Positions 1 to 53,536 of a DNA stretch of 53,536 nucleotides are shown here, piece after piece. The stretch covers positions 1-53,536 of the forward strand of contig JAJYJK010000013.1 in NCBI GenBank assembly GCA_021789555.1, read 5' to 3'. Each line of letters starts with the position of its first letter. Within the stretch, counting starts at the first letter, position 1. Source of the stretch: Nitrospirota bacterium (GTDB taxonomy: Bacteria > Nitrospirota > Thermodesulfovibrionia > Thermodesulfovibrionales > JdFR-88). Below the pieces are notes generated by a model. It was not told the origin of the DNA. It made no database searches and saw only the letters and a list, made by a program, of their open reading frames with translations. A program made the translations under genes and the position numbers.

Positions 1-98
1 CCAGCCCGGCCGGTATGCTTACGCTCACGATGAGCGCCAATTCGGCTGTCAAAAAAGGGATCTTGCATTATATTGAACGCCTCAAACAGGCTGCCTGA
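1..98 (+). CDS. C-terminal fragment of an unrecognised protein (cut by window edge)
   Basis: An open frame enters from the left edge and ends at TGA 96-98. About 31 residues are visible, starting SPAGMLTLTMSANS and ending with a helical, basic tail (HYIERLKQAA). There is no start codon in the window. I do not recognise the family. The frame has no internal stop, but over so short a length this is weak evidence for a gene. Confidence 0.35.
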   Translation, partial: SPAGMLTLTMSANSAVKKGILHYIERLKQAA

Positions 99-184
99 CC
101 TCTATTTTTATGCAACGATAGGGTTATAACGCGCAAAATGTATTTTGCTATAGAGGTTTACCGCTTGCCTCCATTCGTTTTTTC

Positions 185-214
185 TTGCCCCCCCTGCGGT
201 GAAAAAAGTATTAT
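185..214 (+). promoter_or_regulatory. Putative sigma70-type promoter for the lipid A deacylase-like gene
   Basis: TTGCCC at 185-190 and TATTAT at 209-214 are separated by 18 nt. Transcription would begin near 221, before the GGAGG at 231-235. This supports starting the downstream gene at 240 and not at the upstream in-frame ATG at 138. Confidence 0.35.
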
Positions 215-239
215 CTTGGATAATTTTTACGGAGGAGTT

Positions 240-773
240 TTGAAGTTTAGAGTGATGCCGAAGGCGGGCGCATCTTTTTTTGCCATTGTTTTTTGCCTTC
301 TTCTTTTGCCGGGGGGCGCCGTCGCCGGGCAGAGCGGCTTTGAGGTCGATGTCGCCGGCGGGGGGAGCCTGAACGGCAACGGGGCGGGACAGGCGATGCT
401 CATGACCGCATGGCAGCGCCCGCTCTACCCGGATTTCTTATTGCGTGTGGAGCCCACCCTGGAATACATGAACGCGGGGGGCGACACCCTCTGGGCGGGC
501 GGTTTTTCGCTGGCAGGCCGGAAGCTGGCCCATTACAAACGCCTCACGGCCTTCGTGGACCTTGGCGCGGGAGCCAACCTGATTTCAAACAAGCACTTCG
601 CGGACAGGCGACTCGGCTCCAATTTCCTGTTCAATCTTATCCTTGGCGGCGGTTTTTATCTCACCAGGGACATAAGCCTCTCATACAGGTACAGGCACCT
701 CTCAAACGGCGGCCTCTTCCACTACAACGAGGGGATAGATTCGTATTACATCGTCCTGGGCATCGGGATTTAA
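240..773 (+). CDS. Acyloxyacyl hydrolase / lipid A 3-O-deacylase-like outer-membrane protein (PagL family)
   Basis: About 177 residues from a TTG at 240; GGAGG at 231-235 lies just upstream, while an in-frame ATG at 138 has no such site and would spoil the signal peptide. The N-terminus (residues 1-30) is a signal peptide with the hydrophobic stretch FFAIVFCLLLLPGG. The rest alternates short beta strands, as in an eight-stranded barrel. The C-terminal motif YRHLSNGG matches the PagL His-x-Ser active-site motif. The family removes the 3-O acyl chain of lipid A in the outer membrane. In Pseudomonas PagL the acidic triad member is a Glu 14 residues after the His; here that position is Asp, and a Glu sits at +11. 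It is monocistronic. Family assignment is good; activity is not proven. Confidence 0.7.
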   Translation: MKFRVMPKAGASFFAIVFCLLLLPGGAVAGQSGFEVDVAGGGSLNGNGAGQAMLMTAWQRPLYPDFLLRVEPTLEYMNAGGDTLWAGGFSLAGRKLAHYKRLTAFVDLGAGANLISNKHFADRRLGSNFLFNLILGGGFYLTRDISLSYRYRHLSNGGLFHYNEGIDSYYIVLGIGI

Positions 774-899
774 TGCGTTTTGTAAGATGGTTTGCTGAAC
801 GCGCCTCACGGCAATGTTAATTTTTCGTCAAAGAAATACTCGTGCAAATTTATAGGCAGAGACAGGTGTATAATAAAAATATTAAAATGGTCTGCATAG

Positions 900-1139
900 A
901 TGAGCCCTACAATTTTACGAGAAAAAGGCTATCGTTTCTTTTTCTTCTCCCGTGAGGAAACCCGGATGCACGTTCACGTAACATGTCCCGCAGGAGAGGC
1001 AAAGTACCGATTAGAACCCGAAATTGAGTTGGCGAAAAACCATAAACTTACCCGGGTCCAGTTGAAAGAAATCGAAAACTTGATTGAGGTACATTATAAT
1101 GACTTCAAAAGCGCGTGGGAAAAGCATCTATTCGGTTGA
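900..1139 (+). CDS. DUF4160 domain protein (toxin-antitoxin-like pair, first gene)
   Basis: 79 residues, full length for DUF4160. It opens with the family hallmark SPTILREKGYRFFFFSREE, has the HVHV motif near residue 25, and ends with a helical region (LKEIENLIEVHYNDFKSAW). A TATAAT at 869-874 lies upstream, but the Shine-Dalgarno site is poor. The next gene, a DUF2442 protein, overlaps its 3' end by 41 nt, a pairing common in bacterial and plasmid genomes and generally treated as toxin-antitoxin-like. Which partner is harmful, if either, is not known to me. Codon use is more AT-rich than the neighbours, consistent with transfer. Confidence 0.75.
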   Translation: MSPTILREKGYRFFFFSREETRMHVHVTCPAGEAKYRLEPEIELAKNHKLTRVQLKEIENLIEVHYNDFKSAWEKHLFG

Positions 1140-1365
1140 GATTACGAATATTTCCGGCAATGGCATATGGCTCCTTGCCGGGGATAAAGAGTTGTTCATG
1201 TCTTATGAGGATTTTCCGTGGTTTAAAAATGCCCCGGTCGGGAAAATCCTTAAAGTCGAAGAACCACACGAGGGACATTTTTACTGGCCTGATTTGGATG
1301 TAGACTTGACAATCGAGATTATTGAGCACCCCGAAAGATTTCCGTTAAAAGGGAAAACAAAATAA
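1099..1365 (+). CDS. DUF2442 domain protein (partner of the DUF4160 protein)
   Basis: 88 residues from ATG 1099. The open frame reaches a TTG at 1084, but GAGG at 1086-1089 fits as ribosome binding site for 1099. The sequence is typical DUF2442: GIWLLAGDKELFMSYEDFPW, then GHFYWPDLDVDLTIE and an ending EHPERFPL. The two genes overlap, so translation is probably coupled. DUF2442 proteins are small beta-rich proteins usually found beside DUF4160; a role as antitoxin or target-binding partner is inference from gene pairing only. Confidence 0.75.
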   Translation: MTSKARGKSIYSVEITNISGNGIWLLAGDKELFMSYEDFPWFKNAPVGKILKVEEPHEGHFYWPDLDVDLTIEIIEHPERFPLKGKTK

Positions 1366-1688
1366 GATAAATAAATCCCCAGTCCCAATGTGAATGTATT
1401 TCCAGTTCCAGTATTTGCCTTAGAAGGCTTCGGCGGTGATGTGGGCATAGTAAAAGCTGTACTCCCAGGAAACTCCAAGCCCCGGATGATCGAACAATTC
1501 ACTTTTCAGCGGCTCGCCCTTGCAACGGTGAACTGCCCGATGAACTGACTGCGGAAATGCCGAAAACCGCCGCCGGTAATGTATAATATTTAAATTTTGA
1601 ATACTGCGGCAAATGTCTCGTTTCCGTTGAAAATGAAAATTTTGCCGGCATTTTCAAAAACCCGCTGGCGGGTTGGGAGGTCCTTGCA
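1366..1688 (+). other. Intergenic region upstream of dapL
   Basis: About 320 bp with no convincing gene. A frame from GTG 1390 to TGA at 1549 would encode about 53 residues, without a clear ribosome binding site or a family match. TATAAT at 1582-1587 is a possible -10 for dapL. A short perfect inverted repeat (AACCCGC, 2-nt loop, GCGGGTT) lies at about 1659-1674, directly before the dapL ribosome binding site GGGAGG at 1675-1680, so it could affect initiation. Confidence 0.4.
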
Positions 1689-2876
1689 GTGATAAAAGTA
1701 GAGCTTGCCGAGAGGCTCCGCCATCTGCCGCCTTATCTTTTTGCCGAGATCGACAGGCTGAAACAGGAAGAGCTAAGAAAGGGCGCCGACATCATAGATT
1801 TCAGCATCGGAGATCCCGACATGCCCACACCGGGGCACATAGTGGACTCGCTGCAGAAGGCCGCCCAGGAGCCGAAAAACCATCGTTATCCCTCTTATGA
1901 AGGGATGCCGGCCTTCAGGCAGGCCGTGGCGGACTGGTATAAAAGGCGCTTCGGCGTCTCCCTGGATGCCCGGACCGAGGTCCTCTCGCTCATAGGCTCG
2001 AAGGAGGGGATCGGGCATATCCCCCTGGCCTTTGCCGGTCCGGGAGACGTCGTGCTCTACAGTTCGCCCGGCTACCCGGTCTATCCCGTAAGCGCGCTGT
2101 TAGCGGGCGCCGAAGGCCACCCAATGCCCCTTTTGGAGGCAAACGGGTTCCTGCCGGATTTCGAATCCATCCCGCCGGACGTCCTCAAGAGGGCGAAGCT
2201 GATGTTCATAAACTACCCGAACAATCCCACCTCCGCGGTGGCCGGCGCCGAATTTTTCGAGAAGGTGGTCGGGTTTGCCGACAGGCACAACATAATCGTC
2301 TGCCACGATGCGGCATACTCGGAAATCTATTACAATGGCAGGAGGCCCGGAAGCTTCCTCGAAACCCCCGGGGCAAAGCAGACCGGCATAGAGTTCCATT
2401 CCCTTTCGAAGACGTACAACATGACGGGCTGGCGGATCGGGTTTGCCGTGGGCAACCGGGACGTGATAGCCGGCCTGGGAAAGATAAAGACGAACCTGGA
2501 CTCCGGAGTGTTCCGGGCCGTTCAGGAGGCCGGCATCACCGCCCTTGAAACCGGTGATGAGATTCTCTCCGGCATAAGGCAGGCTTATCAGCAAAGGAGG
2601 GACGCCCTTTATTCCGGCCTGACGGGGCTCGGCATTCAGTGCGCGAAACCGGAGGCCACCTTCTACCTCTGGGCGTCGTGCCCGGCGGCGGGTAAAAACG
2701 ATTCGCGGTCTTTCGCTAAACACCTCCTTGAGAAGGCCGGCGTCGCCGTCACCCCCGGCGTGGGGTTTGGAGCGGCGGGCGAGGGGTATGTCCGCTTCGC
2801 CCTCACCGTTTCCGTCTCCAGAATCGAAGAGGCAGTGGAGCGGATAGGCAAATGCCGGCCGCCTGCATCGGCATAG
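1689..2876 (+). CDS. dapL: LL-diaminopimelate aminotransferase (class I/II PLP aminotransferase)
   Basis: 395 residues from GTG 1689, with GGGAGG eight bases upstream. Fold type I aminotransferase features are in order: IGDPDMPTP near residue 40, GSKEGIGHIPLAF near 103, NYPNNPTSA near 176, and the PLP lysine in SLSKTYNMTGWRIGFAVGN near 240. The GSKEGI and start region (LAERLRHLPPYLFAEIDRLK) fit DapL, which converts tetrahydrodipicolinate directly to LL-diaminopimelate with glutamate, bypassing the succinylase or acetylase steps of lysine and peptidoglycan synthesis. The folK start overlaps its 3' end by 25 nt, so the two are probably cotranscribed. Another aromatic or branched-chain substrate cannot be excluded from sequence alone. 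Confidence 0.82.
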   Translation: MIKVELAERLRHLPPYLFAEIDRLKQEELRKGADIIDFSIGDPDMPTPGHIVDSLQKAAQEPKNHRYPSYEGMPAFRQAVADWYKRRFGVSLDARTEVLSLIGSKEGIGHIPLAFAGPGDVVLYSSPGYPVYPVSALLAGAEGHPMPLLEANGFLPDFESIPPDVLKRAKLMFINYPNNPTSAVAGAEFFEKVVGFADRHNIIVCHDAAYSEIYYNGRRPGSFLETPGAKQTGIEFHSLSKTYNMTGWRIGFAVGNRDVIAGLGKIKTNLDSGVFRAVQEAGITALETGDEILSGIRQAYQQRRDALYSGLTGLGIQCAKPEATFYLWASCPAAGKNDSRSFAKHLLEKAGVAVTPGVGFGAAGEGYVRFALTVSVSRIEEAVERIGKCRPPASA

Positions 2877-3319
2877 GCTCCAACCTGGGCGACAGGCTCC
2901 AAAACTGCAAGAGGGCACTGAGACTTCTTGAACAAAGAGGCATAAGAGTAAAGGCCGTCTCCGGCGCTTATGAGACCAAGCCATGGGGCGGGCAGAGCGT
3001 CGCCGGCCAGCCGGATTTCATCAACATGGCCGCGGTCGTGGAGACGGATATCAGCCCCCGGGCGCTCCTTAATGTGCTGCTTGAAGTGGAAAAGGAGATG
3101 GGCCGGGTGCGCGAGCGGAAATGGGGCCCGAGGATTATCGATCTGGATATCCTTCTCTACGCGGACGAAGTCATGGACCAGCCTGGGCTTAAGATCCCCC
3201 ATCCATTGATGCACGAAAGGGATTTTGTCCTGAGGCCGCTGGCCGAAATCGCGCCCGAAGCGTTGCACCCCGTGCTGAAAAAAACAGTGAGGCAACTGCT
3301 GGAGGAATTTTCAGACTAA
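2852..3319 (+). CDS. folK: 2-amino-4-hydroxy-6-hydroxymethyldihydropteridine pyrophosphokinase
   Basis: 155 residues, normal for HPPK. It begins with the family motif CIGIGSNLGDR near residue 5 and carries the signature KWGPRIIDLDILLY near 90-103, including the paired Asp residues that bind Mg-ATP. The C-terminus has HPLMHERDFVLRPLAEI, also typical. The enzyme moves pyrophosphate from ATP onto the pterin before dihydropteroate synthesis in the folate pathway. The start lies inside the 3' end of dapL in another frame, indicating translational coupling. Confidence 0.93.
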   Translation: MPAACIGIGSNLGDRLQNCKRALRLLEQRGIRVKAVSGAYETKPWGGQSVAGQPDFINMAAVVETDISPRALLNVLLEVEKEMGRVRERKWGPRIIDLDILLYADEVMDQPGLKIPHPLMHERDFVLRPLAEIAPEALHPVLKKTVRQLLEEFSD

Positions 3320-3332
3320 AACCCCCTCACTC

Positions 3333-3434
3333 AACCCTCTCCCCTCAGGGGAGAGGGTGTAACTTTGACAAGGCATCGCCTCGGCCGTTTGTGACACCCT
3401 CCCCCTTCAAGGGGGAGGGGTTGGGAGGGGGTGA
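3333..3434. repeat. Two CCCTCTCC-type palindromes between folK and sppA
   Basis: At 3333-3360 AACCCTCTCCCC faces GGGGAGAGGGTG across a 2-3 nt loop. At 3394-3434 CCCTCCCCCTT faces AAGGGGGAGGGG and is followed by a further GGGAGGGGG. They belong to the family found at a dozen other gene ends in this window and may add termination or mRNA-end protection for dapL-folK. A TATAAT at 3468-3473 just after them is a possible -10 for sppA. Confidence 0.75.
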
Positions 3435-3524
3435 CTCAGTGGGTTCTGAGGGTGGAGGGGAGTTTGATATAATTTCATGTAACATGGAAACGAAGTGGAA
3501 AATCCTCCCATTAGGAGCCCGGAA

Positions 3525-4499
3525 ATGAAAAAAAAGATTTTTCTTCTTCTGCCTCTTTTTTTGATGCTTGCCTCCTGTGCAAACATAAACCTCTCGCTTT
3601 TCCCGCAGGCAAAGCCGCTCAAGGAGAAGCTGATAGAGGGCGAGGGGCGTCCGAAAATCCTGCTGCTGGACCTGGACGGCGTGATATCCTTCGGAGAGAA
3701 AAAGACGTATCTGGGGGCGGGCTCGCCCTCCCCGGTCGAATATCTCAGCGAGGCCCTGCGGAAGGCCGAGGAGGACAAGGACATAGCGGGCGTGATAATC
3801 AGGATAAACTCGCCGGGCGGGGGCGTTACCGCGAGCGACACCATTTATCATGAGATAGAGCGTTTCAAGCGGAAAAAGAAGGTCCCCGTCTACGCCTATA
3901 TAATGGATGTCGGGGCATCGGGCGGCTATTACGTGGCCTCGGCGGCGGACCGTATAATCGCCAGCCCCACGGCGCTCACGGGCAGTATCGGCGTGATCGC
4001 GATGAAGCTGAATATCGAGGGGCTGATGTCTAAGGTGGGGGTCCGCGAAGAGACGTACAAATCCGGGCCGGTGAAGGATTTCTGGTCGCCTTTCCGCCCG
4101 AGCACCCCGCAGGAGAAGGCCATGCTGCAGGGCATCATAGAGAGCCTATATGGCAGGTTCACAGACGCCGTTTACAAGAGCAGGCGGAAGGGGCTTTCGA
4201 GGCAGCAGGTCCTTGCCCTCGCGGACGGCCGGATATTTACGGCGGACCAGGCGCTCAAGGAGAAGCTCATAGACCGGGAGGCCTATCTGGATGAAGCCAT
4301 AAACGGCTTGAAAAAATCCCTGGAGATAAAGAAGGCAAGGGTCGTGACGTATGCGCGGCCGGGCCAGTTCAAACAGACAATCTATTCGGAAGCGCCCGGG
4401 AGCGTCAGGACGCAAAACATAGTGAACATAAACCTCATATCCGTCGAGGGCATCACGCCGGAGCCCGGAGTGACGTTCATGTACCTCTGGAACCCGTAA
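3525..4499 (+). CDS. sppA: Signal peptide peptidase SppA, short form, as lipoprotein (S49 family)
   Basis: 324 residues from ATG 3525; AGGAG at 3513-3517 is 7 nt upstream, better placed than the longer frame from 3495. Residues 1-20 form a signal sequence ending in the lipobox LASC, so the mature protein is probably lipid-anchored, unusual for SppA, which is normally held by a transmembrane helix. The S49 domain shows INSPGGGVTASD (oxyanion region), the nucleophile in DVGASGGYYVAS near residue 135 and the general-base lysine in SGPVKDFWSPFRP. It degrades leftover signal peptides and misfolded membrane peptides on the periplasmic side. It is the short single-domain form that works as an oligomer. 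Confidence 0.85.
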   Translation: MKKKIFLLLPLFLMLASCANINLSLFPQAKPLKEKLIEGEGRPKILLLDLDGVISFGEKKTYLGAGSPSPVEYLSEALRKAEEDKDIAGVIIRINSPGGGVTASDTIYHEIERFKRKKKVPVYAYIMDVGASGGYYVASAADRIIASPTALTGSIGVIAMKLNIEGLMSKVGVREETYKSGPVKDFWSPFRPSTPQEKAMLQGIIESLYGRFTDAVYKSRRKGLSRQQVLALADGRIFTADQALKEKLIDREAYLDEAINGLKKSLEIKKARVVTYARPGQFKQTIYSEAPGSVRTQNIVNINLISVEGITPEPGVTFMYLWNP

Positions 4500-4532
4500 A
4501 AGCGGCCCTTAAGGATTTTAAAAAGTAAGTGA

Positions 4533-4558
4533 AACCCTCTCCCTTAAGGGAGAGGGTG
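4533..4558. repeat. CCCTCTCC-type palindrome after sppA
   Basis: AAACCCTCTCCCTTAA is followed by GGGAGAGGGTG, giving a perfect nine-base stem. It lies between the convergent sppA and CBS genes, so it could terminate transcripts from either side, although no long T tract follows. Confidence 0.75.
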
Positions 4559-4630
4559 CTGTTTTGTAAAGGGGATTGGCTGGAGCTGGCTCGTAGAGCT
4601 GGCTCTCTCGAACGGGTCAGTAAATTTTTT

Positions 4631-5053
4631 TTATCCTCTGGCGCCTGTGTATGATTCTTCAAGCGCCAGGAACTGGTTTATCTCCTCCTTCATGGCGCCG
4701 GCTATGTCAGCGGATGAGATAACCCCGCAGAGCTTGCCATTTTCAAGCACCGGCAGCCTCCTTACGTTTGCCCTGTTCATTATCCTCAGGGCGGAGTCAA
4801 GGTCGGCATCGACGTCGACGGTTATGGGGTCGTGGACCATTATGTCGCAGACGCACGTGGTGGAGGGGTTTTTACCCTCGGCGGCGACGGCGAAGGCGAT
4901 GTCCCTGTCCGTCAATATCCCTTTCACCTTCAGGTTTTCCTCGATTATCATGGAGCCGATGTTCTTTTCCTTCATCTTCCGGGCGGCCTCAAGCAGGGTG
5001 GCCGAAGCCGGAAGCGAAACTGCGTTTTTATTCATGAACTGTCTGACGGTCAT
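4631..5053 (-). CDS. Two-CBS-domain protein
   Basis: 140 residues from ATG 5053 on the minus strand; AGGAGGT is 8 nt upstream, while the longer frame to 5080 lacks a site. Two CBS domains fill the protein: the first about residues 4-60 (TVRQFMNKNAVSLPA to GILTDRDIAFA), the second about 70-130 (VCDIMVHDPITVDVDADL to GVISSADIAGAM). Such stand-alone CBS pairs bind adenosine ligands and regulate partners or sense energy state; no catalytic domain is attached. The target is unknown. It is monocistronic and convergent with sppA. Confidence 0.85.
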   Translation of the reverse strand: MTVRQFMNKNAVSLPASATLLEAARKMKEKNIGSMIIEENLKVKGILTDRDIAFAVAAEGKNPSTTCVCDIMVHDPITVDVDADLDSALRIMNRANVRRLPVLENGKLCGVISSADIAGAMKEEINQFLALEESYTGARG

Positions 5054-5348
5054 ACTCAATACCTCCTTCGATCGAATCAAAAAAAATCCAATCCCCTTGA
5101 TTCAAGGCTATCAAAAAGGGGCGGACAGTCAAGGAACGTGGATTGGAGGCACCATTTTCCCCTTGAATTCCGGCCATTTGGTTTTGCATAATACCTCAGG
5201 GTTTTTTGTTTTGAGGAGGCCGGGGTCCAGGCGCATCTGCCAATGGGAGGGTGATGGGAGAAGACGCCCGATTGAACAGCCGGGGGGCTGGATTGCCCAA
5301 GCGCATGCCTAAAGAGCAACGCCCGCTATTTGATTATCGGAGCGGCTG

Positions 5349-6485
5349 ATGGGGGGAAGGAATCTCTTCGAGAAATTCAAGACCTCAAGCCCGTGGCACC
5401 TCCTGTGGATTTCGTTTGTCATATCAGAATTCCTTGTAGCCTTGTTTAATGTGTTCCTGGGCGTCCTCAGGGACGGGCATGTCGGGGGCAGACTGCTGCT
5501 GATCGGCGCTGTCGACGCCCTTGTCGCTTCGGCCGTGATATCCACGATTATAGTCCAGTTCATCCTGAAGGAGCAGAGGCGCACGGAAGAGGCCCTGAGG
5601 AGGTCTTCCCGTTTCTTGAGTGACGTCTTCGAGAGCATCCGCGACCCCTTCAGCGTCTTCACGAACGATTTCCGGATAGTCAAGGTAAACAGCGAGTACG
5701 CGGCGCTGAAGGGCCGGTCCGTAGAGGAGCTGACCGGAGACATGCGGTGCTATGAAATCCAGGGGCGCGCCTCTGTCTGCGAGGGATGCGTGGTGCAAAA
5801 AACGATGCTCTCGGCCAATCCCTGCGCGAAGGAGAAGCGCCTGCGCCTTTCAGACGGCTCCGACATATGGGTCGAGATATATACCTATCCGATTCTGGAC
5901 GCGGATGCGCGGGTCTCCCATGTCATCGAGTACGTCCGGGACACGACGGGCAAGAAAGCCGCCGAGATGGAGAGGAAGCGCTTCATAGAGAAGCTGGAGC
6001 AGCTCTCCAGGAGCGATGACCTGACCGGGCTCCTCAATAAAAGGGCCCTCATGGAGAGGCTTGAATACGAGGTGGACAGGGCCAGGAGATACCATGCCCC
6101 GCTTTCTCTCATAAGCTGCGACCTCGATAATTTCAAGCAGGTAAACGACACGCTGGGGCACGAGGCCGGCGACAGGGTGCTCCAGATAGTGGCCCAGGCG
6201 CTCTCCGGCGCATTGAGGAAATCCGATATCATAGGGCGCATGGGAGGCGACGAGTTCCTGCTCATCCTGCCCCAGACACCGCTTGAAGGCGCGGGGGGGT
6301 TTGCCGAGAGGATGCGCCAGACGGTCGAGAACATAACCTATCCGACGGACATCACGGTGAGGCCAACCCTAAGCCTTGGCCTGGCCGCTTACGAGGGCAT
6401 CCCCGATCCAAACGAAATCCTGAAGTGTGCCGACGTCGCCCTTTACGGCTCCAAGAGGGCGGGCAAAAACAGGGTCTCGTTTTAA
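5349..6485 (+). CDS. Membrane diguanylate cyclase (2 TM - PAS - GGDEF)
   Basis: 378 residues; GGAG seven bases before ATG 5349. Two membrane helices are at about 17-42 and 49-73 with almost no periplasmic loop. A PAS domain follows (about 85-205) with a cysteine pair, CEGCV, that could hold a metal or respond to redox state. The GGDEF domain (about 215-378) has SRSDDLTGLLNKRAL, DNFKQVNDTLGHEAGD and an intact GGDEF in IGRMGGDEFLLILP. RKSD five residues before GGDEF is the product-inhibition I-site. It should make cyclic di-GMP under feedback control. Related genes downstream (PilZ-receiver at 9936, HD-GYP at 10721) suggest a local c-di-GMP module. The 295 bp upstream (5054-5348) show no riboswitch I can recognise. 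Confidence 0.9.
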   Translation: MGGRNLFEKFKTSSPWHLLWISFVISEFLVALFNVFLGVLRDGHVGGRLLLIGAVDALVASAVISTIIVQFILKEQRRTEEALRRSSRFLSDVFESIRDPFSVFTNDFRIVKVNSEYAALKGRSVEELTGDMRCYEIQGRASVCEGCVVQKTMLSANPCAKEKRLRLSDGSDIWVEIYTYPILDADARVSHVIEYVRDTTGKKAAEMERKRFIEKLEQLSRSDDLTGLLNKRALMERLEYEVDRARRYHAPLSLISCDLDNFKQVNDTLGHEAGDRVLQIVAQALSGALRKSDIIGRMGGDEFLLILPQTPLEGAGGFAERMRQTVENITYPTDITVRPTLSLGLAAYEGIPDPNEILKCADVALYGSKRAGKNRVSF

Positions 6486-6540
6486 CGGGCCAGCCCGCTT
6501 AACCACCATAAATAGTTTCCTATTTACCTATCCCCCTATC

Positions 6541-6608
6541 CCCTCACCCCTGCCCTCTCCCAATGGGAGAGGGAGGAGCCCCGATGAAGGCGGGGCGGAG
6601 GGTGAGGG
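6541..6608. repeat. Composite palindrome, CCCTCACCC outer and CCCTCTCCC inner arms
   Basis: CCCTCACCC at 6541-6549 pairs with GGGTGAGGG at about 6600-6608. Inside, CCCTCTCCC-AAT-GGGAGAGGG forms a nine-base stem. The same two-tier layout recurs at 20828-20885. A TATAAT at 6619-6624 follows, perhaps the -10 of the remnant gene at 6703. Confidence 0.75.
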
Positions 6609-6702
6609 AATTTAGTGGTATAATTTTTTCCGGGACCGCCGCCTTTAATTGAAACCCTTCAAGCTCCCAGGGTTTTGGGGCCGCGCGGCCCGAACTCCAG
6701 CC

Positions 6703-7136
6703 ATGAAGGCGCTTATGATTTCATCGAATAGAAACAGGCTGCCGGTGCCGGTCATGCCGGTGGGGGCGTGCCTCGTGGCCGAGGCGGTCAAAAAACTCTG
6801 CGCCTCCGGTTTCAGGGACATCGAGTTCGTGGACAACGTCTTCAACTCGCCCCATGAGCATGCCCTCGCCGTTTGCGAAGAGATATCAAGGACTCCGGGG
6901 GGGCCGGGGGGAAAAGAATCGTCAACGCCGTAAGAGACGCCCTCGGGCTTTCCGAGCGGCAGGTGAGCGCGGCAAGGGAGGTGCTGGCGGACTTTGGCAA
7001 CAGGTCCTCCCCGACCCTCTGGTTCGTCTTGCGAAGGATTATGGACTCGGCACGGGTGGAAAGCGGCGACTGGCTGATGATGGTGGCCTTCGGGGCGGGG
7101 CTTTCGGCCCATGCGCTGCTGCTTAAGAAGGCTTGA
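6703..7136 (+). pseudogene. Chimeric remnant: start of a B12-binding (radical SAM-type) protein joined to the end of a type III polyketide synthase
   Basis: From ATG 6703 the frame reads KALMISSNRNRLPVPVMPVG and continues through VEAVKK-like helix and FVDNVFNSP, resembling the first ~60 residues of cobalamin-binding domains of B12-radical SAM proteins. At a G-rich junction (about 6893-6912, two CCGGGGGG runs) the similarity stops and this frame ends at 6933. Another frame, open from TTG 6873 to TGA 7136, then reads KRIVNAVRDALGLSERQ, FGNRSSPTLWFVL and LMMVAFGAGLSAHALLLKK, the C-terminus of chalcone-synthase-type enzymes (normally ~350 residues, here ~75, with no Cys-His-Asn active site). Neither half can work. 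A microhomology-mediated deletion fusing two genes, or an assembly join, explains it best. Family names rest on motif memory. Confidence 0.6.
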
Positions 7137-7150
7137 TTTACACCCCCCCT

Positions 7151-7180
7151 AATCCCCTCCCTATTTCAGGGAGGGGATTT
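7151..7180. repeat. CCCTCCC-type palindrome between the remnant and the HD gene
   Basis: AATCCCCTCCCT faces AGGGAGGGGATT across TTTC. It stands at convergent gene ends and could act as a two-sided terminator; TTTAATTTAGTTTTTTG follows on the plus strand. Confidence 0.7.
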
Positions 7181-7192
7181 CAAAGTTTTAAT

Positions 7193-7993
7193 TTAGTTTT
7201 TTGTTTTTTGCGCCACGAATTCCTTCAGATGGGCAACGGCCTTATCGGCCTCTTCGCCGGCGGGCAGATAGGCCGCCAGCCGTTCGAGGTAGCGTCTTTT
7301 GCGAAAAAGCCGGAAAGTGGTCCTGAAATTGATGTCATAGACCCATGAAAGAAGCAGCAGCTTGTAGTCGTTCAGGTTCCGTATCCCGGCGAGCGAAATC
7401 AATCGGTTTTCAAAAATATTGCGGAGCACCCCCGGGGATATTATGCCTTCCCCTTCCGGCAAACCCTGCCCGGCGGCGGTCGACCTGTCTTTTTTTTCCT
7501 GTCCGAAATACTCGACGAACACCCTCCAGATGTCGAGCTTGTCGGCGTCGCGCACAAGCCTCAGAAGAAAGACCGACCTCTTGTCGAGCCTTGGGAGGGT
7601 CAATGCGCTATGGTATTTAACAGCGCGGATTATGAGCGACTGCTCCCTGCGGGACAGGCCCTCGAGGAATTTCAGTTTCAAATCCGTTTTCATCAGGAGC
7701 TCGGCCCCCAGCCGGCCGTGGTTTACCGAGGAGCCGTCATTGAATGTCTTGAACTTCGCGTACTGGGGGAACCTGCCTATGTCGTGCAGCAGGGCGGCCG
7801 TCCTTGCCAGCAGGGCGTCGTTCCGCCGGCCGATTGCCTCCCCGCGGGTTATGAGGCCGATGTCCCGGCAGACTTTCAGGGTATGGTCCCGTTTAAGGGC
7901 GATATTCTGCTGGTCGCCCGGCGTGTTCATCCGGTAGCTCTCGACATATCGCAGGAACCGCCTCTTCAGGCGTGTGAAATCCTTTTCGGTCAT
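7193..7993 (-). CDS. HD-domain phosphohydrolase
   Basis: 266 residues. The HD superfamily metal site is visible in order: His in RDHTLKVCRDIG (about 37), the HD pair in ALLHDIGRFPQY (about 70), and Asp in LVRDADKLDIWRVF (about 150). A His in YHSALTLPRL may add a ligand. The C-terminal ~80 residues are a helical extension rich in Arg and Leu. HD proteins hydrolyse phosphomonoesters or diesters of nucleotides, but the substrate cannot be told. The patatin gene upstream ends 6 nt from its start, so the two share a transcript. Confidence 0.85.
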   Translation of the reverse strand: MTEKDFTRLKRRFLRYVESYRMNTPGDQQNIALKRDHTLKVCRDIGLITRGEAIGRRNDALLARTAALLHDIGRFPQYAKFKTFNDGSSVNHGRLGAELLMKTDLKLKFLEGLSRREQSLIIRAVKYHSALTLPRLDKRSVFLLRLVRDADKLDIWRVFVEYFGQEKKDRSTAAGQGLPEGEGIISPGVLRNIFENRLISLAGIRNLNDYKLLLLSWVYDINFRTTFRLFRKRRYLERLAAYLPAGEEADKAVAHLKEFVAQKTKN

Positions 7994-7999
7994 GTTTGC

Positions 8000-8926
8000 C
8001 TATCTGCCGGGCAAAGAGGAGTAGGCGGGCGCTCTTCCGGCCTCTTTCAGCCGGTTTATCTTTTCCGTTATGGCGGGCATGGCCTCCGCGGCCGCCTTCT
8101 CGCCTTCCAGGATGGCGTCGTACCTCTTTGAGAAATCGGCCGAGCCTATGTCGCCCACGCGCGGCCTTATAAGGATATCGGCCTTTGAGGCCGCCGCTTT
8201 TTCCAGCTCGCTATACATGATGCCCACGGTCTTGAAGAGCACGTCCATTATCCCGTTTGGGCGGCTGGTGTCGAGGTCGGCGGATATATCGACGGCGATG
8301 ACCAGGTCTGCGCCATACCTCCTTGCCTCCTCGACGGGCAGGGGGCTTGCCACGCCGCCGTCCACGTACAGCCTGCCGCCTATGGAAGCGGGCTGGAACA
8401 CCCCCGGGATGGAGCAGCTTGCCCTTACCGCCTCTCCGGTGTTGCCCCTGCCGAAGATGACCTCCTTGCCGCTCTGGATGTCGGTGGCGACGGCGTAAAA
8501 GGGGATTTTCAGCCTTTCCATTGGGGTGTTTTTCACCGCGCGGTTTATGAAGTCCTGGAGTTTCCGCCCCTTCACGAACCCGCCGTTTGGTATTGTCAGG
8601 TCGACAAGGTCGTCTTTTTGAATGGAGATGGCAATCTTCTCAAGCTGGTAGGGGCTGTAGCCGTAGGCAAAGAGGCTGCCCACGAGACTGCCGGCGCTCG
8701 CGCCGAAGACCATGCTTATGGGGACGTGGTTTTCTTCGAGCACTTTCAGGACGCCTATGTGGGCAAATCCCCTCGCGGCCCCGGCCCCGAGGACGAGGGC
8801 TATCCTTAGCGGCCTCGGCTGGGGCGCGGGCATCGGAGGCGGCAGCGCCGCCTTCGGCGCGCATGAGACGGCCAGCAGCAGGCATAGAGAGATAAAAATG
8901 GGCCTCGTGGGGCCGCTGAAACGCAT
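8000..8926 (-). CDS. Patatin-like phospholipase lipoprotein (RssA/YlbK type)
   Basis: 308 residues. Residues 1-22 are a signal sequence ending in the lipobox AVSC, then a proline-rich linker (PPPMPAPQPRP). The patatin domain (about 40-240) shows the oxyanion loop GAGAARGFAHIG, the nucleophile motif GASAG near 81, and the partner aspartate in VDGGVASPLPVEEA near 190, so the Ser-Asp dyad is intact. Patatins cleave acyl chains from phospholipids; as a lipoprotein it should face the periplasm. It heads a two-gene unit with the HD protein. Substrate is unknown. Confidence 0.87.
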   Translation of the reverse strand: MRFSGPTRPIFISLCLLLAVSCAPKAALPPPMPAPQPRPLRIALVLGAGAARGFAHIGVLKVLEENHVPISMVFGASAGSLVGSLFAYGYSPYQLEKIAISIQKDDLVDLTIPNGGFVKGRKLQDFINRAVKNTPMERLKIPFYAVATDIQSGKEVIFGRGNTGEAVRASCSIPGVFQPASIGGRLYVDGGVASPLPVEEARRYGADLVIAVDISADLDTSRPNGIMDVLFKTVGIMYSELEKAAASKADILIRPRVGDIGSADFSKRYDAILEGEKAAAEAMPAITEKINRLKEAGRAPAYSSLPGR

Positions 8927-8950
8927 ATGCTAGTATAACCTAAACCACAT

Positions 8951-9060
8951 CCCCCTCTCCTAATCCTCTCCCCTTAGGGGAGAGGATTTCACAAAAGAAG
9001 TGAAGAGCTTATCCGTATGTAAAATCCCCTCCCTGAAAAGGGAGGGGATTAGGGGAGGGA
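8951..9060. repeat. Two CCCTCTCC/CCCTCCC palindromes before the patatin gene and after the DUF488 gene
   Basis: The first (8951-8990) has CCTCTCCCCT facing AGGGGAGAGG. The second (9023-9060) has AATCCCCTCCCT facing AGGGAGGGGATT and then another GGGGAGGGAG. The DUF488 stop lies at 9063, so the second copy abuts that gene's 3' end. Confidence 0.72.
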
Positions 9061-9062
9061 GT

Positions 9063-9632
9063 TTATTTTTTCTTCTTCTCTTTGGCGGGCTTGCCGGCCG
9101 GCATCTCTTTCTCCGGGTAGGTGATCTTCGTCCCCTCCGCCTTCAAAAACGCGGTAAGCTCGTGGCGCTGAAGCCCCTTTACGCCCACGATGTGCTCCAC
9201 CCGCCAGCCGCGCACGGTGAGGGCGTCGGCTATGAGCAGGCGGTGGCACCGCCAGGGGACCGCTTCCGCGCACATAAGGGCCGCCTTCCGCCGGGAGGCG
9301 ATCTCCAGCAGGGCGTCCATGTTCCGCTCGAACTCCTGCGTCTGCATGTAATCGGCGAACCCGCGGAAGGAGGCATTGTGCCAGCCGGTATTGGGCGAGT
9401 TTTTTTCCGGATGCCTGAGCCCTCCGAGTCCCTTCATGTGGAAATATTCTATCCCCGCCTTTTTCAGCTCCTCGGGAAAGCTGTCTATATTGAACTGGGG
9501 ATTGAATGAGCTCCTTGGCACCGTGCGCACGTCGCAGACGGCCTGCACGCCTTCTTTTTTGAGCATCCTGATCAAATCCTCGCTTGAACGCGTGGAATGG
9601 CCGATGGTGTAGACGGTCCTGTCTTCGTTCAC
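9063..9632 (-). CDS. DUF488 family protein
   Basis: About 189 residues from GTG 9632, chosen because GGAGGGGG lies 8 nt upstream and the family's N-terminal motif YTIGHSTRSSEDL follows at once. ATG 9659 is the alternative; the frame to 9848 is Pro/Gly-rich and unlikely coding. Further family motifs are VCDVRTVPRSSFNPQFN, GLGGLRHP, FADYM and the cysteine motif CAEAVPWRCHR. The C-terminus is a lysine-rich tail. DUF488 proteins are widespread and poorly characterised; the CxxxxxxxCHR cysteines suggest a metal or nucleic-acid site, but no function is assigned. The 303 bp between its start and 9936 show no gene I can support. Confidence 0.8.
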   Translation of the reverse strand: MNEDRTVYTIGHSTRSSEDLIRMLKKEGVQAVCDVRTVPRSSFNPQFNIDSFPEELKKAGIEYFHMKGLGGLRHPEKNSPNTGWHNASFRGFADYMQTQEFERNMDALLEIASRRKAALMCAEAVPWRCHRLLIADALTVRGWRVEHIVGVKGLQRHELTAFLKAEGTKITYPEKEMPAGKPAKEKKKK

Positions 9633-9935
9633 GCGGGCGTCCCCCTCCGGAGCGCCCATGCCGTATAGTCCAGCCTGGAGGGAGGGGCGGGTTTCAGGCT
9701 GCAAGAGACAAGTGTCATAACAAAAGTTTATCACTTTTTTGGGGCCTCCCGGAGATGTCATGCAGGCATCCCCCGGCCCCCCTTTGCAAATGCCTCTTCG
9801 AGGTCGCGCGGGCGGCCGAAGGGGCGCCTGGCCCCTTTTGCACGGCAAGACGGGAATAATATAGGAGAGTTGCTTTGAAACGCCTGGAACATTTACAATA
9901 AGCCGTTAAAAACTTAGGCGCCGGGTTTAAAAGAA

Positions 9936-10619
9936 TTGGGGATTGAAAACCGCAAGCAGCCCAGGATAATTTTGAGAAGGCAGGTTGTCCTGAACAAGGC
10001 CATAGGGGCAATGGGCCTTGACCTGAGCGAGGGCGGCATCTACATCCATACCGGCCGGCATTTCCCGGCAGGCAGCGTAATCGAGGTCTCCCTCCCGCTG
10101 GATGGCGGCGCCCTCGAGGTCGCCGCGCGCGTGCAGCACTCAAAGGCCGGCGTGGGGATGGGCCTTATGTTCACGAATATAACGCCCGCACAAAAGGCGG
10201 TCCTTTCGGCATTCATCAGGAAGCACATGAGCGAGGTCGGCAGCCAGACCAGGAAGAAGGTCCTTATACTGGGTGAAAACACCACGACCAGGCAGTTATA
10301 CCGGAGCAAGATCGTCCTGGAAGGTTTTACCGTCTTCGAGGCCGGAGACTGCGACGCCGCCACGGACGTGATTGCGAGGGAGCGGGTCGATCTCGTCCTC
10401 ATGGATTTAAACCAGCGCGGGGCAAACGGGTTTGAGGCCCTTTGTCAAATCAGGTCCGTAGCGGGGATGGCGTCCGTCCCGATCCTGGTCATCTCCAACG
10501 CATCGGCCTCGGGCGATGTGGAAAACGCCTTGAAGGCCGGGGCCACCGAGTTCATGCCACGGATGACCACGTCGCCGGTCAAGCTCAGCGAGCGGATAAA
10601 ACTCTACCTGAAGAACTGA
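9936..10619 (+). CDS. PilZ domain fused to an atypical response-regulator receiver
   Basis: 227 residues from TTG 9936; the ribosome binding site is weak. PilZ fills residues 1-100, with the c-di-GMP motif RKQPRIILRR near the start and DLSEGG near 30. A receiver fold follows (about 105-225) with a plausible phospho-Asp in LVLMDLNQRG. The acidic pair normally opening a receiver (as in VDDE) reads LILGENT, and the conserved Lys near the end is replaced (EFMPRMTTSP), so the phosphorylation pocket is degenerate. It may couple c-di-GMP binding to a fixed or unusual signal. It lies 100 bp before the HD-GYP regulator on the same strand. Confidence 0.82.
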   Translation: MGIENRKQPRIILRRQVVLNKAIGAMGLDLSEGGIYIHTGRHFPAGSVIEVSLPLDGGALEVAARVQHSKAGVGMGLMFTNITPAQKAVLSAFIRKHMSEVGSQTRKKVLILGENTTTRQLYRSKIVLEGFTVFEAGDCDAATDVIARERVDLVLMDLNQRGANGFEALCQIRSVAGMASVPILVISNASASGDVENALKAGATEFMPRMTTSPVKLSERIKLYLKN

Positions 10620-10720
10620 ATGCCCTTCCGCCCTTGACGCACGGTTTCCGGATTATTGAACTTTTTTGTTTATTTTTGTATACTTCTGATGTCTTTTTGG
10701 CTTGAACAGGAGGCTTGGAG

Positions 10721-11833
10721 ATGATCGAGCGGATGGGCCAGGTTGAAAAGATAGACAGTGCCGTCCTCATCGTAGACGATGAGCCTTTCGTCCTCGAAGC
10801 CCTCTGCTGCCTGCTGAAGGAAAACGGCTATCCTGTAATCCCGTGCGGCGACGCCAGGGGGGCGGCAAGGACGCTTGCCACGCTCAAGGTGGGCGCGGTG
10901 CTCGCCGATGTCAAGATGCCGGTGCTCTCGGGCATGGACCTCCTCGAGAAGATACGCAGGGAGTATCCGGAGATACCCGTCATACTCATGACCGCGCACG
11001 CCGACCTGACCACCGCGATAAACGCAGTCCAGAAGGGCGCCTTCGACTTCATAGTTAAACCCTATAAGTCCATACATGTGCTTCATTCCGTCGAGAGGGC
11101 GGTGAAATACAGCAGGCTCTCCCGCATGGAGAAGGACTACAAAAGGACGCTCGAGGAGACGGTGAACGAGAGGACGCGGGAGCTTGCCGATGCCTTTTCG
11201 ATGGTGAGGAGCCTCAATAACGAGATCGTCAAGCGCCTGACGGCCGTGGCCGAGTACAAGGACGCCGAAACGGGCGCCCACAATATGCGCATCGGGCTTT
11301 ATTCGAACAAGATCGCCCAGACCCTGGGCATGTCCGCGGATTTTACCGAGACCATATCCTTCGCCAGCCCGATGCACGACATCGGCAAGATAGGCATCCC
11401 GGACTACATACTGCTTAAGCGGGCGCGCCTTTTGAACGGGGAGTTCGAGATAATAAAGACCCACACCGTAATGGGCGAAAAGATACTGCGGGGCTCCCGC
11501 CACCCCCATTTGCAGATGGCGGCCTCAATCGCCCTCACCCACCACGAGAGATGGGACGGCACGGGATATCCCCGCGGCCTCGTGGGGCGGGATATCCCCA
11601 TCGAGGGCAGGATCGTGATGATCTGCGATCAATATGACGCACTGGTAAGCAGACGGCCTTACAAGCCCCCCCTGGCCCATGAGGAGGCGATGAGGATAAT
11701 CCTTGAGGGCGACGGGCGGACGATGCCCTCGCACTTCGACCCGCAGGTGATGTCGGCCTTCGAGCAGGCCGCCCCCGCATTCGAGCTCATACGCGGCTCG
11801 TTTGAGTCCGACACCCGCAAAGACCCTGAATAG
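10721..11833 (+). CDS. Response regulator with HD-GYP cyclic di-GMP phosphodiesterase domain
   Basis: 370 residues from ATG 10721, with AGGAGG at 10708-10713 (spacing 7). A canonical receiver (about 13-130) has LIVDDEP, phospho-Asp in [11 protein letters not shown], Thr in LMTAHAD and Lys in IVKPYKS. A coiled linker follows ([18 protein letters not shown]). The HD-GYP domain has [11 protein letters not shown], the HD pair in [25 protein letters not shown] with intact GYP, and [15 protein letters not shown]. It should degrade c-di-GMP when phosphorylated. It lacks a DNA-binding domain. The cyclase at 5349 and the PilZ protein just upstream are natural partners. Confidence 0.92.
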
Positions 11834-11841
11834 CAACCATA

Positions 11842-11880
11842 CACCCTCTCCCAACCCTCTCCCTTTTTAGGGAGAGGGTT
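11842..11880. repeat. CCCTCTCC-type palindrome between HD-GYP and dedA genes
   Basis: ACACCCTCTCCCAACCCTCTCCCT faces AGGGAGAGGGTT; the left arm is partly duplicated, so two registers of hairpin are possible. It sits between convergent genes. Confidence 0.74.
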
Positions 11881-11932
11881 TTACTTAACAAATTCAGTAG
11901 CTTTAGTGAAATCCCCTCCCCCGCCCCTTTTA

Positions 11933-12571
11933 TTATTTTGCCCTTTTTGCCCGCGCGCGCAGAAACGCGATTGCCGAGGGGAGCACGGAGATCACTATGA
12001 TGGCCAGTATCACCAGGGTGAAATTCTTCCTCACCGCGGGGATGTTTCCAAAGAAGTAGCCCCCGAGCGTCAGGATCACGACCCATGCCAGGCTGCCCAC
12101 AATGTTATAGAGCGAAAACCGCCAATAGGTCATCTTGCCCACGCCCGCGAGAAAGGGGGCGAAGGTGCGTATTATGGGCATAAACCTTGACACCACGATC
12201 GTCAGGGGGCCCCATTTCTCATAGAACCTGTGTGTCTCTTCGAGGTGCCTCCTGTTTAAAAGCCGCACCCTGTTTGAATGGAACACCTTCGGGCCGACTA
12301 AATATCCGATCTGGTAATTGGCCATGTTGCCCGCCACGGCCGCCACGCTCAGGGAAAAAAGCAGGCTCCTGATGTCCAGCGCGCTTGTAGCGGCAAATGC
12401 GCCCGCGACAAACAAAAGGGAGTCGCCCGGCAGAAAGGGGGTCACCACCAGCCCGGTCTCGCAGAATATTATCAGGCAGAGCGCCAGGTAGGTCCACGGG
12501 CCGGCCGTCCGGATCATCGCGCCCAGGTGCACGTCCAGGTGGATAAAAAAATCGATGAATCGCCAGATCAT
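11933..12571 (-). CDS. DedA family membrane protein (VTT domain)
   Basis: 212 residues from the minus-strand ATG at 12571, matching usual DedA N-termini (MIWRFIDFFIHLDVHLGAM); the longer frame to 12616 would overlap the permease gene. About five to six hydrophobic segments. The hallmarks LIIFCETGLVVTPFLPGDSL (reentrant region) and VVSRFMPIIRTFAPFLAGVG with the conserved Arg residues are present. DedA proteins support membrane homeostasis and are linked to undecaprenyl-phosphate or phospholipid flipping. It is last in the run purC-ATPase-permease-dedA, starting four bases after the permease stop. The GAGGAG directly abutting ATG is too close for a normal Shine-Dalgarno, so translation may depend on coupling. 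Confidence 0.88.
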   Translation of the reverse strand: MIWRFIDFFIHLDVHLGAMIRTAGPWTYLALCLIIFCETGLVVTPFLPGDSLLFVAGAFAATSALDIRSLLFSLSVAAVAGNMANYQIGYLVGPKVFHSNRVRLLNRRHLEETHRFYEKWGPLTIVVSRFMPIIRTFAPFLAGVGKMTYWRFSLYNIVGSLAWVVILTLGGYFFGNIPAVRKNFTLVILAIIVISVLPSAIAFLRARAKRAK

Positions 12572-12575
12572 CTCC

Positions 12576-13345
12576 TCATTGTTTCCTTTCGAAGAAGCCC
12601 GAGGCCAGGACGACAAACAAGGCGGAGCTCAGTATGATGACGGCCAGGTCTGCGCCGAAACTGAAATCCGGGCCCATGGGGCCGGATTTCAGGGGAGACG
12701 TGAAGACGGTATTTTTAAGCGCGTCCACCCCGTAAGTGAGCGGATTTAGTTTGGATGCGACCCTCAGGGCCGCGGGCAGCAGTTTAACGGGGTACATCGC
12801 CCCGGAGAGGAAGAACATGGGCATTATGATGAAGTTCATTATCACGCTGAAACTCTCGTAGCTCTCGTAAAACGTGGCGATCACGATGCCGAAGCAGGAG
12901 ATGCAAAACGCCACGAGCAGGCTTATTATGATCGTAAGCAGCACCTGGAGGACGGAGAGTTTCACCCCGATTACGGGAAAGACCATGAGCACTATCGCCG
13001 CCTGGATGGTCGACACCACGGTGCCGCTGAGGGCTTTTCCTATCACTATGGAGGACCTGCGGACCGGCGCCACCAGGATTTCCTTCAGGAACCCGAACTC
13101 CTTGTCCCAGATTATCGAGATGGAGGAGAATATGGAGCTAAACAGTATGGTCATCCCCAGGATGCCGGGGAAGATGAACTGCGTGTACGGCATCCCGGCC
13201 CTGGGGCTTACAAGCCTGCTCATGCCCGCCCCGACGAGGAAAAGCCAGATAAGGGGCCTGGCGATGCTCGAGACAAGGCGGCTCCTTTCACGCAGGAATT
13301 TCTTCAGCTCCCGCATGACGATCACATATATGGCGTTTACGTCCG

Positions 13346-13349
<4 letters not shown>
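12576..13349 (-). CDS. ABC-2 type transporter permease (DrrB-like)
   Basis: 257 residues from a TTG at 13349 that overlaps the ATPase stop codon (TTGA); GGAGGAG is close upstream. The protein has six hydrophobic segments and the ABC-2 signature region around SGAMYPVKLLPAALRVASKLNPLTY, typical of permeases of daunorubicin, polysaccharide and lipid exporters. Residues WDKEFGFLKEILVAPVRRSS are the coupling-helix region that contacts the ATPase. With its ATPase it should form a dimeric exporter. Substrate is unknown; the neighbouring dedA suggests an envelope role, as inference only. Confidence 0.88.
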
Positions 13350-14325
<976 letters not shown>

Positions 14326-14326
<1 letters not shown>

Positions 14327-15201
14327 CAGGACGTGAGGATATTCAGTATTTCTTTGTACCTGGCGGTCGCCTTGGACAGGATATCTTCCGGGAGTCTCGG
14401 GGCCGGCGGCCTCATGTCCCAGCCCATGCCGACAAGCGCGTCCCTTATTAGCTGCTTGTCGAAACTGTCCTGGCCTGCGCCCTCGCGGTAGCCCTCCACG
14501 GACCAGAACCGGGAGGAGTCGGGCGTCAAAAGCTCGTCGATGAGCACCATCCTGCCGCCAAGCATGCCGAATTCCATTTTAGTGTCGGCTATGATGATGC
14601 CCTTCTTCAAGGCGATCTCCCGTGCCCTTTCATAAATTCTCAAGGAGAAATCCCTGAGCATCCCGGCCCTCTCGCTGCCGAGTATCGCCGCACAGCGATC
14701 GAAGGAGATGTTTTCGTCATGCCCCTCGGCGGCCTTGGTGCTCGGGGTAAAGATGGGTTCGGGCAATCTCGAGGACTCCCTGAGCCCGGGGGGCAGTTTT
14801 ATGCCGCAGACGGAGCCCGTCTGCGTGTAGGATTTCCAGCCGCTGCCGGAGAGATAGCCCCGCACTATGCATTCGACCGGCAGGACGTCCGCCTTTTTTG
14901 CCAGGATGCTCCTGCCCGCAAGCAGCCCCGCATGGGAATCAAACGGCGGGGGGAAATCGGAGACCTCCGGCGATATGACGTGGTTTTCGATTATATCTTC
15001 CATCTGCCGGAACCAGAAGAGCGATATGCGGGTGAGTATCTTGCCCTTTTCAGGGATCGCGTCGGGCAGTATCACGTCAAAAGCGCTTACTCTGTCCGTG
15101 GCGACGATGAGGAGCTTGTCGCCAAGGTCGTAAACATCCCGGACCTTGCCGCGCCTCGGCTCCGGCCAACCCGGTATATTTGTTTTCTCCACCGCGATCA
15201 T
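14326..15201 (-). CDS. purC: Phosphoribosylaminoimidazole-succinocarboxamide synthase (SAICAR synthetase)
   Basis: 291 residues, in the range of the longer bacterial/fungal-type PurC. Signatures are GKVRDVYDLGDKLLIVATDR, ECIVRGYLSGSGWK and IIADTKMEFG, which includes the Mg/ATP-binding acidic residues. It joins CAIR and aspartate with ATP in purine synthesis. It heads a minus-strand run with an ABC exporter and dedA, functionally unrelated, so the linkage is probably only transcriptional. purQ lies 2.5 kb away in the same orientation. Confidence 0.95.
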
Positions 15202-15281
15202 GGCTTAAGACTTTCATGATAACCGATATGGCCGGAGTAATCAATTTTTTATTATTCCCGCCCGCCCGCCCTTTTAAGGTA

Positions 15282-15301
15282 GGGGGCTGCGCGCAGCCCC
15301 C
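15282..15301. repeat. Perfect 20-bp palindrome between divergent purC and HU promoters
   Basis: GGGGGCTGCGCGCAGCCCCC is self-complementary over all 20 bases. Outer flanks are also roughly inverted (GCCCGCCCTTTT on the left, AAAAAAGGCGGGGGCGGC on the right), making an imperfect palindrome of about 70 bp at 15258-15331. It lies upstream of both divergent genes, so an operator or small mobile palindrome is likelier than a terminator. Confidence 0.7.
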
Positions 15302-15364
15302 GAATAAAAAAGGCGGGGGCGGCAATCCGGCGTCTTTAATCTGTTTATTTTTTTATCAATCCTT

Positions 15365-15408
15365 TATACTATCTCCAGTCTTTTTTACAAAAAAATTTTA
15401 TAAGGAGG
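15365..15408 (+). promoter_or_regulatory. Likely -10 box and Shine-Dalgarno of the HU gene
   Basis: TATACT at 15365-15370 sits in an AT-rich stretch; no good -35 is seen at the expected distance. AAGGAGG at 15402-15408 is a near-perfect ribosome binding site ten bases before ATG 15419, consistent with strong translation of an abundant nucleoid protein. Confidence 0.45.
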
Positions 15409-15418
15409 CGGATCTTTT

Positions 15419-15703
15419 ATGGCAAAGGCGATGACCAAGTCTCAGATCGCGGAACATCTGGCAAAGAAGGCGGAGATCAAGAAGGTGCAGGCGGCAAATA
15501 TCCTCGATGAGATTGCGGCCCTTGCATACAAGGAGGCCAAGAATTCCTTCACCCTGCCCGGCATCGGCAAGATTGTCCTGGTGAAGCGCAAGGCCCGCAC
15601 GGGAAGAAACCCCCGGACCGGCGAGGCGATCAAGATACCGGCCAAGAAGGTCGTGAAATTCAGGGTCGCGAAAGCCGCAAAGGACGCAATCCTCGGCAAG
15701 TAG
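15419..15703 (+). CDS. HU-family nucleoid DNA-binding protein
   Basis: 94 residues, standard for HU/IHF. The N-terminal dimerisation helices (MTKSQIAEHLAKKAEIKKV) and central strand with TLPGIGKIVLVKRKARTGRN are present, followed by the DNA-inserting arm RNPRTGEAIKIPAKKVVKF with its conserved proline. Very lysine-rich. It bends and compacts DNA as a dimer. Monocistronic. Confidence 0.93.
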   Translation: MAKAMTKSQIAEHLAKKAEIKKVQAANILDEIAALAYKEAKNSFTLPGIGKIVLVKRKARTGRNPRTGEAIKIPAKKVVKFRVAKAAKDAILGK

Positions 15704-15772
15704 CGTTTTTGTTTTCCGGCGGCGACAGCGGACAGGCGGGCAAGGGGCAAGAGGGGCAGGACAGAAGGCCTG

Positions 15773-17737
15773 CTATCCTTCGATGCCCTTAAGCAGTTTC
15801 TCCACCGTGGGGAACTGGGTTGAGTCGGTATGGGGCAGAAAGAGCGCGGACATGTACTCGTTCATGAAACCGGGCGACACGGAAAGCTCCATGTAAGTCA
15901 TCCGGGAGGCGATCTCTTCGGCCTCCCGTCTTAGCCCCTCAGAGACGAGGCCGAGATAGGCCCCGGTGATGGAGGTGTTCCCCAGAAAGACGAACTTTTC
16001 CCTGGGGATATCCGGCAGCATCCCCAGCATGATGGCCCTCTCCACGTTCAGGTAATTGCCGAACCCGCCCGCGATATAGACTTTCTCTATGTCGGCCATC
16101 GAAAGGCCCACCTCTTTGACGAGCGCCGAGATGCCGGCATAGATGGCCGCCTTGGCCCGGAGGATGTTTTCGATGTCCGCCTGCGTGAGCGCGATGATCT
16201 GCCCGGCGGGCCCGGAGGCGAGCACGAACTCGGCCCCGTCTTCCCCCGCGCGGAGTTTTTTTGCCAAGGCCCCGTGCGCGTCTCGCTCAGCGAGATAGAG
16301 ATTAAACCCCCCCTTCCTGTCGATGATCCCGCGGAGGAACATCTCCGAGACCGCGTCTATCATGCCGGAGCCGCATATGCCCCTCGGGAGGGCCGCGCCA
16401 TTATTTCCTATCACGCCGGTTTCTATTTCCATATCGGGCGTTATCCTCACGGACTCTATCGCCCCTTCGGTCGCCCTCATCCCGTGCCGTATGCCGCTTC
16501 CCTCGAAACAGGGGCCGGCCGAGCAGGCCGCGGTTATGAGCCATTCGTCATTGCCTACGGCCACCTCCCCGTTGGTCCCGATGTCCATGAAGAGGGCGAT
16601 CTCCTTTTTCCTTGTCATGCCGGAGGCCAGCACCCCCGAGACGATGTCCCCGCCCACATAACTGGCCATGCAGGGCATCGTGTAGAGCGCCCCGCAGGCG
16701 TTCATCGACAGGCCCGAATCGGCGCCCCTCCAGAAGGGGAAATAGCTGACCCCCGGCACATAGGGCTCCTCCCTTATCGAGGCCGGGTCCAGGCCCCAGA
16801 AGAGGTGGCTCATTGTTGTATTGCCGCTTATCACGGCCATCTCTACCGTCTTTGTATCGAGCTTGCGCCTCTGAGAGATCGCGTCGATGAGCCCGTTTAT
16901 GTCTTCAAGGACGCACTGCCGCAGGTCCTTTAGCCCGCCCCTCTCCGTGGCGTGCACGATCCTGGTGATGACGTCGTCCCCGTAGCGTATCTGGGAATTG
17001 TAGGTGGAGCCGGCGTCTATGAGTTTTCCGTCCGCGAGGTCCACGAGATAGACGACCACGGTTGTCGTGCCGATGTCGACGGCGACGCCGTAACGGCCGG
17101 CTTTCGGCCCCGACTGAGGGTAAATCGCCACTGCGGAGCCCGCGGCCCCGTCTTTCCCAATGGTCAGCCCGTCTTTCTCGATGATGAGATAGTGAAACTC
17201 CACATTCCAGCCCGCTTCCCTGAGGACCTTCCCCATCCCGGTCAGGAAATCATGCGGGAAATAGAGCACGGCGATTTTTTGACCTGCTGCTTGAAGCGCG
17301 CCTTTCAGGCGTTCGAGGTCGCTCGAGTTGTCGCCGATAGCGGGAGGGACCAGTTGCAGCCTGACCGTCTTTACGGCCGGGTCTATCTGCCGGCCCATTG
17401 CGGAGACGAGCCCGAGCAGGTTTTCCGCGCGGGAGAGGGCGATCTTTTCCCCCACGGCGATCCTCGATGTCTCCGGTATCTCTATGCTTACGTCGCCTTT
17501 TGGGAAAGTCCGGCAGGCAAGGACGATGCCGGAGTTGCGCTCTTCGCGGGTGAGTTTTGTAAAGCCGGTTATATCGGCCGGGCCGTCAAGGAGTTTTACC
17601 CTGCATTTGCCGCAGGCGCCCTTTCCCCCGCAGGAGGCCGTAAGATAGATGTCCGCCGCTTTCAGGGCGGAAAGGATGCTCTGCCCTTCCCCTACGGGTA
17701 TTTCATTTTTTTGTCCGCCCCTTATGCGGAGGTTCAT
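15773..17737 (-). CDS. Corrinoid-protein activator, ASKHA ATPase with N-terminal 2Fe-2S ferredoxin domain (RACo-like, DUF4445)
   Basis: 654 residues. A plant-type ferredoxin domain fills about 1-95, with cluster ligands in SCGGKGACGKC and a fourth Cys in LACRTF. A linker domain leads to an ASKHA ATPase core (about 215-654) with the phosphate loop VAVDIGTTTVVVYLVDL, TNGEVAVGN and GICGSGMIDAV, and near the end KVYIAGGFGNYL. RACo and RamA-type proteins reductively reactivate Co(II) corrinoid proteins in the Wood-Ljungdahl pathway or methyltransferase systems, using ATP. No corrinoid protein or methyltransferase gene is in the window. The gene starts 11 nt after purQ, with a hairpin in purQ's end between them. 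Confidence 0.85.
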   Translation of the reverse strand: MNLRIRGGQKNEIPVGEGQSILSALKAADIYLTASCGGKGACGKCRVKLLDGPADITGFTKLTREERNSGIVLACRTFPKGDVSIEIPETSRIAVGEKIALSRAENLLGLVSAMGRQIDPAVKTVRLQLVPPAIGDNSSDLERLKGALQAAGQKIAVLYFPHDFLTGMGKVLREAGWNVEFHYLIIEKDGLTIGKDGAAGSAVAIYPQSGPKAGRYGVAVDIGTTTVVVYLVDLADGKLIDAGSTYNSQIRYGDDVITRIVHATERGGLKDLRQCVLEDINGLIDAISQRRKLDTKTVEMAVISGNTTMSHLFWGLDPASIREEPYVPGVSYFPFWRGADSGLSMNACGALYTMPCMASYVGGDIVSGVLASGMTRKKEIALFMDIGTNGEVAVGNDEWLITAACSAGPCFEGSGIRHGMRATEGAIESVRITPDMEIETGVIGNNGAALPRGICGSGMIDAVSEMFLRGIIDRKGGFNLYLAERDAHGALAKKLRAGEDGAEFVLASGPAGQIIALTQADIENILRAKAAIYAGISALVKEVGLSMADIEKVYIAGGFGNYLNVERAIMLGMLPDIPREKFVFLGNTSITGAYLGLVSEGLRREAEEIASRMTYMELSVSPGFMNEYMSALFLPHTDSTQFPTVEKLLKGIEG

Positions 17738-17748
17738 CTTTTGGTGGT

Positions 17749-18483
17749 TTATTTAAAACCCCCGGGGGCCTTTGCCCCCGGCTTTTCAAGGTCCGCGGAG
17801 AGCCAGGCAAAGAGGGATTCAAAGAGGAGCCTGCCGTCGGTATTGCCGAGGACGGCCTCGGCGCAGCGCTCCGGATGCGGCATCATGCCAAGGACGTTGC
17901 CCTGCCGGTTCACGATGCCGGCTATGTTTTCGAGCGAGCCATTCGGATTGGCCCCAGGCGTTATCTCGCCCTCCGGGGATGAGTACCTGAAAACCACCTG
18001 ATTATTTTCGTTCAGGGATTTCAACCCTGCCGGGTCCAGGAAATAATTGCCTTCCCCGTGCGCTATGGGCATCCTCAGGACCTGCCCCGGGTGCAGTCTG
18101 TTCGTAAAAGGGGTCGAGGCGTTTTCCACCCGCAGGGATACGTCCTTGCAGATGAATTTCATGCCGCTGTTTCTCAGGAGCGCCCCCGGCAGAAGCCCCG
18201 CCTCCACCAGCACCTGAAACCCGTTGCAGATGCCTATTACCGGGCCGCCCTTTTCCGCGAACCTCACGACGGCCCCCATGACGGCCGAAAGGCGCGCTAT
18301 GGCCCCGGTGCGCAGGTAATCCCCGTAGGCAAACCCGCCCGGAAGCACTACCGCCTCGGTGTCGGCGGGAAGCTCCCGCTCCTTATGCCAGACGAACCGG
18401 ACAGGCGCGCCCATCACGTGTTTTAGCACGTGGTAGCAGTCGTGGTCGCAGTTGCTGCCCGGAAATACGATTACGCCTATCAT
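17749..18483 (-). CDS. purQ: Phosphoribosylformylglycinamidine synthase, glutamine amidotransferase subunit
   Basis: 244 residues. This class I glutaminase has the nucleophile in [15 protein letters not shown] near 87 and the His/Glu partners in [12 protein letters not shown] near 205. The N-terminus ([14 protein letters not shown]) and [17 protein letters not shown] are diagnostic for PurQ. It supplies ammonia to PurL in purine synthesis; neither purL nor purS is seen here. The last codons ([10 protein letters not shown]) double as a GC-rich hairpin. Confidence 0.94.
17755..17781 (-). terminator. Hairpin plus T-rich tail inside the 3' end of purQ
   Basis: Read on the minus strand, CCGGGGGC-AAAG-GCCCCCGG is followed by GGGTTTTAAATAA. 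The stem encodes the final residues of PurQ. It could terminate or attenuate transcription before the corrinoid activator, whose start is only 18 nt further on. Confidence 0.5.
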
Positions 18484-18524
18484 TTAAATTTCGCTCCCCC
18501 TGTTGAAGCTGTGAACATTTTATT

Positions 18525-19160
18525 CTAATTCATAGGGGAGGATTTTTTCACTACCGCGGGGGTGGGTTTCCTCATGCCCCTTGCTTGCTGCCCCTTTTCG
18601 CCCACGACAAAATTGTGGTACGGAAGGACGTCATGGCTCTTCACGCTTGAAAACCCCCCTTTTTTCACCTGCGCGACAATGTCCTTCGCATTGACCCTTA
18701 TCGAGAGCGGCGGCCCCGTGGGGGTTTCGACCTCCTTCTTCCAGTCGATTATCATCAGTTTGCCGCCTTCGGCAAGCAGGCGGCGGGCCTCGCCGATGAC
18801 CTTTGCCGGCTCTTCAAGCTCGTGATGGAGCTCTAGCATGTAGACAAGGTCCGCTATGCCGTCGGGCAGGGGGACGGAGCTTTCCTCCATTTTCAGGGGG
18901 ACCACCATATCTGATAAAGCCCCGAGGTTTTCCCGCATCCACTCGATCATCACGTCCAGGATATCGCAGGCGTAGAGCTTGCCCCCCTTGAGCCTCCCCG
19001 CGAACCGGGAAGCGAAAAAGCCCGTGCCCGCGCCTATTTCGACGGCGGTATGCGCGGCGCCGGGGTCAAGGGTCCGCCAGATGAGGTCAGGCGGAAGATA
19101 GACAAGCCTGTTTGGGTCGTTGAGTCTTGCGAGTTTTTCGGGCGGAAATTTTTTGTCCAT
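18525..19160 (-). CDS. Class I SAM-dependent methyltransferase
   Basis: 211 residues. Motif I is TAVEIGAGTGFFASRF near 42, then an acidic residue in LYACDILDVMIEWM, PLPDGIADLVYMLELHHELE (post-motif II region of small-molecule methyltransferases), and LAEGGKLMIIDWKKE. The C-terminus is a basic tail rich in Lys/Ser. It resembles the UbiE/arsenite or small-molecule methyltransferase group, but no cysteine motif for arsenic is present and the substrate is unknown. It is divergent from the oxidase at 19353. Confidence 0.83.
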   Translation of the reverse strand: MDKKFPPEKLARLNDPNRLVYLPPDLIWRTLDPGAAHTAVEIGAGTGFFASRFAGRLKGGKLYACDILDVMIEWMRENLGALSDMVVPLKMEESSVPLPDGIADLVYMLELHHELEEPAKVIGEARRLLAEGGKLMIIDWKKEVETPTGPPLSIRVNAKDIVAQVKKGGFSSVKSHDVLPYHNFVVGEKGQQARGMRKPTPAVVKKSSPMN

Positions 19161-19224
19161 TTTTTCTCTCTCTCCATTCTGCGTGCATCGGGTATTTATT
19201 ATAAATAATTTATCGGAACTGTTT

Positions 19225-19261
19225 AACTTGCAATTCCCTGTAGCTTGCTGAGGGGCAGTCC
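19225..19261. repeat. REP-like element, copy 1 (GCAATTCCCTG type)
   Basis: AACTTGCAATTCCCTGTAGC-TT-GCTGAGGGGCAGTCC. The core CCCTGTAGC/GCTGAGGGG is an imperfect hairpin around TT. Copies 2 and 3 are at 28327 and 45169. It lies between divergent genes. Confidence 0.7.
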
Positions 19262-19352
19262 ATTATCGGGGCGCCGAGGTCTTTTCTTGCCGCCTGCCCT
19301 GCAAATCAACTAAAATTAAGAGACCCACTGGCTGAAAGGCGAAAGCTGAAAG

Positions 19353-20732
19353 ATGGCGGAAAAAGAAAAAACGATTCGTTTGGATATAGAGCGCTTCTCC
19401 ACGGACCCCGAAGACCTTCTGGCCTACGGGTTTGACGCCTCCGGGCTCTCCGGGACCGCCGCCGTTGTGGCCTGGCCGGGCACGACAATGGAAGTGGCAA
19501 GGATAATGCGCCAGGCCCGGCAGATGAGGGCGGCAGTTATACCGCGCGGGGCCGGAACGGGCATGACGGGGGGGGCCGTGCCCGCCGGGGGGCTCCCCCC
19601 CGGCGGGGCGATAGTGCTCAGTTTCGAGCGCATGAACCGGATATTGGAGGTTGACGACGTCAACCTGACAGTGCTCGTGGAGCCGGGTGTCGTAAACGGA
19701 AGGCTCCAGCGGGAGCTTGCCGGCTATGGGCTTTTCTATCCGCCGGACCCCGCGAGCCTCGAGTTCTGCACCATCGGGGGCAATGTGGCCGAAAACGCGG
19801 GGGGGCCGCGGGCCCTGAAATACGGCGTCACAAGGGATTTCGTCTTGTGGCTGGAGGCCGTTTTGCCGGGCGGAGAGATCATACATACGGGCGTGCAGAC
19901 CCCAAAAGGTGTGGTGGGCTACGACCTGACCAGGCTCCTTGTGGGTTCCGAGGGGACGCTTGCCGCGGTCACGAAGATAAGGCTCAAGGTGCTGCCGCTG
20001 CCGCAGGACGTGCTCACCCTGCTGGCCGTATTCGGGGACGTGGGCGCATCCGGCGAGGCGGTCAGCCGCATCATCGCCTCGAAGATAATCCCCCGTACAC
20101 TTGAGATCATGGACAAAGACTGCATGCTCGCGGTTGAAAACAGGGGCCCCGTCGGCCTGCCCTCCGGGGCCGAGGCCCTCCTTCTTATCGAGCTTGACGG
20201 CCATCCGGAGGCCATAAAGGCCGAAGCGGCCCGCGTGATAGAGATATGCCGGATGCTCGGCGCGGAGGTCACGATGGCCGAAGACGACGACGCGCGCGAG
20301 GCCCTCTGGAGGGCCAGACGGGGCGTATCGCCCGCGCTCTATCAGCTATGCCCGCATAAGGTGAGCGAAGATATCGTGGTGCCGAGGGGCAATATAGCCG
20401 CGATGCTCTCCGAACTGAAGGCCCTCGCCCAGAAGACCTCCATACCCATCGCCTCATTCGGCCACGCGGGCGACGGAAACCTGCACGTAAACCTTCTGCC
20501 GAAAGAGAAAAAGGACCTGACCCCCGTCCTCCGGGAACTGTTTGAAAAAGTGCTGGCGCTGGGCGGCACCCTCTCCGGCGAGCACGGCGTGGGGCTTACA
20601 AAAAAGCCCTTCATACAGATGGAGATAGGAGACGCGGAGCTTGACCTCATGCGCCGGATAAAAAACGTCTTCGACCCCGACGGGCTCCTGAACCCCGGGA
20701 AGATCTTCCCAGAGGCCGAACCGCCCGCCTAA
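19353..20732 (+). CDS. FAD-linked oxidase, GlcD / D-lactate dehydrogenase type
   Basis: 459 residues. The FAD_binding_4 (PCMH) domain fills about 35-215: VIPRGAGTGMTGGAVP, DDVNLTVLVEPGV, CTIGGNVAENAGGPRALKYG and SEGTLAAVTKIRL. The FAD-oxidase C-terminal domain has ASFGHAGDGNLHVNLL and SGEHGVGLTKKPF. It oxidises a 2-hydroxy acid such as glycolate or D-lactate to the 2-oxo acid. GlcE and GlcF partners are not adjacent; the next gene on this strand is a chemoreceptor. Physiological acceptor (quinone or electron-transfer flavoprotein) is unclear. Ribosome binding site is weak. Confidence 0.88.
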   Translation: MAEKEKTIRLDIERFSTDPEDLLAYGFDASGLSGTAAVVAWPGTTMEVARIMRQARQMRAAVIPRGAGTGMTGGAVPAGGLPPGGAIVLSFERMNRILEVDDVNLTVLVEPGVVNGRLQRELAGYGLFYPPDPASLEFCTIGGNVAENAGGPRALKYGVTRDFVLWLEAVLPGGEIIHTGVQTPKGVVGYDLTRLLVGSEGTLAAVTKIRLKVLPLPQDVLTLLAVFGDVGASGEAVSRIIASKIIPRTLEIMDKDCMLAVENRGPVGLPSGAEALLLIELDGHPEAIKAEAARVIEICRMLGAEVTMAEDDDAREALWRARRGVSPALYQLCPHKVSEDIVVPRGNIAAMLSELKALAQKTSIPIASFGHAGDGNLHVNLLPKEKKDLTPVLRELFEKVLALGGTLSGEHGVGLTKKPFIQMEIGDAELDLMRRIKNVFDPDGLLNPGKIFPEAEPPA

Positions 20733-20827
20733 AGTTTTTCTCCGGACCATACGATATATTAAGTAATTAAATAATAAATTGATTGATTATTGAAAGATGT
20801 GTAAATTAATGTCCTATCAACTCGATT

Positions 20828-20885
20828 CCCTCACCAAAAACCCTCTCCCCCTGGGAGAGGGTGGAGCGAAGCGGAGGGTGAGGGG
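20828..20885. repeat. Composite CCCTCACC / CCCTCTCC palindrome
   Basis: CCCTCACC at 20828 faces GGGTGAGG near 20876-20884; inside, CCCTCTCCCC faces GGGAGAGGG. The spacer GTGGAGCGAAGCGGA resembles the spacer of the copy at 6541. It is between the oxidase and the chemoreceptor. Confidence 0.75.
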
Positions 20886-20951
20886 AGCAGCTAGGCAATT
20901 TATTAGTTAGAAAGCGTCCAGTTATTTTTGTTTTTATGGAGGGACAATTTC

Positions 20952-22610
20952 ATGGCAAGCTGGAGCATCAGGAAGAAGCTGAATTTCTCCATTTCGATGG
21001 TTGTGCTCGCGGTAATCACGATGGCTGTGTTTTGCGTTCTTCTTGTTCGGAAAACGGAGGATTTCAGCGAATCCATGGGCCAGGCGGCGGCGGCCGATAA
21101 GCGGATAAGCGCCTGGAAGGACCTCAAGCTGGATATCGAAAACCTGAGGTGGCAACTCGTAGCGGCCGCAATGGCCGGGGGCAAATCCGATATTGGCGGG
21201 CAGGCGGGGCAGACGCTCGATGCGGCCAAAAGCGACCTTGACGCCCTTTCGGCGCTGGCAAAAGGAGACCCCCGGCTTGAGGGCCGGGTCGGTGCGGTAA
21301 GAAGCGCCGTTGAAGGGATCGGCGAAAAAGGCGGCCGGCTCATCGCGGGCCCGGCCGGCTATAGGGAAGCGGCCGCGATGCTGCCGGAGATAAGCGGACT
21401 GGCCAGGGGCGCAGCCGGGCAGATTGACGGGGCCATAGAGGGCGGCGGGGCCGCCGCGCAGACGGACCTGCTCAGGGCCAGGCTCAGGAGCGCCGTTTCC
21501 GTCATGAGCTTCGCGGCCGCCCTGCTGGGCATGATGGGCATACTCATAATTGTCGCCATGAAGGCGGTAAGCCGCTCCATTACGGGCTCGGTCTCCGAGA
21601 TGATAGAGGCGGTCCAAAGGCTCTCCGAAGGGGACCTGCTCTTTCAACTCCGCAGGAGCGGCTCCGGGGGCGATGGAGTGGGGGGGGATGAAGTCGGCCT
21701 GCTCTATGAGAGCATGGGCCATATGGCATCTTCCTTCAATGAGATGATAAACCGCGTGACGGGCTCGGCAAACAGAGTGGTCTCCACGGTCGGGGAACTC
21801 AGGCAGGAGGCCGCAAAGACCGCCGAAAGGGCGCAAAACCAGGCCTCGCAGGCCTCACAGACCGCCGCCGCAAGCGAGGAGATGAGCCAGACCATTAACG
21901 ATATAGCCAGGCGGGCGGCTGAGGTCTCTGAAAGCGCGCAGTCGGCCCTGAAGACCGCCGAGGAGGGCAAGGCAGGGGCGCATGCGGCCGTCGAGGCCTC
22001 CGGCAGGGTTTATGAGTCCACACGGAAACTTCAGGAGAAGATAGAAGTGCTTAATGAAAATACCCGTGAAATAAGCCAGGTCGTCTCCGTGATCACCGAC
22101 ATAGCGGACCAGACCAACCTGCTGGCCCTGAACGCCTCTATCGAGGCGGCGCGCGCAAGCCAGTTCGGCAAGGGTTTCGCCGTGGTGGCCGAGGAGGTCA
22201 GGAAACTTGCCGAAAAAACCATCAGGGAGACGGCCGTTATAGCGGAAAAAATAAAATCCTTTCAGACCGGCATCGCCGAGACCACAAACGCGATGAGGAT
22301 ATCGGCCGACGAGGTCAGGGACGCAACCGGCAACATAAAGAAGGTGGGCGGGTCCCTTGAGGCCATAGTCGAAGGGGCCCAGAAGGTGCACGACCGGATA
22401 ACCGAGATAGCCACGGCCGTCGAGGAGCAGTCGAGCGTGGCCTCGCAGATCACCTCCAATATGGAGGTCTCCACCTCCATCTCCAGGCATATGGAGGGTT
22501 CCTCCGCGAACCTCATATCCCATGTGGACAGCCTCACCGATGTCGCCCGCGAGCTGAGGCAGGCCGTCTCCGGGTTCAAGACGGCGGCCCGGCGGCGTGA
22601 AGGGAGTTAG
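20952..22610 (+). CDS. Methyl-accepting chemotaxis protein
   Basis: 552 residues from ATG 20952; GGAGGG at 20938-20943 is 8 nt upstream. TM1 is about 11-31, a periplasmic region about 32-180 rich in Ala/Gly helices, TM2 about 185-208, then HAMP (SVSEMIEAVQRLSEGDLLF) and a long coiled coil. The signalling hairpin tip is ITDIADQTNLLALNASIEAA, then RASQFGKGFAVVAEEVRKLAE. It signals to CheA/CheW, not encoded here. The ligand is unknown; the helical periplasmic domain lacks a motif I recognise. No CheR/CheB-docking pentapeptide is seen at the C-terminus. Confidence 0.92.
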   Translation: MASWSIRKKLNFSISMVVLAVITMAVFCVLLVRKTEDFSESMGQAAAADKRISAWKDLKLDIENLRWQLVAAAMAGGKSDIGGQAGQTLDAAKSDLDALSALAKGDPRLEGRVGAVRSAVEGIGEKGGRLIAGPAGYREAAAMLPEISGLARGAAGQIDGAIEGGGAAAQTDLLRARLRSAVSVMSFAAALLGMMGILIIVAMKAVSRSITGSVSEMIEAVQRLSEGDLLFQLRRSGSGGDGVGGDEVGLLYESMGHMASSFNEMINRVTGSANRVVSTVGELRQEAAKTAERAQNQASQASQTAAASEEMSQTINDIARRAAEVSESAQSALKTAEEGKAGAHAAVEASGRVYESTRKLQEKIEVLNENTREISQVVSVITDIADQTNLLALNASIEAARASQFGKGFAVVAEEVRKLAEKTIRETAVIAEKIKSFQTGIAETTNAMRISADEVRDATGNIKKVGGSLEAIVEGAQKVHDRITEIATAVEEQSSVASQITSNMEVSTSISRHMEGSSANLISHVDSLTDVARELRQAVSGFKTAARRREGS

Positions 22611-22714
22611 AGGGGTCCGGGAGAAATTTCAGGCCGATGGAGGACGAAACCGCCTGTAGGCCTTATAATGGAGGTAGGCGATGACGACCGGCAAAAAAAC
22701 CAGGGGGGAAAGGC

Positions 22715-23179
22715 ATGGCCGTATTCGTAGTGCATGAGCACCACGCGACCCACCTCCATTACGATTTCAGGCTGGAGATGGATGGGGTCCTGAAGAGCTG
22801 GGCCGTCCCCAAGGGGCCCTCGATGGACCCGGCTGACAAGAGGCTTGCCGTCATGGTGGAAGACCATGAGCTTGAATACGGCTCCTGGGAGGGCGTCCTC
22901 CCCGCTGGACAGTACGGGGCCGGGGCCGTAGTGATCTGGGACACAGGCCGGTTCGAGCTGCAAAAGGGCGGCCCCGATGAGGGGGTTATCGAATTCGCGC
23001 TCATGGGCAAAAAACTAAAGGGCGGCTTTGTGCTCGCGAGGTTCAAAAAGGGCAACACGCCGGAGAACTGGCTCCTGATGGAAAAACCTGATGCGTACGC
23101 CCGGCCCGGCTTCAAGCTCACCTCTGCCCTGACCCCGGCGAAATTGAAGAAGATAGAAAAAAATCCCCCTTACAGGTAA
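22715..23179 (+). CDS. Stand-alone DNA ligase D 3'-phosphoesterase domain protein
   Basis: 154 residues. Active-site residues of the LigD phosphoesterase are in place: HEHHATHLHYDFRLE (the outer His, the HYD and the Arg) and VEDHELEYGSWEG (second His). VLKSWAVPKGPS and NWLLMEKPDAYA are family motifs. It trims 3'-phosphates or ribonucleosides in end joining or repair; ligase and polymerase modules and Ku are not nearby. The best ribosome binding site (GGAGG 22671-22675) precedes an ATG at 22681 in another frame that reads MTTGKKTRGERHG and stops at 22737; a single-base shift in the G run near 22705 would join it to this gene. The start is therefore uncertain. Confidence 0.85.
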   Translation: MAVFVVHEHHATHLHYDFRLEMDGVLKSWAVPKGPSMDPADKRLAVMVEDHELEYGSWEGVLPAGQYGAGAVVIWDTGRFELQKGGPDEGVIEFALMGKKLKGGFVLARFKKGNTPENWLLMEKPDAYARPGFKLTSALTPAKLKKIEKNPPYR

Positions 23180-23188
23180 AATCCCCCG

Positions 23189-24046
23189 ATGGTCCCTGAA
23201 GGTCTTTTTGTCGATCTGCACACGCACGGCCTGGGCCCTTATGATACAAGGGCCGCGGACCCCCGCGCTGTGCTCGGCCTGTGCGCTTCCCACCGCAGGA
23301 GAGGCACGGCGCTCCTGTATCCCACTATCTATCCTTCAGATGCGGCCGCCATGCGCGCCCAGATGTCCGCGGTAAAAGAGGCGATGATGAGCGGCGGGCA
23401 GGCGGGGGGGCTCATAGGCGGCATAAACCTGGAGGGGCCCTTTTTAAACCCCGCCAGGTGCGGCGCGCTCGGGGCGCGGAATTTCATGAGGCCCTCGCTT
23501 TCGAACCTCAAGGGGCTTATAAGCGGTTTCGAGGACGTCATAAAGATAATCACCGTCGCCCCCGAGCTGCCCGGCGCCCTAAAAGTCATAGAGAGGTGCG
23601 CGGGGCTCGGCATCAGGGTGAATATGGGCCACTCGGACGCAACCCTGAAAGCCGCGCGGGAAGGCAAGCGGGCGGGGGCCGCCGGCGTGACCCATCTGTT
23701 TAACGCGATGAGGCCCTTCCATCACAGGGAGCCGGGGCTTGCGGGCTTTGCCCTCCTCGAGGAGGACATCTACGTGGAGATTATCGCGGACGGCTTTCAT
23801 CTGGGGCCGGAGGCATTAGCGCTTGTCCTTAAAATTAAAGACCCCGGAAAGATAATTCTCGTCTCCGATTCCGTGAAGGGCGGCAGCGGCAAACCGGTCT
23901 TCGAAGCCGGCATCCTGGCCGGTGGAGGAAAGAGTGTTGCCGAATGCGCGAAGACGCTGAAAAGAATATTCCCCGGGATGGATGAAAAACTGTTAAAACT
24001 GTTTGGCAGGGACAACCCGCTTCGCTATATGGGGTTGGGATATTAA
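23189..24046 (+). CDS. N-acetylglucosamine-6-phosphate deacetylase-like amidohydrolase (short NagA)
   Basis: 285 residues versus about 380 in typical NagA. The TIM-barrel motifs are kept in order: VDLHTHGLGP near 9, INLEGPFLNP, ITVAPELPGA, VNMGHSDAT, VTHLFNAMRPFHHREPG, IIADGFHLGPEAL and LVSDSVKGG with the catalytic Asp. Missing is the N-terminal strand region that builds the small beta domain, and the C-terminus is shortened. It probably deacetylates an N-acetyl amino-sugar phosphate in cell-wall recycling, by family. The start is 9 nt after the phosphoesterase gene, without a strong Shine-Dalgarno. Confidence 0.8.
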   Translation: MVPEGLFVDLHTHGLGPYDTRAADPRAVLGLCASHRRRGTALLYPTIYPSDAAAMRAQMSAVKEAMMSGGQAGGLIGGINLEGPFLNPARCGALGARNFMRPSLSNLKGLISGFEDVIKIITVAPELPGALKVIERCAGLGIRVNMGHSDATLKAAREGKRAGAAGVTHLFNAMRPFHHREPGLAGFALLEEDIYVEIIADGFHLGPEALALVLKIKDPGKIILVSDSVKGGSGKPVFEAGILAGGGKSVAECAKTLKRIFPGMDEKLLKLFGRDNPLRYMGLGY

Positions 24047-24127
24047 GGCCCTGAAAGGGATGGGTTACCGGGAAAATTAATTGCGGCGCCTTCTGATATA
24101 ATGTGACAAAAAAGGCGGGCGGCCGAT

Positions 24128-24769
24128 ATGGATATGATAAAGGACATCCACTGGCTTGGACATGATACATTCAGGATTCAAAGCGGCGGGAAGGTCCTCT
24201 ACACCGACCCCTTCAAGCTCGAAGGAAGCGCACCGGACAAAAAGGCGGACCTGGTCCTCATCACCCACGAGCACTACGACCACTGCAGCCCGGAGGACGT
24301 GCAGAAGATTGCCAAAGACGGGACCGTCATCGTCTGCGCGGCCGACTGCGTAGGAAAATTTCCGGCGAAGATAAAGACGATGGGTGTGAAGCCGGGGGAC
24401 CGGGTAGAGGTGGCGGGGATCGGCGTCGAAGCGGTGCCCGCATATAACACAAACAAGAAATTCCATCCGCGGGAAAAACAGTGGGTGGGCTATATCTTCA
24501 CCGTGGAAGGCAAGAGGATTTACATCGCGGGCGACACCGATTATATCCCGGAGATGAGGGATTTCAAGGCCGATATCGCCCTGCTGCCGGTCTCGGGGAC
24601 TTATGTGATGACGGCCGAAGAGGCGGCCCGCGCCGCCCTGGACATGAAACCGGGGATTGTCATACCCATGCACTACGGCTCTATTGTGGGCACGAGGGAA
24701 GACGCCGCCCGGTTCAAAAAGATCCTTGAAGGCAAGGTCAATGTGGCCATATTGAACCGGGAAGGATAG
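24128..24769 (+). CDS. UlaG-like metallo-beta-lactamase-fold hydrolase
   Basis: 213 residues. The metal motif is LITHEHYDHCSPED near 50, followed by the Asp ligand in IAGDTDYIPE near 140 and the final His in VIPMHYGSIVG near 183. The N-terminal IHWLGHDTFRIQSGGKVLYTD is typical of the UlaG/YtkL-like branch (DUF of unknown substrates). TATAAT at 24097-24102 is a likely -10. The biotin ligase gene begins 7 nt downstream, so it heads a unit with birA and larC. Confidence 0.85.
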   Translation: MDMIKDIHWLGHDTFRIQSGGKVLYTDPFKLEGSAPDKKADLVLITHEHYDHCSPEDVQKIAKDGTVIVCAADCVGKFPAKIKTMGVKPGDRVEVAGIGVEAVPAYNTNKKFHPREKQWVGYIFTVEGKRIYIAGDTDYIPEMRDFKADIALLPVSGTYVMTAEEAARAALDMKPGIVIPMHYGSIVGTREDAARFKKILEGKVNVAILNREG

Positions 24770-24776
24770 CCCTTCT

Positions 24777-25850
24777 TTGCCGGAAAGAATCTTGAAGCTC
24801 CTTAAGGATCCCCGCGGCCCCCGCGGCGAGACACCGGGCCCCGAGCTCTCCAGGGCGCTGGGTGTGACGAGGACCGCCGTCTGGAAAAAGATCAAACGCC
24901 TCCGGGCCGACGGCTATCAGATACACGCATCGAAATCAGGCTACCGGCTCATAAGCGGCCCCGAACTCTCGGCCTTCGAGCTTGCTTATTATCTGCCGGG
25001 CGTCAAGATCGTCTACAGGGAAAGTGTCTCCTCCACAAACGACCTCGCGCTTGAAATGGCATTTCGGGCGATGACTGTCCCCGGAGAGAGTGAAAAGTCC
25101 GCCTCTGGGGAGAAGGCCACCCGGCCCCCTCTCGCCGATAAGCGCCCCCTGTCGGCGCTTGTGGTCGCCGATTCCCAGACCGCCGGAAGGGGCAGGCTCG
25201 GCAGGCGCTGGCTCTCTCCGCCGGCAGTGAATATCTACATGAGCGTGGTGCTCTGGCCGGAGCTGCCCCCCAGGAAGACGCCGCTTCTGGCCCTCGCGGC
25301 CGGTCTGGCCTCGGCCCTTGCGATAAAAGGGCAGACGGGCCTGGAGGTCCGCCTGAAATGGCCAAACGACTTGCTGGCGCTCCCCGGTAAAAAGGCGGAC
25401 GGCAGATGTAAAAAGCTCGGCGGCATTCTCCTTGAGTTCCGCTCCGATCCGGACAGGGTGCTCATCGCCGTGGCCGGCATCGGGATAAACGCCAACCTGA
25501 AAAAATCGGACCTGCCGAAGGGGACGAAAAACTCCGCCACCTCGATACTCGCCGAGACCGGCAGGCGGGTAAACAGGGCGGCCCTCGCAGCCGCCGTCTA
25601 CAAGGAGCTTGACTACTGGACAGGCATGCTCGGGAAAGGGGCCAGGGCCGAGGCCCACCTCCTGAAGGGCTATCGCAGTCTCTGCGACACCATTGGCAAA
25701 AGGATAAGGGTCCAAACTGAAGGCAAATCTTTCAGCGGCACCGCAACCGGCATAGACGACGGCGGCAGGCTGGCCTTGAAAACCCCGGCGGGCCTGCTTG
25801 TCTTTTCAACAGGCGAAGTGCACTCCGTAAGGGATGAGGCGGATGAATGA
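24777..25850 (+). CDS. birA: Bifunctional biotin--protein ligase / biotin operon repressor
   Basis: 357 residues from TTG 24777, with GGAAGGA 10 nt upstream. A winged helix occupies about 1-62 (LSRALGVTRTAVWKKIKRL, ASKSGYRLI), so it is the regulatory type. The ligase core follows: ESVSSTNDLALEMA, the biotinyl-AMP loop TAGRGRLGRRWLSP, KWPNDLLA and AGIGINANL. A ~30-residue insert (GESEKSASGEKATRP) between the first two motifs is unusual and low in complexity. The C-terminal SH3-like domain ends with LVFSTGEVHSV. It loads biotin on acetyl-CoA or pyruvate carboxylase carrier protein. It overlaps larC by 4 nt. Confidence 0.93.
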   Translation: MPERILKLLKDPRGPRGETPGPELSRALGVTRTAVWKKIKRLRADGYQIHASKSGYRLISGPELSAFELAYYLPGVKIVYRESVSSTNDLALEMAFRAMTVPGESEKSASGEKATRPPLADKRPLSALVVADSQTAGRGRLGRRWLSPPAVNIYMSVVLWPELPPRKTPLLALAAGLASALAIKGQTGLEVRLKWPNDLLALPGKKADGRCKKLGGILLEFRSDPDRVLIAVAGIGINANLKKSDLPKGTKNSATSILAETGRRVNRAALAAAVYKELDYWTGMLGKGARAEAHLLKGYRSLCDTIGKRIRVQTEGKSFSGTATGIDDGGRLALKTPAGLLVFSTGEVHSVRDEADE

Positions 25851-27127
25851 AGACCCCCGCCTCCAAGAAGGCCCCCGCTTTTATGAAGAAGGGCCCCGTT
25901 TTCAAGAAGAAGAAAATCATATGGCTTGATTGCTCGCGCGGCATAAGCGGCGACATGCTCATCGGGGCGCTCATTTCGGCCGGTGCGCCCCTTAGGCGCC
26001 TCGAATCGGAGCTTTTTGACAAAATCCCCCTGAAAGATGTGCGGATAGGCGCAAGGCGGGTCCGGAGGATGGGATTTGCCGCGACCAAATTCGATGTGAA
26101 AGAGGCGGGATTCGATGTGAAAGAGGCAGGCGGGCCGCGCTTCGGGTGGGACGAGATCAGGCGGCTTGTGAAAGAAAGCACCCTGCCCGACGGCATCAGG
26201 GAAACGGGGCTTGGCATCATGAAAAGCCTCTTCGACGCGGAGGCAAAAATCCACGGCCTGAGGGCCGAGACGGTCCACCTCCACGAGCTTGGCAGCGCGG
26301 ACACTATCGTCGACGTCTTTGGCGCGCTCGTCTGCCTGAAACTCCTCGGCGTGGAGGAAGTCTTTTCATCCCCCGTAAATCTCGGCGGCGGCACGGTCGA
26401 CACGCGCCACGGCAGGCTCCCCGTCCCCGCCCCGGCCACGGCCCTCCTGCTGGAAGGTCTGCCGGTTTACGGCGGGCCGCCCCTGTTCGAGCTTACCACC
26501 CCCACCGGCGCCGCCCTTGTAAAGGGCCTCGCAAAAGGCTTTTCCCAAATGCCTTATATGACACTGCGGAAATGCGGGTTTGGCGCTGGCAGGATGGATT
26601 TCAAGGATTTCCCAAACGTGCTCAGGGCCTTTATCGGGGAAACACCGGGCGCTGAACAAAAACACGCGGAAAACGACGTGACAGTAATCGAGACCAACAT
26701 CGACGACATGAGCCCCCAGATATATGGCCATCTTATGGAGCGGCTCTTCAAGGCCGGCGCTTTGGACGTGTTTCTTACCCCCATAATCATGAAAAAAGGC
26801 CGGCCCGCGATAAAAATAACCGCGCTTTGCAATCCGCAGGACGCCCCCCGCATGAAGGAGATAATATTTTCGGAGACCACAACCCTGGGTGTCCGGTTCC
26901 ACCAGGCCGGCAGGACCACCCTGCCCCGCGAGATAGAGACCTTTCCGACAGTGTTTGGCCCCATCAGGTTCAAAATCTCTTATCCGGACGGGAAAGGCGG
27001 CCGGGCGGACGGGAAGGGCAAACGCCAGGAGATACCCGAATACGAAGACTGCCTGAAGGCCGCCAGGAAGACCGGGGTGCCGCTAAAAGAGGTGTTCCGG
27101 CGCCTTAATTCCTCCCGGAAAAAATAG
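25847..27127 (+). CDS. larC: Nickel pincer cofactor biosynthesis protein LarC (DUF111)
   Basis: 426 residues. After a lysine-rich extension (residues 1-24) comes the family start WLDCSRGISGDMLIGALI, then HLHELGSADTIVDVFGAL, VNLGGGTVDTRHGRLPVPAPA, FELTTPTGAALVK and, in the C-terminal domain, ETNIDDMSPQIYGHLMERLF and IIMKKGRPAIKIT. LarC inserts nickel into the pyridinium dithiocarboxylate pincer cofactor in a CTP-dependent reaction. In Lactobacillus the gene needs a frameshift; here it is one frame. LarA, LarB and LarE are not in the window. A 21-bp in-frame tandem duplication gives FDVKEAGFDVKEAG at about residues 82-95. ATGA overlap couples it to birA. Confidence 0.88.
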   Translation: MKTPASKKAPAFMKKGPVFKKKKIIWLDCSRGISGDMLIGALISAGAPLRRLESELFDKIPLKDVRIGARRVRRMGFAATKFDVKEAGFDVKEAGGPRFGWDEIRRLVKESTLPDGIRETGLGIMKSLFDAEAKIHGLRAETVHLHELGSADTIVDVFGALVCLKLLGVEEVFSSPVNLGGGTVDTRHGRLPVPAPATALLLEGLPVYGGPPLFELTTPTGAALVKGLAKGFSQMPYMTLRKCGFGAGRMDFKDFPNVLRAFIGETPGAEQKHAENDVTVIETNIDDMSPQIYGHLMERLFKAGALDVFLTPIIMKKGRPAIKITALCNPQDAPRMKEIIFSETTTLGVRFHQAGRTTLPREIETFPTVFGPIRFKISYPDGKGGRADGKGKRQEIPEYEDCLKAARKTGVPLKEVFRRLNSSRKK

Positions 27128-27340
27128 AGCAAAACCCAAAAACAAAAAAGGTTGCAAATAACCCCTAAAGGTTGTATGCTTTTTTACCCATACAACTTGT
27201 GGTTGTGTAAAGCGGCGGCCGGCGGCCCGGCAGGCGGGAAATTCCTTGATTGCCCTCTATGGCAATATAAGTTAGACATTCCCCCTGCGGCGGGACGGCG
27301 GGGGAAACGGGCTCCCATCCACTTGAAAAAGGGAGGGCTG

Positions 27341-28267
27341 ATGGACATTCACCAGCTTAAGGTCTTTTGTTCGGTTTACAGGAACCGGAGTTTCTCAAAG
27401 GCCTCGCAGGACCTCCTATTGAGCCAGCCCACCATAAGCGACCACGTCAAGACGCTGGAGGAGGACCTCGACTCCAGGCTCTTTGACCGTCTGGGCAGGA
27501 GTATCGCGCCCACAAGAGAGGCGATAGCGCTTTACCCCAGGGCCGTCGAGATCATTGAGAAGCTGGAGGCAATAAGGGCGGACATGAAACAGCACAAGAC
27601 GGTGCCAGGCGGGGAGCTTCTGCTTGGCGCCAGCGCCACTCCGGGCACCTATCTTGTCCCCCGGGCGGCCGCCAGCTTCAATTGCCTTTATCCCGGCATT
27701 TTTTTCAAACTGGCCATCAGGCAGTCAAGGGCGATAATAAACATGGTCATGGAGCACGAATTGACCCTTGGCGTGGTAAGCGACAGGATGGAACGCAAGT
27801 CCCTGGATTTTACGCCGCTGGCCGATGAGGAGCTGACCCTCGCCTGCTGCCCGGATGTGATACCCGGAGACTCGATTGCCCCCGGCGAGCTAACCGGGGT
27901 CCCGCTTGTCTTGAGGGAGGAGGGCTCCGGCACCAGAAGGACGATGGATAACTATCTTCAAAGCAAGGGGATACCGCCCGGCAAGCTCCGCGTGGTTGCG
28001 TCCTTCAGCTCCGAGCGCGCCCTGATCGAGGCGATGAAGGCGGGCCTGGGGGCATGTGTGCTCCCCCGCCTGTGCGTGGCGGAGGAGTTTTCAAAAGGGT
28101 CCCTCAAGGAGGTGAAGATAAAGGGGTTTAAGATGCAGCAGCGGTTCTATATCGTCACCCACAGGAAAAGGACCATCCCCCTGATTTCAAAGCTCTTCAT
28201 CGAACATCTGAGGGGCACGGTAGACAGCGGGCCCCCCGCCCCTGCCGCTCCCCCGGCCGCCCTTTAG
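27341..28267 (+). CDS. LysR-family transcriptional regulator
   Basis: 308 residues from ATG 27341, with GGGAGG at 27331-27336; the frame extends upstream to 27152 but lacks a family match there. The winged HTH is residues 1-60 (MDIHQLKVFCSVYRNRSFSK, LSQPTISDHVKTLEEDL), then the linker helix and an effector domain (about 90-300). The wider sequence, with ASATPGTYLVPRAAASF and VLREEGSGTRRTMDNYL, recalls the CysL/selenium-metabolism branch. The next gene is TusA-like, which is compatible but not proof. The 213 bp upstream contain paired motifs (AAAGGTTGTATGC, CATACAACTTGTGG) that could be a LysR operator. Confidence 0.85.
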   Translation: MDIHQLKVFCSVYRNRSFSKASQDLLLSQPTISDHVKTLEEDLDSRLFDRLGRSIAPTREAIALYPRAVEIIEKLEAIRADMKQHKTVPGGELLLGASATPGTYLVPRAAASFNCLYPGIFFKLAIRQSRAIINMVMEHELTLGVVSDRMERKSLDFTPLADEELTLACCPDVIPGDSIAPGELTGVPLVLREEGSGTRRTMDNYLQSKGIPPGKLRVVASFSSERALIEAMKAGLGACVLPRLCVAEEFSKGSLKEVKIKGFKMQQRFYIVTHRKRTIPLISKLFIEHLRGTVDSGPPAPAAPPAAL

Positions 28268-28326
28268 CAATTTCCCGGCCCTTTTGAAATTCAAGGGGGT
28301 ATTTTATTTTTCTGCTGCCCCATTTC

Positions 28327-28363
28327 AACTTGCAATTCCCTGCAGCTTGCTGCAGGGTGATTC
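28327..28363. repeat. REP-like element, copy 2 (best hairpin)
   Basis: AACTTGCAATTCCCTGCAGC-TT-GCTGCAGGGTGATTC. CCCTGCAGC and GCTGCAGGG form a perfect nine-base stem with a TT turn. Confidence 0.75.
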
Positions 28364-28443
28364 AATTTCAAAAGAGGCATTTTTTTTGTCCCGGTGTTAT
28401 GCTTTAGATAAAAAGCATCCCCATTTTCACGGGATGAAGGGAC

Positions 28444-28698
28444 ATGATGATATCGAGGGATGAGAGGATAGTCGTAGACGTAAGCGGGCTCAGGGACAAG
28501 GAGCCCTGCCGTAAGGTGCGCGAAGCCCTGGGGCTCTGCAATGAGGGCACCCTTGTGGACGTGCTCACAGACTCCGAGGCCGAAGCGCGGAGGCTGAGGG
28601 GCTTCATGCAGATGTCCGGCTGCATCGTCGATCTGGAAAAAAACAAAAACGGCTGGATGCTCAGGATGAAGGGCAGAAGCTGCAGCACCTGCGGATAA
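28444..28698 (+). CDS. TusA/YedF-like small protein with altered cysteine motif
   Basis: 84 residues. The pattern VVDVSGLRDKEPCRKVREAL and TLVDVLTDSEAEARRLRGFM matches the two-layer TusA fold (D-x-x-G-L near the start, then helix, strand and helix). The TusA sulfur-carrier motif is C-P-x-P; here the Cys is shifted to DKEPC and the Pro order differs. An extra C-terminal CSTCG adds two cysteines. TusA proteins relay sulfur, and YedF relatives are tied to selenium handling. Here a sulfur or metal role is likely but unproved. The start may be ATG 28444 or 28447. The LysR gene upstream is on the same strand, separated by a REP element. Confidence 0.6.
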   Translation: MMISRDERIVVDVSGLRDKEPCRKVREALGLCNEGTLVDVLTDSEAEARRLRGFMQMSGCIVDLEKNKNGWMLRMKGRSCSTCG

Positions 28699-28805
28699 AG
28701 ACTGAGAGGCCATCCGCGAAAAAGCGAAATACCGGCGATTGGCCGGCGGAATCATCCCTCCTGAATATGTCCAACTGATCAATCCCCGCCCGGTAAAGGT
28801 AAAAT

Positions 28806-28834
28806 CTTTACATAAACAAGGGCTTCCGTTAAGA
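28806..28834 (+). promoter_or_regulatory. Sigma70-type promoter of nadE with very short leader
   Basis: TTTACA at 28806-28811 and TAAGAT at 28829-28834 are exactly 17 nt apart. Transcription should start near 28841, leaving about five bases before ATG 28846. No Shine-Dalgarno fits, so the message is effectively leaderless. Confidence 0.55.
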
Positions 28835-28845
28835 TTAAATGCATC

Positions 28846-30576
28846 ATGAAGACTCTTAGGGTGGCCCTTGCCCAGATGAACCCCACGGTGGGTGACTTAT
28901 CGGGCAATGCCGAAAAGATCATCCACTGCATGAGCGGGGCCGCGGCCCGCGGGGCCGCCATCGTTGTCTTTCCGGAGCTTGCCCTGACCGGCTATCCGCC
29001 GGAGGACCTGCTTTTAAAACCCGGCTTCATAGAGGACAATATCGCCGCACTGCAGACGGTGAGCCGCCATGCGCGGGGCATCGTGGCGGTCGTGGGCTTC
29101 GTGGACAGGGGCCAGGACATATACAACGCGGCCGCGGTCATCGGGGACGGCAAGATAATAGACGTCTATCACAAGATGTTCCTGCCCAACTACGGGGTCT
29201 TCGACGAGCTTCGCTATTTTCAGGCCGGCACCCGGTGCCCCGTTTATGAGATGGGGGATGTGAGCTTCGGGGTCACGATATGCGAGGACATCTGGTATCC
29301 GACGGGGCCGGCAAGGACGCAGGCGCTGGGCGGAGCCGAGTTCATCATAAACATAAACGGCTCGCCCTATACCATGGGGAAAAACGCCTTCCGGGAAAAG
29401 ATGCTCGCAACCAGGGCCTCCGACTGCGCCGCCATCGTCTTGTACCTGAACATGGCGAGCGGCCAGGACGAGCTCGTCTTTGACGGCGGCAGCATGGTCT
29501 TCGACGAGAGGGGAAACCTGGTGGCGAGGGCAAAACTCTTCGAAGAGCAGCTTTTGTTCGTCGACCTCGACCTGGAGTCCGTTTTCATGTGGAGGCTCCA
29601 CGACCCCAGGCGGAGGCAGGAGAAGATCATGGTCTCTGGTCAGCAGGTGGCAAGAATCCCCCTGCCCCTGCCGGAGGTCGTGCCGCACAAGGTAGCCCCC
29701 GCCCCCCTGGCGCCCCCCCTGGAGATGGAGGAGGAGGTTTACAGGGCCCTAAAACTGGGCCTCGCGGACTATGTGAGGAAAAACGGTTTTGGCGGTGTCA
29801 TCATAGGGCTCAGCGGCGGGATAGATTCAGCCCTTGTCGCGACCATCGCCGTAGACTGCCTGGGCAAGGAGCGTGTGCACGCCCTCTTCATGCCCTCGCG
29901 CTATACCTCGCGGGAATCCCGCGAGGATGTCCGCGCCCTTGCGGACAACCTGGGGATAAAAGTGGAGGAGATCAATATAGAGCCGGTCTTCAAAGACTAT
30001 CTGGCCGCGCTCTCCCGGGCCTTCAAGGACGCCGGGCCCGATGTGACCGAGGAGAACCTGCAGGCCAGGATCAGGGGGAACCTGCTCATGGCGTTATCGA
30101 ATAAATTCGGCTGGCTCGTCGTCACGACCGGCAACAAATCCGAGATGAGCGTGGGCTACGCCACCCTCTACGGCGACATGGCGGGCGGGTTCGCCCTCAT
30201 AAAGGACGTCCCCAAGACACTCGTTTATTCGCTTGCAAACTGGAGGAACCGGGGGAAGGGCGGCCCCGTCATACCAGGGCGCATAATCAGCAGGGAACCC
30301 ACGGCGGAGCTGAGGACGGGCCAGAAGGACACGGACTCCCTCCCTCCCTATCCGGTCCTGGACCCCGTGCTGAAGGCCTACGTCGAAAGCGATATGAGCT
30401 TCGAGGAGATTTTGAACTTGAACCTCTGCGATCCCGAAACGGCAAAGAGGGTCGTAACGATGGTGGACAGAAGCGAATACAAGAGGCGGCAGGCGCCGCC
30501 GGGCATAAAGATCACCCCCCGCGCCTTTGGCCGCGACCGGAGGTTCCCGATAACAAACCGGTACAGGAACTTCTGA
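28846..30576 (+). CDS. nadE: Glutamine-dependent NAD+ synthetase
   Basis: 576 residues. The N-terminal nitrilase-type glutaminase domain (1-270) has the Glu in VVFPELALTGYPPEDLL, the Lys in DVYHKMFLPNYGVFDE and the nucleophile in VTICEDIWYP. The synthetase domain (about 295-576) has the ATP loop GLSGGIDSALVATIA, then TTGNKSEMSVGYATLYGDMA and a KDVPKTLVY helix. It amidates nicotinate adenine dinucleotide to NAD+ with ammonia from glutamine. A 15-bp direct repeat (CCGGTACAGGAACTT at 30558 and 30583) spans the stop codon. Confidence 0.95.
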   Translation: MKTLRVALAQMNPTVGDLSGNAEKIIHCMSGAAARGAAIVVFPELALTGYPPEDLLLKPGFIEDNIAALQTVSRHARGIVAVVGFVDRGQDIYNAAAVIGDGKIIDVYHKMFLPNYGVFDELRYFQAGTRCPVYEMGDVSFGVTICEDIWYPTGPARTQALGGAEFIININGSPYTMGKNAFREKMLATRASDCAAIVLYLNMASGQDELVFDGGSMVFDERGNLVARAKLFEEQLLFVDLDLESVFMWRLHDPRRRQEKIMVSGQQVARIPLPLPEVVPHKVAPAPLAPPLEMEEEVYRALKLGLADYVRKNGFGGVIIGLSGGIDSALVATIAVDCLGKERVHALFMPSRYTSRESREDVRALADNLGIKVEEINIEPVFKDYLAALSRAFKDAGPDVTEENLQARIRGNLLMALSNKFGWLVVTTGNKSEMSVGYATLYGDMAGGFALIKDVPKTLVYSLANWRNRGKGGPVIPGRIISREPTAELRTGQKDTDSLPPYPVLDPVLKAYVESDMSFEEILNLNLCDPETAKRVVTMVDRSEYKRRQAPPGIKITPRAFGRDRRFPITNRYRNF

Positions 30577-30625
30577 AAAGGGCCGGTACAGGAACTTTTA
30601 GCATTTCATAAAATGCCTTTAGTGA

Positions 30626-30735
30626 AACCCTCTCGTTGAGGGAGGGGGGTCCCCGAAAAGCCAAAGGGGGACTGGTGTATATGCTCAGTAATTAGGTAAC
30701 TCTTTTCGGGGCAAAGGCAGGGTTGGGAGAGGGGA
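30626..30735. repeat. CCCTCTCC palindrome interrupted by a 70-bp hairpin-bearing insert
   Basis: The left part GAAACCCTCTCGTTGAGGGA and the right part GGTTGGGAGAGGGG look like halves of one element. Between them CCCCGAAAAG (30651-30660) and CTTTTCGGGG (30702-30711) are perfect inverted arms around a 41-nt loop, suggesting a small inserted element. Confidence 0.5.
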
Positions 30736-30758
30736 AATCTTTTCCCGGGGGTTTCGTT

Positions 30759-31016
30759 ATGAAAAGGTCACTTTTCTTTTTATTTTTTCTGTTAATTCTC
30801 GCAGGCGCCGCCTCGGGCCTCCAGACGGAGTTCCGGAAGGACCGGGCCGTAAGCGGCGTCATCCCTGAAAAACCCGTGAGGATGGAGCTGAAAAGGGACG
30901 CCCGGGGACGGTACTCCTGGAGCATCCAGGGGACAAATGTCTCTCGGATAATCCGCGCGGACATAAGATTGCGGTCTTATGTGGACCGGCTGGAGAAAAG
31001 AGAAAAGGCCAAATGA
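30759..31016 (+). CDS. Small exported protein of unknown function
   Basis: 85 residues from ATG 30759, chosen so that the protein starts with a signal peptide (MKRSLFFLFFLLILAGAASG, cleavage near residue 20); the frame upstream to 30723 has no such logic. The mature ~65 residues are highly charged, with GRYSWSIQGTNV in the middle and a C-terminal Arg/Lys/Glu helix. I recognise no family. Its stop overlaps the rsmI start (ATGA), so the two are translated together, yet no functional link is evident. Confidence 0.65.
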   Translation: MKRSLFFLFFLLILAGAASGLQTEFRKDRAVSGVIPEKPVRMELKRDARGRYSWSIQGTNVSRIIRADIRLRSYVDRLEKREKAK

Positions 31017-31840
31017 AGGGCATCCTTTACGTGGTGGCGACCCCCATCGGCAACCTTGAGGACATAACGGAGCGCGCCCTGAAAACCCTCAGGACGGTGG
31101 ACCTGATCGCGGCCGAGGACACCCGCCATACCCTGAAACTGCTGACCCATTACGGCATAAGGAAAAAACTCGTCAGCTACTGGTCCGCGCGTGAGAAGCT
31201 AAAGGCCGGGGAGATTACGGCCCGGCTGGGCGAGGGGCTTTCGGTGGCGCTCGTCTCGGACGCGGGGACGCCGGGCATCTCGGACCCGGGGGGAGAGCTG
31301 ATAAGGCGGGCCATAGAGGAAGGAATTGAGGTCGCCGCCGTCCCCGGGCCAAGCGCCTTCACGGCAGCGCTCTCCATATCGGGGCTCGATACCAGGGAGT
31401 TCACCTTTATCGGGTTTCTGCCGGCAAAAAAAGCCGAAAGGACAAAAAAACTAAAGGCGCTTGCCCTCGAGGAGCGCACGCTCGTTTTTTACGAGGCGCC
31501 CCACAGGCTGCTGGAGACCCTGGCCGATATGAAAACGGCCTTCACCGGCCGCAGGCGGGCCGTCGTCGTCAAGGAGATAACCAAGATACACGAGGAGGCG
31601 GTCAGGGGCGATCTTGAAGGCGTGCTTGATTCGATGGAAGCAAAAACAGTCGCCGGGGAGTACGTGATAGCCGTCGCTGGCAGGGTGAAAGAGGTGACGG
31701 AGCCGTCCATCGAGGAGGCCCTCGCGGAGATGGGGGCGCTGATGAAAAAAGGCCTTGGCAGGAAAGAGGCCGCAAAGAGCGTCGCCAACAGCTACGGGAT
31801 TTCGGTAAATGAGATCTATCAGAGGAGCCTGAAAGGATGA
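31013..31840 (+). CDS. rsmI: 16S rRNA (cytidine1402-2'-O)-methyltransferase
   Basis: 275 residues, normal length. The tetrapyrrole-methylase fold is recognised by LYVVATPIGNLEDITERALK at the start, DLIAAEDTRHTLKLL, SDAGTPGISDPGGEL near 80, PGPSAFTAALSISGL and GFLPAKKAER. RsmI uses SAM to methylate the ribose of C1402 in the ribosomal P site. It overlaps the small exported protein by 4 nt and precedes the DUF362 remnant by 13 nt. Confidence 0.95.
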   Translation: MKGILYVVATPIGNLEDITERALKTLRTVDLIAAEDTRHTLKLLTHYGIRKKLVSYWSAREKLKAGEITARLGEGLSVALVSDAGTPGISDPGGELIRRAIEEGIEVAAVPGPSAFTAALSISGLDTREFTFIGFLPAKKAERTKKLKALALEERTLVFYEAPHRLLETLADMKTAFTGRRRAVVVKEITKIHEEAVRGDLEGVLDSMEAKTVAGEYVIAVAGRVKEVTEPSIEEALAEMGALMKKGLGRKEAAKSVANSYGISVNEIYQRSLKG

Positions 31841-31853
31841 GGCGTACCGAAAG

Positions 31854-32694
31854 GTGATGAAATCGGCGGAGAAAGTCTATTTCGCGTCCGCAAGGGTGCT
31901 TAAATGGAGGCATGAGGAGAGCCTGCCCGGCAGGCTCGAGCGGCTACTGAAAAAGATGGATTTTCAAAAAAGGCTCGAACCCGGCGAATGGGTGGCGGTG
32001 AAAACCCATTTCGGCTCTCCCGGGGCCCACAGGGTAATAGGCCCGGCCTTCCTTTCCAGGGTGGTTGCCGCCCTGAAGGCGGCAGGCGCAAAACCCTTTG
32101 TGACGGACACGGTGAGGATTAACGGGCTCGATTATCTTGAGGTCGCAAACCAAAACGGGATAAACCATCTCTCGGTGGGCGCGCCAGTCGTCCTTGCCGA
32201 CGGGCTATACGGAAGGGACAACATAATCGTGCCCGCCGGGGAGATACTGGGCGAGGTCGCCGTATCCACCTTGATCCACGATGCCCCGGCCATGGTGGTG
32301 GTGAGCCACATAAAGGGCCATATAAACGCGGGCTACGCCGGGGCGATAAAAAACCTCGCCATGGGCGGCGTGAGCGCCTCCCACCGCGTCCGCGGCTGGA
32401 AGTGCGGCCGGGGGGCGATGCATTCGCTGGGCGAGGGGAAACTCTTCTGGGACCGTGGTCCAGGACAAGGGCATCCTGGCCTCCGACGACCTTGTGGCCA
32501 TAGAGAAGGCCAGCATCGATATGCTGCTGGCCTCCGCCCCCCTGCCGGAGTCTGCGGCGGCTTCAAGCGTGGCTGAAGGCCCAAAACATCATGATATCCT
32601 CTTTGAGCTACATAAAAGAGAGTATCGCATCCAGATAGAACACGCCCGAAAACTCGGCCTCGGCTCACCGGATTACGATCTGATCACCATATAG
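31854..32694 (+). pseudogene. DUF362 protein gene with internal deletion and frame change
   Basis: The first frame (31854 to about 32450) reads a DUF362 N-terminal half: VAVKTHFGSPGAHRVIGPAF, KPFVTDTVRINGLDYLEVA, SHIKGHINAGYAGAIKNLAM and GRGAMHSLGEGKLFWDR. It then runs out of register and stops at 32576. A second frame from about 32452 to 32694 gives the family C-terminus QDKGILASDDLVAIEKAS. In complete relatives a ferredoxin-type 4Fe-4S segment and further sequence (roughly 90-100 residues) lie between these points, so the loss spans about 270-300 bp. A 17-bp direct repeat (CTGATCACCATATAGCG) covers the stop codon. It may be a decayed gene or an assembly error. Confidence 0.7.
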
Positions 32695-32892
32695 CGGCGG
32701 GCTGATCACCATATAGCGCGGGTATTATATATTCGCGCCTGTTAGAGAGCCGCGGGGAATAAAATACCCCGTCCCCTTATTAATCGTCTCAAATTGTTAA
32801 TCGTCTCAAAATAGTTTTGACATCTTTTATGGCCGTCATTCCCACCCTTCATAATTATCAAAAGCATTTATCAAGCAAAAGGTTTGGAAATC

Positions 32893-32932
32893 AAAAAAAG
32901 AAAAAAAAGCTGCTGTCTTGGGCGACAGCAGC
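32893..32932 (-). terminator. Strong intrinsic terminator for minus-strand transcription
   Basis: On the minus strand GCTGCTGTC-GCCCAA-GACAGCAGC is a nine-base perfect stem followed at once by eight T, then CTTTTTTT. No annotated minus-strand gene lies upstream of it (between 32933 and 33690), so it implies an unannotated transcript. Confidence 0.65.
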
Positions 32933-33196
32933 AAGCTTGGGGAGGTAACGAGGCGCTTAATGTTTATTTATTATCATATCAAAAACCCTTTGTCAAGCAA
33001 AAAAAGCAACTGACCTGATTATTCCATGTTTAGAAAGCATGGTAATGATATATTAATCCTGCAATCTTCGCTATCGGTTTTCCCCGCGCATCTCCCCGGG
33101 GAACCGGGGTGGTTTTTGAAATCCACAATCCGCCAACACCCATTTCACATCAAAAATTCTTTTAAAACGGCAACTTTCAAAAAATGCATTTTCCCC

Positions 33197-33262
33197 TTGA
33201 CTACATACAACATCTAGTGTTTTAATAGACCATCGAGAAGGGAAAACCACTATATGGCTACT
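33197..33262 (+). promoter_or_regulatory. nrdJ promoter with NrdR-type box
   Basis: TTGACT at 33197-33202 and TTTTAA about 17 nt later form a sigma70-like promoter. ATACAACATCTAGTGT at 33205-33220 lies in its spacer and matches 13 of 16 positions of the NrdR pattern ACACTATATCTAGTGT. A weaker half-site CCACTATAT lies at 33247-33255, about 42 bp (four helical turns) centre to centre. NrdR represses ribonucleotide reductase genes through such paired boxes when dATP is high, so this fits the downstream nrdJ. The leader to ATG 33690 is about 460 nt. Confidence 0.55.
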
Positions 33263-33355
33263 GTCATAATGGACGGCTCAGGCAATAAAACTTCTTTAAA
33301 GACAGGGATTTTCCGGGCATTTCTCCGGCGGGCCGCAGGTGGACTTAAGGCGTAG
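33254..33355 (+). CDS. Possible 33-residue leader peptide ORF in the nrdJ leader
   Basis: ATG 33254 to TAG 33355 encodes a small basic peptide (MATVIMDGSGNKTSLK and an Arg/Ala-rich end). GAAGGGA lies about nine bases upstream, a fair ribosome binding site. It has no relative I know. It overlaps the weaker NrdR half-site. Chance is a real possibility. Confidence 0.2.
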   Translation: MATVIMDGSGNKTSLKTGIFRAFLRRAAGGLKA

Positions 33356-33689
33356 AGGGTTTTAGGTTTCAGGGATTTTTTATTATTTAAAGAGTTCTTA
33401 TTATTAAAGACGGGGCAGGTTTGGGGAAAGAGGGCAAGGCAGGGGCGCTGGAGGCCGTTGTTTTGCAGAGGCTGCCGTTTTACAGACCGGCATGGGTGCA
33501 GGCCGGCCCAGGGAGGCGGGGGCCCTTTCAGGGGGTCGCCCGGGGTATTCGGGTTCTTCGGTTTTGCATTTGCCAATTGAGGTGTGAAAACGTACAGGGG
33601 TGATTTGCGCCTTTGCGGGACCTCAGGATAAAAACATCCATAACTAGAATGAAATTCCATGCGGGTCTTTTCCGGGGAAAAGGGGGATT

Positions 33690-36014
33690 ATGAAGACATC
33701 GTCTTCACAGGGTCACGGGGATAGCCGTTCTCATGAGGGCAGCAGGCCGCTTGGGTTCAAGTTGGCTCCGAATGCCTTAAAGGTGCTGGAGAGGCGCTAT
33801 CTGAAGAAGAACGAGGAGGGGAGGGTCGTAGAGACCCCGGAGGAGCTTTTTCGAAGGGTTGCCAAGACGATAGCCGCCGCTGACAGGCAGTATGGCCGGC
33901 CGGAGGAAGACATAAGGGCGCTGGAGGAGGAATTTTACGGCATTATGACCGGGCTTTCCTTCCTGCCAAACAGTCCCACGCTCATGAATGCCGGCAGAAG
34001 ACTGGGACAACTGTCGGCCTGTTTCGTGTTGCCCGTGGGCGACGCCATGGAATCCATCTTCGATGCCGTCAAGCACGCGGCGATAATCCATAAATCGGGG
34101 GGCGGCACTGGGTTTTCCTTTTCGAGGCTCCGTCCCAAGGGAGACGTGGTGGGCTCGACGAAGGGGGTCTCCTCCGGCCCGGTCTCCTTCATGACCGTCT
34201 TCGACACGGCGACCGAGGCCGTGAAGCAGGGCGGCACCAGGCGGGGCGCCAACATGGGCATGCTCTCCGTCCATCACCCGGACATCCTCTCCTTCATGGC
34301 CTGCAAGGACGACAACTCGAAGCTCAATAATTTCAATATCTCGATAGCGCTGACGGACGCCTTCATGAAGGCCGTCCAGGAGGATTCACAATACGAGCTT
34401 GTGAACCCGCGCACGGGGAAGGTCGTGCAGTCGCTGCGGGCCAGGGAGGTCTTCGACCGCATTGTCGAGCATGCGTGGGGCAACGGCGAGCCGGGTGTTG
34501 TTTTTATCGACCGGATAAACGCGTCGAACCCCACGCCCGCCATCGGCGCAATAGAAAGCACCAACCCCTGCGGCGAGCAGCCGCTTCTGCCCTATGAGTC
34601 CTGCAATCTGGGCTCGATAAACCTCTCGCTCATGGTGACAGACGGCCAGGTGGACTGGGACAGGCTCGCCCGCGTGGTCCGTCTTGCCGTCCATTTCCTG
34701 GACAACGTGATAGACGCAAACAGATATCCCCTGCCCGAGATAGAGCAGATGACCAGGGCAAACAGGAAGATAGGCCTCGGGGTAATGGGTTGGGCCGACA
34801 TGCTCATACGCTTGCAGCTTTCTTACAACTCGCCCCGGGCGTTCGAGCTTGCCGGGGAGGTCATGGGCTTCATAAGGCGCCAGGCGATGGAGGAATCCAA
34901 TGCCCTCGCCGCGGAGCGCGGCGTCTTTCCCAACTACACGGGCAGCGCCCGGGAAGGTTTCACCGTGAGAAACGCCACCGTGACGACTATCGCCCCCACG
35001 GGCACGCTCTCCATCATCGCGGGCTCATCCTCCGGGATAGAGCCGATCTTTGCCGTCTGCTATGTGAGAAACGTAATGGAGGGCACGAAGCTCATAGAGG
35101 TAAACCCTTACTTCGAGGAGATGGCCAGAGAGCGCGGGTTCTGGTCCAGGGACCTCATGGAGCGCATAGCGGAGGCGGGCGGCATTCGCGGGTTCGAAGA
35201 GATACCCGAAGACATAAAGCGGCTCTTCGTCACCGCGCATGATATCACCCCCGAGGAGCACATCCGCATGCAGGCCGCCTTCCAGAGGCACGTGGACAAC
35301 GCCGTCTCGAAGACGGTGAACTTCTCGAAGGACGCCTCTCGAAAGGACGTGGAGGATGTCTATCTGCTTGCCTACAGCCTGGGCTGTAAGGGTGTGACAG
35401 TCTACAGGGACGGCTCCAGGGAGGGCCAGGTGCTCTCCACTGGGAAAAACGAGCGCGCATCCGCCGCAACGACAGAAGCCGGGAAGGGGCAGCAGTCCGA
35501 GCCCGCGCAGATAAAGATAACGCCCAGGAAGAGGCCCGACAGCCTCAAGGGGAAGACCATCAGGATGAATACGGGCTGCGGGCGCATCTACGTGACAATA
35601 AACGAGGACGACGAAGGCCACTTCTTCGAGCTGTTTACCTCGATGGGCAAGGCGGGCGGGTGCGCGTCCAGCCAATCCGAGGCTCTTGGCAGATTGATTT
35701 CCCTTGCCCTGCGCTCCAATATCGAGCCCCAACAGATCTCCAAACAATTAAAGGGAATTACATGCCATCAGCAAGTGCTCGGCTGTAAGGGGGAGAAAAT
35801 CCTTTCATGCGCCGATTCAATCGCAAAGGCTTTGGATCTCTTCCATTCGGATGGACATGGGAACGGAAACGGGAACGGAAAGAAAATCATCGATAAGAAA
35901 TATGAGTTTGAAACCCTGCTCATCGGCGCATGCCCCGAATGCGGAAGCTCCGTGGAGCACGAGGGCGGCTGCTCGATCTGCCGTAACTGCGGGTTCACCA
36001 AGTGTTCCGGCTGA
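33690..36014 (+). CDS. nrdJ: Vitamin B12-dependent ribonucleotide reductase (class II)
   Basis: 774 residues. The N-terminal region (ALKVLERRYLKKNEEGRVVE) and the barrel carry NSPTLMNAGRRLGQLSACFV, SGGGTGFSFSRLRP, and the radical-site motif NPCGEQPLLPYESCNLGSIN, followed by TIAPTGTLSIIAGSSSGIEP. After a linker comes a TSCPD-like domain (NTGCGRIYVTINEDDEGHFF) and a short HGNGNGNGK repeat. The C-terminus has CPECGSSVEHEGGCSICRNC, the zinc/redox cysteines typical of this subclass. It reduces ribonucleotides with adenosylcobalamin, needing no oxygen and no activase. Its own promoter shows an NrdR box. Start ATG 33690 has AAGGGGG 4-5 nt upstream. Confidence 0.96.
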   Translation: MKTSSSQGHGDSRSHEGSRPLGFKLAPNALKVLERRYLKKNEEGRVVETPEELFRRVAKTIAAADRQYGRPEEDIRALEEEFYGIMTGLSFLPNSPTLMNAGRRLGQLSACFVLPVGDAMESIFDAVKHAAIIHKSGGGTGFSFSRLRPKGDVVGSTKGVSSGPVSFMTVFDTATEAVKQGGTRRGANMGMLSVHHPDILSFMACKDDNSKLNNFNISIALTDAFMKAVQEDSQYELVNPRTGKVVQSLRAREVFDRIVEHAWGNGEPGVVFIDRINASNPTPAIGAIESTNPCGEQPLLPYESCNLGSINLSLMVTDGQVDWDRLARVVRLAVHFLDNVIDANRYPLPEIEQMTRANRKIGLGVMGWADMLIRLQLSYNSPRAFELAGEVMGFIRRQAMEESNALAAERGVFPNYTGSAREGFTVRNATVTTIAPTGTLSIIAGSSSGIEPIFAVCYVRNVMEGTKLIEVNPYFEEMARERGFWSRDLMERIAEAGGIRGFEEIPEDIKRLFVTAHDITPEEHIRMQAAFQRHVDNAVSKTVNFSKDASRKDVEDVYLLAYSLGCKGVTVYRDGSREGQVLSTGKNERASAATTEAGKGQQSEPAQIKITPRKRPDSLKGKTIRMNTGCGRIYVTINEDDEGHFFELFTSMGKAGGCASSQSEALGRLISLALRSNIEPQQISKQLKGITCHQQVLGCKGEKILSCADSIAKALDLFHSDGHGNGNGNGKKIIDKKYEFETLLIGACPECGSSVEHEGGCSICRNCGFTKCSG

Positions 36015-36108
36015 GGCAGGGACGTAAAAGGGGAGGCCAGGGACGGAGGGCCGATGTAATGCGAAAAACTCAAAAAAAGCTGACGGGAGGGGGGGGTAAT
36101 AAGACAAG

Positions 36109-36555
36109 ATGAAATCACCATGGCGGGCATGCGTATCGTATCTTGCAGGCAGGCTTATCTTCGGCAGGGACGCCGACACTATCTATGAATGCATCGAAGG
36201 CTCGCACCAGGACACGATGGAGATGCTGGGGAAAAACCGGATAAACCTTCTCGAAGCAAGACCGCCCGTCGGAAGGCCCCTTAGTTTCGACGAGATCGGG
36301 GAGAGGTCGGCCCTTTACAACTCGCTTTTCGGGCAGATTTATATAAACATAAGCGGCAACACCTTCAAGGGGTACGCCGGGGGCAACTCCACTTTCTTTG
36401 TCGGCAAGGCAAGCGGCAACCTGGTGGTCGTTTACGACTACAGGGAGAAATCGTTTTTCAAGTACAGGTTCTGCAGCCGGCAGAAGGAAAACTGGCATTG
36501 CGGGGCGGTCTGCCACGATTGCGTGGCTGGGCACCTTCCTCCTTCCGTGATTTAA
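36109..36555 (+). CDS. Unrecognised cysteine-containing protein downstream of nrdJ
   Basis: 148 residues; no family recognised. It starts with a short amphipathic segment, has a middle with KNRINLLEARPPVGRPL and a beta-rich half (GQIYINISGNTFKGYAGGN, NLVVVYDYREKSFFKYRF). The end carries four cysteines spaced C-x8-C-x3-C-x2-C (FCSRQKENWHC, CHDC), suggestive of a zinc or redox site. It follows nrdJ by about 95 bp on the same strand without a clear terminator between, so cotranscription is possible. The Shine-Dalgarno is poor. A link to ribonucleotide reduction is conjecture. Confidence 0.6.
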   Translation: MKSPWRACVSYLAGRLIFGRDADTIYECIEGSHQDTMEMLGKNRINLLEARPPVGRPLSFDEIGERSALYNSLFGQIYINISGNTFKGYAGGNSTFFVGKASGNLVVVYDYREKSFFKYRFCSRQKENWHCGAVCHDCVAGHLPPSVI

Positions 36556-36562
36556 GGATCAT

Positions 36563-36663
36563 CCTCCCCTAATCCCCTCCTTTCCGGGAGGGGATTTAGT
36601 AAAAGACAAGTCTATGGGTTTTTAGTTAAATCCTCTCCCTTGAGGGAGAGGATTAGGAGAGGG
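36563..36663. repeat. Two CCCTCC-type palindromes
   Basis: At 36563-36598 AATCCCCTCC faces GGAGGGGATT. At 36629-36663 AAATCCTCTCCCTT faces AGGGAGAGGATT and is followed by AGGAGAGGG. They fill the gap between the cysteine protein and the first lipoprotein. Confidence 0.73.
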
Positions 36664-36687
36664 TGCTTTCTGTGCTAGCATTTAATC

Positions 36688-37152
36688 ATGAGAAAGGTGC
36701 TCGCCGCATCCGCGCTTCTTCTTGTCTTTGCTTGCGCGTCCGGGCAGGTTTTCACGAAACTGTCCTCCTACGACGCGCCCCTTCCGGGGCGCTGCACGCT
36801 CCTTTTTTACAGCGGCGTCTATCAGGCCCGGTACGGGGCGCTCGTTATTATGTTTCCGGAGAAAAGCGCCTACAGCTTTTTGCCATATTATCCGTCTTAC
36901 GGGTGGAAGACGGTGCCCGGCGTGCCGGGCGGCTCCGCCATGAAAGAGGCGGGCGATATGCTCGGCGTCAAGGACATCCGCAGGCTGAGGGTCCAGGCGA
37001 TCATGCACGGGGGCAAGGCGATAGGCTACCAGGCAAGCCCGCCCACTGAGCCCCCCGATAATTCCTCGTACTATTTTGAGATCAGCTATTTCCTGAGGGG
37101 CAATACCGTCCGCGTCCAGGTGCTCCCCTTTCCCTTTTACCATGGCTACTGA
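36688..37152 (+). CDS. Lipoprotein of unknown function, paralogue A
   Basis: 154 residues. The signal peptide (MRKVLAASALLLVFACASG) ends in the lipobox VFAC, lipidated Cys at about 16. The mature domain holds LLFYSGVYQARYGALVIMF, SYSFLPYY-like aromatic strands, and HGGKAIGYQASPP near 113. The same order of elements (lipobox, a strand with a Gly-Arg or Gly-Val-Tyr turn, a FLPYYP or ILPYAP motif, a G-x-x-IGY motif) is found in the lipoprotein at 38921, so the two are paralogues. Function is unknown. Aromatic, beta-rich content suggests a periplasm-facing beta fold. Confidence 0.72.
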   Translation: MRKVLAASALLLVFACASGQVFTKLSSYDAPLPGRCTLLFYSGVYQARYGALVIMFPEKSAYSFLPYYPSYGWKTVPGVPGGSAMKEAGDMLGVKDIRRLRVQAIMHGGKAIGYQASPPTEPPDNSSYYFEISYFLRGNTVRVQVLPFPFYHGY

Positions 37153-37238
37153 TTTATTATGGTTACTGATTTTGGGGGAGACAAAATACGCCCGTTGTCC
37201 ATCCGGGAAAAACTGAAAGATAAAGGAGGACTGTCCGG

Positions 37239-37379
37239 ATGCATGCGCATGCGCTGGTAGCGCTCATAATAGGAATCCTGATACTCATCATGCCGAGGCT
37301 GCTGAATTATCTTGTCGCCGTTTACCTCATCATGACGGGGATCCTTGGGCTCGTTCATTTCCACTATTTCCATTACTGA
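37239..37379 (+). CDS. Small membrane protein, DUF3096 family
   Basis: 46 residues from ATG 37239, preceded by AAGGAGG at 37223-37229. It is almost all hydrophobic, with LIIGILILIMPRLLNYLVA and VYLIMTGILGL forming two membrane helices around the conserved PRLLNY. The C-terminus is HFHYFHY, rich in His and aromatic residues. DUF3096 proteins are short, widespread and uncharacterised. This gene is easy to miss because of its length. Confidence 0.72.
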   Translation: MHAHALVALIIGILILIMPRLLNYLVAVYLIMTGILGLVHFHYFHY

Positions 37380-37457
37380 GGGAAATTTCACCTGTCCCTG
37401 CGCCTTGGTATTGGGGACTTGACATGCGGCCCTGTGCTATCCTATTAGCTCGAACTC

Positions 37458-38081
37458 ATGGTCGAACTCTCCAGCATGAACTGGAACTGGGTTCATGGTC
37501 TCTTGAACCACTTCCCGGTTATGGGGCTTTTTGTCCTCCTGGTGCTTGGGGGACTGGGCCTGCCGTTTCCGGAGGACGCCATACTTATCCTCTGCGGCAT
37601 CTTTATCGCCACGGGCATCGCCAGGCCGGCCATTGCGCTCAGCGCCTCATACGCGGGACTGCTGTCAATGGATTTCTTCCTCTACTACGTAGGCAGGAAA
37701 TACGGCGCGATGCTCGTGGGGCATAAGAGGTTCCGCAGGATAATCACGCAGGAGAGGCTCCTGAAGCTGGAGGAGAAATTCTCCAGGTGGGGGGTGCTTT
37801 TCCTCATTACGGGCAGGCAGCTTGTGGGCCTTCGGGCCCAGATATTCCTGGTCTCTGGCGTATTGAGGATGCCTTTTTTAAAATTCATCGCCGTCGATAT
37901 GGCAGGCGCCCTGATTACGATGTCCATCATGGTGGGCATAGGCTATGCGGGAGGCAGCAGCCTGGAGGTCCTCTCGAAGGACATAAACAAGATCGGGCAT
38001 CTCGCGGTGGCGCTGGGGGTTGTCTTCATCTTCTTTTATCTCTTTTATAAATACATCAAACGCGGCCGCACGCCGGACTGA
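37458..38081 (+). CDS. DedA family membrane protein (second copy)
   Basis: 207 residues; ATG 37458 or 37476 could be the start, neither with a strong site. The motifs LGGLGLPFPEDAILILCGIF (entry loop with Pro-Glu-Asp) and FLITGRQLVGLRAQIFLVSG (Arg-containing second loop) mark the VTT/DedA fold with five to six hydrophobic segments. It differs from the dedA at 11933 (ETGLVVTPFLPGD), so they are distant paralogues, likely of different subfamilies. A phospholipid- or undecaprenyl-phosphate-flipping role is inferred from the family. It lies in a cluster of small envelope genes. Confidence 0.85.
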   Translation: MVELSSMNWNWVHGLLNHFPVMGLFVLLVLGGLGLPFPEDAILILCGIFIATGIARPAIALSASYAGLLSMDFFLYYVGRKYGAMLVGHKRFRRIITQERLLKLEEKFSRWGVLFLITGRQLVGLRAQIFLVSGVLRMPFLKFIAVDMAGALITMSIMVGIGYAGGSSLEVLSKDINKIGHLAVALGVVFIFFYLFYKYIKRGRTPD

Positions 38082-38124
38082 ATTTTAATAACCCACCCAT
38101 ACCCCAAATGCCCCACTGGAAATT

Positions 38125-38182
38125 CCTTGAGGGCCTGATAGAATTTAACTAAAGAGATTCACTTTCAATCAGGCCGTCAAGG
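38125..38182 (+). promoter_or_regulatory. 15-bp inverted repeat reaching the ribosome binding site of the zinc-ribbon gene
   Basis: CCTTGAGGGCCTGAT at 38125-38139 and ATCAGGCCGTCAAGG at 38168-38182 pair at 14 of 15 positions around a 28-nt loop. The right arm runs into the GGGGG used as Shine-Dalgarno (38181-38185). TTGAGG at 38128 with TAAAGA at 38151 could be a weak promoter inside, so the repeat may be an operator or an RNA switch. Confidence 0.55.
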
Positions 38183-38191
38183 GGGTGCGAT

Positions 38192-38356
38192 ATGCCGAAA
38201 AAAGGCGAGAAACCCGGCAAGGGGACGTATATCTGCCAGGAATGCGGGGCCGAACAGACGCTGAGAAAAGAGACCGAGACCTTGCAGGGGTGCGTCTGTG
38301 AGGGGACCGAATTCAGGGAAAAAGGAGGCAGGAAACCTGTTGGGGCGAAAAAATAG
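38192..38356 (+). CDS. Small zinc-ribbon protein
   Basis: 54 residues from ATG 38192, with AGGGGG six bases upstream. Lys-rich ends flank a YICQECGAEQTL knuckle and a second CVC pair near residue 34, giving four cysteines for one zinc (C-x2-C and C-x-C). Short proteins of this type are common in anaerobes and usually unassigned. The next gene's start lies within its last codons, so they are coupled. Confidence 0.65.
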   Translation: MPKKGEKPGKGTYICQECGAEQTLRKETETLQGCVCEGTEFREKGGRKPVGAKK

Positions 38357-38924
38357 TTTTACCGTTATCTTTTTCCTGGTCTCGCTGATTTTCCTTGCCG
38401 TTGCCGCCCTGAATGGCGCGGCGGCAAGACAAACACGGGAAATGGAGGTGGTCCAAATGGCCCGGGTGGTTGCTGCCGGGACGATGATGTCCATAAAGAG
38501 CGAGTCTTTCGGGATGAACGAGTACATCCCGGTGGAATTTAGCTGCAAGGGAAGGGACAAGAGTCCGCCGCTGCTGGTGGAAAACGTGCCCCGGGGCGCA
38601 AAGTCGCTTGCCCTCATCATGGACGACCCGGATGCCCCCGCGGGCACGTGGGTCCACTGGGTGTTGTGGGACATCCCGCCCGGGACAAGGAAGATAGAGG
38701 CGGGCTCCGCCCCGGCGGGGGCCGTACCGGGCGTAAACAGTTGGGGGAAACCGGGTTATGGAGGCCCCTGCCCGCCCTCGGGCGTCCACCGTTATTTCTT
38801 CAAGCTCTATGCCCTGGACACAAGGCTCTCCCTTGGGCGCGGGGCGGGGAAACGCGAGCTTGAGGCCGCGATGAGGGGGCACATCATCGCACGGGCGGAG
38901 CTGCTAGGGCTTTTCAAAAAATGA
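38340..38924 (+). CDS. YbhB/YbcL-type phosphatidylethanolamine-binding protein homologue, exported
   Basis: About 194 residues from TTG 38340, with GGAGG 11 nt upstream; GTG 38298 is a longer alternative without a site. An N-terminal hydrophobic helix (FTVIFFLVSLIFLAVAALNG) targets it to the periplasm. The PEBP core has SCKGRDKSPPLLVENVP, the ligand-pocket motif MDDPDAPAGTWVHWVLWDIP, GKPGYGGPCPPSGVHRYFF and KLYALD. Bacterial members bind anionic or phosphate-bearing small ligands, but their role is unclear. It overlaps the next lipoprotein by 4 nt. Confidence 0.87.
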   Translation: MGRKNSFTVIFFLVSLIFLAVAALNGAAARQTREMEVVQMARVVAAGTMMSIKSESFGMNEYIPVEFSCKGRDKSPPLLVENVPRGAKSLALIMDDPDAPAGTWVHWVLWDIPPGTRKIEAGSAPAGAVPGVNSWGKPGYGGPCPPSGVHRYFFKLYALDTRLSLGRGAGKRELEAAMRGHIIARAELLGLFKK

Positions 38925-39433
38925 AGACTTTTGCGCTTCTGGTCTCCATGTTTCTGCTCTTCGCCTGTGCCGCCGGGCCGGTGCTGACGGTGCAGTCGGC
39001 CCGGGGGATTGAAGAGCAGCGCTATGACGTCATACTTTTTGGCGGCAGGTACAGCGAAGACCTCAGGAGCATGGCCATATTTGTCATCAGGGGCGGCCCC
39101 TACAGGATTTTACCCTATGCGCCGAAGTTTGATTACAAGATAGTAAAAGACCTTTCCGCGCCGCAGGCCCTCGCCACGGCCACCCGTTTTCTGGCGGGTA
39201 TAAACCCCAATTACATAGGCACCACGAAAAACCTGATACTGGGTCCGGACGGAAGGCCCATAGGCTATGAAATCCGGCCTCTCTACCAGCCCTTTGTCTA
39301 CGGTTTCAGCGACGTCCTTGAGACCTCTTACCGGGTCTGGGGGAAGGGCGTCGTGCGCGCCTGGATAGACGTGGCCCCGGCTGTAAACAGGCTTGAAGGA
39401 GGCGGCAACCGGTTATTCGAAAGGGAAAGATAA
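38921..39433 (+). CDS. Lipoprotein of unknown function, paralogue B
   Basis: 170 residues. The signal peptide (MKTFALLVSMFLLFACAAG) ends in lipobox LFAC. The mature part has VILFGGRYSEDLRSMAIFV, YRILPYAPKFDYKIVKD, and LGPDGRPIGYEIRPLYQP near 110-127, paralleling paralogue A at 36688 although overall identity looks low. It has a longer C-terminus with DVLETSYRVWGKGVVRAWI. Coupled to the PEBP gene by an ATGA overlap. Unknown function. Confidence 0.72.
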   Translation: MKTFALLVSMFLLFACAAGPVLTVQSARGIEEQRYDVILFGGRYSEDLRSMAIFVIRGGPYRILPYAPKFDYKIVKDLSAPQALATATRFLAGINPNYIGTTKNLILGPDGRPIGYEIRPLYQPFVYGFSDVLETSYRVWGKGVVRAWIDVAPAVNRLEGGGNRLFERER

Positions 39434-39472
39434 AGAGGGCGTGCGGCGCCCCCGCACTTTTGTGTAAATTGA

Positions 39473-39507
39473 AACCCTCTCCTCAGGGAGAGGGATGGGA
39501 GAGGGTG
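39473..39507. repeat. CCCTCTCC palindrome between convergent lipoprotein and RND genes
   Basis: AAACCCTCTCC-TCA-GGGAGAGGG is followed by a second partial right arm (ATGGGAGAGGGTG). It lies ten bases from the RND stop codon. Confidence 0.74.
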
Positions 39508-39516
39508 CCTGAAATT

Positions 39517-42500
39517 TTACTTGCTTTTTACCCGTAAAATATAAAACAAAACCGGCAGGAACACTAGCACAAGCGGCAACTGGACGGCGAGCCCGGAGAT
39601 TATCGCTATCGCCAGCGGTTTTAACATGGCGGCACCCTGGCCCAGGCCGAGCGCCAGCGGCAGCAGGGCCAGGATAGCGGCGAAGGTCGTCATCGCGATG
39701 GGCCGCATGCGGTTCTTCCCCGCCAGCACGAGAATTTCTTTTTTGTCCGGCTCCGCCCCGTCCAGATCATAGTATTCCGAGACATAAAAGATGGCCACTT
39801 CCGTCGCTATGCCTACGATCATCGTCATGCCCATCATGGATGAGATGTTCAACTCCGTCCCCGTGATGAAAAGGCCGATAAATACCCCCATAAGGGCCAG
39901 AAGGGTGGTTGCCAGGATTGCCAGGGCCACACGGAAACTTTCATAGAGGAAAAGAAGCAGGAGAAAGACAAGCGCAACGGCGGCGGCAAATACGGCCATG
40001 AGGCCCGCAAAGGCAATCCGCTGCTGCCGGTAAAGGCCCCCCAGGCTGTAATAGACCCCCTGCGGGAAAAGGCCCGGACGCCGGAGGACGCCCTTTACAT
40101 CGCGGATGACCGAGCCCATGTCCCTGCCGCTTATGCGGCCGGTGACGGATATCATCCTCTTTAAGTTGTCGCGCATTATCTCGGGCTGTCCGGTTATGGC
40201 GCTTACGGTGGCTATCCTTCCAAGGGGGAAGAGATGCCCGTCGGGCGCCCTGAGCTGAAGCCGCTCCAAATCGCTTTCGGTCGCCCTGAAATTCCCCGGA
40301 ATCCAGACCCGCACACCCACCATCTTGGGCCCCTGTTGCACCTGGGTGGTCACAAGGCCGCTCATGAGGGCGCCCACGTCTTTTGTGACGGATTCCGGGT
40401 CCACGCCCTCCAGGGCGGCCTTCACCCGGTCCACCTTGATGTCAAGGGCGTCGCCCGCAAGGACGATCCCGTTGTTGACATCGACCACGCCGGGGATTTT
40501 ACCTATGAGGGCCGCGATCTCCGGGCCGAGTTTCCCGAGGACCTTGCCGTTGTCGGAAAATATCTTTATCTCGATGGGCTGGGGCACACCGGTAAAGTCC
40601 CCGATCATGTCTTCCATGAGCTGGGCCATTTCGATATGCAGCCCCGGCACGGAGCCCTCCACCCGTTTTCGCACGTCGTCCATCACCTCTTCAATCGGCC
40701 TGCGGGGGAAGGGTTTTAGCCGCACGAAGAAATCGCCCTGGTATGCCTCCGTGACGCCGCCGCCAAGCTGAAGCCCCGTGCGTCTCGAATACGTCTGGAC
40801 ATCGGGCGTCTTCCGGAGGATGCCCCCGACCTGCCTCAACAGGCGGTCCGTCTCGGTAAGCGATGTTCCGGGTGTGGCCAGGTAGTCCAGAATGAACCCC
40901 CCTTCGTCCATCTTCGGCATGAACCCGGAGCCCAGATGCCTGTAACTCAGCCATCCGGCAAGCAGCAGCGCGACAGCGGGCAGCAGCAGCAGCGCCGGAC
41001 GGCCGAGCAGGCGGCCCATCAGCCGTTCGTAATTTTTATGGGCCTTCTCAGTCACAAAACCGCCTTCCTTCTGGTCGGCGTCTTTTTGTCCCAGCAGGTG
41101 GTCGGCAAGCAGGGGTACGGCAAGCCACGCCACGAAATATGAGATGAAAAGGCTGGCCGCCATGGTCAGCGAAAGCGCCTTGAAAAACGCCCCCGTCACC
41201 CCGGAGAGGAAGGCCAGGGGTGTGAAGATGACGATGGTCGAGGCGGATGAGCCCATAAGCGGCCGCGTAAACTCGCCCGCAGCGTGCATTACTTTCCGGT
41301 GGTGGTCGCCCCCATTGTGGTCAATATTGCCGCGCAATCGCCGGATGATATGTTCCAGCATGACGATGGTGTCGTCGATGATAAGCCCCACCGCCGCCGC
41401 CATGCCGCCAAGCGTCATCATATTGAAGCTCTGGCGCATCACGTAGAGCAGAAGCACGGAGGCCGCAAGCACGCCCGGCACCGTGATAATGGCTATGAGC
41501 GTTATCTTTACGTTCCGGAGAAAGATGAAAAGTATGACGGCCGCCAGCGCCACCCCTATCAAAATGGCGTCCCTGACGCTGCCGGCGGACGCCTCTATGA
41601 GCTGGCTCTGGTCGTACCAGTTGGCTATCCTGACTCCCGGCGGTATCTGGCTTTTGAACCCCGCCAATTTCGCCTTCAGATCGCGGGCTATCCGGACGGT
41701 GTTTCCGCCCCGCTGCTGATAGACGTTCAGGAGCACGGCATCGTGGCCGTCCGCGGTGACGCGGGTCCATTGCGGCACTGTGCCGCGGCTGACGCTCGCC
41801 ACATCCTCCAGGAGCAAGGGCCCGTTTGCCCCGGAGCGGAGCACGGTGTTTCGTATCTGGTCAAGCCCCGTAAACCTCGTATCGGACATCACGAGATAGA
41901 GCTTGTAGTTGTCCTCGAGGCGCCCGACGGCGGTTATGATGTTTGCCGCCGAAAGGGATTTGGCGACGTCGGAGAGGGAAAGGCCGTAGGAGGCGAGTTT
42001 GGCCGGGTCCACCGTTACACGGTATTCCTCCAGGTTTCCGCCCTGGACCTGGACCTTCGCCACGCCGTCCACCGTGGACAGAAGGGGACGGAGCTGATAG
42101 TAGGCGAAATCATGAAGCTCCGTAAGCGAGCGGGTATCGGAGGTAAGGCTGTAAGCCAGCACCGGGTCGACGCTGGGGTCCATCCGTTTTACGCCGAAGG
42201 TCGTGCCCGCGGGAAGCCGCGGCATCACCTGGTTTATCGCCGATTCCACCTGGAGCATCGCCGCCACCATGTCCCTGCCCCAGCCGAAGTCAACGATTAT
42301 CTCGGCGCTCCCCCGGCTTGTGGTCGAACGGACGCTTACCACCCCCGGCACCGACCTTACGGCCTGCTCCACGGGCCAGGTCACCTCGATGGCCATCCGG
42401 TTGGCGGGGCGGTCTCCGGCATCCAGTTCCGCAGCCACCCTGGGAAAGCTCACGTTCGGCAGCAGGGATACCGGCAGTTTCAGGCTGCTTGCGAGCCCGC

Positions 42501-42570
42501 CCAGAATCAGCACCGCAAGGAGAAAAAGGATGGAGCGGCGGTGATACTGGACCCATCCGGTAAAGCTCAT
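39517..42570 (-). CDS. RND efflux pump, inner-membrane permease
   Basis: 1017 residues, usual for AcrB/MdtB/CzcA-size proteins. A first helix (SILFLLAVLILGGLAS) is followed by a large periplasmic loop (about 35-330), helices 2-6, a second loop (about 555-840) and helices 8-12. Helix 4 reads GGMAAAVGLIIDDTIVMLEH, with the paired Asp of the proton relay; FMPKMDEGGFILDYLATPGT starts the second loop. The HAE-type relay and lack of metal-site motifs favour organic substrates, but the sequence does not fix this. It is the last of three coupled genes: TolC-type protein, adaptor, pump. A two-component system lies upstream on the same strand. Confidence 0.93.
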   Translation of the reverse strand: MSFTGWVQYHRRSILFLLAVLILGGLASSLKLPVSLLPNVSFPRVAAELDAGDRPANRMAIEVTWPVEQAVRSVPGVVSVRSTTSRGSAEIIVDFGWGRDMVAAMLQVESAINQVMPRLPAGTTFGVKRMDPSVDPVLAYSLTSDTRSLTELHDFAYYQLRPLLSTVDGVAKVQVQGGNLEEYRVTVDPAKLASYGLSLSDVAKSLSAANIITAVGRLEDNYKLYLVMSDTRFTGLDQIRNTVLRSGANGPLLLEDVASVSRGTVPQWTRVTADGHDAVLLNVYQQRGGNTVRIARDLKAKLAGFKSQIPPGVRIANWYDQSQLIEASAGSVRDAILIGVALAAVILFIFLRNVKITLIAIITVPGVLAASVLLLYVMRQSFNMMTLGGMAAAVGLIIDDTIVMLEHIIRRLRGNIDHNGGDHHRKVMHAAGEFTRPLMGSSASTIVIFTPLAFLSGVTGAFFKALSLTMAASLFISYFVAWLAVPLLADHLLGQKDADQKEGGFVTEKAHKNYERLMGRLLGRPALLLLPAVALLLAGWLSYRHLGSGFMPKMDEGGFILDYLATPGTSLTETDRLLRQVGGILRKTPDVQTYSRRTGLQLGGGVTEAYQGDFFVRLKPFPRRPIEEVMDDVRKRVEGSVPGLHIEMAQLMEDMIGDFTGVPQPIEIKIFSDNGKVLGKLGPEIAALIGKIPGVVDVNNGIVLAGDALDIKVDRVKAALEGVDPESVTKDVGALMSGLVTTQVQQGPKMVGVRVWIPGNFRATESDLERLQLRAPDGHLFPLGRIATVSAITGQPEIMRDNLKRMISVTGRISGRDMGSVIRDVKGVLRRPGLFPQGVYYSLGGLYRQQRIAFAGLMAVFAAAVALVFLLLLFLYESFRVALAILATTLLALMGVFIGLFITGTELNISSMMGMTMIVGIATEVAIFYVSEYYDLDGAEPDKKEILVLAGKNRMRPIAMTTFAAILALLPLALGLGQGAAMLKPLAIAIISGLAVQLPLVLVFLPVLFYILRVKSK

Positions 42571-43670
42571 CGGGCCCTCTCCACCTTTACCGCCATTCCG
42601 TCCTTGAGTTCGTAGTCGCCAAGCACTACGGCTTCATCTCCGGGCCTCAAACCGCCGCCAAGAATCTGGACTTCGCTGCCGCTTTCAAGGCCCGTTTGTA
42701 CGGCGTGTCTTACCGCGCGCCCATTGCGTACGGTATAAAGCACGGACTTGCCGCCCTCGGGGAGCACCGCGCTCCTGGGCACGACCATCCCGTAAGAGGA
42801 GGCCGTCTCTATACTGCCCATAACATATTCCCCAAGCAGAAAACCACGGGGACCGGGCAGCGAGACGAAAACATCCACCAGGCGTGTGGACGGGTTGACC
42901 GCGCGGGATATCTTCCTTATTTTCCCCGCGACTGTTTTTTGCGAAGGCTCATTTACATGGGAGAGCATAACTGTCTGGCCGGAGGCGAGCCGCTGCGCGT
43001 CATACGACTCGACTCCCAGGCGGACTTCAAGACGGTTTTGCGCTATGGTTCCCACCAGCGGCTTGCCGTCCGCCACGATTGCGCCCTCCTGGACGTCGAC
43101 ATAGCTTATCAGCCCGTCAACTGCCGAGCGGACCACCCGCTTGCCGTTCACACCCATTTTTTCAAGACTTTCAAGTTGCAGCGCGGCCCCCCTGAAGACC
43201 TCCCGGGCTTTTAGTATCTGGGTGTTCGTGGCAAGTTTAAGCTCAAACAGTTGCTTTACATGCTCAAGGTTCTGCTTCGATATCGCATAGGCGTTTTTAG
43301 CCTGCTTGAGCTGCAAAAGGGTATCGGGGCTCGGTTCCACTTCCAGGAGAGGCTCGTTTCTTGAGACCTTCTGGCCGGCGCTCACCATCACCCGGCTTAC
43401 CCTTATCTCATAAGGCATGGAAGCGACCTGCACCGCGCCCGGCGCGGGCACTACGTCCCCGAAGACCGTCACGGAGACCGAGATGGGTCGCTTTTTTATG
43501 GGCGCGACCTGAACGCTTGCGACCGGGCCGGGGGAAAGAGAAATATCCCCAGGCGGCCGACTGGCCGTTTTTTCCTTCGGCGAATAACTTTTATATGCCC
43601 AGTAACCGCCGGCGGCCAGGCAGATTATTGCAAATGTTATCAGGACGCCCCGCCCAGGGGGGAATTTCAT
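42567..43670 (-). CDS. RND periplasmic adaptor (membrane fusion protein)
   Basis: 367 residues from the minus-strand ATG at 43670, with GGAGG 8 nt upstream; the longer frame to 43739 would run into the TolC-type gene. A single N-terminal membrane helix (VLITFAIICLAAGGYWAY) anchors it. Then come half a lipoyl domain (RVMVSAGQKVSRNEPLLEVE), a helical hairpin (LKQAKNAYAISKQNLEHVK), the second lipoyl half (GLISYVDVQEGAIVADGKPL) and beta-barrel/membrane-proximal domains. It links the pump to the outer-membrane channel. Start 14 nt after the channel gene; 4-nt overlap with the pump gene. Confidence 0.92.
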   Translation of the reverse strand: MKFPPGRGVLITFAIICLAAGGYWAYKSYSPKEKTASRPPGDISLSPGPVASVQVAPIKKRPISVSVTVFGDVVPAPGAVQVASMPYEIRVSRVMVSAGQKVSRNEPLLEVEPSPDTLLQLKQAKNAYAISKQNLEHVKQLFELKLATNTQILKAREVFRGAALQLESLEKMGVNGKRVVRSAVDGLISYVDVQEGAIVADGKPLVGTIAQNRLEVRLGVESYDAQRLASGQTVMLSHVNEPSQKTVAGKIRKISRAVNPSTRLVDVFVSLPGPRGFLLGEYVMGSIETASSYGMVVPRSAVLPEGGKSVLYTVRNGRAVRHAVQTGLESGSEVQILGGGLRPGDEAVVLGDYELKDGMAVKVERAR

Positions 43671-43683
43671 TACGGACACCTCC

Positions 43684-45054
43684 TCATTGACTGCCGCTTC
43701 CGATGATGTGTTCTCCGGCGGCGATTTCAAGGGCGACATACAAGTCGGCCAGGTCCTGTTCGAGTTTCAGGGCATCGAGCCGCCTCGAGGTAAGCCTGTC
43801 CACTTCATTATAGTAGCTGAGGACATCTATGTTGCCTTCAAGAAAGCCGTTGTATGAGGTACGGACCAATTTCTCCAGGACCCGCACTGCGGAATTCGCC
43901 GCGTCTATCCGGCCCTCCACCGCCCTGATATTCGCCAATATGTCCGCGGCATCGGCCCTCACCTGAAACACCCTGTTCATGTATTCATCGTAGAGCTGCC
44001 GCCTGCTCGCCTTTTCTATCGCTATTTTGCCCTGGTTGCGGTCGAAAAACGGAAGGCCTATCGATACGGAAAACCCCGTGGTTATGACGTTGGTCGTGTC
44101 CCGCGCGTGGGAAAACCCGATGCTTATGTCCGGGAACTGGGCGCGCACCGCCGCCCTCAGTCGGGCCTCCTGGCTTAGATATCCCTGCCTCAGGGCAAGG
44201 AGGTCCAGCCGCCTGCCAGGAAGCCCCTTCATGATGTCCCGCAGCGACGGGAGGGTTTTCGTTTTCGCCCCAGGTGATGTTATGCCCGTTTTAATCTGGA
44301 CATTGCTCGAAGGCGGAAAACCGAGGATGCGGTCCAGGGCGAGCCTTTCCTGCTCCAGCTTCTGCCTGATATCAAGGACTGTGGCGTGGGCCCTCCTCAC
44401 GGCGGCGTCCACGGCGTCCAGGTCGACGATTGTCATGTTCCCCTCGCCAACGGCTTTTTCGATGGCCGCCAGGTTTTTTCGCAGCTCCTTCCCGTCCGTC
44501 TGCGCCACGCTGAGCTGCTTTTCAAGCATGATAATTTTATATACGCTCAGTTTTGCGGACTCGGCCGCCTGCCATTCCTCCCAGGCTATGCCCAGGTCCA
44601 CCTGGGCCGCGCCGGCGCGGGCGGCCTCCACCCTGGCGCTCCGGGAGAGGAGGGATTTTATGTCCCAGTCCAACCCTAATCCATAGGCGTTGACCGTGCC
44701 CTGGTCGCTCCCACCAGTAGGGACATCGAGGCTGTAGCTGAAAGCCGGGTTCGGGAGGATGCCGGCTTGGAGGAGCTGCGCCCTCGCGAGCCCCTTGCGG
44801 TCCCTTTCCGCCCGGAGGACGGGGTTTGTTATGACGGCTATGACTGCCGCGTCCTGGGCGGATATGCCCACGCCGAAATCGATATTGCGCGGTTTCAGAA
44901 GGGGATGTTTTATCTCTTCGGCCTTTATGCGGATGGAGGCGAGATTCGGAGACGAAAGGGTTTGCGAGACCGCACGTTCGTCAAGGGGTTTTGGCTGATA
45001 GGTCGCGCAGCCGCAAAGGGCTATAAGCAGGACGATGCAGAAGGGCTTCGTCAT
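43684..45054 (-). CDS. TolC-family outer-membrane efflux lipoprotein
   Basis: 456 residues. The signal peptide ends in lipobox ALCGC near residue 15, so it is lipidated as in OprM/CusC-like channels. Two OEP repeats follow, rich in coiled-coil helices: AEWQAAESAKLSVYKI-like first hairpin, and RLRAAVRAQFPDISIGFSHA with LTSRRLDALKLEQDLADLY in the second. It forms the trimeric exit duct of the pump encoded next. First gene of the efflux operon, separated from the histidine kinase by a REP-like element. Confidence 0.92.
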   Translation of the reverse strand: MTKPFCIVLLIALCGCATYQPKPLDERAVSQTLSSPNLASIRIKAEEIKHPLLKPRNIDFGVGISAQDAAVIAVITNPVLRAERDRKGLARAQLLQAGILPNPAFSYSLDVPTGGSDQGTVNAYGLGLDWDIKSLLSRSARVEAARAGAAQVDLGIAWEEWQAAESAKLSVYKIIMLEKQLSVAQTDGKELRKNLAAIEKAVGEGNMTIVDLDAVDAAVRRAHATVLDIRQKLEQERLALDRILGFPPSSNVQIKTGITSPGAKTKTLPSLRDIMKGLPGRRLDLLALRQGYLSQEARLRAAVRAQFPDISIGFSHARDTTNVITTGFSVSIGLPFFDRNQGKIAIEKASRRQLYDEYMNRVFQVRADAADILANIRAVEGRIDAANSAVRVLEKLVRTSYNGFLEGNIDVLSYYNEVDRLTSRRLDALKLEQDLADLYVALEIAAGEHIIGSGSQ

Positions 45055-45168
45055 CGTGTCATTTGCCTTGCGGCCTTGTTTTTCCCGGCAAGCCTTGCGA
45101 CATCCCTTAAATATAGTTTATGAAGATTGCCCAAAAGTTGCATGAATATTATAAAATTGAAAGGTTTC

Positions 45169-45204
45169 ACTTGAAATTCCCTGTAGCTTGTGGCAGGGCA
45201 ATTC
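45169..45204. repeat. REP-like element, copy 3
   Basis: CACTTGAAATTCCCTGTAGC-TT-GTGGCAGGGCAATTC. CCCTGTAGC/GTGGCAGGG pairs imperfectly. The element ends at the histidine-kinase stop codon (45203-45205), between that gene and the efflux operon. Confidence 0.68.
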
Positions 45205-46630
45205 ATTTCGCGGCCGGGATGTAAACGGTAAAAACGGAGCCTTTGCCGGGCGTGCTGGAGACCTCTACATGCCCCTTGTGGGCCAGTATGATGGCCTTGA
45301 CGAGGCTCAGACCCAGTCCAAGCCCCCTTTGCGAGCGGCTTTTGTCGCCGCGGTACAGGCGGTCCCATATTTTCGGGAGTTCCTGGGGATGAATTCCGAT
45401 CCCCGTGTCTTTAATGCGGATAATGATATTTTGCTGTTCCCGGGAAGTCTGGATATCTATGGTACCCCCGGAGGGGGTATACTTTATGGCGTTGTCAAGC
45501 AGATTTGCGACAGCCTGCTGCAACCTGTTGCGGTCCGCGGGCAGATTGAGCCCATCCTGAAGGTCCGTCCGGCCATCCTGAGGGTCCGTCCGGATAGAGA
45601 TATTCTTTTCTTCCGCAATATAGCCGTACAGATCGATCACCTCGTCTATCAGGGTTGAGATTTTCACATTTTGCAGGTCCAATCGCATTGTCCCCGTCTC
45701 GGCTTCCGAGATATCCATGACGGTGTTCAGCATCGTCAGTATCCGATCGGCCTCTTCTATGCAGTCGGCCAGGGCGCTTTTAAGGTTATCCGGGCTGTCC
45801 TCGGAGCGCAACGCCATTTCCGCGCTGCCGCGAATCCTGGTTATGGGCGTGCGTAAATCATGCGCCACATTGTCCAGTCCCTCCCTCATGCCCTTGATGA
45901 GATTTTCGATTTTTTCAAGCATTGTGTTGAAGAGCTTGCTTAGTTCCATGAGTTCATCGTTTCTTCCCCCGGCCGGGACCCGGGCACTTATTTCGCCTGT
46001 GTCTATTATCAGGCGTGTGGTGTTTACCAGGTAACGGATGGGTCTCAGCGCCCGGAATGTCAGGAACAGACCCGCGGCGAAACCGATTATAAATATGGGT
46101 ATGATGATCTGCAGGAAGATTGCGCGGAAGTGCTCCATCAGTTCCTGGGTGTTGACAGTCAGTTTTCCTACCTGCAAAATCAAATCTGCGGAAAGCGGTT
46201 TTGAGAAGATTTCATAGGTGTTCCTGACCCCGTTGGAAGGGATATAAGACCAGCGCGCATTGTTTTTTCCAGGCCCCGCTTTCAGTTGTTTTAAATCAGG
46301 GGCCGGCCATTGCCGCGGTATGGACAGAAAAAAGGTGTCGCCTCCGGCATTTGCCAGACGAACGAGAAAGAGGTCCCCGCCGCTTGAGTCCTTGTATTTT
46401 ATCTCGCCCAGCGCCCTCTCCAGTCTGCTTATGCCTCCCATCTGGAAATCCGCGATGTAATCTTCCGTTTCCGACCGGATGAGCTTGCGATCATTTTGTC
46501 TGAGGGAAAATTGAAGGGAAAAATATGTAAAAAAGAACAAAATAAGGGAGCTGGCGATAAAGATGGCCGAATACCATAAAGTCAACTGGAAACCGATGGT
46601 CTTCCGGGAAGAATTAAACTTTAAAAACAT
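45203..46630 (-). CDS. Sensor histidine kinase (HAMP, HisKA, HATPase)
   Basis: 475 residues. TM1 (about 13-35), a periplasmic sensor region (about 36-155), TM2 (about 172-192), HAMP (ALRPIRYLVNTTRLIIDTGE). The phosphoacceptor lies in DNVAHDLRTPITRIRGSAEM; ATP-site boxes are NLLDNAIKYTP, IKDTGIGI and SQRGLGLGLSLVKAI. The architecture matches CusS/CopS-like kinases beside RND efflux systems, but the sensor region has no obvious metal-binding His/Met cluster. A small internal repeat (DPQDGRTDLQDG) lies near 360. It overlaps its response regulator by 17 nt and precedes the efflux operon. Confidence 0.93.
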   Translation of the reverse strand: MFLKFNSSRKTIGFQLTLWYSAIFIASSLILFFFTYFSLQFSLRQNDRKLIRSETEDYIADFQMGGISRLERALGEIKYKDSSGGDLFLVRLANAGGDTFFLSIPRQWPAPDLKQLKAGPGKNNARWSYIPSNGVRNTYEIFSKPLSADLILQVGKLTVNTQELMEHFRAIFLQIIIPIFIIGFAAGLFLTFRALRPIRYLVNTTRLIIDTGEISARVPAGGRNDELMELSKLFNTMLEKIENLIKGMREGLDNVAHDLRTPITRIRGSAEMALRSEDSPDNLKSALADCIEEADRILTMLNTVMDISEAETGTMRLDLQNVKISTLIDEVIDLYGYIAEEKNISIRTDPQDGRTDLQDGLNLPADRNRLQQAVANLLDNAIKYTPSGGTIDIQTSREQQNIIIRIKDTGIGIHPQELPKIWDRLYRGDKSRSQRGLGLGLSLVKAIILAHKGHVEVSSTPGKGSVFTVYIPAAK

Positions 46631-47285
46631 AACCGATTCCCCGCAGCGTCCGGATCAGTTTTTGATCGAAATCCCGGTCCACCTTGTTTCGCAGCCTGCA
46701 AACCAGCACATCCACGACATTTGTCTGGGGGTCAAAGTTATACCCCCAGATATGTTCCAGTATCATGGTCTTCGATACCACCCTGCCGGCATTGCGTAAA
46801 AAATATTCGAGCAGTGCAAACTCGCGTTGCTGCAAATCGATTTTTCTGCCTCCCCTGACAACCTCCCGCGTGAGGAGATTTATCGAGATGTCCCCTACGG
46901 AGAAACGTGTGGTTTCAGCCGAGCCGGAGGCCCTGCGGATAAGCGCCTGCAGGCGCGCCAGGAGTTCGGAAAAGGAGAATGGTTTTGTCAGGTAATCATC
47001 GCCTCCGGCCTGCAGCCCCCTGACGCGATCGTCCACGGAATGTTTTGCGCTCAGTATTATTACCGGCGTGTTGATTTTCCGGCGGCGAAGTTCCTCGATC
47101 AGGGCCAGCCCATCCAGCAGGGGCAACATGATATCAATGACAGCGCAATCATGGGCGCCGGCCAACAGCAAATGGAGTCCGTCCTTGCCGTTGTCCGCAT
47201 GGTCTGCGGCAAAACCCGCCTGCCTTAATCCGCGCGTGATGAAAGAGGCTATCTTTTTGTCGTCCTCTACAATCAGGATGCGCAT
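46614..47285 (-). CDS. OmpR-family response regulator
   Basis: 223 residues. The receiver (1-115) has ILIVEDDKKIA, phospho-Asp in DCAVIDIMLPLLDG, and Lys in DDYLTKPFSFSE. The winged-helix DNA-binding domain (about 125-223) has LTREVVRGGRKIDLQQREFA, MILEHIWGYNFDPQTNVVDV and IRTLRGIGYVF, closest in style to CusR/CopR-type regulators. It probably controls the efflux operon in the same direction. Starts 7 nt after rlmI. Confidence 0.94.
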   Translation of the reverse strand: MRILIVEDDKKIASFITRGLRQAGFAADHADNGKDGLHLLLAGAHDCAVIDIMLPLLDGLALIEELRRRKINTPVIILSAKHSVDDRVRGLQAGGDDYLTKPFSFSELLARLQALIRRASGSAETTRFSVGDISINLLTREVVRGGRKIDLQQREFALLEYFLRNAGRVVSKTMILEHIWGYNFDPQTNVVDVLVCRLRNKVDRDFDQKLIRTLRGIGYVFKV

Positions 47286-47292
47286 TGCGCCC

Positions 47293-48495
47293 CTAATCGA
47301 CCGCCAGGAAGGCGCATTTCAGATACTGCGTCTCCGGCATCGAAAGCAGCGCCGGATGGTCGCGCCCCTGGAAACGCTGCTCGATGATTTTCACATTCCT
47401 GCCCGCCGCGCGCGCCGCGGCGCGGAGCATATCGAGGAACTCCTGCCTCGACAGATGATAAGAGCAGGACGAGGTGGCCAGGACCCCGCCCGGTCTTAAA
47501 AGCCCCATGCACCGGGCGTTTAAAAGGGTGTAGGCCCTCACCGCCTCCCTGATCTTTTTCGCGCTTTTAACGAAGGCCGGGGGGTCCAATACTATGAAAT
47601 CATAGCGCCCCCCGCCGGATGAAACTTTAGATTCCTTTTCGAGAAAATCGAAGACGTCCGCCCGGACGAATTCCACCTGGCCGGCGAGGCCGTTTAGCTC
47701 GGCGTTTCTTTGGGCCCGGGCAAGCGCGCCCCCGGACTCATCGACCAGCGTCACCTTCCCGGCCCCCGCCCGGGCGAGATGCATCCCCCAGCCGCCGGCG
47801 TAGCAGAATAAATCCAGCCCGGCGCTCGTATGGTCCCCATGTTCGCGCAAGCACCCGCTTGCGATCTCTTTCAGTAAAAGCCTGTTTTCGCGCTGGTCGA
47901 GGAAGAAACCCGTCTTCTGCCCGTGAAGGGGGTCGATCTCGAACAAGACGCCGTCTTCCTCGATGACCGGCAAGGGCTCGATAACTCCCTTTGCCACCTC
48001 CTTGTAAAGTGAAAGACCTTCGAGGTCTCGCATACGGCTGTCGTTTTTGAGCACTATCGCCCTGGGAGCAAGCAGGGCGTCAACCGCCTCCAGTATCTCG
48101 CTTTTCATCGCTTCCATCCCCGCCGTGAGGAGTTGAATCACGATGACGTCGGCGTATTTATCTGCAATGAGGCCGGGCAGATAGTCGGCCTCGCTGTAGA
48201 TGAGTCTCAAGGCCGACTCATCTTTCAGAAAACGCTTCCGGTATCGCAGCGCGGCATCTATTCTTTTTTTGAAAAAGTTGACATCGACCGGCTCATTGAG
48301 CCTCGTCAGCACGCGCACGGAGATAAGGCTATTGGGGTTTATGTAGCCTATGCCGAGGAAGTTTTCCTTTGCGTCCCGGATCTCCACGAGCTGGCCGGGG
48401 GCAAACCCGCGGGGGCTATGGGCAAGCTCGTTTGAGAAGACCCACTGGTGTCCGGCCAGAAGCCGGCTCGTCTTTCGAAGTTTCACCTTTTCCAT
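47293..48495 (-). CDS. rlmI: 23S rRNA (cytosine1962-C5)-methyltransferase, RlmI type
   Basis: 400 residues. An N-terminal PUA domain (HQWVFSNELAHSPRGFAPGQ, IGYINPNSLISVRVLTR) is followed by a central domain and a SAM methyltransferase core with GLDLFCYAGGWGMHLARAG, FVRADVFDFLE, FIVLDPPAFVKS and the catalytic Cys in TSSCSYHLSRQEF. It methylates 23S rRNA at C5 of a cytosine. Its ATG shares a base with the VWA stop codon (TAATG), so it is coupled to the AAA+/VWA genes, with no obvious functional tie. Confidence 0.9.
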   Translation of the reverse strand: MEKVKLRKTSRLLAGHQWVFSNELAHSPRGFAPGQLVEIRDAKENFLGIGYINPNSLISVRVLTRLNEPVDVNFFKKRIDAALRYRKRFLKDESALRLIYSEADYLPGLIADKYADVIVIQLLTAGMEAMKSEILEAVDALLAPRAIVLKNDSRMRDLEGLSLYKEVAKGVIEPLPVIEEDGVLFEIDPLHGQKTGFFLDQRENRLLLKEIASGCLREHGDHTSAGLDLFCYAGGWGMHLARAGAGKVTLVDESGGALARAQRNAELNGLAGQVEFVRADVFDFLEKESKVSSGGGRYDFIVLDPPAFVKSAKKIREAVRAYTLLNARCMGLLRPGGVLATSSCSYHLSRQEFLDMLRAAARAAGRNVKIIEQRFQGRDHPALLSMPETQYLKCAFLAVD

Positions 48496-49484
48496 TAAGC
48501 TGTCAGCCTTCTGTAGATTTCCGGTATCTTGTCCGGGAGTTTTTTGACGTCATCGATGGCGATGTAGTTTGCGGCCCCGTACATATGGGGCAGATAAGAA
48601 CGTGCTTCCCGGTCTATGGTTATGCAAAACGGGTGAAACCCCTTCTCCTTCGCCTCTATCAGGGCCCTTCTTGTGTCCTCGACGCCGTAGTCTCCCTTGT
48701 AGGCGTCGTAGTCCTCGGGCTTGCCGTCGCTCAGCACTATGAGCAGTCTGGTCCTTGCCTCGATGCGCCTGAGTATCGAGGCCGAATGCCTCAGGGCCGG
48801 CCCCATGCGGGTATAGTCTTTCGGCTCTATGCCGGATATCCGTTTTTTAACATCCGGGCCGTAGTTTTCATCGAACCCCTTGATCCTGTAGAAATCGCAC
48901 CTGCCCCTCGTCATCCCCGAAAACCCGTAGATGGCGTAATTGTCGCCCAGGGCGGAGAGGGCCTCGCACATCAGGACCAGGGCCTCCTTTTCGGCCTGGT
49001 TCACCCAGCCCTTGGTCGAGCCGCTCATATCGAGGAGGAAGAGCGCGGCTATATCGCGCTCCTTGCGCTCGTACCGGATGAAAAGGTCCTCTTCGGAGGG
49101 GGGCATGCCGGCCCTCGTATCGGCAAGCGCCTCCACCATGGCGTCTATGTCTATATCGTCGCCGTCTTTTTGCCGCCGGAGGAGTTTCGGCTCCTGCCTG
49201 AACAGCTCGAACCTGTTTCTGAGGGCCGTGACGTACCCGCCGTAGCGTTTCAGGGTCTGCTCCGCGAAGGGTTCATGCCCCTCATCTATATCATGCTCAT
49301 AAAGCGTGCACCAGTTCCTCCGGTAACCGCCTCTGCGGTAGTCCCATTCGTCGTATTTTACACCTCTTTGGCCGGCCGCCTGCTCATTGCCGTCTTCCTC
49401 CGCGAGGTCGCTCAGCCTGTAGACGGCCCTGCCGCCCGCGGCGGCCCCGTCAACAAGCACCCCGCCCGGGAAACGGGTTTTCAC
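48495..49484 (-). CDS. VWA-domain protein, C-terminal part of a split NorD/CbbO-like protein
   Basis: 329 residues from GTG 49484. KYDEWDYRRGGYRRNWCTLYE is the NorD/CbbO hallmark linker. The VWA domain has a full MIDAS: LFLLDMSGSTKGW (D-x-S-x-S), DYTRMGPALRHS (Thr) and VLSDGKPEDYD (Asp). Family members are one chain of about 600-780 residues; here the N-terminal half is in another frame (next entry) and the two overlap by 35 nt. Either a frameshift near 49450-49484 or coupled translation of two subunits would explain it. NorD/CbbO proteins act with a MoxR-type ATPase to insert cofactors or remodel a target enzyme; no target such as norBC or RuBisCO is near. Confidence 0.75.
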   Translation of the reverse strand: MKTRFPGGVLVDGAAAGGRAVYRLSDLAEEDGNEQAAGQRGVKYDEWDYRRGGYRRNWCTLYEHDIDEGHEPFAEQTLKRYGGYVTALRNRFELFRQEPKLLRRQKDGDDIDIDAMVEALADTRAGMPPSEEDLFIRYERKERDIAALFLLDMSGSTKGWVNQAEKEALVLMCEALSALGDNYAIYGFSGMTRGRCDFYRIKGFDENYGPDVKKRISGIEPKDYTRMGPALRHSASILRRIEARTRLLIVLSDGKPEDYDAYKGDYGVEDTRRALIEAKEKGFHPFCITIDREARSYLPHMYGAANYIAIDDVKKLPDKIPEIYRRLTA

Positions 49485-50604
49485 CTCTTTCCCCGGCGGA
49501 TAATTCTTTCAGCAGCTCCGGGTCAAGTTCAATCAGTCTGCCCCTGATGAAAAGATAAGTCTTGCCCGGCTCGGCAGACCGAAACGGGATGGCCCTTTTG
49601 CGCCCCGCGGGGGCCGGGGCCCCGGGCCCGAAATCGGGCATATCGAGAATCTCTTCGACCGTCTCCTCGAACCTCCTTCTCCTGGCAAGCGCTTCTTTCT
49701 GCTGCTCATGCCGGACCTCATCGGGTCTTATGACGCCGATATAGGAGGTGTCGATGGGCATATACAAGCCCGGACAAGAACCCTCGACAAGGCGGTAAAG
49801 CTCGAAGAGCGCAAGCGCCCCTTCGGCCGCCGATTCATGGCGGCGGGCCTTCTGCCACGCCTTCATCGCCCCGCCGGCTATTTCGACATTATAAGGCGCG
49901 CCGTCCTGCCCCATCGCCAGATAAAGCTCGAAGAGCCCCTCGACAAAGACCGTTTTTTTTGTCTGCCCGGAGGGAATTAACTTTAACTGACGCCGGGACA
50001 GAAACTCCGTCCTCAGGGGGCGGGTCTTTTCGAAGAGGCCGGGAACCTGCCTCTCAAGAAAGGCGTCAAGCCTTATGGACTCCAGGATGTTATAGAGGTC
50101 CAGGGCCAGTTGCCTGTCGGCAAAGAGGGGGAAAAGCAGTGGCGGGGCGAGTGTGCCCCCTGCCGCCTGCGCCCACTTGTGCACGGCCGCCAGACGGTAC
50201 AGAAGGAGGTTTTTCTCCGCGGCATCGAAAGCGTTTATCTCCCGGGGCAGAAATATTGTGGGGCCGTTTGTATAACAATTTCCGGGCCCGGACAGCCCCG
50301 CAGAGGCCGATACACGGAAATCGATGCCGGAGAGGCCCTTCAGATAGACCTCCAGCCTCGCGGAAACCTCTTCCAGTCTGACAACGGCGGAATCTTTGAA
50401 TGCGGCAAGTTCGGCTGCGGCGCTCCTTTCCAGAAAACTTGCCACCGCATCGAGCCCCGAGGAATCCAGGAGATCGAATGCCCTCCCCAGCCAGTCCTCC
50501 AATTCACCCGGGGACAACACAGAGACAGCGTTTTTTATATGGCGCAGGGTCTTTGAGACCAGGTCCGAGCTTGTGTTTGAAAGCTGCCAGCAGAGGGCGA
50601 GCAC
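49450..50604 (-). CDS. N-terminal part of the split NorD/CbbO-like protein (start unresolved)
   Basis: 384 residues from GTG 50604. The sequence is helical (SKTLRHIKNAVSVLSPGELE, ADRQLALDLYNILESIRLDA) as in NorD/CbbO N-terminal regions. It ends at TGA 49450 with ERGENPFPGRGAC, just where the family sequence continues in the next frame. The frame is open and coding-like further upstream (RERLRHELHKNL, LRLHFFEEAEIAEILRQIDA) to about 50766, yet contains no ATG, GTG or TTG before 50604; upstream lie a C7 run and 20-bp tandem repeats. An ATG at 50857 in another frame would join if one base changed. So the true start may be atypical, phase-variable, or lost to an indel. Its AAA+ partner lies upstream on the same strand. 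Confidence 0.7.
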   Translation of the reverse strand: MLALCWQLSNTSSDLVSKTLRHIKNAVSVLSPGELEDWLGRAFDLLDSSGLDAVASFLERSAAAELAAFKDSAVVRLEEVSARLEVYLKGLSGIDFRVSASAGLSGPGNCYTNGPTIFLPREINAFDAAEKNLLLYRLAAVHKWAQAAGGTLAPPLLFPLFADRQLALDLYNILESIRLDAFLERQVPGLFEKTRPLRTEFLSRRQLKLIPSGQTKKTVFVEGLFELYLAMGQDGAPYNVEIAGGAMKAWQKARRHESAAEGALALFELYRLVEGSCPGLYMPIDTSYIGVIRPDEVRHEQQKEALARRRRFEETVEEILDMPDFGPGAPAPAGRKRAIPFRSAEPGKTYLFIRGRLIELDPELLKELSAGERGENPFPGRGAC

Positions 50605-50780
50605 CCTTCCGCCAGACCCTCCGAAGGCGTCTATCTGCCGGAGTATCTCCGCAATTTCCGCCTCCTCGAAGAAATGGAGGCGGAGGTTTTTATGAAGCTC
50701 ATGCCTCAGGCGCTCACGGTTGTTTTTTTCTTCCCGGTTTTTTATCTGACTTTCCTTGTTATTTATCTCTGACTTTCCTT

Positions 50781-50860
50781 TCGGGGGGGCCAGCCCCCTT
50801 TCGATAGGGCCAGCCCCCTTTCGATAGGGCCAGCCCCCTTTCGAGGGGATCGGTCCCCAT
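50781..50860. repeat. 20-bp tandem repeat (three copies plus a degenerate fourth)
   Basis: Plus-strand units start at 50781, 50801 and 50821 and read TCGATAGGGCCAGCCCCCTT in the two exact copies; the first unit has TCGGGGGGG and the fourth, at 50841, has diverged. The unit length is not a multiple of three, so copy-number change shifts the frame of anything reading through it into the VWA gene. Confidence 0.8.
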
Positions 50861-50883
50861 TCGCTTTTTTAAATGGATAACGA

Positions 50884-51702
50884 TCAGATTATCGAGCCCA
50901 GGATTTCCGACAAGGTCTCTAGCATCTCGCGGTCGTCCGTCAGAGAGAGGCTGATGGCAGACTCGCAGGCGGCCGACGCCTCTATGCCGGAGTTGACGAG
51001 CTTTGCGGCGTGGACCAGCAGCCTGGTGCTTGCGCCCTCCGTGAGCCCGCAGTCCTTGAGGTTCCGGGTTTTCCCGGCAAAAAGGACGAGCCTTCTGGCC
51101 AGTTCCTGGGGGGCGCCGGCCTCGTGCCTGATAATTTCGATCTCCAGCTCTTCGGGCGGATACTTGAACTCCAGCGACATGAACCTCTGCCTGGTGCTTT
51201 GTTTGATGTCCTTCGTCACGCTCTGGTAGCCGGGGTTATAGGATATCGCAAGCAGGAATTCGGGCGGCGCCTGGAGCGTCTCTCCGCGCTTCTCCATGGG
51301 CAGCATGCGCCTGTCGTCCGCCAGGGGATGGATGACCACGGTAGTGTCTTTCCTTGCCTCGACGATCTCGTCCAGGTAGCAGAAGCCTCCCGCCTTGACC
51401 GCCCTTGCCAGCGGGCCGTCAACCCAGAGGGTCTCGCCCCCCTTTACCAGGTAGCGGCCGACCAGGTCGGAGGCCGTCAGGTCGTCATGGCAGGAGACCG
51501 TCACAAGCGGCCTGCCCAGCTTCCATGCCATGTGGAGCATGAAGCGGGTCTTTCCGCAGCCGGTCGGGCCCTTCAGAAGGACGGGTATCCGGTTTTTGTA
51601 CGCGGCCTCGAAGAGCTCTATCTCCCTTCCCGTCGGCAGGTAATAGGGCTCCTCGGTTATGGTGAAAAACTCCTGGACTCTCGCGTGCCTGGAAACGGAC
51701 AT
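50884..51702 (-). CDS. MoxR-type AAA+ ATPase, CbbQ/NirQ/NorQ group
   Basis: 272 residues from ATG 51702; the longer frame to 51723 would begin upstream of the -10 box. Walker A is LLKGPTGCGKTRFM near 40, Walker B is GGFCYLDEIVEA near 105, with sensor 1 in LLAISYNPGYQSV and the Arg finger region in STRQRFMSLEF. The signature TASDLVGRYLVKGGETLWVD and DGPLARAVKAG is characteristic of NorQ/CbbQ. With the VWA partner it forms a chaperone-like remodelling machine. It starts a minus-strand series: ATPase, VWA halves, rlmI, regulator, kinase. No Shine-Dalgarno; see the promoter entry. Confidence 0.9.
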   Translation of the reverse strand: MSVSRHARVQEFFTITEEPYYLPTGREIELFEAAYKNRIPVLLKGPTGCGKTRFMLHMAWKLGRPLVTVSCHDDLTASDLVGRYLVKGGETLWVDGPLARAVKAGGFCYLDEIVEARKDTTVVIHPLADDRRMLPMEKRGETLQAPPEFLLAISYNPGYQSVTKDIKQSTRQRFMSLEFKYPPEELEIEIIRHEAGAPQELARRLVLFAGKTRNLKDCGLTEGASTRLLVHAAKLVNSGIEASAACESAISLSLTDDREMLETLSEILGSII

Positions 51703-51709
51703 GTATTTA

Positions 51710-51715
51710 ATTATA
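51710..51715 (-). promoter_or_regulatory. -10 box of the AAA+ gene, apparent leaderless start
   Basis: TATAAT on the minus strand ends seven bases before ATG 51702. A transcript initiating at the usual distance begins at the start codon itself, and no ribosome binding site is present. Confidence 0.5.
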
Positions 51716-51759
51716 ACAAACAATATGCATACAAAACCCTTTATTCGGCGCTATAAAGT

Positions 51760-51841
51760 CGGCATTGAGTGCCGCCCGGCGCCTCAAGCGTTTGAGGAAG
51801 GAGGCGGGATGGCATGCGAGCGTGCCATCCCGCCTCCTTCC
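51760..51841. repeat. Three consecutive hairpins between divergent genes, the last with a 19-bp perfect stem
   Basis: Hairpin 1: CGGCA-TTGAG-TGCCG (51760-51774). Hairpin 2: CCTCAA-GCGT-TTGAGG (51782-51797). Hairpin 3: GGAAGGAGGCGGGATGGCA (51796-51814), 8-nt loop TGCGAGCG, and its exact complement (51823-51841). No T tract follows on either strand, and both flanking promoters point away, so terminators are unlikely. Confidence 0.85.
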
Positions 51842-51871
51842 CATTAATACGCCGTTCGTTATTTTTTAAGT

Positions 51872-51877
51872 TATAAT
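51872..51877 (+). promoter_or_regulatory. -10 box of hisH, apparent leaderless start
   Basis: TATAAT is followed by eight bases and then ATG 51886. No Shine-Dalgarno is present. The arrangement mirrors the divergent AAA+ gene. Confidence 0.5.
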
Positions 51878-51885
51878 TAATCGTC

Positions 51886-52503
51886 ATGCTGGCGATTGTG
51901 GACTACGGGATGGGCAACCTGCGGAGCGTCTGGAAAGGGTTTGCCAAGGTGGGCGTGGAGGCCCGCGTGGTAAACACCGCCAAGGACATAAACGCCGCCG
52001 GCGCAGTGGTCCTCCCCGGCGTCGGCGCTTTCAGGGACTGCATCGGAAACCTGGAGGCGCTCGGCCTCGCCGAGCCGATTAAAAATTCCATACGGGTCGG
52101 TAAGCCCTTTCTCGGCATCTGTCTCGGCCTGCACGCGCTTTTCACGGAATCCTACGAATTCGGCAGGTACAAGGGCCTCGATATCTTCAAGGGCAAGGTA
52201 GTCCGGTTCCCGGAAATCCCCGGCCTAAAAGTGCCCCAGATAGGCTGGAACACGATAAATATAAAAAGACGCGCCCCCGTCCTGGACGGCATCCCCGATG
52301 CCTCGAGCTTCTATTTCGTCCACTCCTACTACGTTATCCCGGAAGACCCGTCCATCGTGGCCGCGACAACCGACTACGGCCTGGAATACGCCTCCATGAT
52401 ATGGAAGGACAATGTATTTGCCGCGCAGTTTCATCCGGAGAAGAGCCAGGCCATGGGGCTGAAGATATTGAAGGCATTCGGCGATTTCGTGAAAAGCTCA
52501 TAA
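51886..52503 (+). CDS. hisH: Imidazole glycerol phosphate synthase, glutamine amidotransferase subunit
   Basis: 205 residues. This class I glutaminase begins LAIVDYGMGNLRSVWKGFAK, with the nucleophile in LGICLGLHALFTESYE near 83 and the His-Glu pair in AAQFHPEKSQAMGL near 186. VPQIGWNTI and YFVHSYYV are HisH hallmarks. It feeds ammonia to HisF in histidine synthesis. No other his gene is in the window; it is followed by mtgA after 25 nt. Confidence 0.95.
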   Translation: MLAIVDYGMGNLRSVWKGFAKVGVEARVVNTAKDINAAGAVVLPGVGAFRDCIGNLEALGLAEPIKNSIRVGKPFLGICLGLHALFTESYEFGRYKGLDIFKGKVVRFPEIPGLKVPQIGWNTINIKRRAPVLDGIPDASSFYFVHSYYVIPEDPSIVAATTDYGLEYASMIWKDNVFAAQFHPEKSQAMGLKILKAFGDFVKSS

Positions 52504-52528
52504 CGCGCTCCCTCTGCGCGCCGGGAAA

Positions 52529-53410
52529 ATGAAGAAGAAAATACTTGTCGTGCTGGCCGTCCTTTTTGCCGCGCTCGTCGGCGACACCGGGGTCTGTTTC
52601 TTCTACCCGAACGTTGCCGCAATGAATAAACGACATCCCGCGAAGACGGCCTTCATGCGTTACCGGGAAAGGCAATGGCGCAAGGCGGGGCTTTCAGACA
52701 AGAAGATAATCGACAGATGGGTGCCTTATTCGAGAATATCTCCGTATGTCAAAAAGGCCGTCCTCATAAGCGAGGACGACAGGTTCTGGCACAATGACGG
52801 TTTCGAATTCAAGTCCATAGAGGCCGCCATGCTCAAGGATATCCGGGCCGGCCGCTTCAAATTCGGCGGCAGCACCATAACCCAGCAGCTTGCCAAAAAC
52901 CTGTGGCTCTCGCCCGCCAAAAACCCCCTCAGGAAGCTTAAAGAGGCGATCCTTGCCTGGAGACTCAACAGGGACCTGCCAAAAAGAAGGATACTGGAGC
53001 TTTATCTGAACGAGGCCGAATGGGGCGACGGGATATTCGGCATAGGCGCGGCTTCCTATCACTATTTCGGAAAACCGGCAAGCGCCCTTGCCCCAATGGA
53101 GGCGGCGAGGCTTGCCGCCGTCCTGCCAAACCCCATAAGGTTCTCTCCCACCGGGTCTTCCAGGTATGTGCGAAACCGCTCAAGGGCAATATACAACATC
53201 ATGGTGGAGCGGGGCGCAGTCAAAGAGCTCGATAAGGCCGTGAGCCGCATGGAAAAGGAAGGGCCGGAAGGAAGCATCGCAAACTCGCCCGGCATCGAAA
53301 ACACGCCCGAGGGACAAGGCAGCGGCCAAGGCAGCGAGATGTCTAATGCAACCGGGAACCCGGACAAAACCCCGGCATTGTCCCCCCAAAACCAGCAGCC
53401 CGCGCCTTAA
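52529..53410 (+). CDS. mtgA: Monofunctional biosynthetic peptidoglycan transglycosylase
   Basis: 293 residues. One N-terminal membrane helix (ILVVLAVLFAALVGDTGV) anchors the GT51 domain in the periplasm. Motifs are in order: ISEDDRFWHNDGFEFKSIE (catalytic Glu), GGSTITQQLAKNLWLSP, KRRILELYLNEAEWGDGIFG, GIGAASYHYFGK and ARLAAVLPNP. It polymerises lipid II into glycan chains. The last ~60 residues are a Gly/Ser/Pro/Gln-rich disordered tail not usual for MtgA. No transpeptidase domain. Confidence 0.94.
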   Translation: MKKKILVVLAVLFAALVGDTGVCFFYPNVAAMNKRHPAKTAFMRYRERQWRKAGLSDKKIIDRWVPYSRISPYVKKAVLISEDDRFWHNDGFEFKSIEAAMLKDIRAGRFKFGGSTITQQLAKNLWLSPAKNPLRKLKEAILAWRLNRDLPKRRILELYLNEAEWGDGIFGIGAASYHYFGKPASALAPMEAARLAAVLPNPIRFSPTGSSRYVRNRSRAIYNIMVERGAVKELDKAVSRMEKEGPEGSIANSPGIENTPEGQGSGQGSEMSNATGNPDKTPALSPQNQQPAP

Positions 53411-53491
53411 ACCCGACTTTCGCCAATAGCAATGGGCAAAAGGCGTAACACCGCGACAGTATTGAGGAAAATAGGGGTGTCCGGCGTTTAC

Positions 53492-53536
53492 CTAACTGGC
53501 GTTTAGATCGAGGCGCAGGTGCTTGAGCAGCACACT
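53492..53536 (-). CDS. C-terminal fragment entering from the right edge
   Basis: On the minus strand an open frame from the edge reads VLLKHLRLDLNAS and stops at TAG (53492-53494). Fourteen residues are too few to name a family. The 80 bp between mtgA and this point show no gene. Confidence 0.25.
   Translation of the reverse strand, partial: SVLLKHLRLDLNAS

Follow-up and report, generated by a model that had tools for sequence, protein, structure and literature searches.

The window, which is the whole stretch of 53,536 nucleotides of Nitrospirota DNA that was analysed, carries a run of six genes (LP1, DUF3096, DedA, zinc ribbon, PEBP, and LP2) that appears to be an ordinary gene arrangement inherited within one bacterial family and not a dedicated module. 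The probability of this reading, in which the stretch holds two old paralogues of a lipoprotein family called LP here, is about 0.8. A sequence-only reading of the stretch gave the gene positions and the single (+) strand correctly and proposed a single lipid-handling or envelope-stress module made up of the six genes. The proposal is not borne out: the colinear background of the run, promoter-like boxes that recur within it, pieces that are split off or missing in relatives, and LP loci outside the family without the linkage all argue against it. The observations comprise the paralogy of the two lipoproteins, the spread of their family, a gene order shared among relatives, and the recurrence of the promoter-like boxes.

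Table 1. Features of the six-gene run and its surroundings, in window coordinates.
Feature	Position	Strand	Remark
Conserved 148-aa protein	36109..36555	+	no Pfam match; between ribonucleotide reductase and LP1
Palindromic intergenic repeat upstream of LP1	36629..36666	.	32-base stretch 81% like 39477-39508
Extended -10 box TGCTAGCAT	36673..36681	+	6 nt before LP1 ATG; predicted leaderless start
LP1, LP-family lipoprotein	36688..37152	+	lipobox Cys16, then Ala
DUF3096 small membrane protein, 46 aa	37239..37379	+	Pfam E 5e-17
Extended -10 box TGCTATCCT upstream of DedA	37435..37443	+	
DedA/VTT-domain membrane protein	37458..38081	+	Pfam VTT (PF09335) E 8e-13
Promoter-like site upstream of zinc-ribbon/PEBP/LP2 unit	38117..38144	+	TGGAAA, 16 nt, TAGAAT with TG extension
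Small zinc-ribbon protein, 54 aa	38192..38356	+	DUF1451 under cut-off
Exported PEBP, YbhB/YbcL type	38340..38924	+	Pfam E 1.4e-41; predicted start; longest ORF from GTG 38298
LP2, LP-family lipoprotein	38921..39433	+	start overlaps PEBP stop (ATGA)
Intergenic repeat between LP2 and RND genes	39477..39508	.	

LP1 carries the motifs FACASG, FLPYYP, and GKAIGY, and LP2 carries FACAAG, ILPYAP, and GRPIGY. BLASTP aligned the two proteins with an E-value of 3e-9 at full length and 6e-7 for the mature parts (25% identity over the aligned mature part). Further evidence of paralogy comes from reciprocal searches of their own genome, in which LP1 retrieved LP2 (E 8e-7) and LP2 retrieved LP1 (E 1.5e-6). 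An iterated profile returned E-values of 1e-43 and 9e-55 for LP1 and LP2, figures that are not independent, as both proteins are members of the profile. Judged by these scores, the paralogy that the sequence-only reading had claimed exceeds chance. Of the checks which that reading had suggested, profile search puts both lipoproteins in one family, and structure prediction gives them a common strand/helix order. Both models were built from one set of four sequences (two LP1 and two LP2) and hence lack independence. The lipoprotein signals and the export of PEBP were assessed by eye and by the lipobox pattern. In E. coli, an Ala after the lipobox Cys sorts a lipoprotein to the outer membrane, and because Ala holds this position in LP1 and LP2, they are probably periplasm-facing lipoproteins of the outer membrane.

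Relatives of LP were sought within the phylum of the window, and matches were found in 117 of the 395 genomes of the Nitrospirota sample. The loci examined yielded 68 ORFs whose products are predicted to be exported, to have ~140-155 residues after the signal with nine strands and one helix, and usually to possess a lipobox. The lipobox Cys is present in both window copies and, together with a signal-like start, in all 27 LP copies of the window's bacterial family, which is the likeness of LP to bacterial lipoproteins in general. It was counted in 48 of the 68 members in the aligned column with a tolerance of one column, where L107 may owe its count to a stray Cys; among the 20 rows without it, one starts too late in the alignment (L084) and one is short (L110). 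LP also differs from lipoproteins in general by lying outside the described families of the searched libraries. No credible match was found in Pfam, NCBIfam, or the PDB: a profile of 66 LP members had no PDB match at E <= 10, and Pfam and NCBIfam scans of each member gave only single-member matches at E 0.017 or weaker. Searches of PHROGs with LP1 and LP2 reached a best E of 0.27, and LP2, used alone as a protein query against genome contigs, retrieved one relative (L061). On these searches, LP is an undescribed family of predicted envelope proteins.

Foldseek searches with the predicted models gave best E-values of 0.16 (LP2) and 0.24 (LP1), none <= 0.001. The CheC/CheX/FliM fold recurred in weak rows that are not counted as evidence (best for the LP2 model, 1xkr, Z 5.1, rmsd 3.9, 114 residues; for the LP1 model, 1xko, Z 4.7, rmsd 3.5, 88 residues), and Z < 8 may reflect just a common arrangement. 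A tree of 66 of the 68 rows (L110 and L117 left out; midpoint root for drawing only) placed the window-family copies in two sets, the first containing LP1 and the second LP2, separated by rows of other families. An AU test did not reject a single clade of these copies (p 0.145), so the tree does not fix the age of the LP1/LP2 duplication.

The genes between the lipoproteins vary in how well they can be assigned. DUF3096 passes its Pfam cut-off (61.7 bits against 23.3) and had tblastn matches in four relatives, that is, at 5 of the 8 LP1-DedA loci including the window; in the available part of PMC13343836, it is named as a domain encoded by a gene that ppGpp down-regulates. DedA likewise passes for the VTT domain (49.4 bits against 33.9), which places it with DedA/VTT proteins. 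Its best NCBIfam model is the undecaprenyl-phosphate transporter UptA, from which it differs by falling far under the cut-off (36.1 bits against 250), and therefore no substrate is assignable. The zinc-ribbon protein fails for DUF1451 (23.1 bits against 26.1, E 9e-5, C-terminal end of the model only) and has matches in five relatives, or 6 of the 8 LP1-DedA genomes including the window. PEBP passes both for PF01161 (142.4 bits against 24) and for TIGR00481 (124.4 against 57.75, E 2.8e-36) like other YbhB/YbcL proteins, from which it differs by a hydrophobic N-terminus, seen by eye, and by overlapping a lipoprotein gene. GGAGG precedes TTG 38340, which is therefore a likelier start for PEBP than the upstream GTG. 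The 148-aa gene directly upstream of LP1 was omitted from the sequence-only reading; its tblastn matches adjoin LP1 in six relatives (G001, G002, G003, G004, G010, and G011).

How widely is the gene order shared? Of the 12 genomes of the window's family, 6 have the run uninterrupted, across three genera, and an LP gene lies upstream of DedA in 9 of the 12. In three genomes of a sister genus (G003, G010, and G011), colinearity extends over ~17 kb and takes in unrelated genes to either side of the run. It covers window positions 28816-36011 and 47296-53407, and among the genes concerned are those for ribonucleotide reductase, an RlmI-like methyltransferase, and a NorQ-like ATPase. G002 has the run split in two pieces, G001 has PEBP and lacks LP2, and DUF3096 and the zinc ribbon are absent from some family genomes. 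G004, of a third genus, retains the order 148-aa gene-LP1-DedA-zinc ribbon-PEBP-LP2 with LP1 at 42% and LP2 at 38%, on a 6756-base contig that is too short to judge background colinearity. G005, of a fourth genus, has an LP paralogue directly upstream of DedA, and G006 had no DedA match at E 1e-10 although LP2 and PEBP are present. Neighbour counts come from tblastn with window proteins, and the adjacencies in G005 and G006 come from neighbour clustering blurred by antisense ORFs.

Outside the family, stretches of 4-16 kb around 40 LP loci held no relative of the window PEBP or DedA (tblastn E <= 1e-3), where DedA was sought with the window protein only and a far relative could escape. In other words, LP-DedA-PEBP linkage with differing flanks was found at 0 of the 40 loci. 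In the six outside genomes that have a PEBP domain, PEBP lies on a contig that carries none of the listed LP matches. All six have an LP match, but so do 31 of the 49 outside genomes overall, and this co-occurrence is therefore not counted as support.

Promoter-like boxes divide the run. TGNTANNNT lies exactly 6 nt upstream of the ATG in 8/8 LP1 orthologues, TGNTATCNT occurs no more than 160 nt ahead of DedA in 7/8 genomes, and TGATAGAAT precedes the zinc-ribbon/PEBP/LP2 unit in 7/8. A promoter scan of the window alone gave no excess (2 sites against 2.1 in shuffles), and shared descent may explain part of the conservation across these 8 genomes of 3 genera. Because the boxes recur before LP1, DedA, and the zinc-ribbon/PEBP unit, they suggest three transcription units (LP1; DedA; zinc ribbon-PEBP-LP2) and speak against a single six-gene transcript. 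LP1 is probably leaderless, with a predicted start, and its type of signal, box and spacing, recurs elsewhere in the window's order. PMC3160421 describes leaderless genes with a TANNNT box ~12 bp before the start. The LP1 box resembles it by ending 6 nt before the ATG and differs by its TG extension and its occurrence in Nitrospirota. Neither Nitrospir- nor Thermodesulfovibrio appears in the main text of that paper. Thermodesulfovibrionia is tabulated among anti-SD types in PMC10783764, in the available portion of which no mention of leaderless genes in this class was found, and among the papers retrieved from the open-licence literature, none has a title joining leaderless genes with Nitrospirae, Nitrospirota, or Thermodesulfovibrio. 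By eye, an inverted repeat is visible in the spacer that separates DedA from the zinc-ribbon gene, without an obvious copy in the relatives' spacers. Rfam gave nothing at gathering score within the window.

Could the run still be a module? In such a scheme, DedA would move a lipid carrier or phospholipid, PEBP would bind a headgroup in the periplasm, and LP1 and LP2 would tie this chain to the outer membrane. The contiguous run in three genera, the frequent LP-DedA order, and UptA as the best NCBIfam model of DedA point toward it. On the two points by which the sequence-only reading had proposed to be judged, the neighbourhood is indeed found in relatives and the lipoproteins share their predicted strand/helix order. 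The co-occurrence of all six genes, which that reading had also raised, fails where DUF3096, the zinc ribbon, or LP2 is missing, and no relative of the window PEBP or DedA was found at the 40 outside loci. The module is very improbable: it is opposed by these gaps together with the separated pieces in G002, the background colinearity of the sister genus, the boxes before three units, and G006 with LP2 and PEBP but no DedA match. Its lipid link is also weak, as the accessible part of a review (PMC8793217) doubts the relevance of phospholipid-headgroup binding by PEBP. A search of the open-licence literature found nothing combining PEBP, DedA, lipoprotein, and operon. That LP1 and LP2 are unrelated and agree in their motifs by chance has a negligible probability; their identity is low, but significant scores in both directions, a single alignable family of 68 ORFs, and the same predicted strand/helix order contradict it.

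Within the run, PEBP-LP2 alone looks coupled. PEBP adjoins LP2 in 9 of the 12 family genomes, in four genera, with the ATGA overlap in 7 of these 9 cases. Available text of the same review (PMC8793217) describes conserved positional associations as rare for YbhB-type genes, and the retained pair is noteworthy for that reason. One possibility is that the exported PEBP and LP2 cooperate, LP2 tethering PEBP or taking its ligand, with the rest of the run as bystander. This is unlikely, given that G001 has PEBP without LP2, that the two lie on different contigs in G005 and G006, that LP2 of G006 starts in an ATGA ending another upstream ORF, and that 25 of the 43 genomes with LP2 matches (43 of 61) have no PEBP domain match. 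A broader idea, that LP is a periplasmic domain family of the phylum, paired in the window's family with exported PEBP as an outer-membrane-tethered binding unit while LP1 and its kin have diverged to serve DedA likewise, would seem a long shot. The inherited-order reading is preferred, and the order kept in G004 with diverged LPs, the LP-DedA pair of G005, and the 9/12 PEBP-LP2 adjacency leave room within it for a functional link.

Under the inherited-order reading, the run would be transcribed in three or more units, with a leaderless start for LP1, a separate start for DedA, and a third one shared by zinc ribbon-PEBP-LP2. LP1 and LP2 would most likely act as periplasm-facing small binding or scaffold domains, independent of DedA and DUF3096. 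In most of the family, LP2 would be made together with the exported PEBP-fold protein by translational coupling, and therefore both may share a task in the window's family.

The candidate lipid or envelope-stress module is removed from the list, and the stretch itself changes little. What stays useful is an undescribed family of predicted envelope proteins with matches in more than a hundred genomes of the phylum sample and a PEBP-lipoprotein pair that is testable. The predicted boxes also hint that the window's order may make regular use of leaderless starts.

The six genes named in the sequence-only reading are all present on the plus strand of a 2.85-Mb genome, in the order LP1, DUF3096, DedA, zinc ribbon, PEBP and LP2. 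DUF3096, VTT/DedA and PEBP were confirmed by Pfam, and the zinc-ribbon protein scored under the Pfam cut-off. The two lipoproteins, LP1 and LP2, share the lipobox, an LPY-x-P motif and a G-x-x-IGY motif, as had been noticed. Their proposed paralogy also held, with a pairwise E value of 3e-9 over the full length and 6e-7 for the mature parts. Furthermore, each recovered the other in a search of their own genome (8e-7 and 1.5e-6). As judged from sequence comparison, LP1 and LP2 are real paralogues.

Do the six genes form a lipid-handling or envelope-stress module, as was suggested? Background colinearity, recurring boxes, broken runs and the lack of linkage elsewhere mean that such a module is not supported. 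The expectation that the neighbourhood is kept in relatives was borne out in part. In the sample of 12 genomes from f1, the bacterial family of the window, LP1, DedA, PEBP and LP2 occur together in six (the window's genome G000 and relatives G003, G004, G008, G010 and G011), but the neighbourhood is broken or partial in the others. A third LP sits between LP1 and DedA in G004. G001 keeps LP1 through PEBP without an LP2 match of its own; this genome is 82% complete, yet a single contig carries both PEBP and the RND gene, and LP2 is absent from the interval that separates the two. In G002, the nearest relative by LP1 identity, the run is in two pieces: LP1-DedA lies 1.2 kb from a contig end, and zinc ribbon-PEBP-LP2 lies on another contig that continues for ~9 kb beyond the zinc ribbon, misassembly being possible. 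An LP, PEBP and LP2 are found in G007 and G009, an LP adjoins DedA in G005, and the LP2-like gene of G006 has neither PEBP nor DedA alongside. Of the eight LP1-DedA loci, five gave a tblastn match to DUF3096 and six to the zinc ribbon at E <= 1e-3, a threshold that a short diverged copy may fail to reach.

In G003, G010 and G011, the run is embedded in a colinear block of ~17 kb, and the identities of the flanking genes fall in the same range as those of the run. Because the flanks keep the same order around the run, the six genes are linked no better than their neighbours in these genera. This background-order control covers those three genomes; the G004 locus, a contig of 6756 bases, lies outside it. 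An RND efflux and sensor-kinase block separates LP2 from the RlmI-like gene in the window's genus, both in the window and in G002. In genera g2, g3, g5 and g6, LP2 adjoins the RlmI-like gene without this block.

Features of the window and their coordinates
Feature	Position	Strand	Remark
G-rich repeat GGGAGAGG-NNN-GGGAGAGGGTG	3322, 8951, 11842, 36644, 39486	both searched	0 to 3 mismatches
Second VTT/DedA-domain protein	11936-12628	-	Pfam 2.8e-16
Three ORFs	28816-32573		colinear block in G003, G010, G011
Ribonucleotide reductase	33648-36011		colinear block in G003, G010, G011
Conserved 148-aa protein	36109-36555		beside ribonucleotide reductase; no Pfam match; weak relative (28%) adjoins ribonucleotide reductase in G034, another family
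Extended -10 box before ATG	36673-36690	
LP1	36688-37152	+	
Inverted repeat, by eye	38127-38182		between DedA and zinc-ribbon gene, near the latter's ribosome-binding site
LP2	38921-39433	+	
RND efflux and sensor-kinase block	39517 to ~47300		
RlmI-like methyltransferase, NorQ-like ATPase and others	47296-53407		colinear block in G003, G010, G011

All eight LP1 orthologues have an extended -10 box precisely 6 nt upstream of the ATG. For DedA, TGNTATCNT occurs within 160 nt upstream in 7/8; it is absent from this stretch in G008, where a similar box lies farther upstream. The zinc-ribbon/PEBP unit has TGATAGAAT upstream in 7/8, G004 having a different box and G002 keeping TGATAGAAT despite differing sequence farther upstream. 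A promoter scan of the window alone was not above chance (2 found versus 2.1 expected). The argument for separate units rests on box recurrence in eight related genomes, which shared descent may explain in part. Where PEBP and LP2 are adjacent, the stop codon of the first and the start codon of the second share an ATGA in seven of nine cases (the window, G002, G003, G004, G008, G010 and G011), and gaps of 56 and 64 nt are seen in G007 and G009. In the window, the zinc ribbon, PEBP (with an inferred TTG start) and LP2 overlap one another. PEBP-LP2 is the one link worth testing.

The window proteins were also run by tblastn against 40 LP loci from outside f1 (L078-L117), each covering 4 to 16 kb, and matched no PEBP or DedA there. 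Outside f1, the genes beside LP differ from locus to locus: ribonucleotide reductase is a neighbour in four other families, a biotin synthase was recognized by its radical SAM and BATS domains, and gyrase subunits were identified by eye from sequence. Of the 61 relatives, 18 carry a PEBP domain. Twelve of these belong to f1; in the remaining six the domain was on a different contig from every listed LP match, these being draft genomes, where separate contigs give no distance. PEBP as a sign of phospholipid binding is doubted in a review (PMC8793217).

The LP family, that is, LP1, LP2 and their relatives, is undescribed in Pfam, NCBIfam, PHROGs and PDB sequences, none of which returned a relative. 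An LP match was found in 117 of 395 genomes sampled across the phylum (by row count, 93 in the same order, 13 in the rest of the class and 11 in the rest of the phylum). An iterated profile recovered 68 LP ORFs from fetched loci that had been picked for LP matches. Their alignment displays an acidic turn, P-Y-A-P, GYE-x-RPLY and a late Tyr, with one invariant column and two nearly so over 66 rows. The lipobox Cys is present in 27/27 f1 copies and in 48/68 of all copies; in this set of 48 it is followed by Ala in 32 and by Asp in none. AlphaFold2 models built on a four-sequence alignment (mean pLDDT 79.6 for LP2 and 79.2 for LP1) predict the same order of nine strands and one helix in both, and comparison of the models with solved structures gave no convincing match. 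LP has expanded in certain genomes: G004 has three copies (including locus L066), G005 has four (L067-L070), and G046, which belongs to another family, gave five matches (L080, L104-L106).

The G-rich intergenic repeat has five matches in the window, with 0.06 expected. Around the LP loci, 636 non-LP genes with 771 ATGs were scanned for TGNTANNNT, which precedes an in-frame ATG by 5 nt in 8 cases and by 6 nt in 11 (19 in total), and occurs 0 to 4 times at each other spacing. Nine of these 19 cases belong to two orthologous genes of one family and hence are not independent, and the loci are a non-random sample. This spacing agrees with the TANNNT rule for leaderless genes (PMC3160421). A search of open-licence literature found no paper title on leaderless transcription in Nitrospirota. 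The extended -10 box 5-6 nt before the ATG, at LP1 and at the 19 non-LP starts, suggests that leaderless transcription may be regular in this order.
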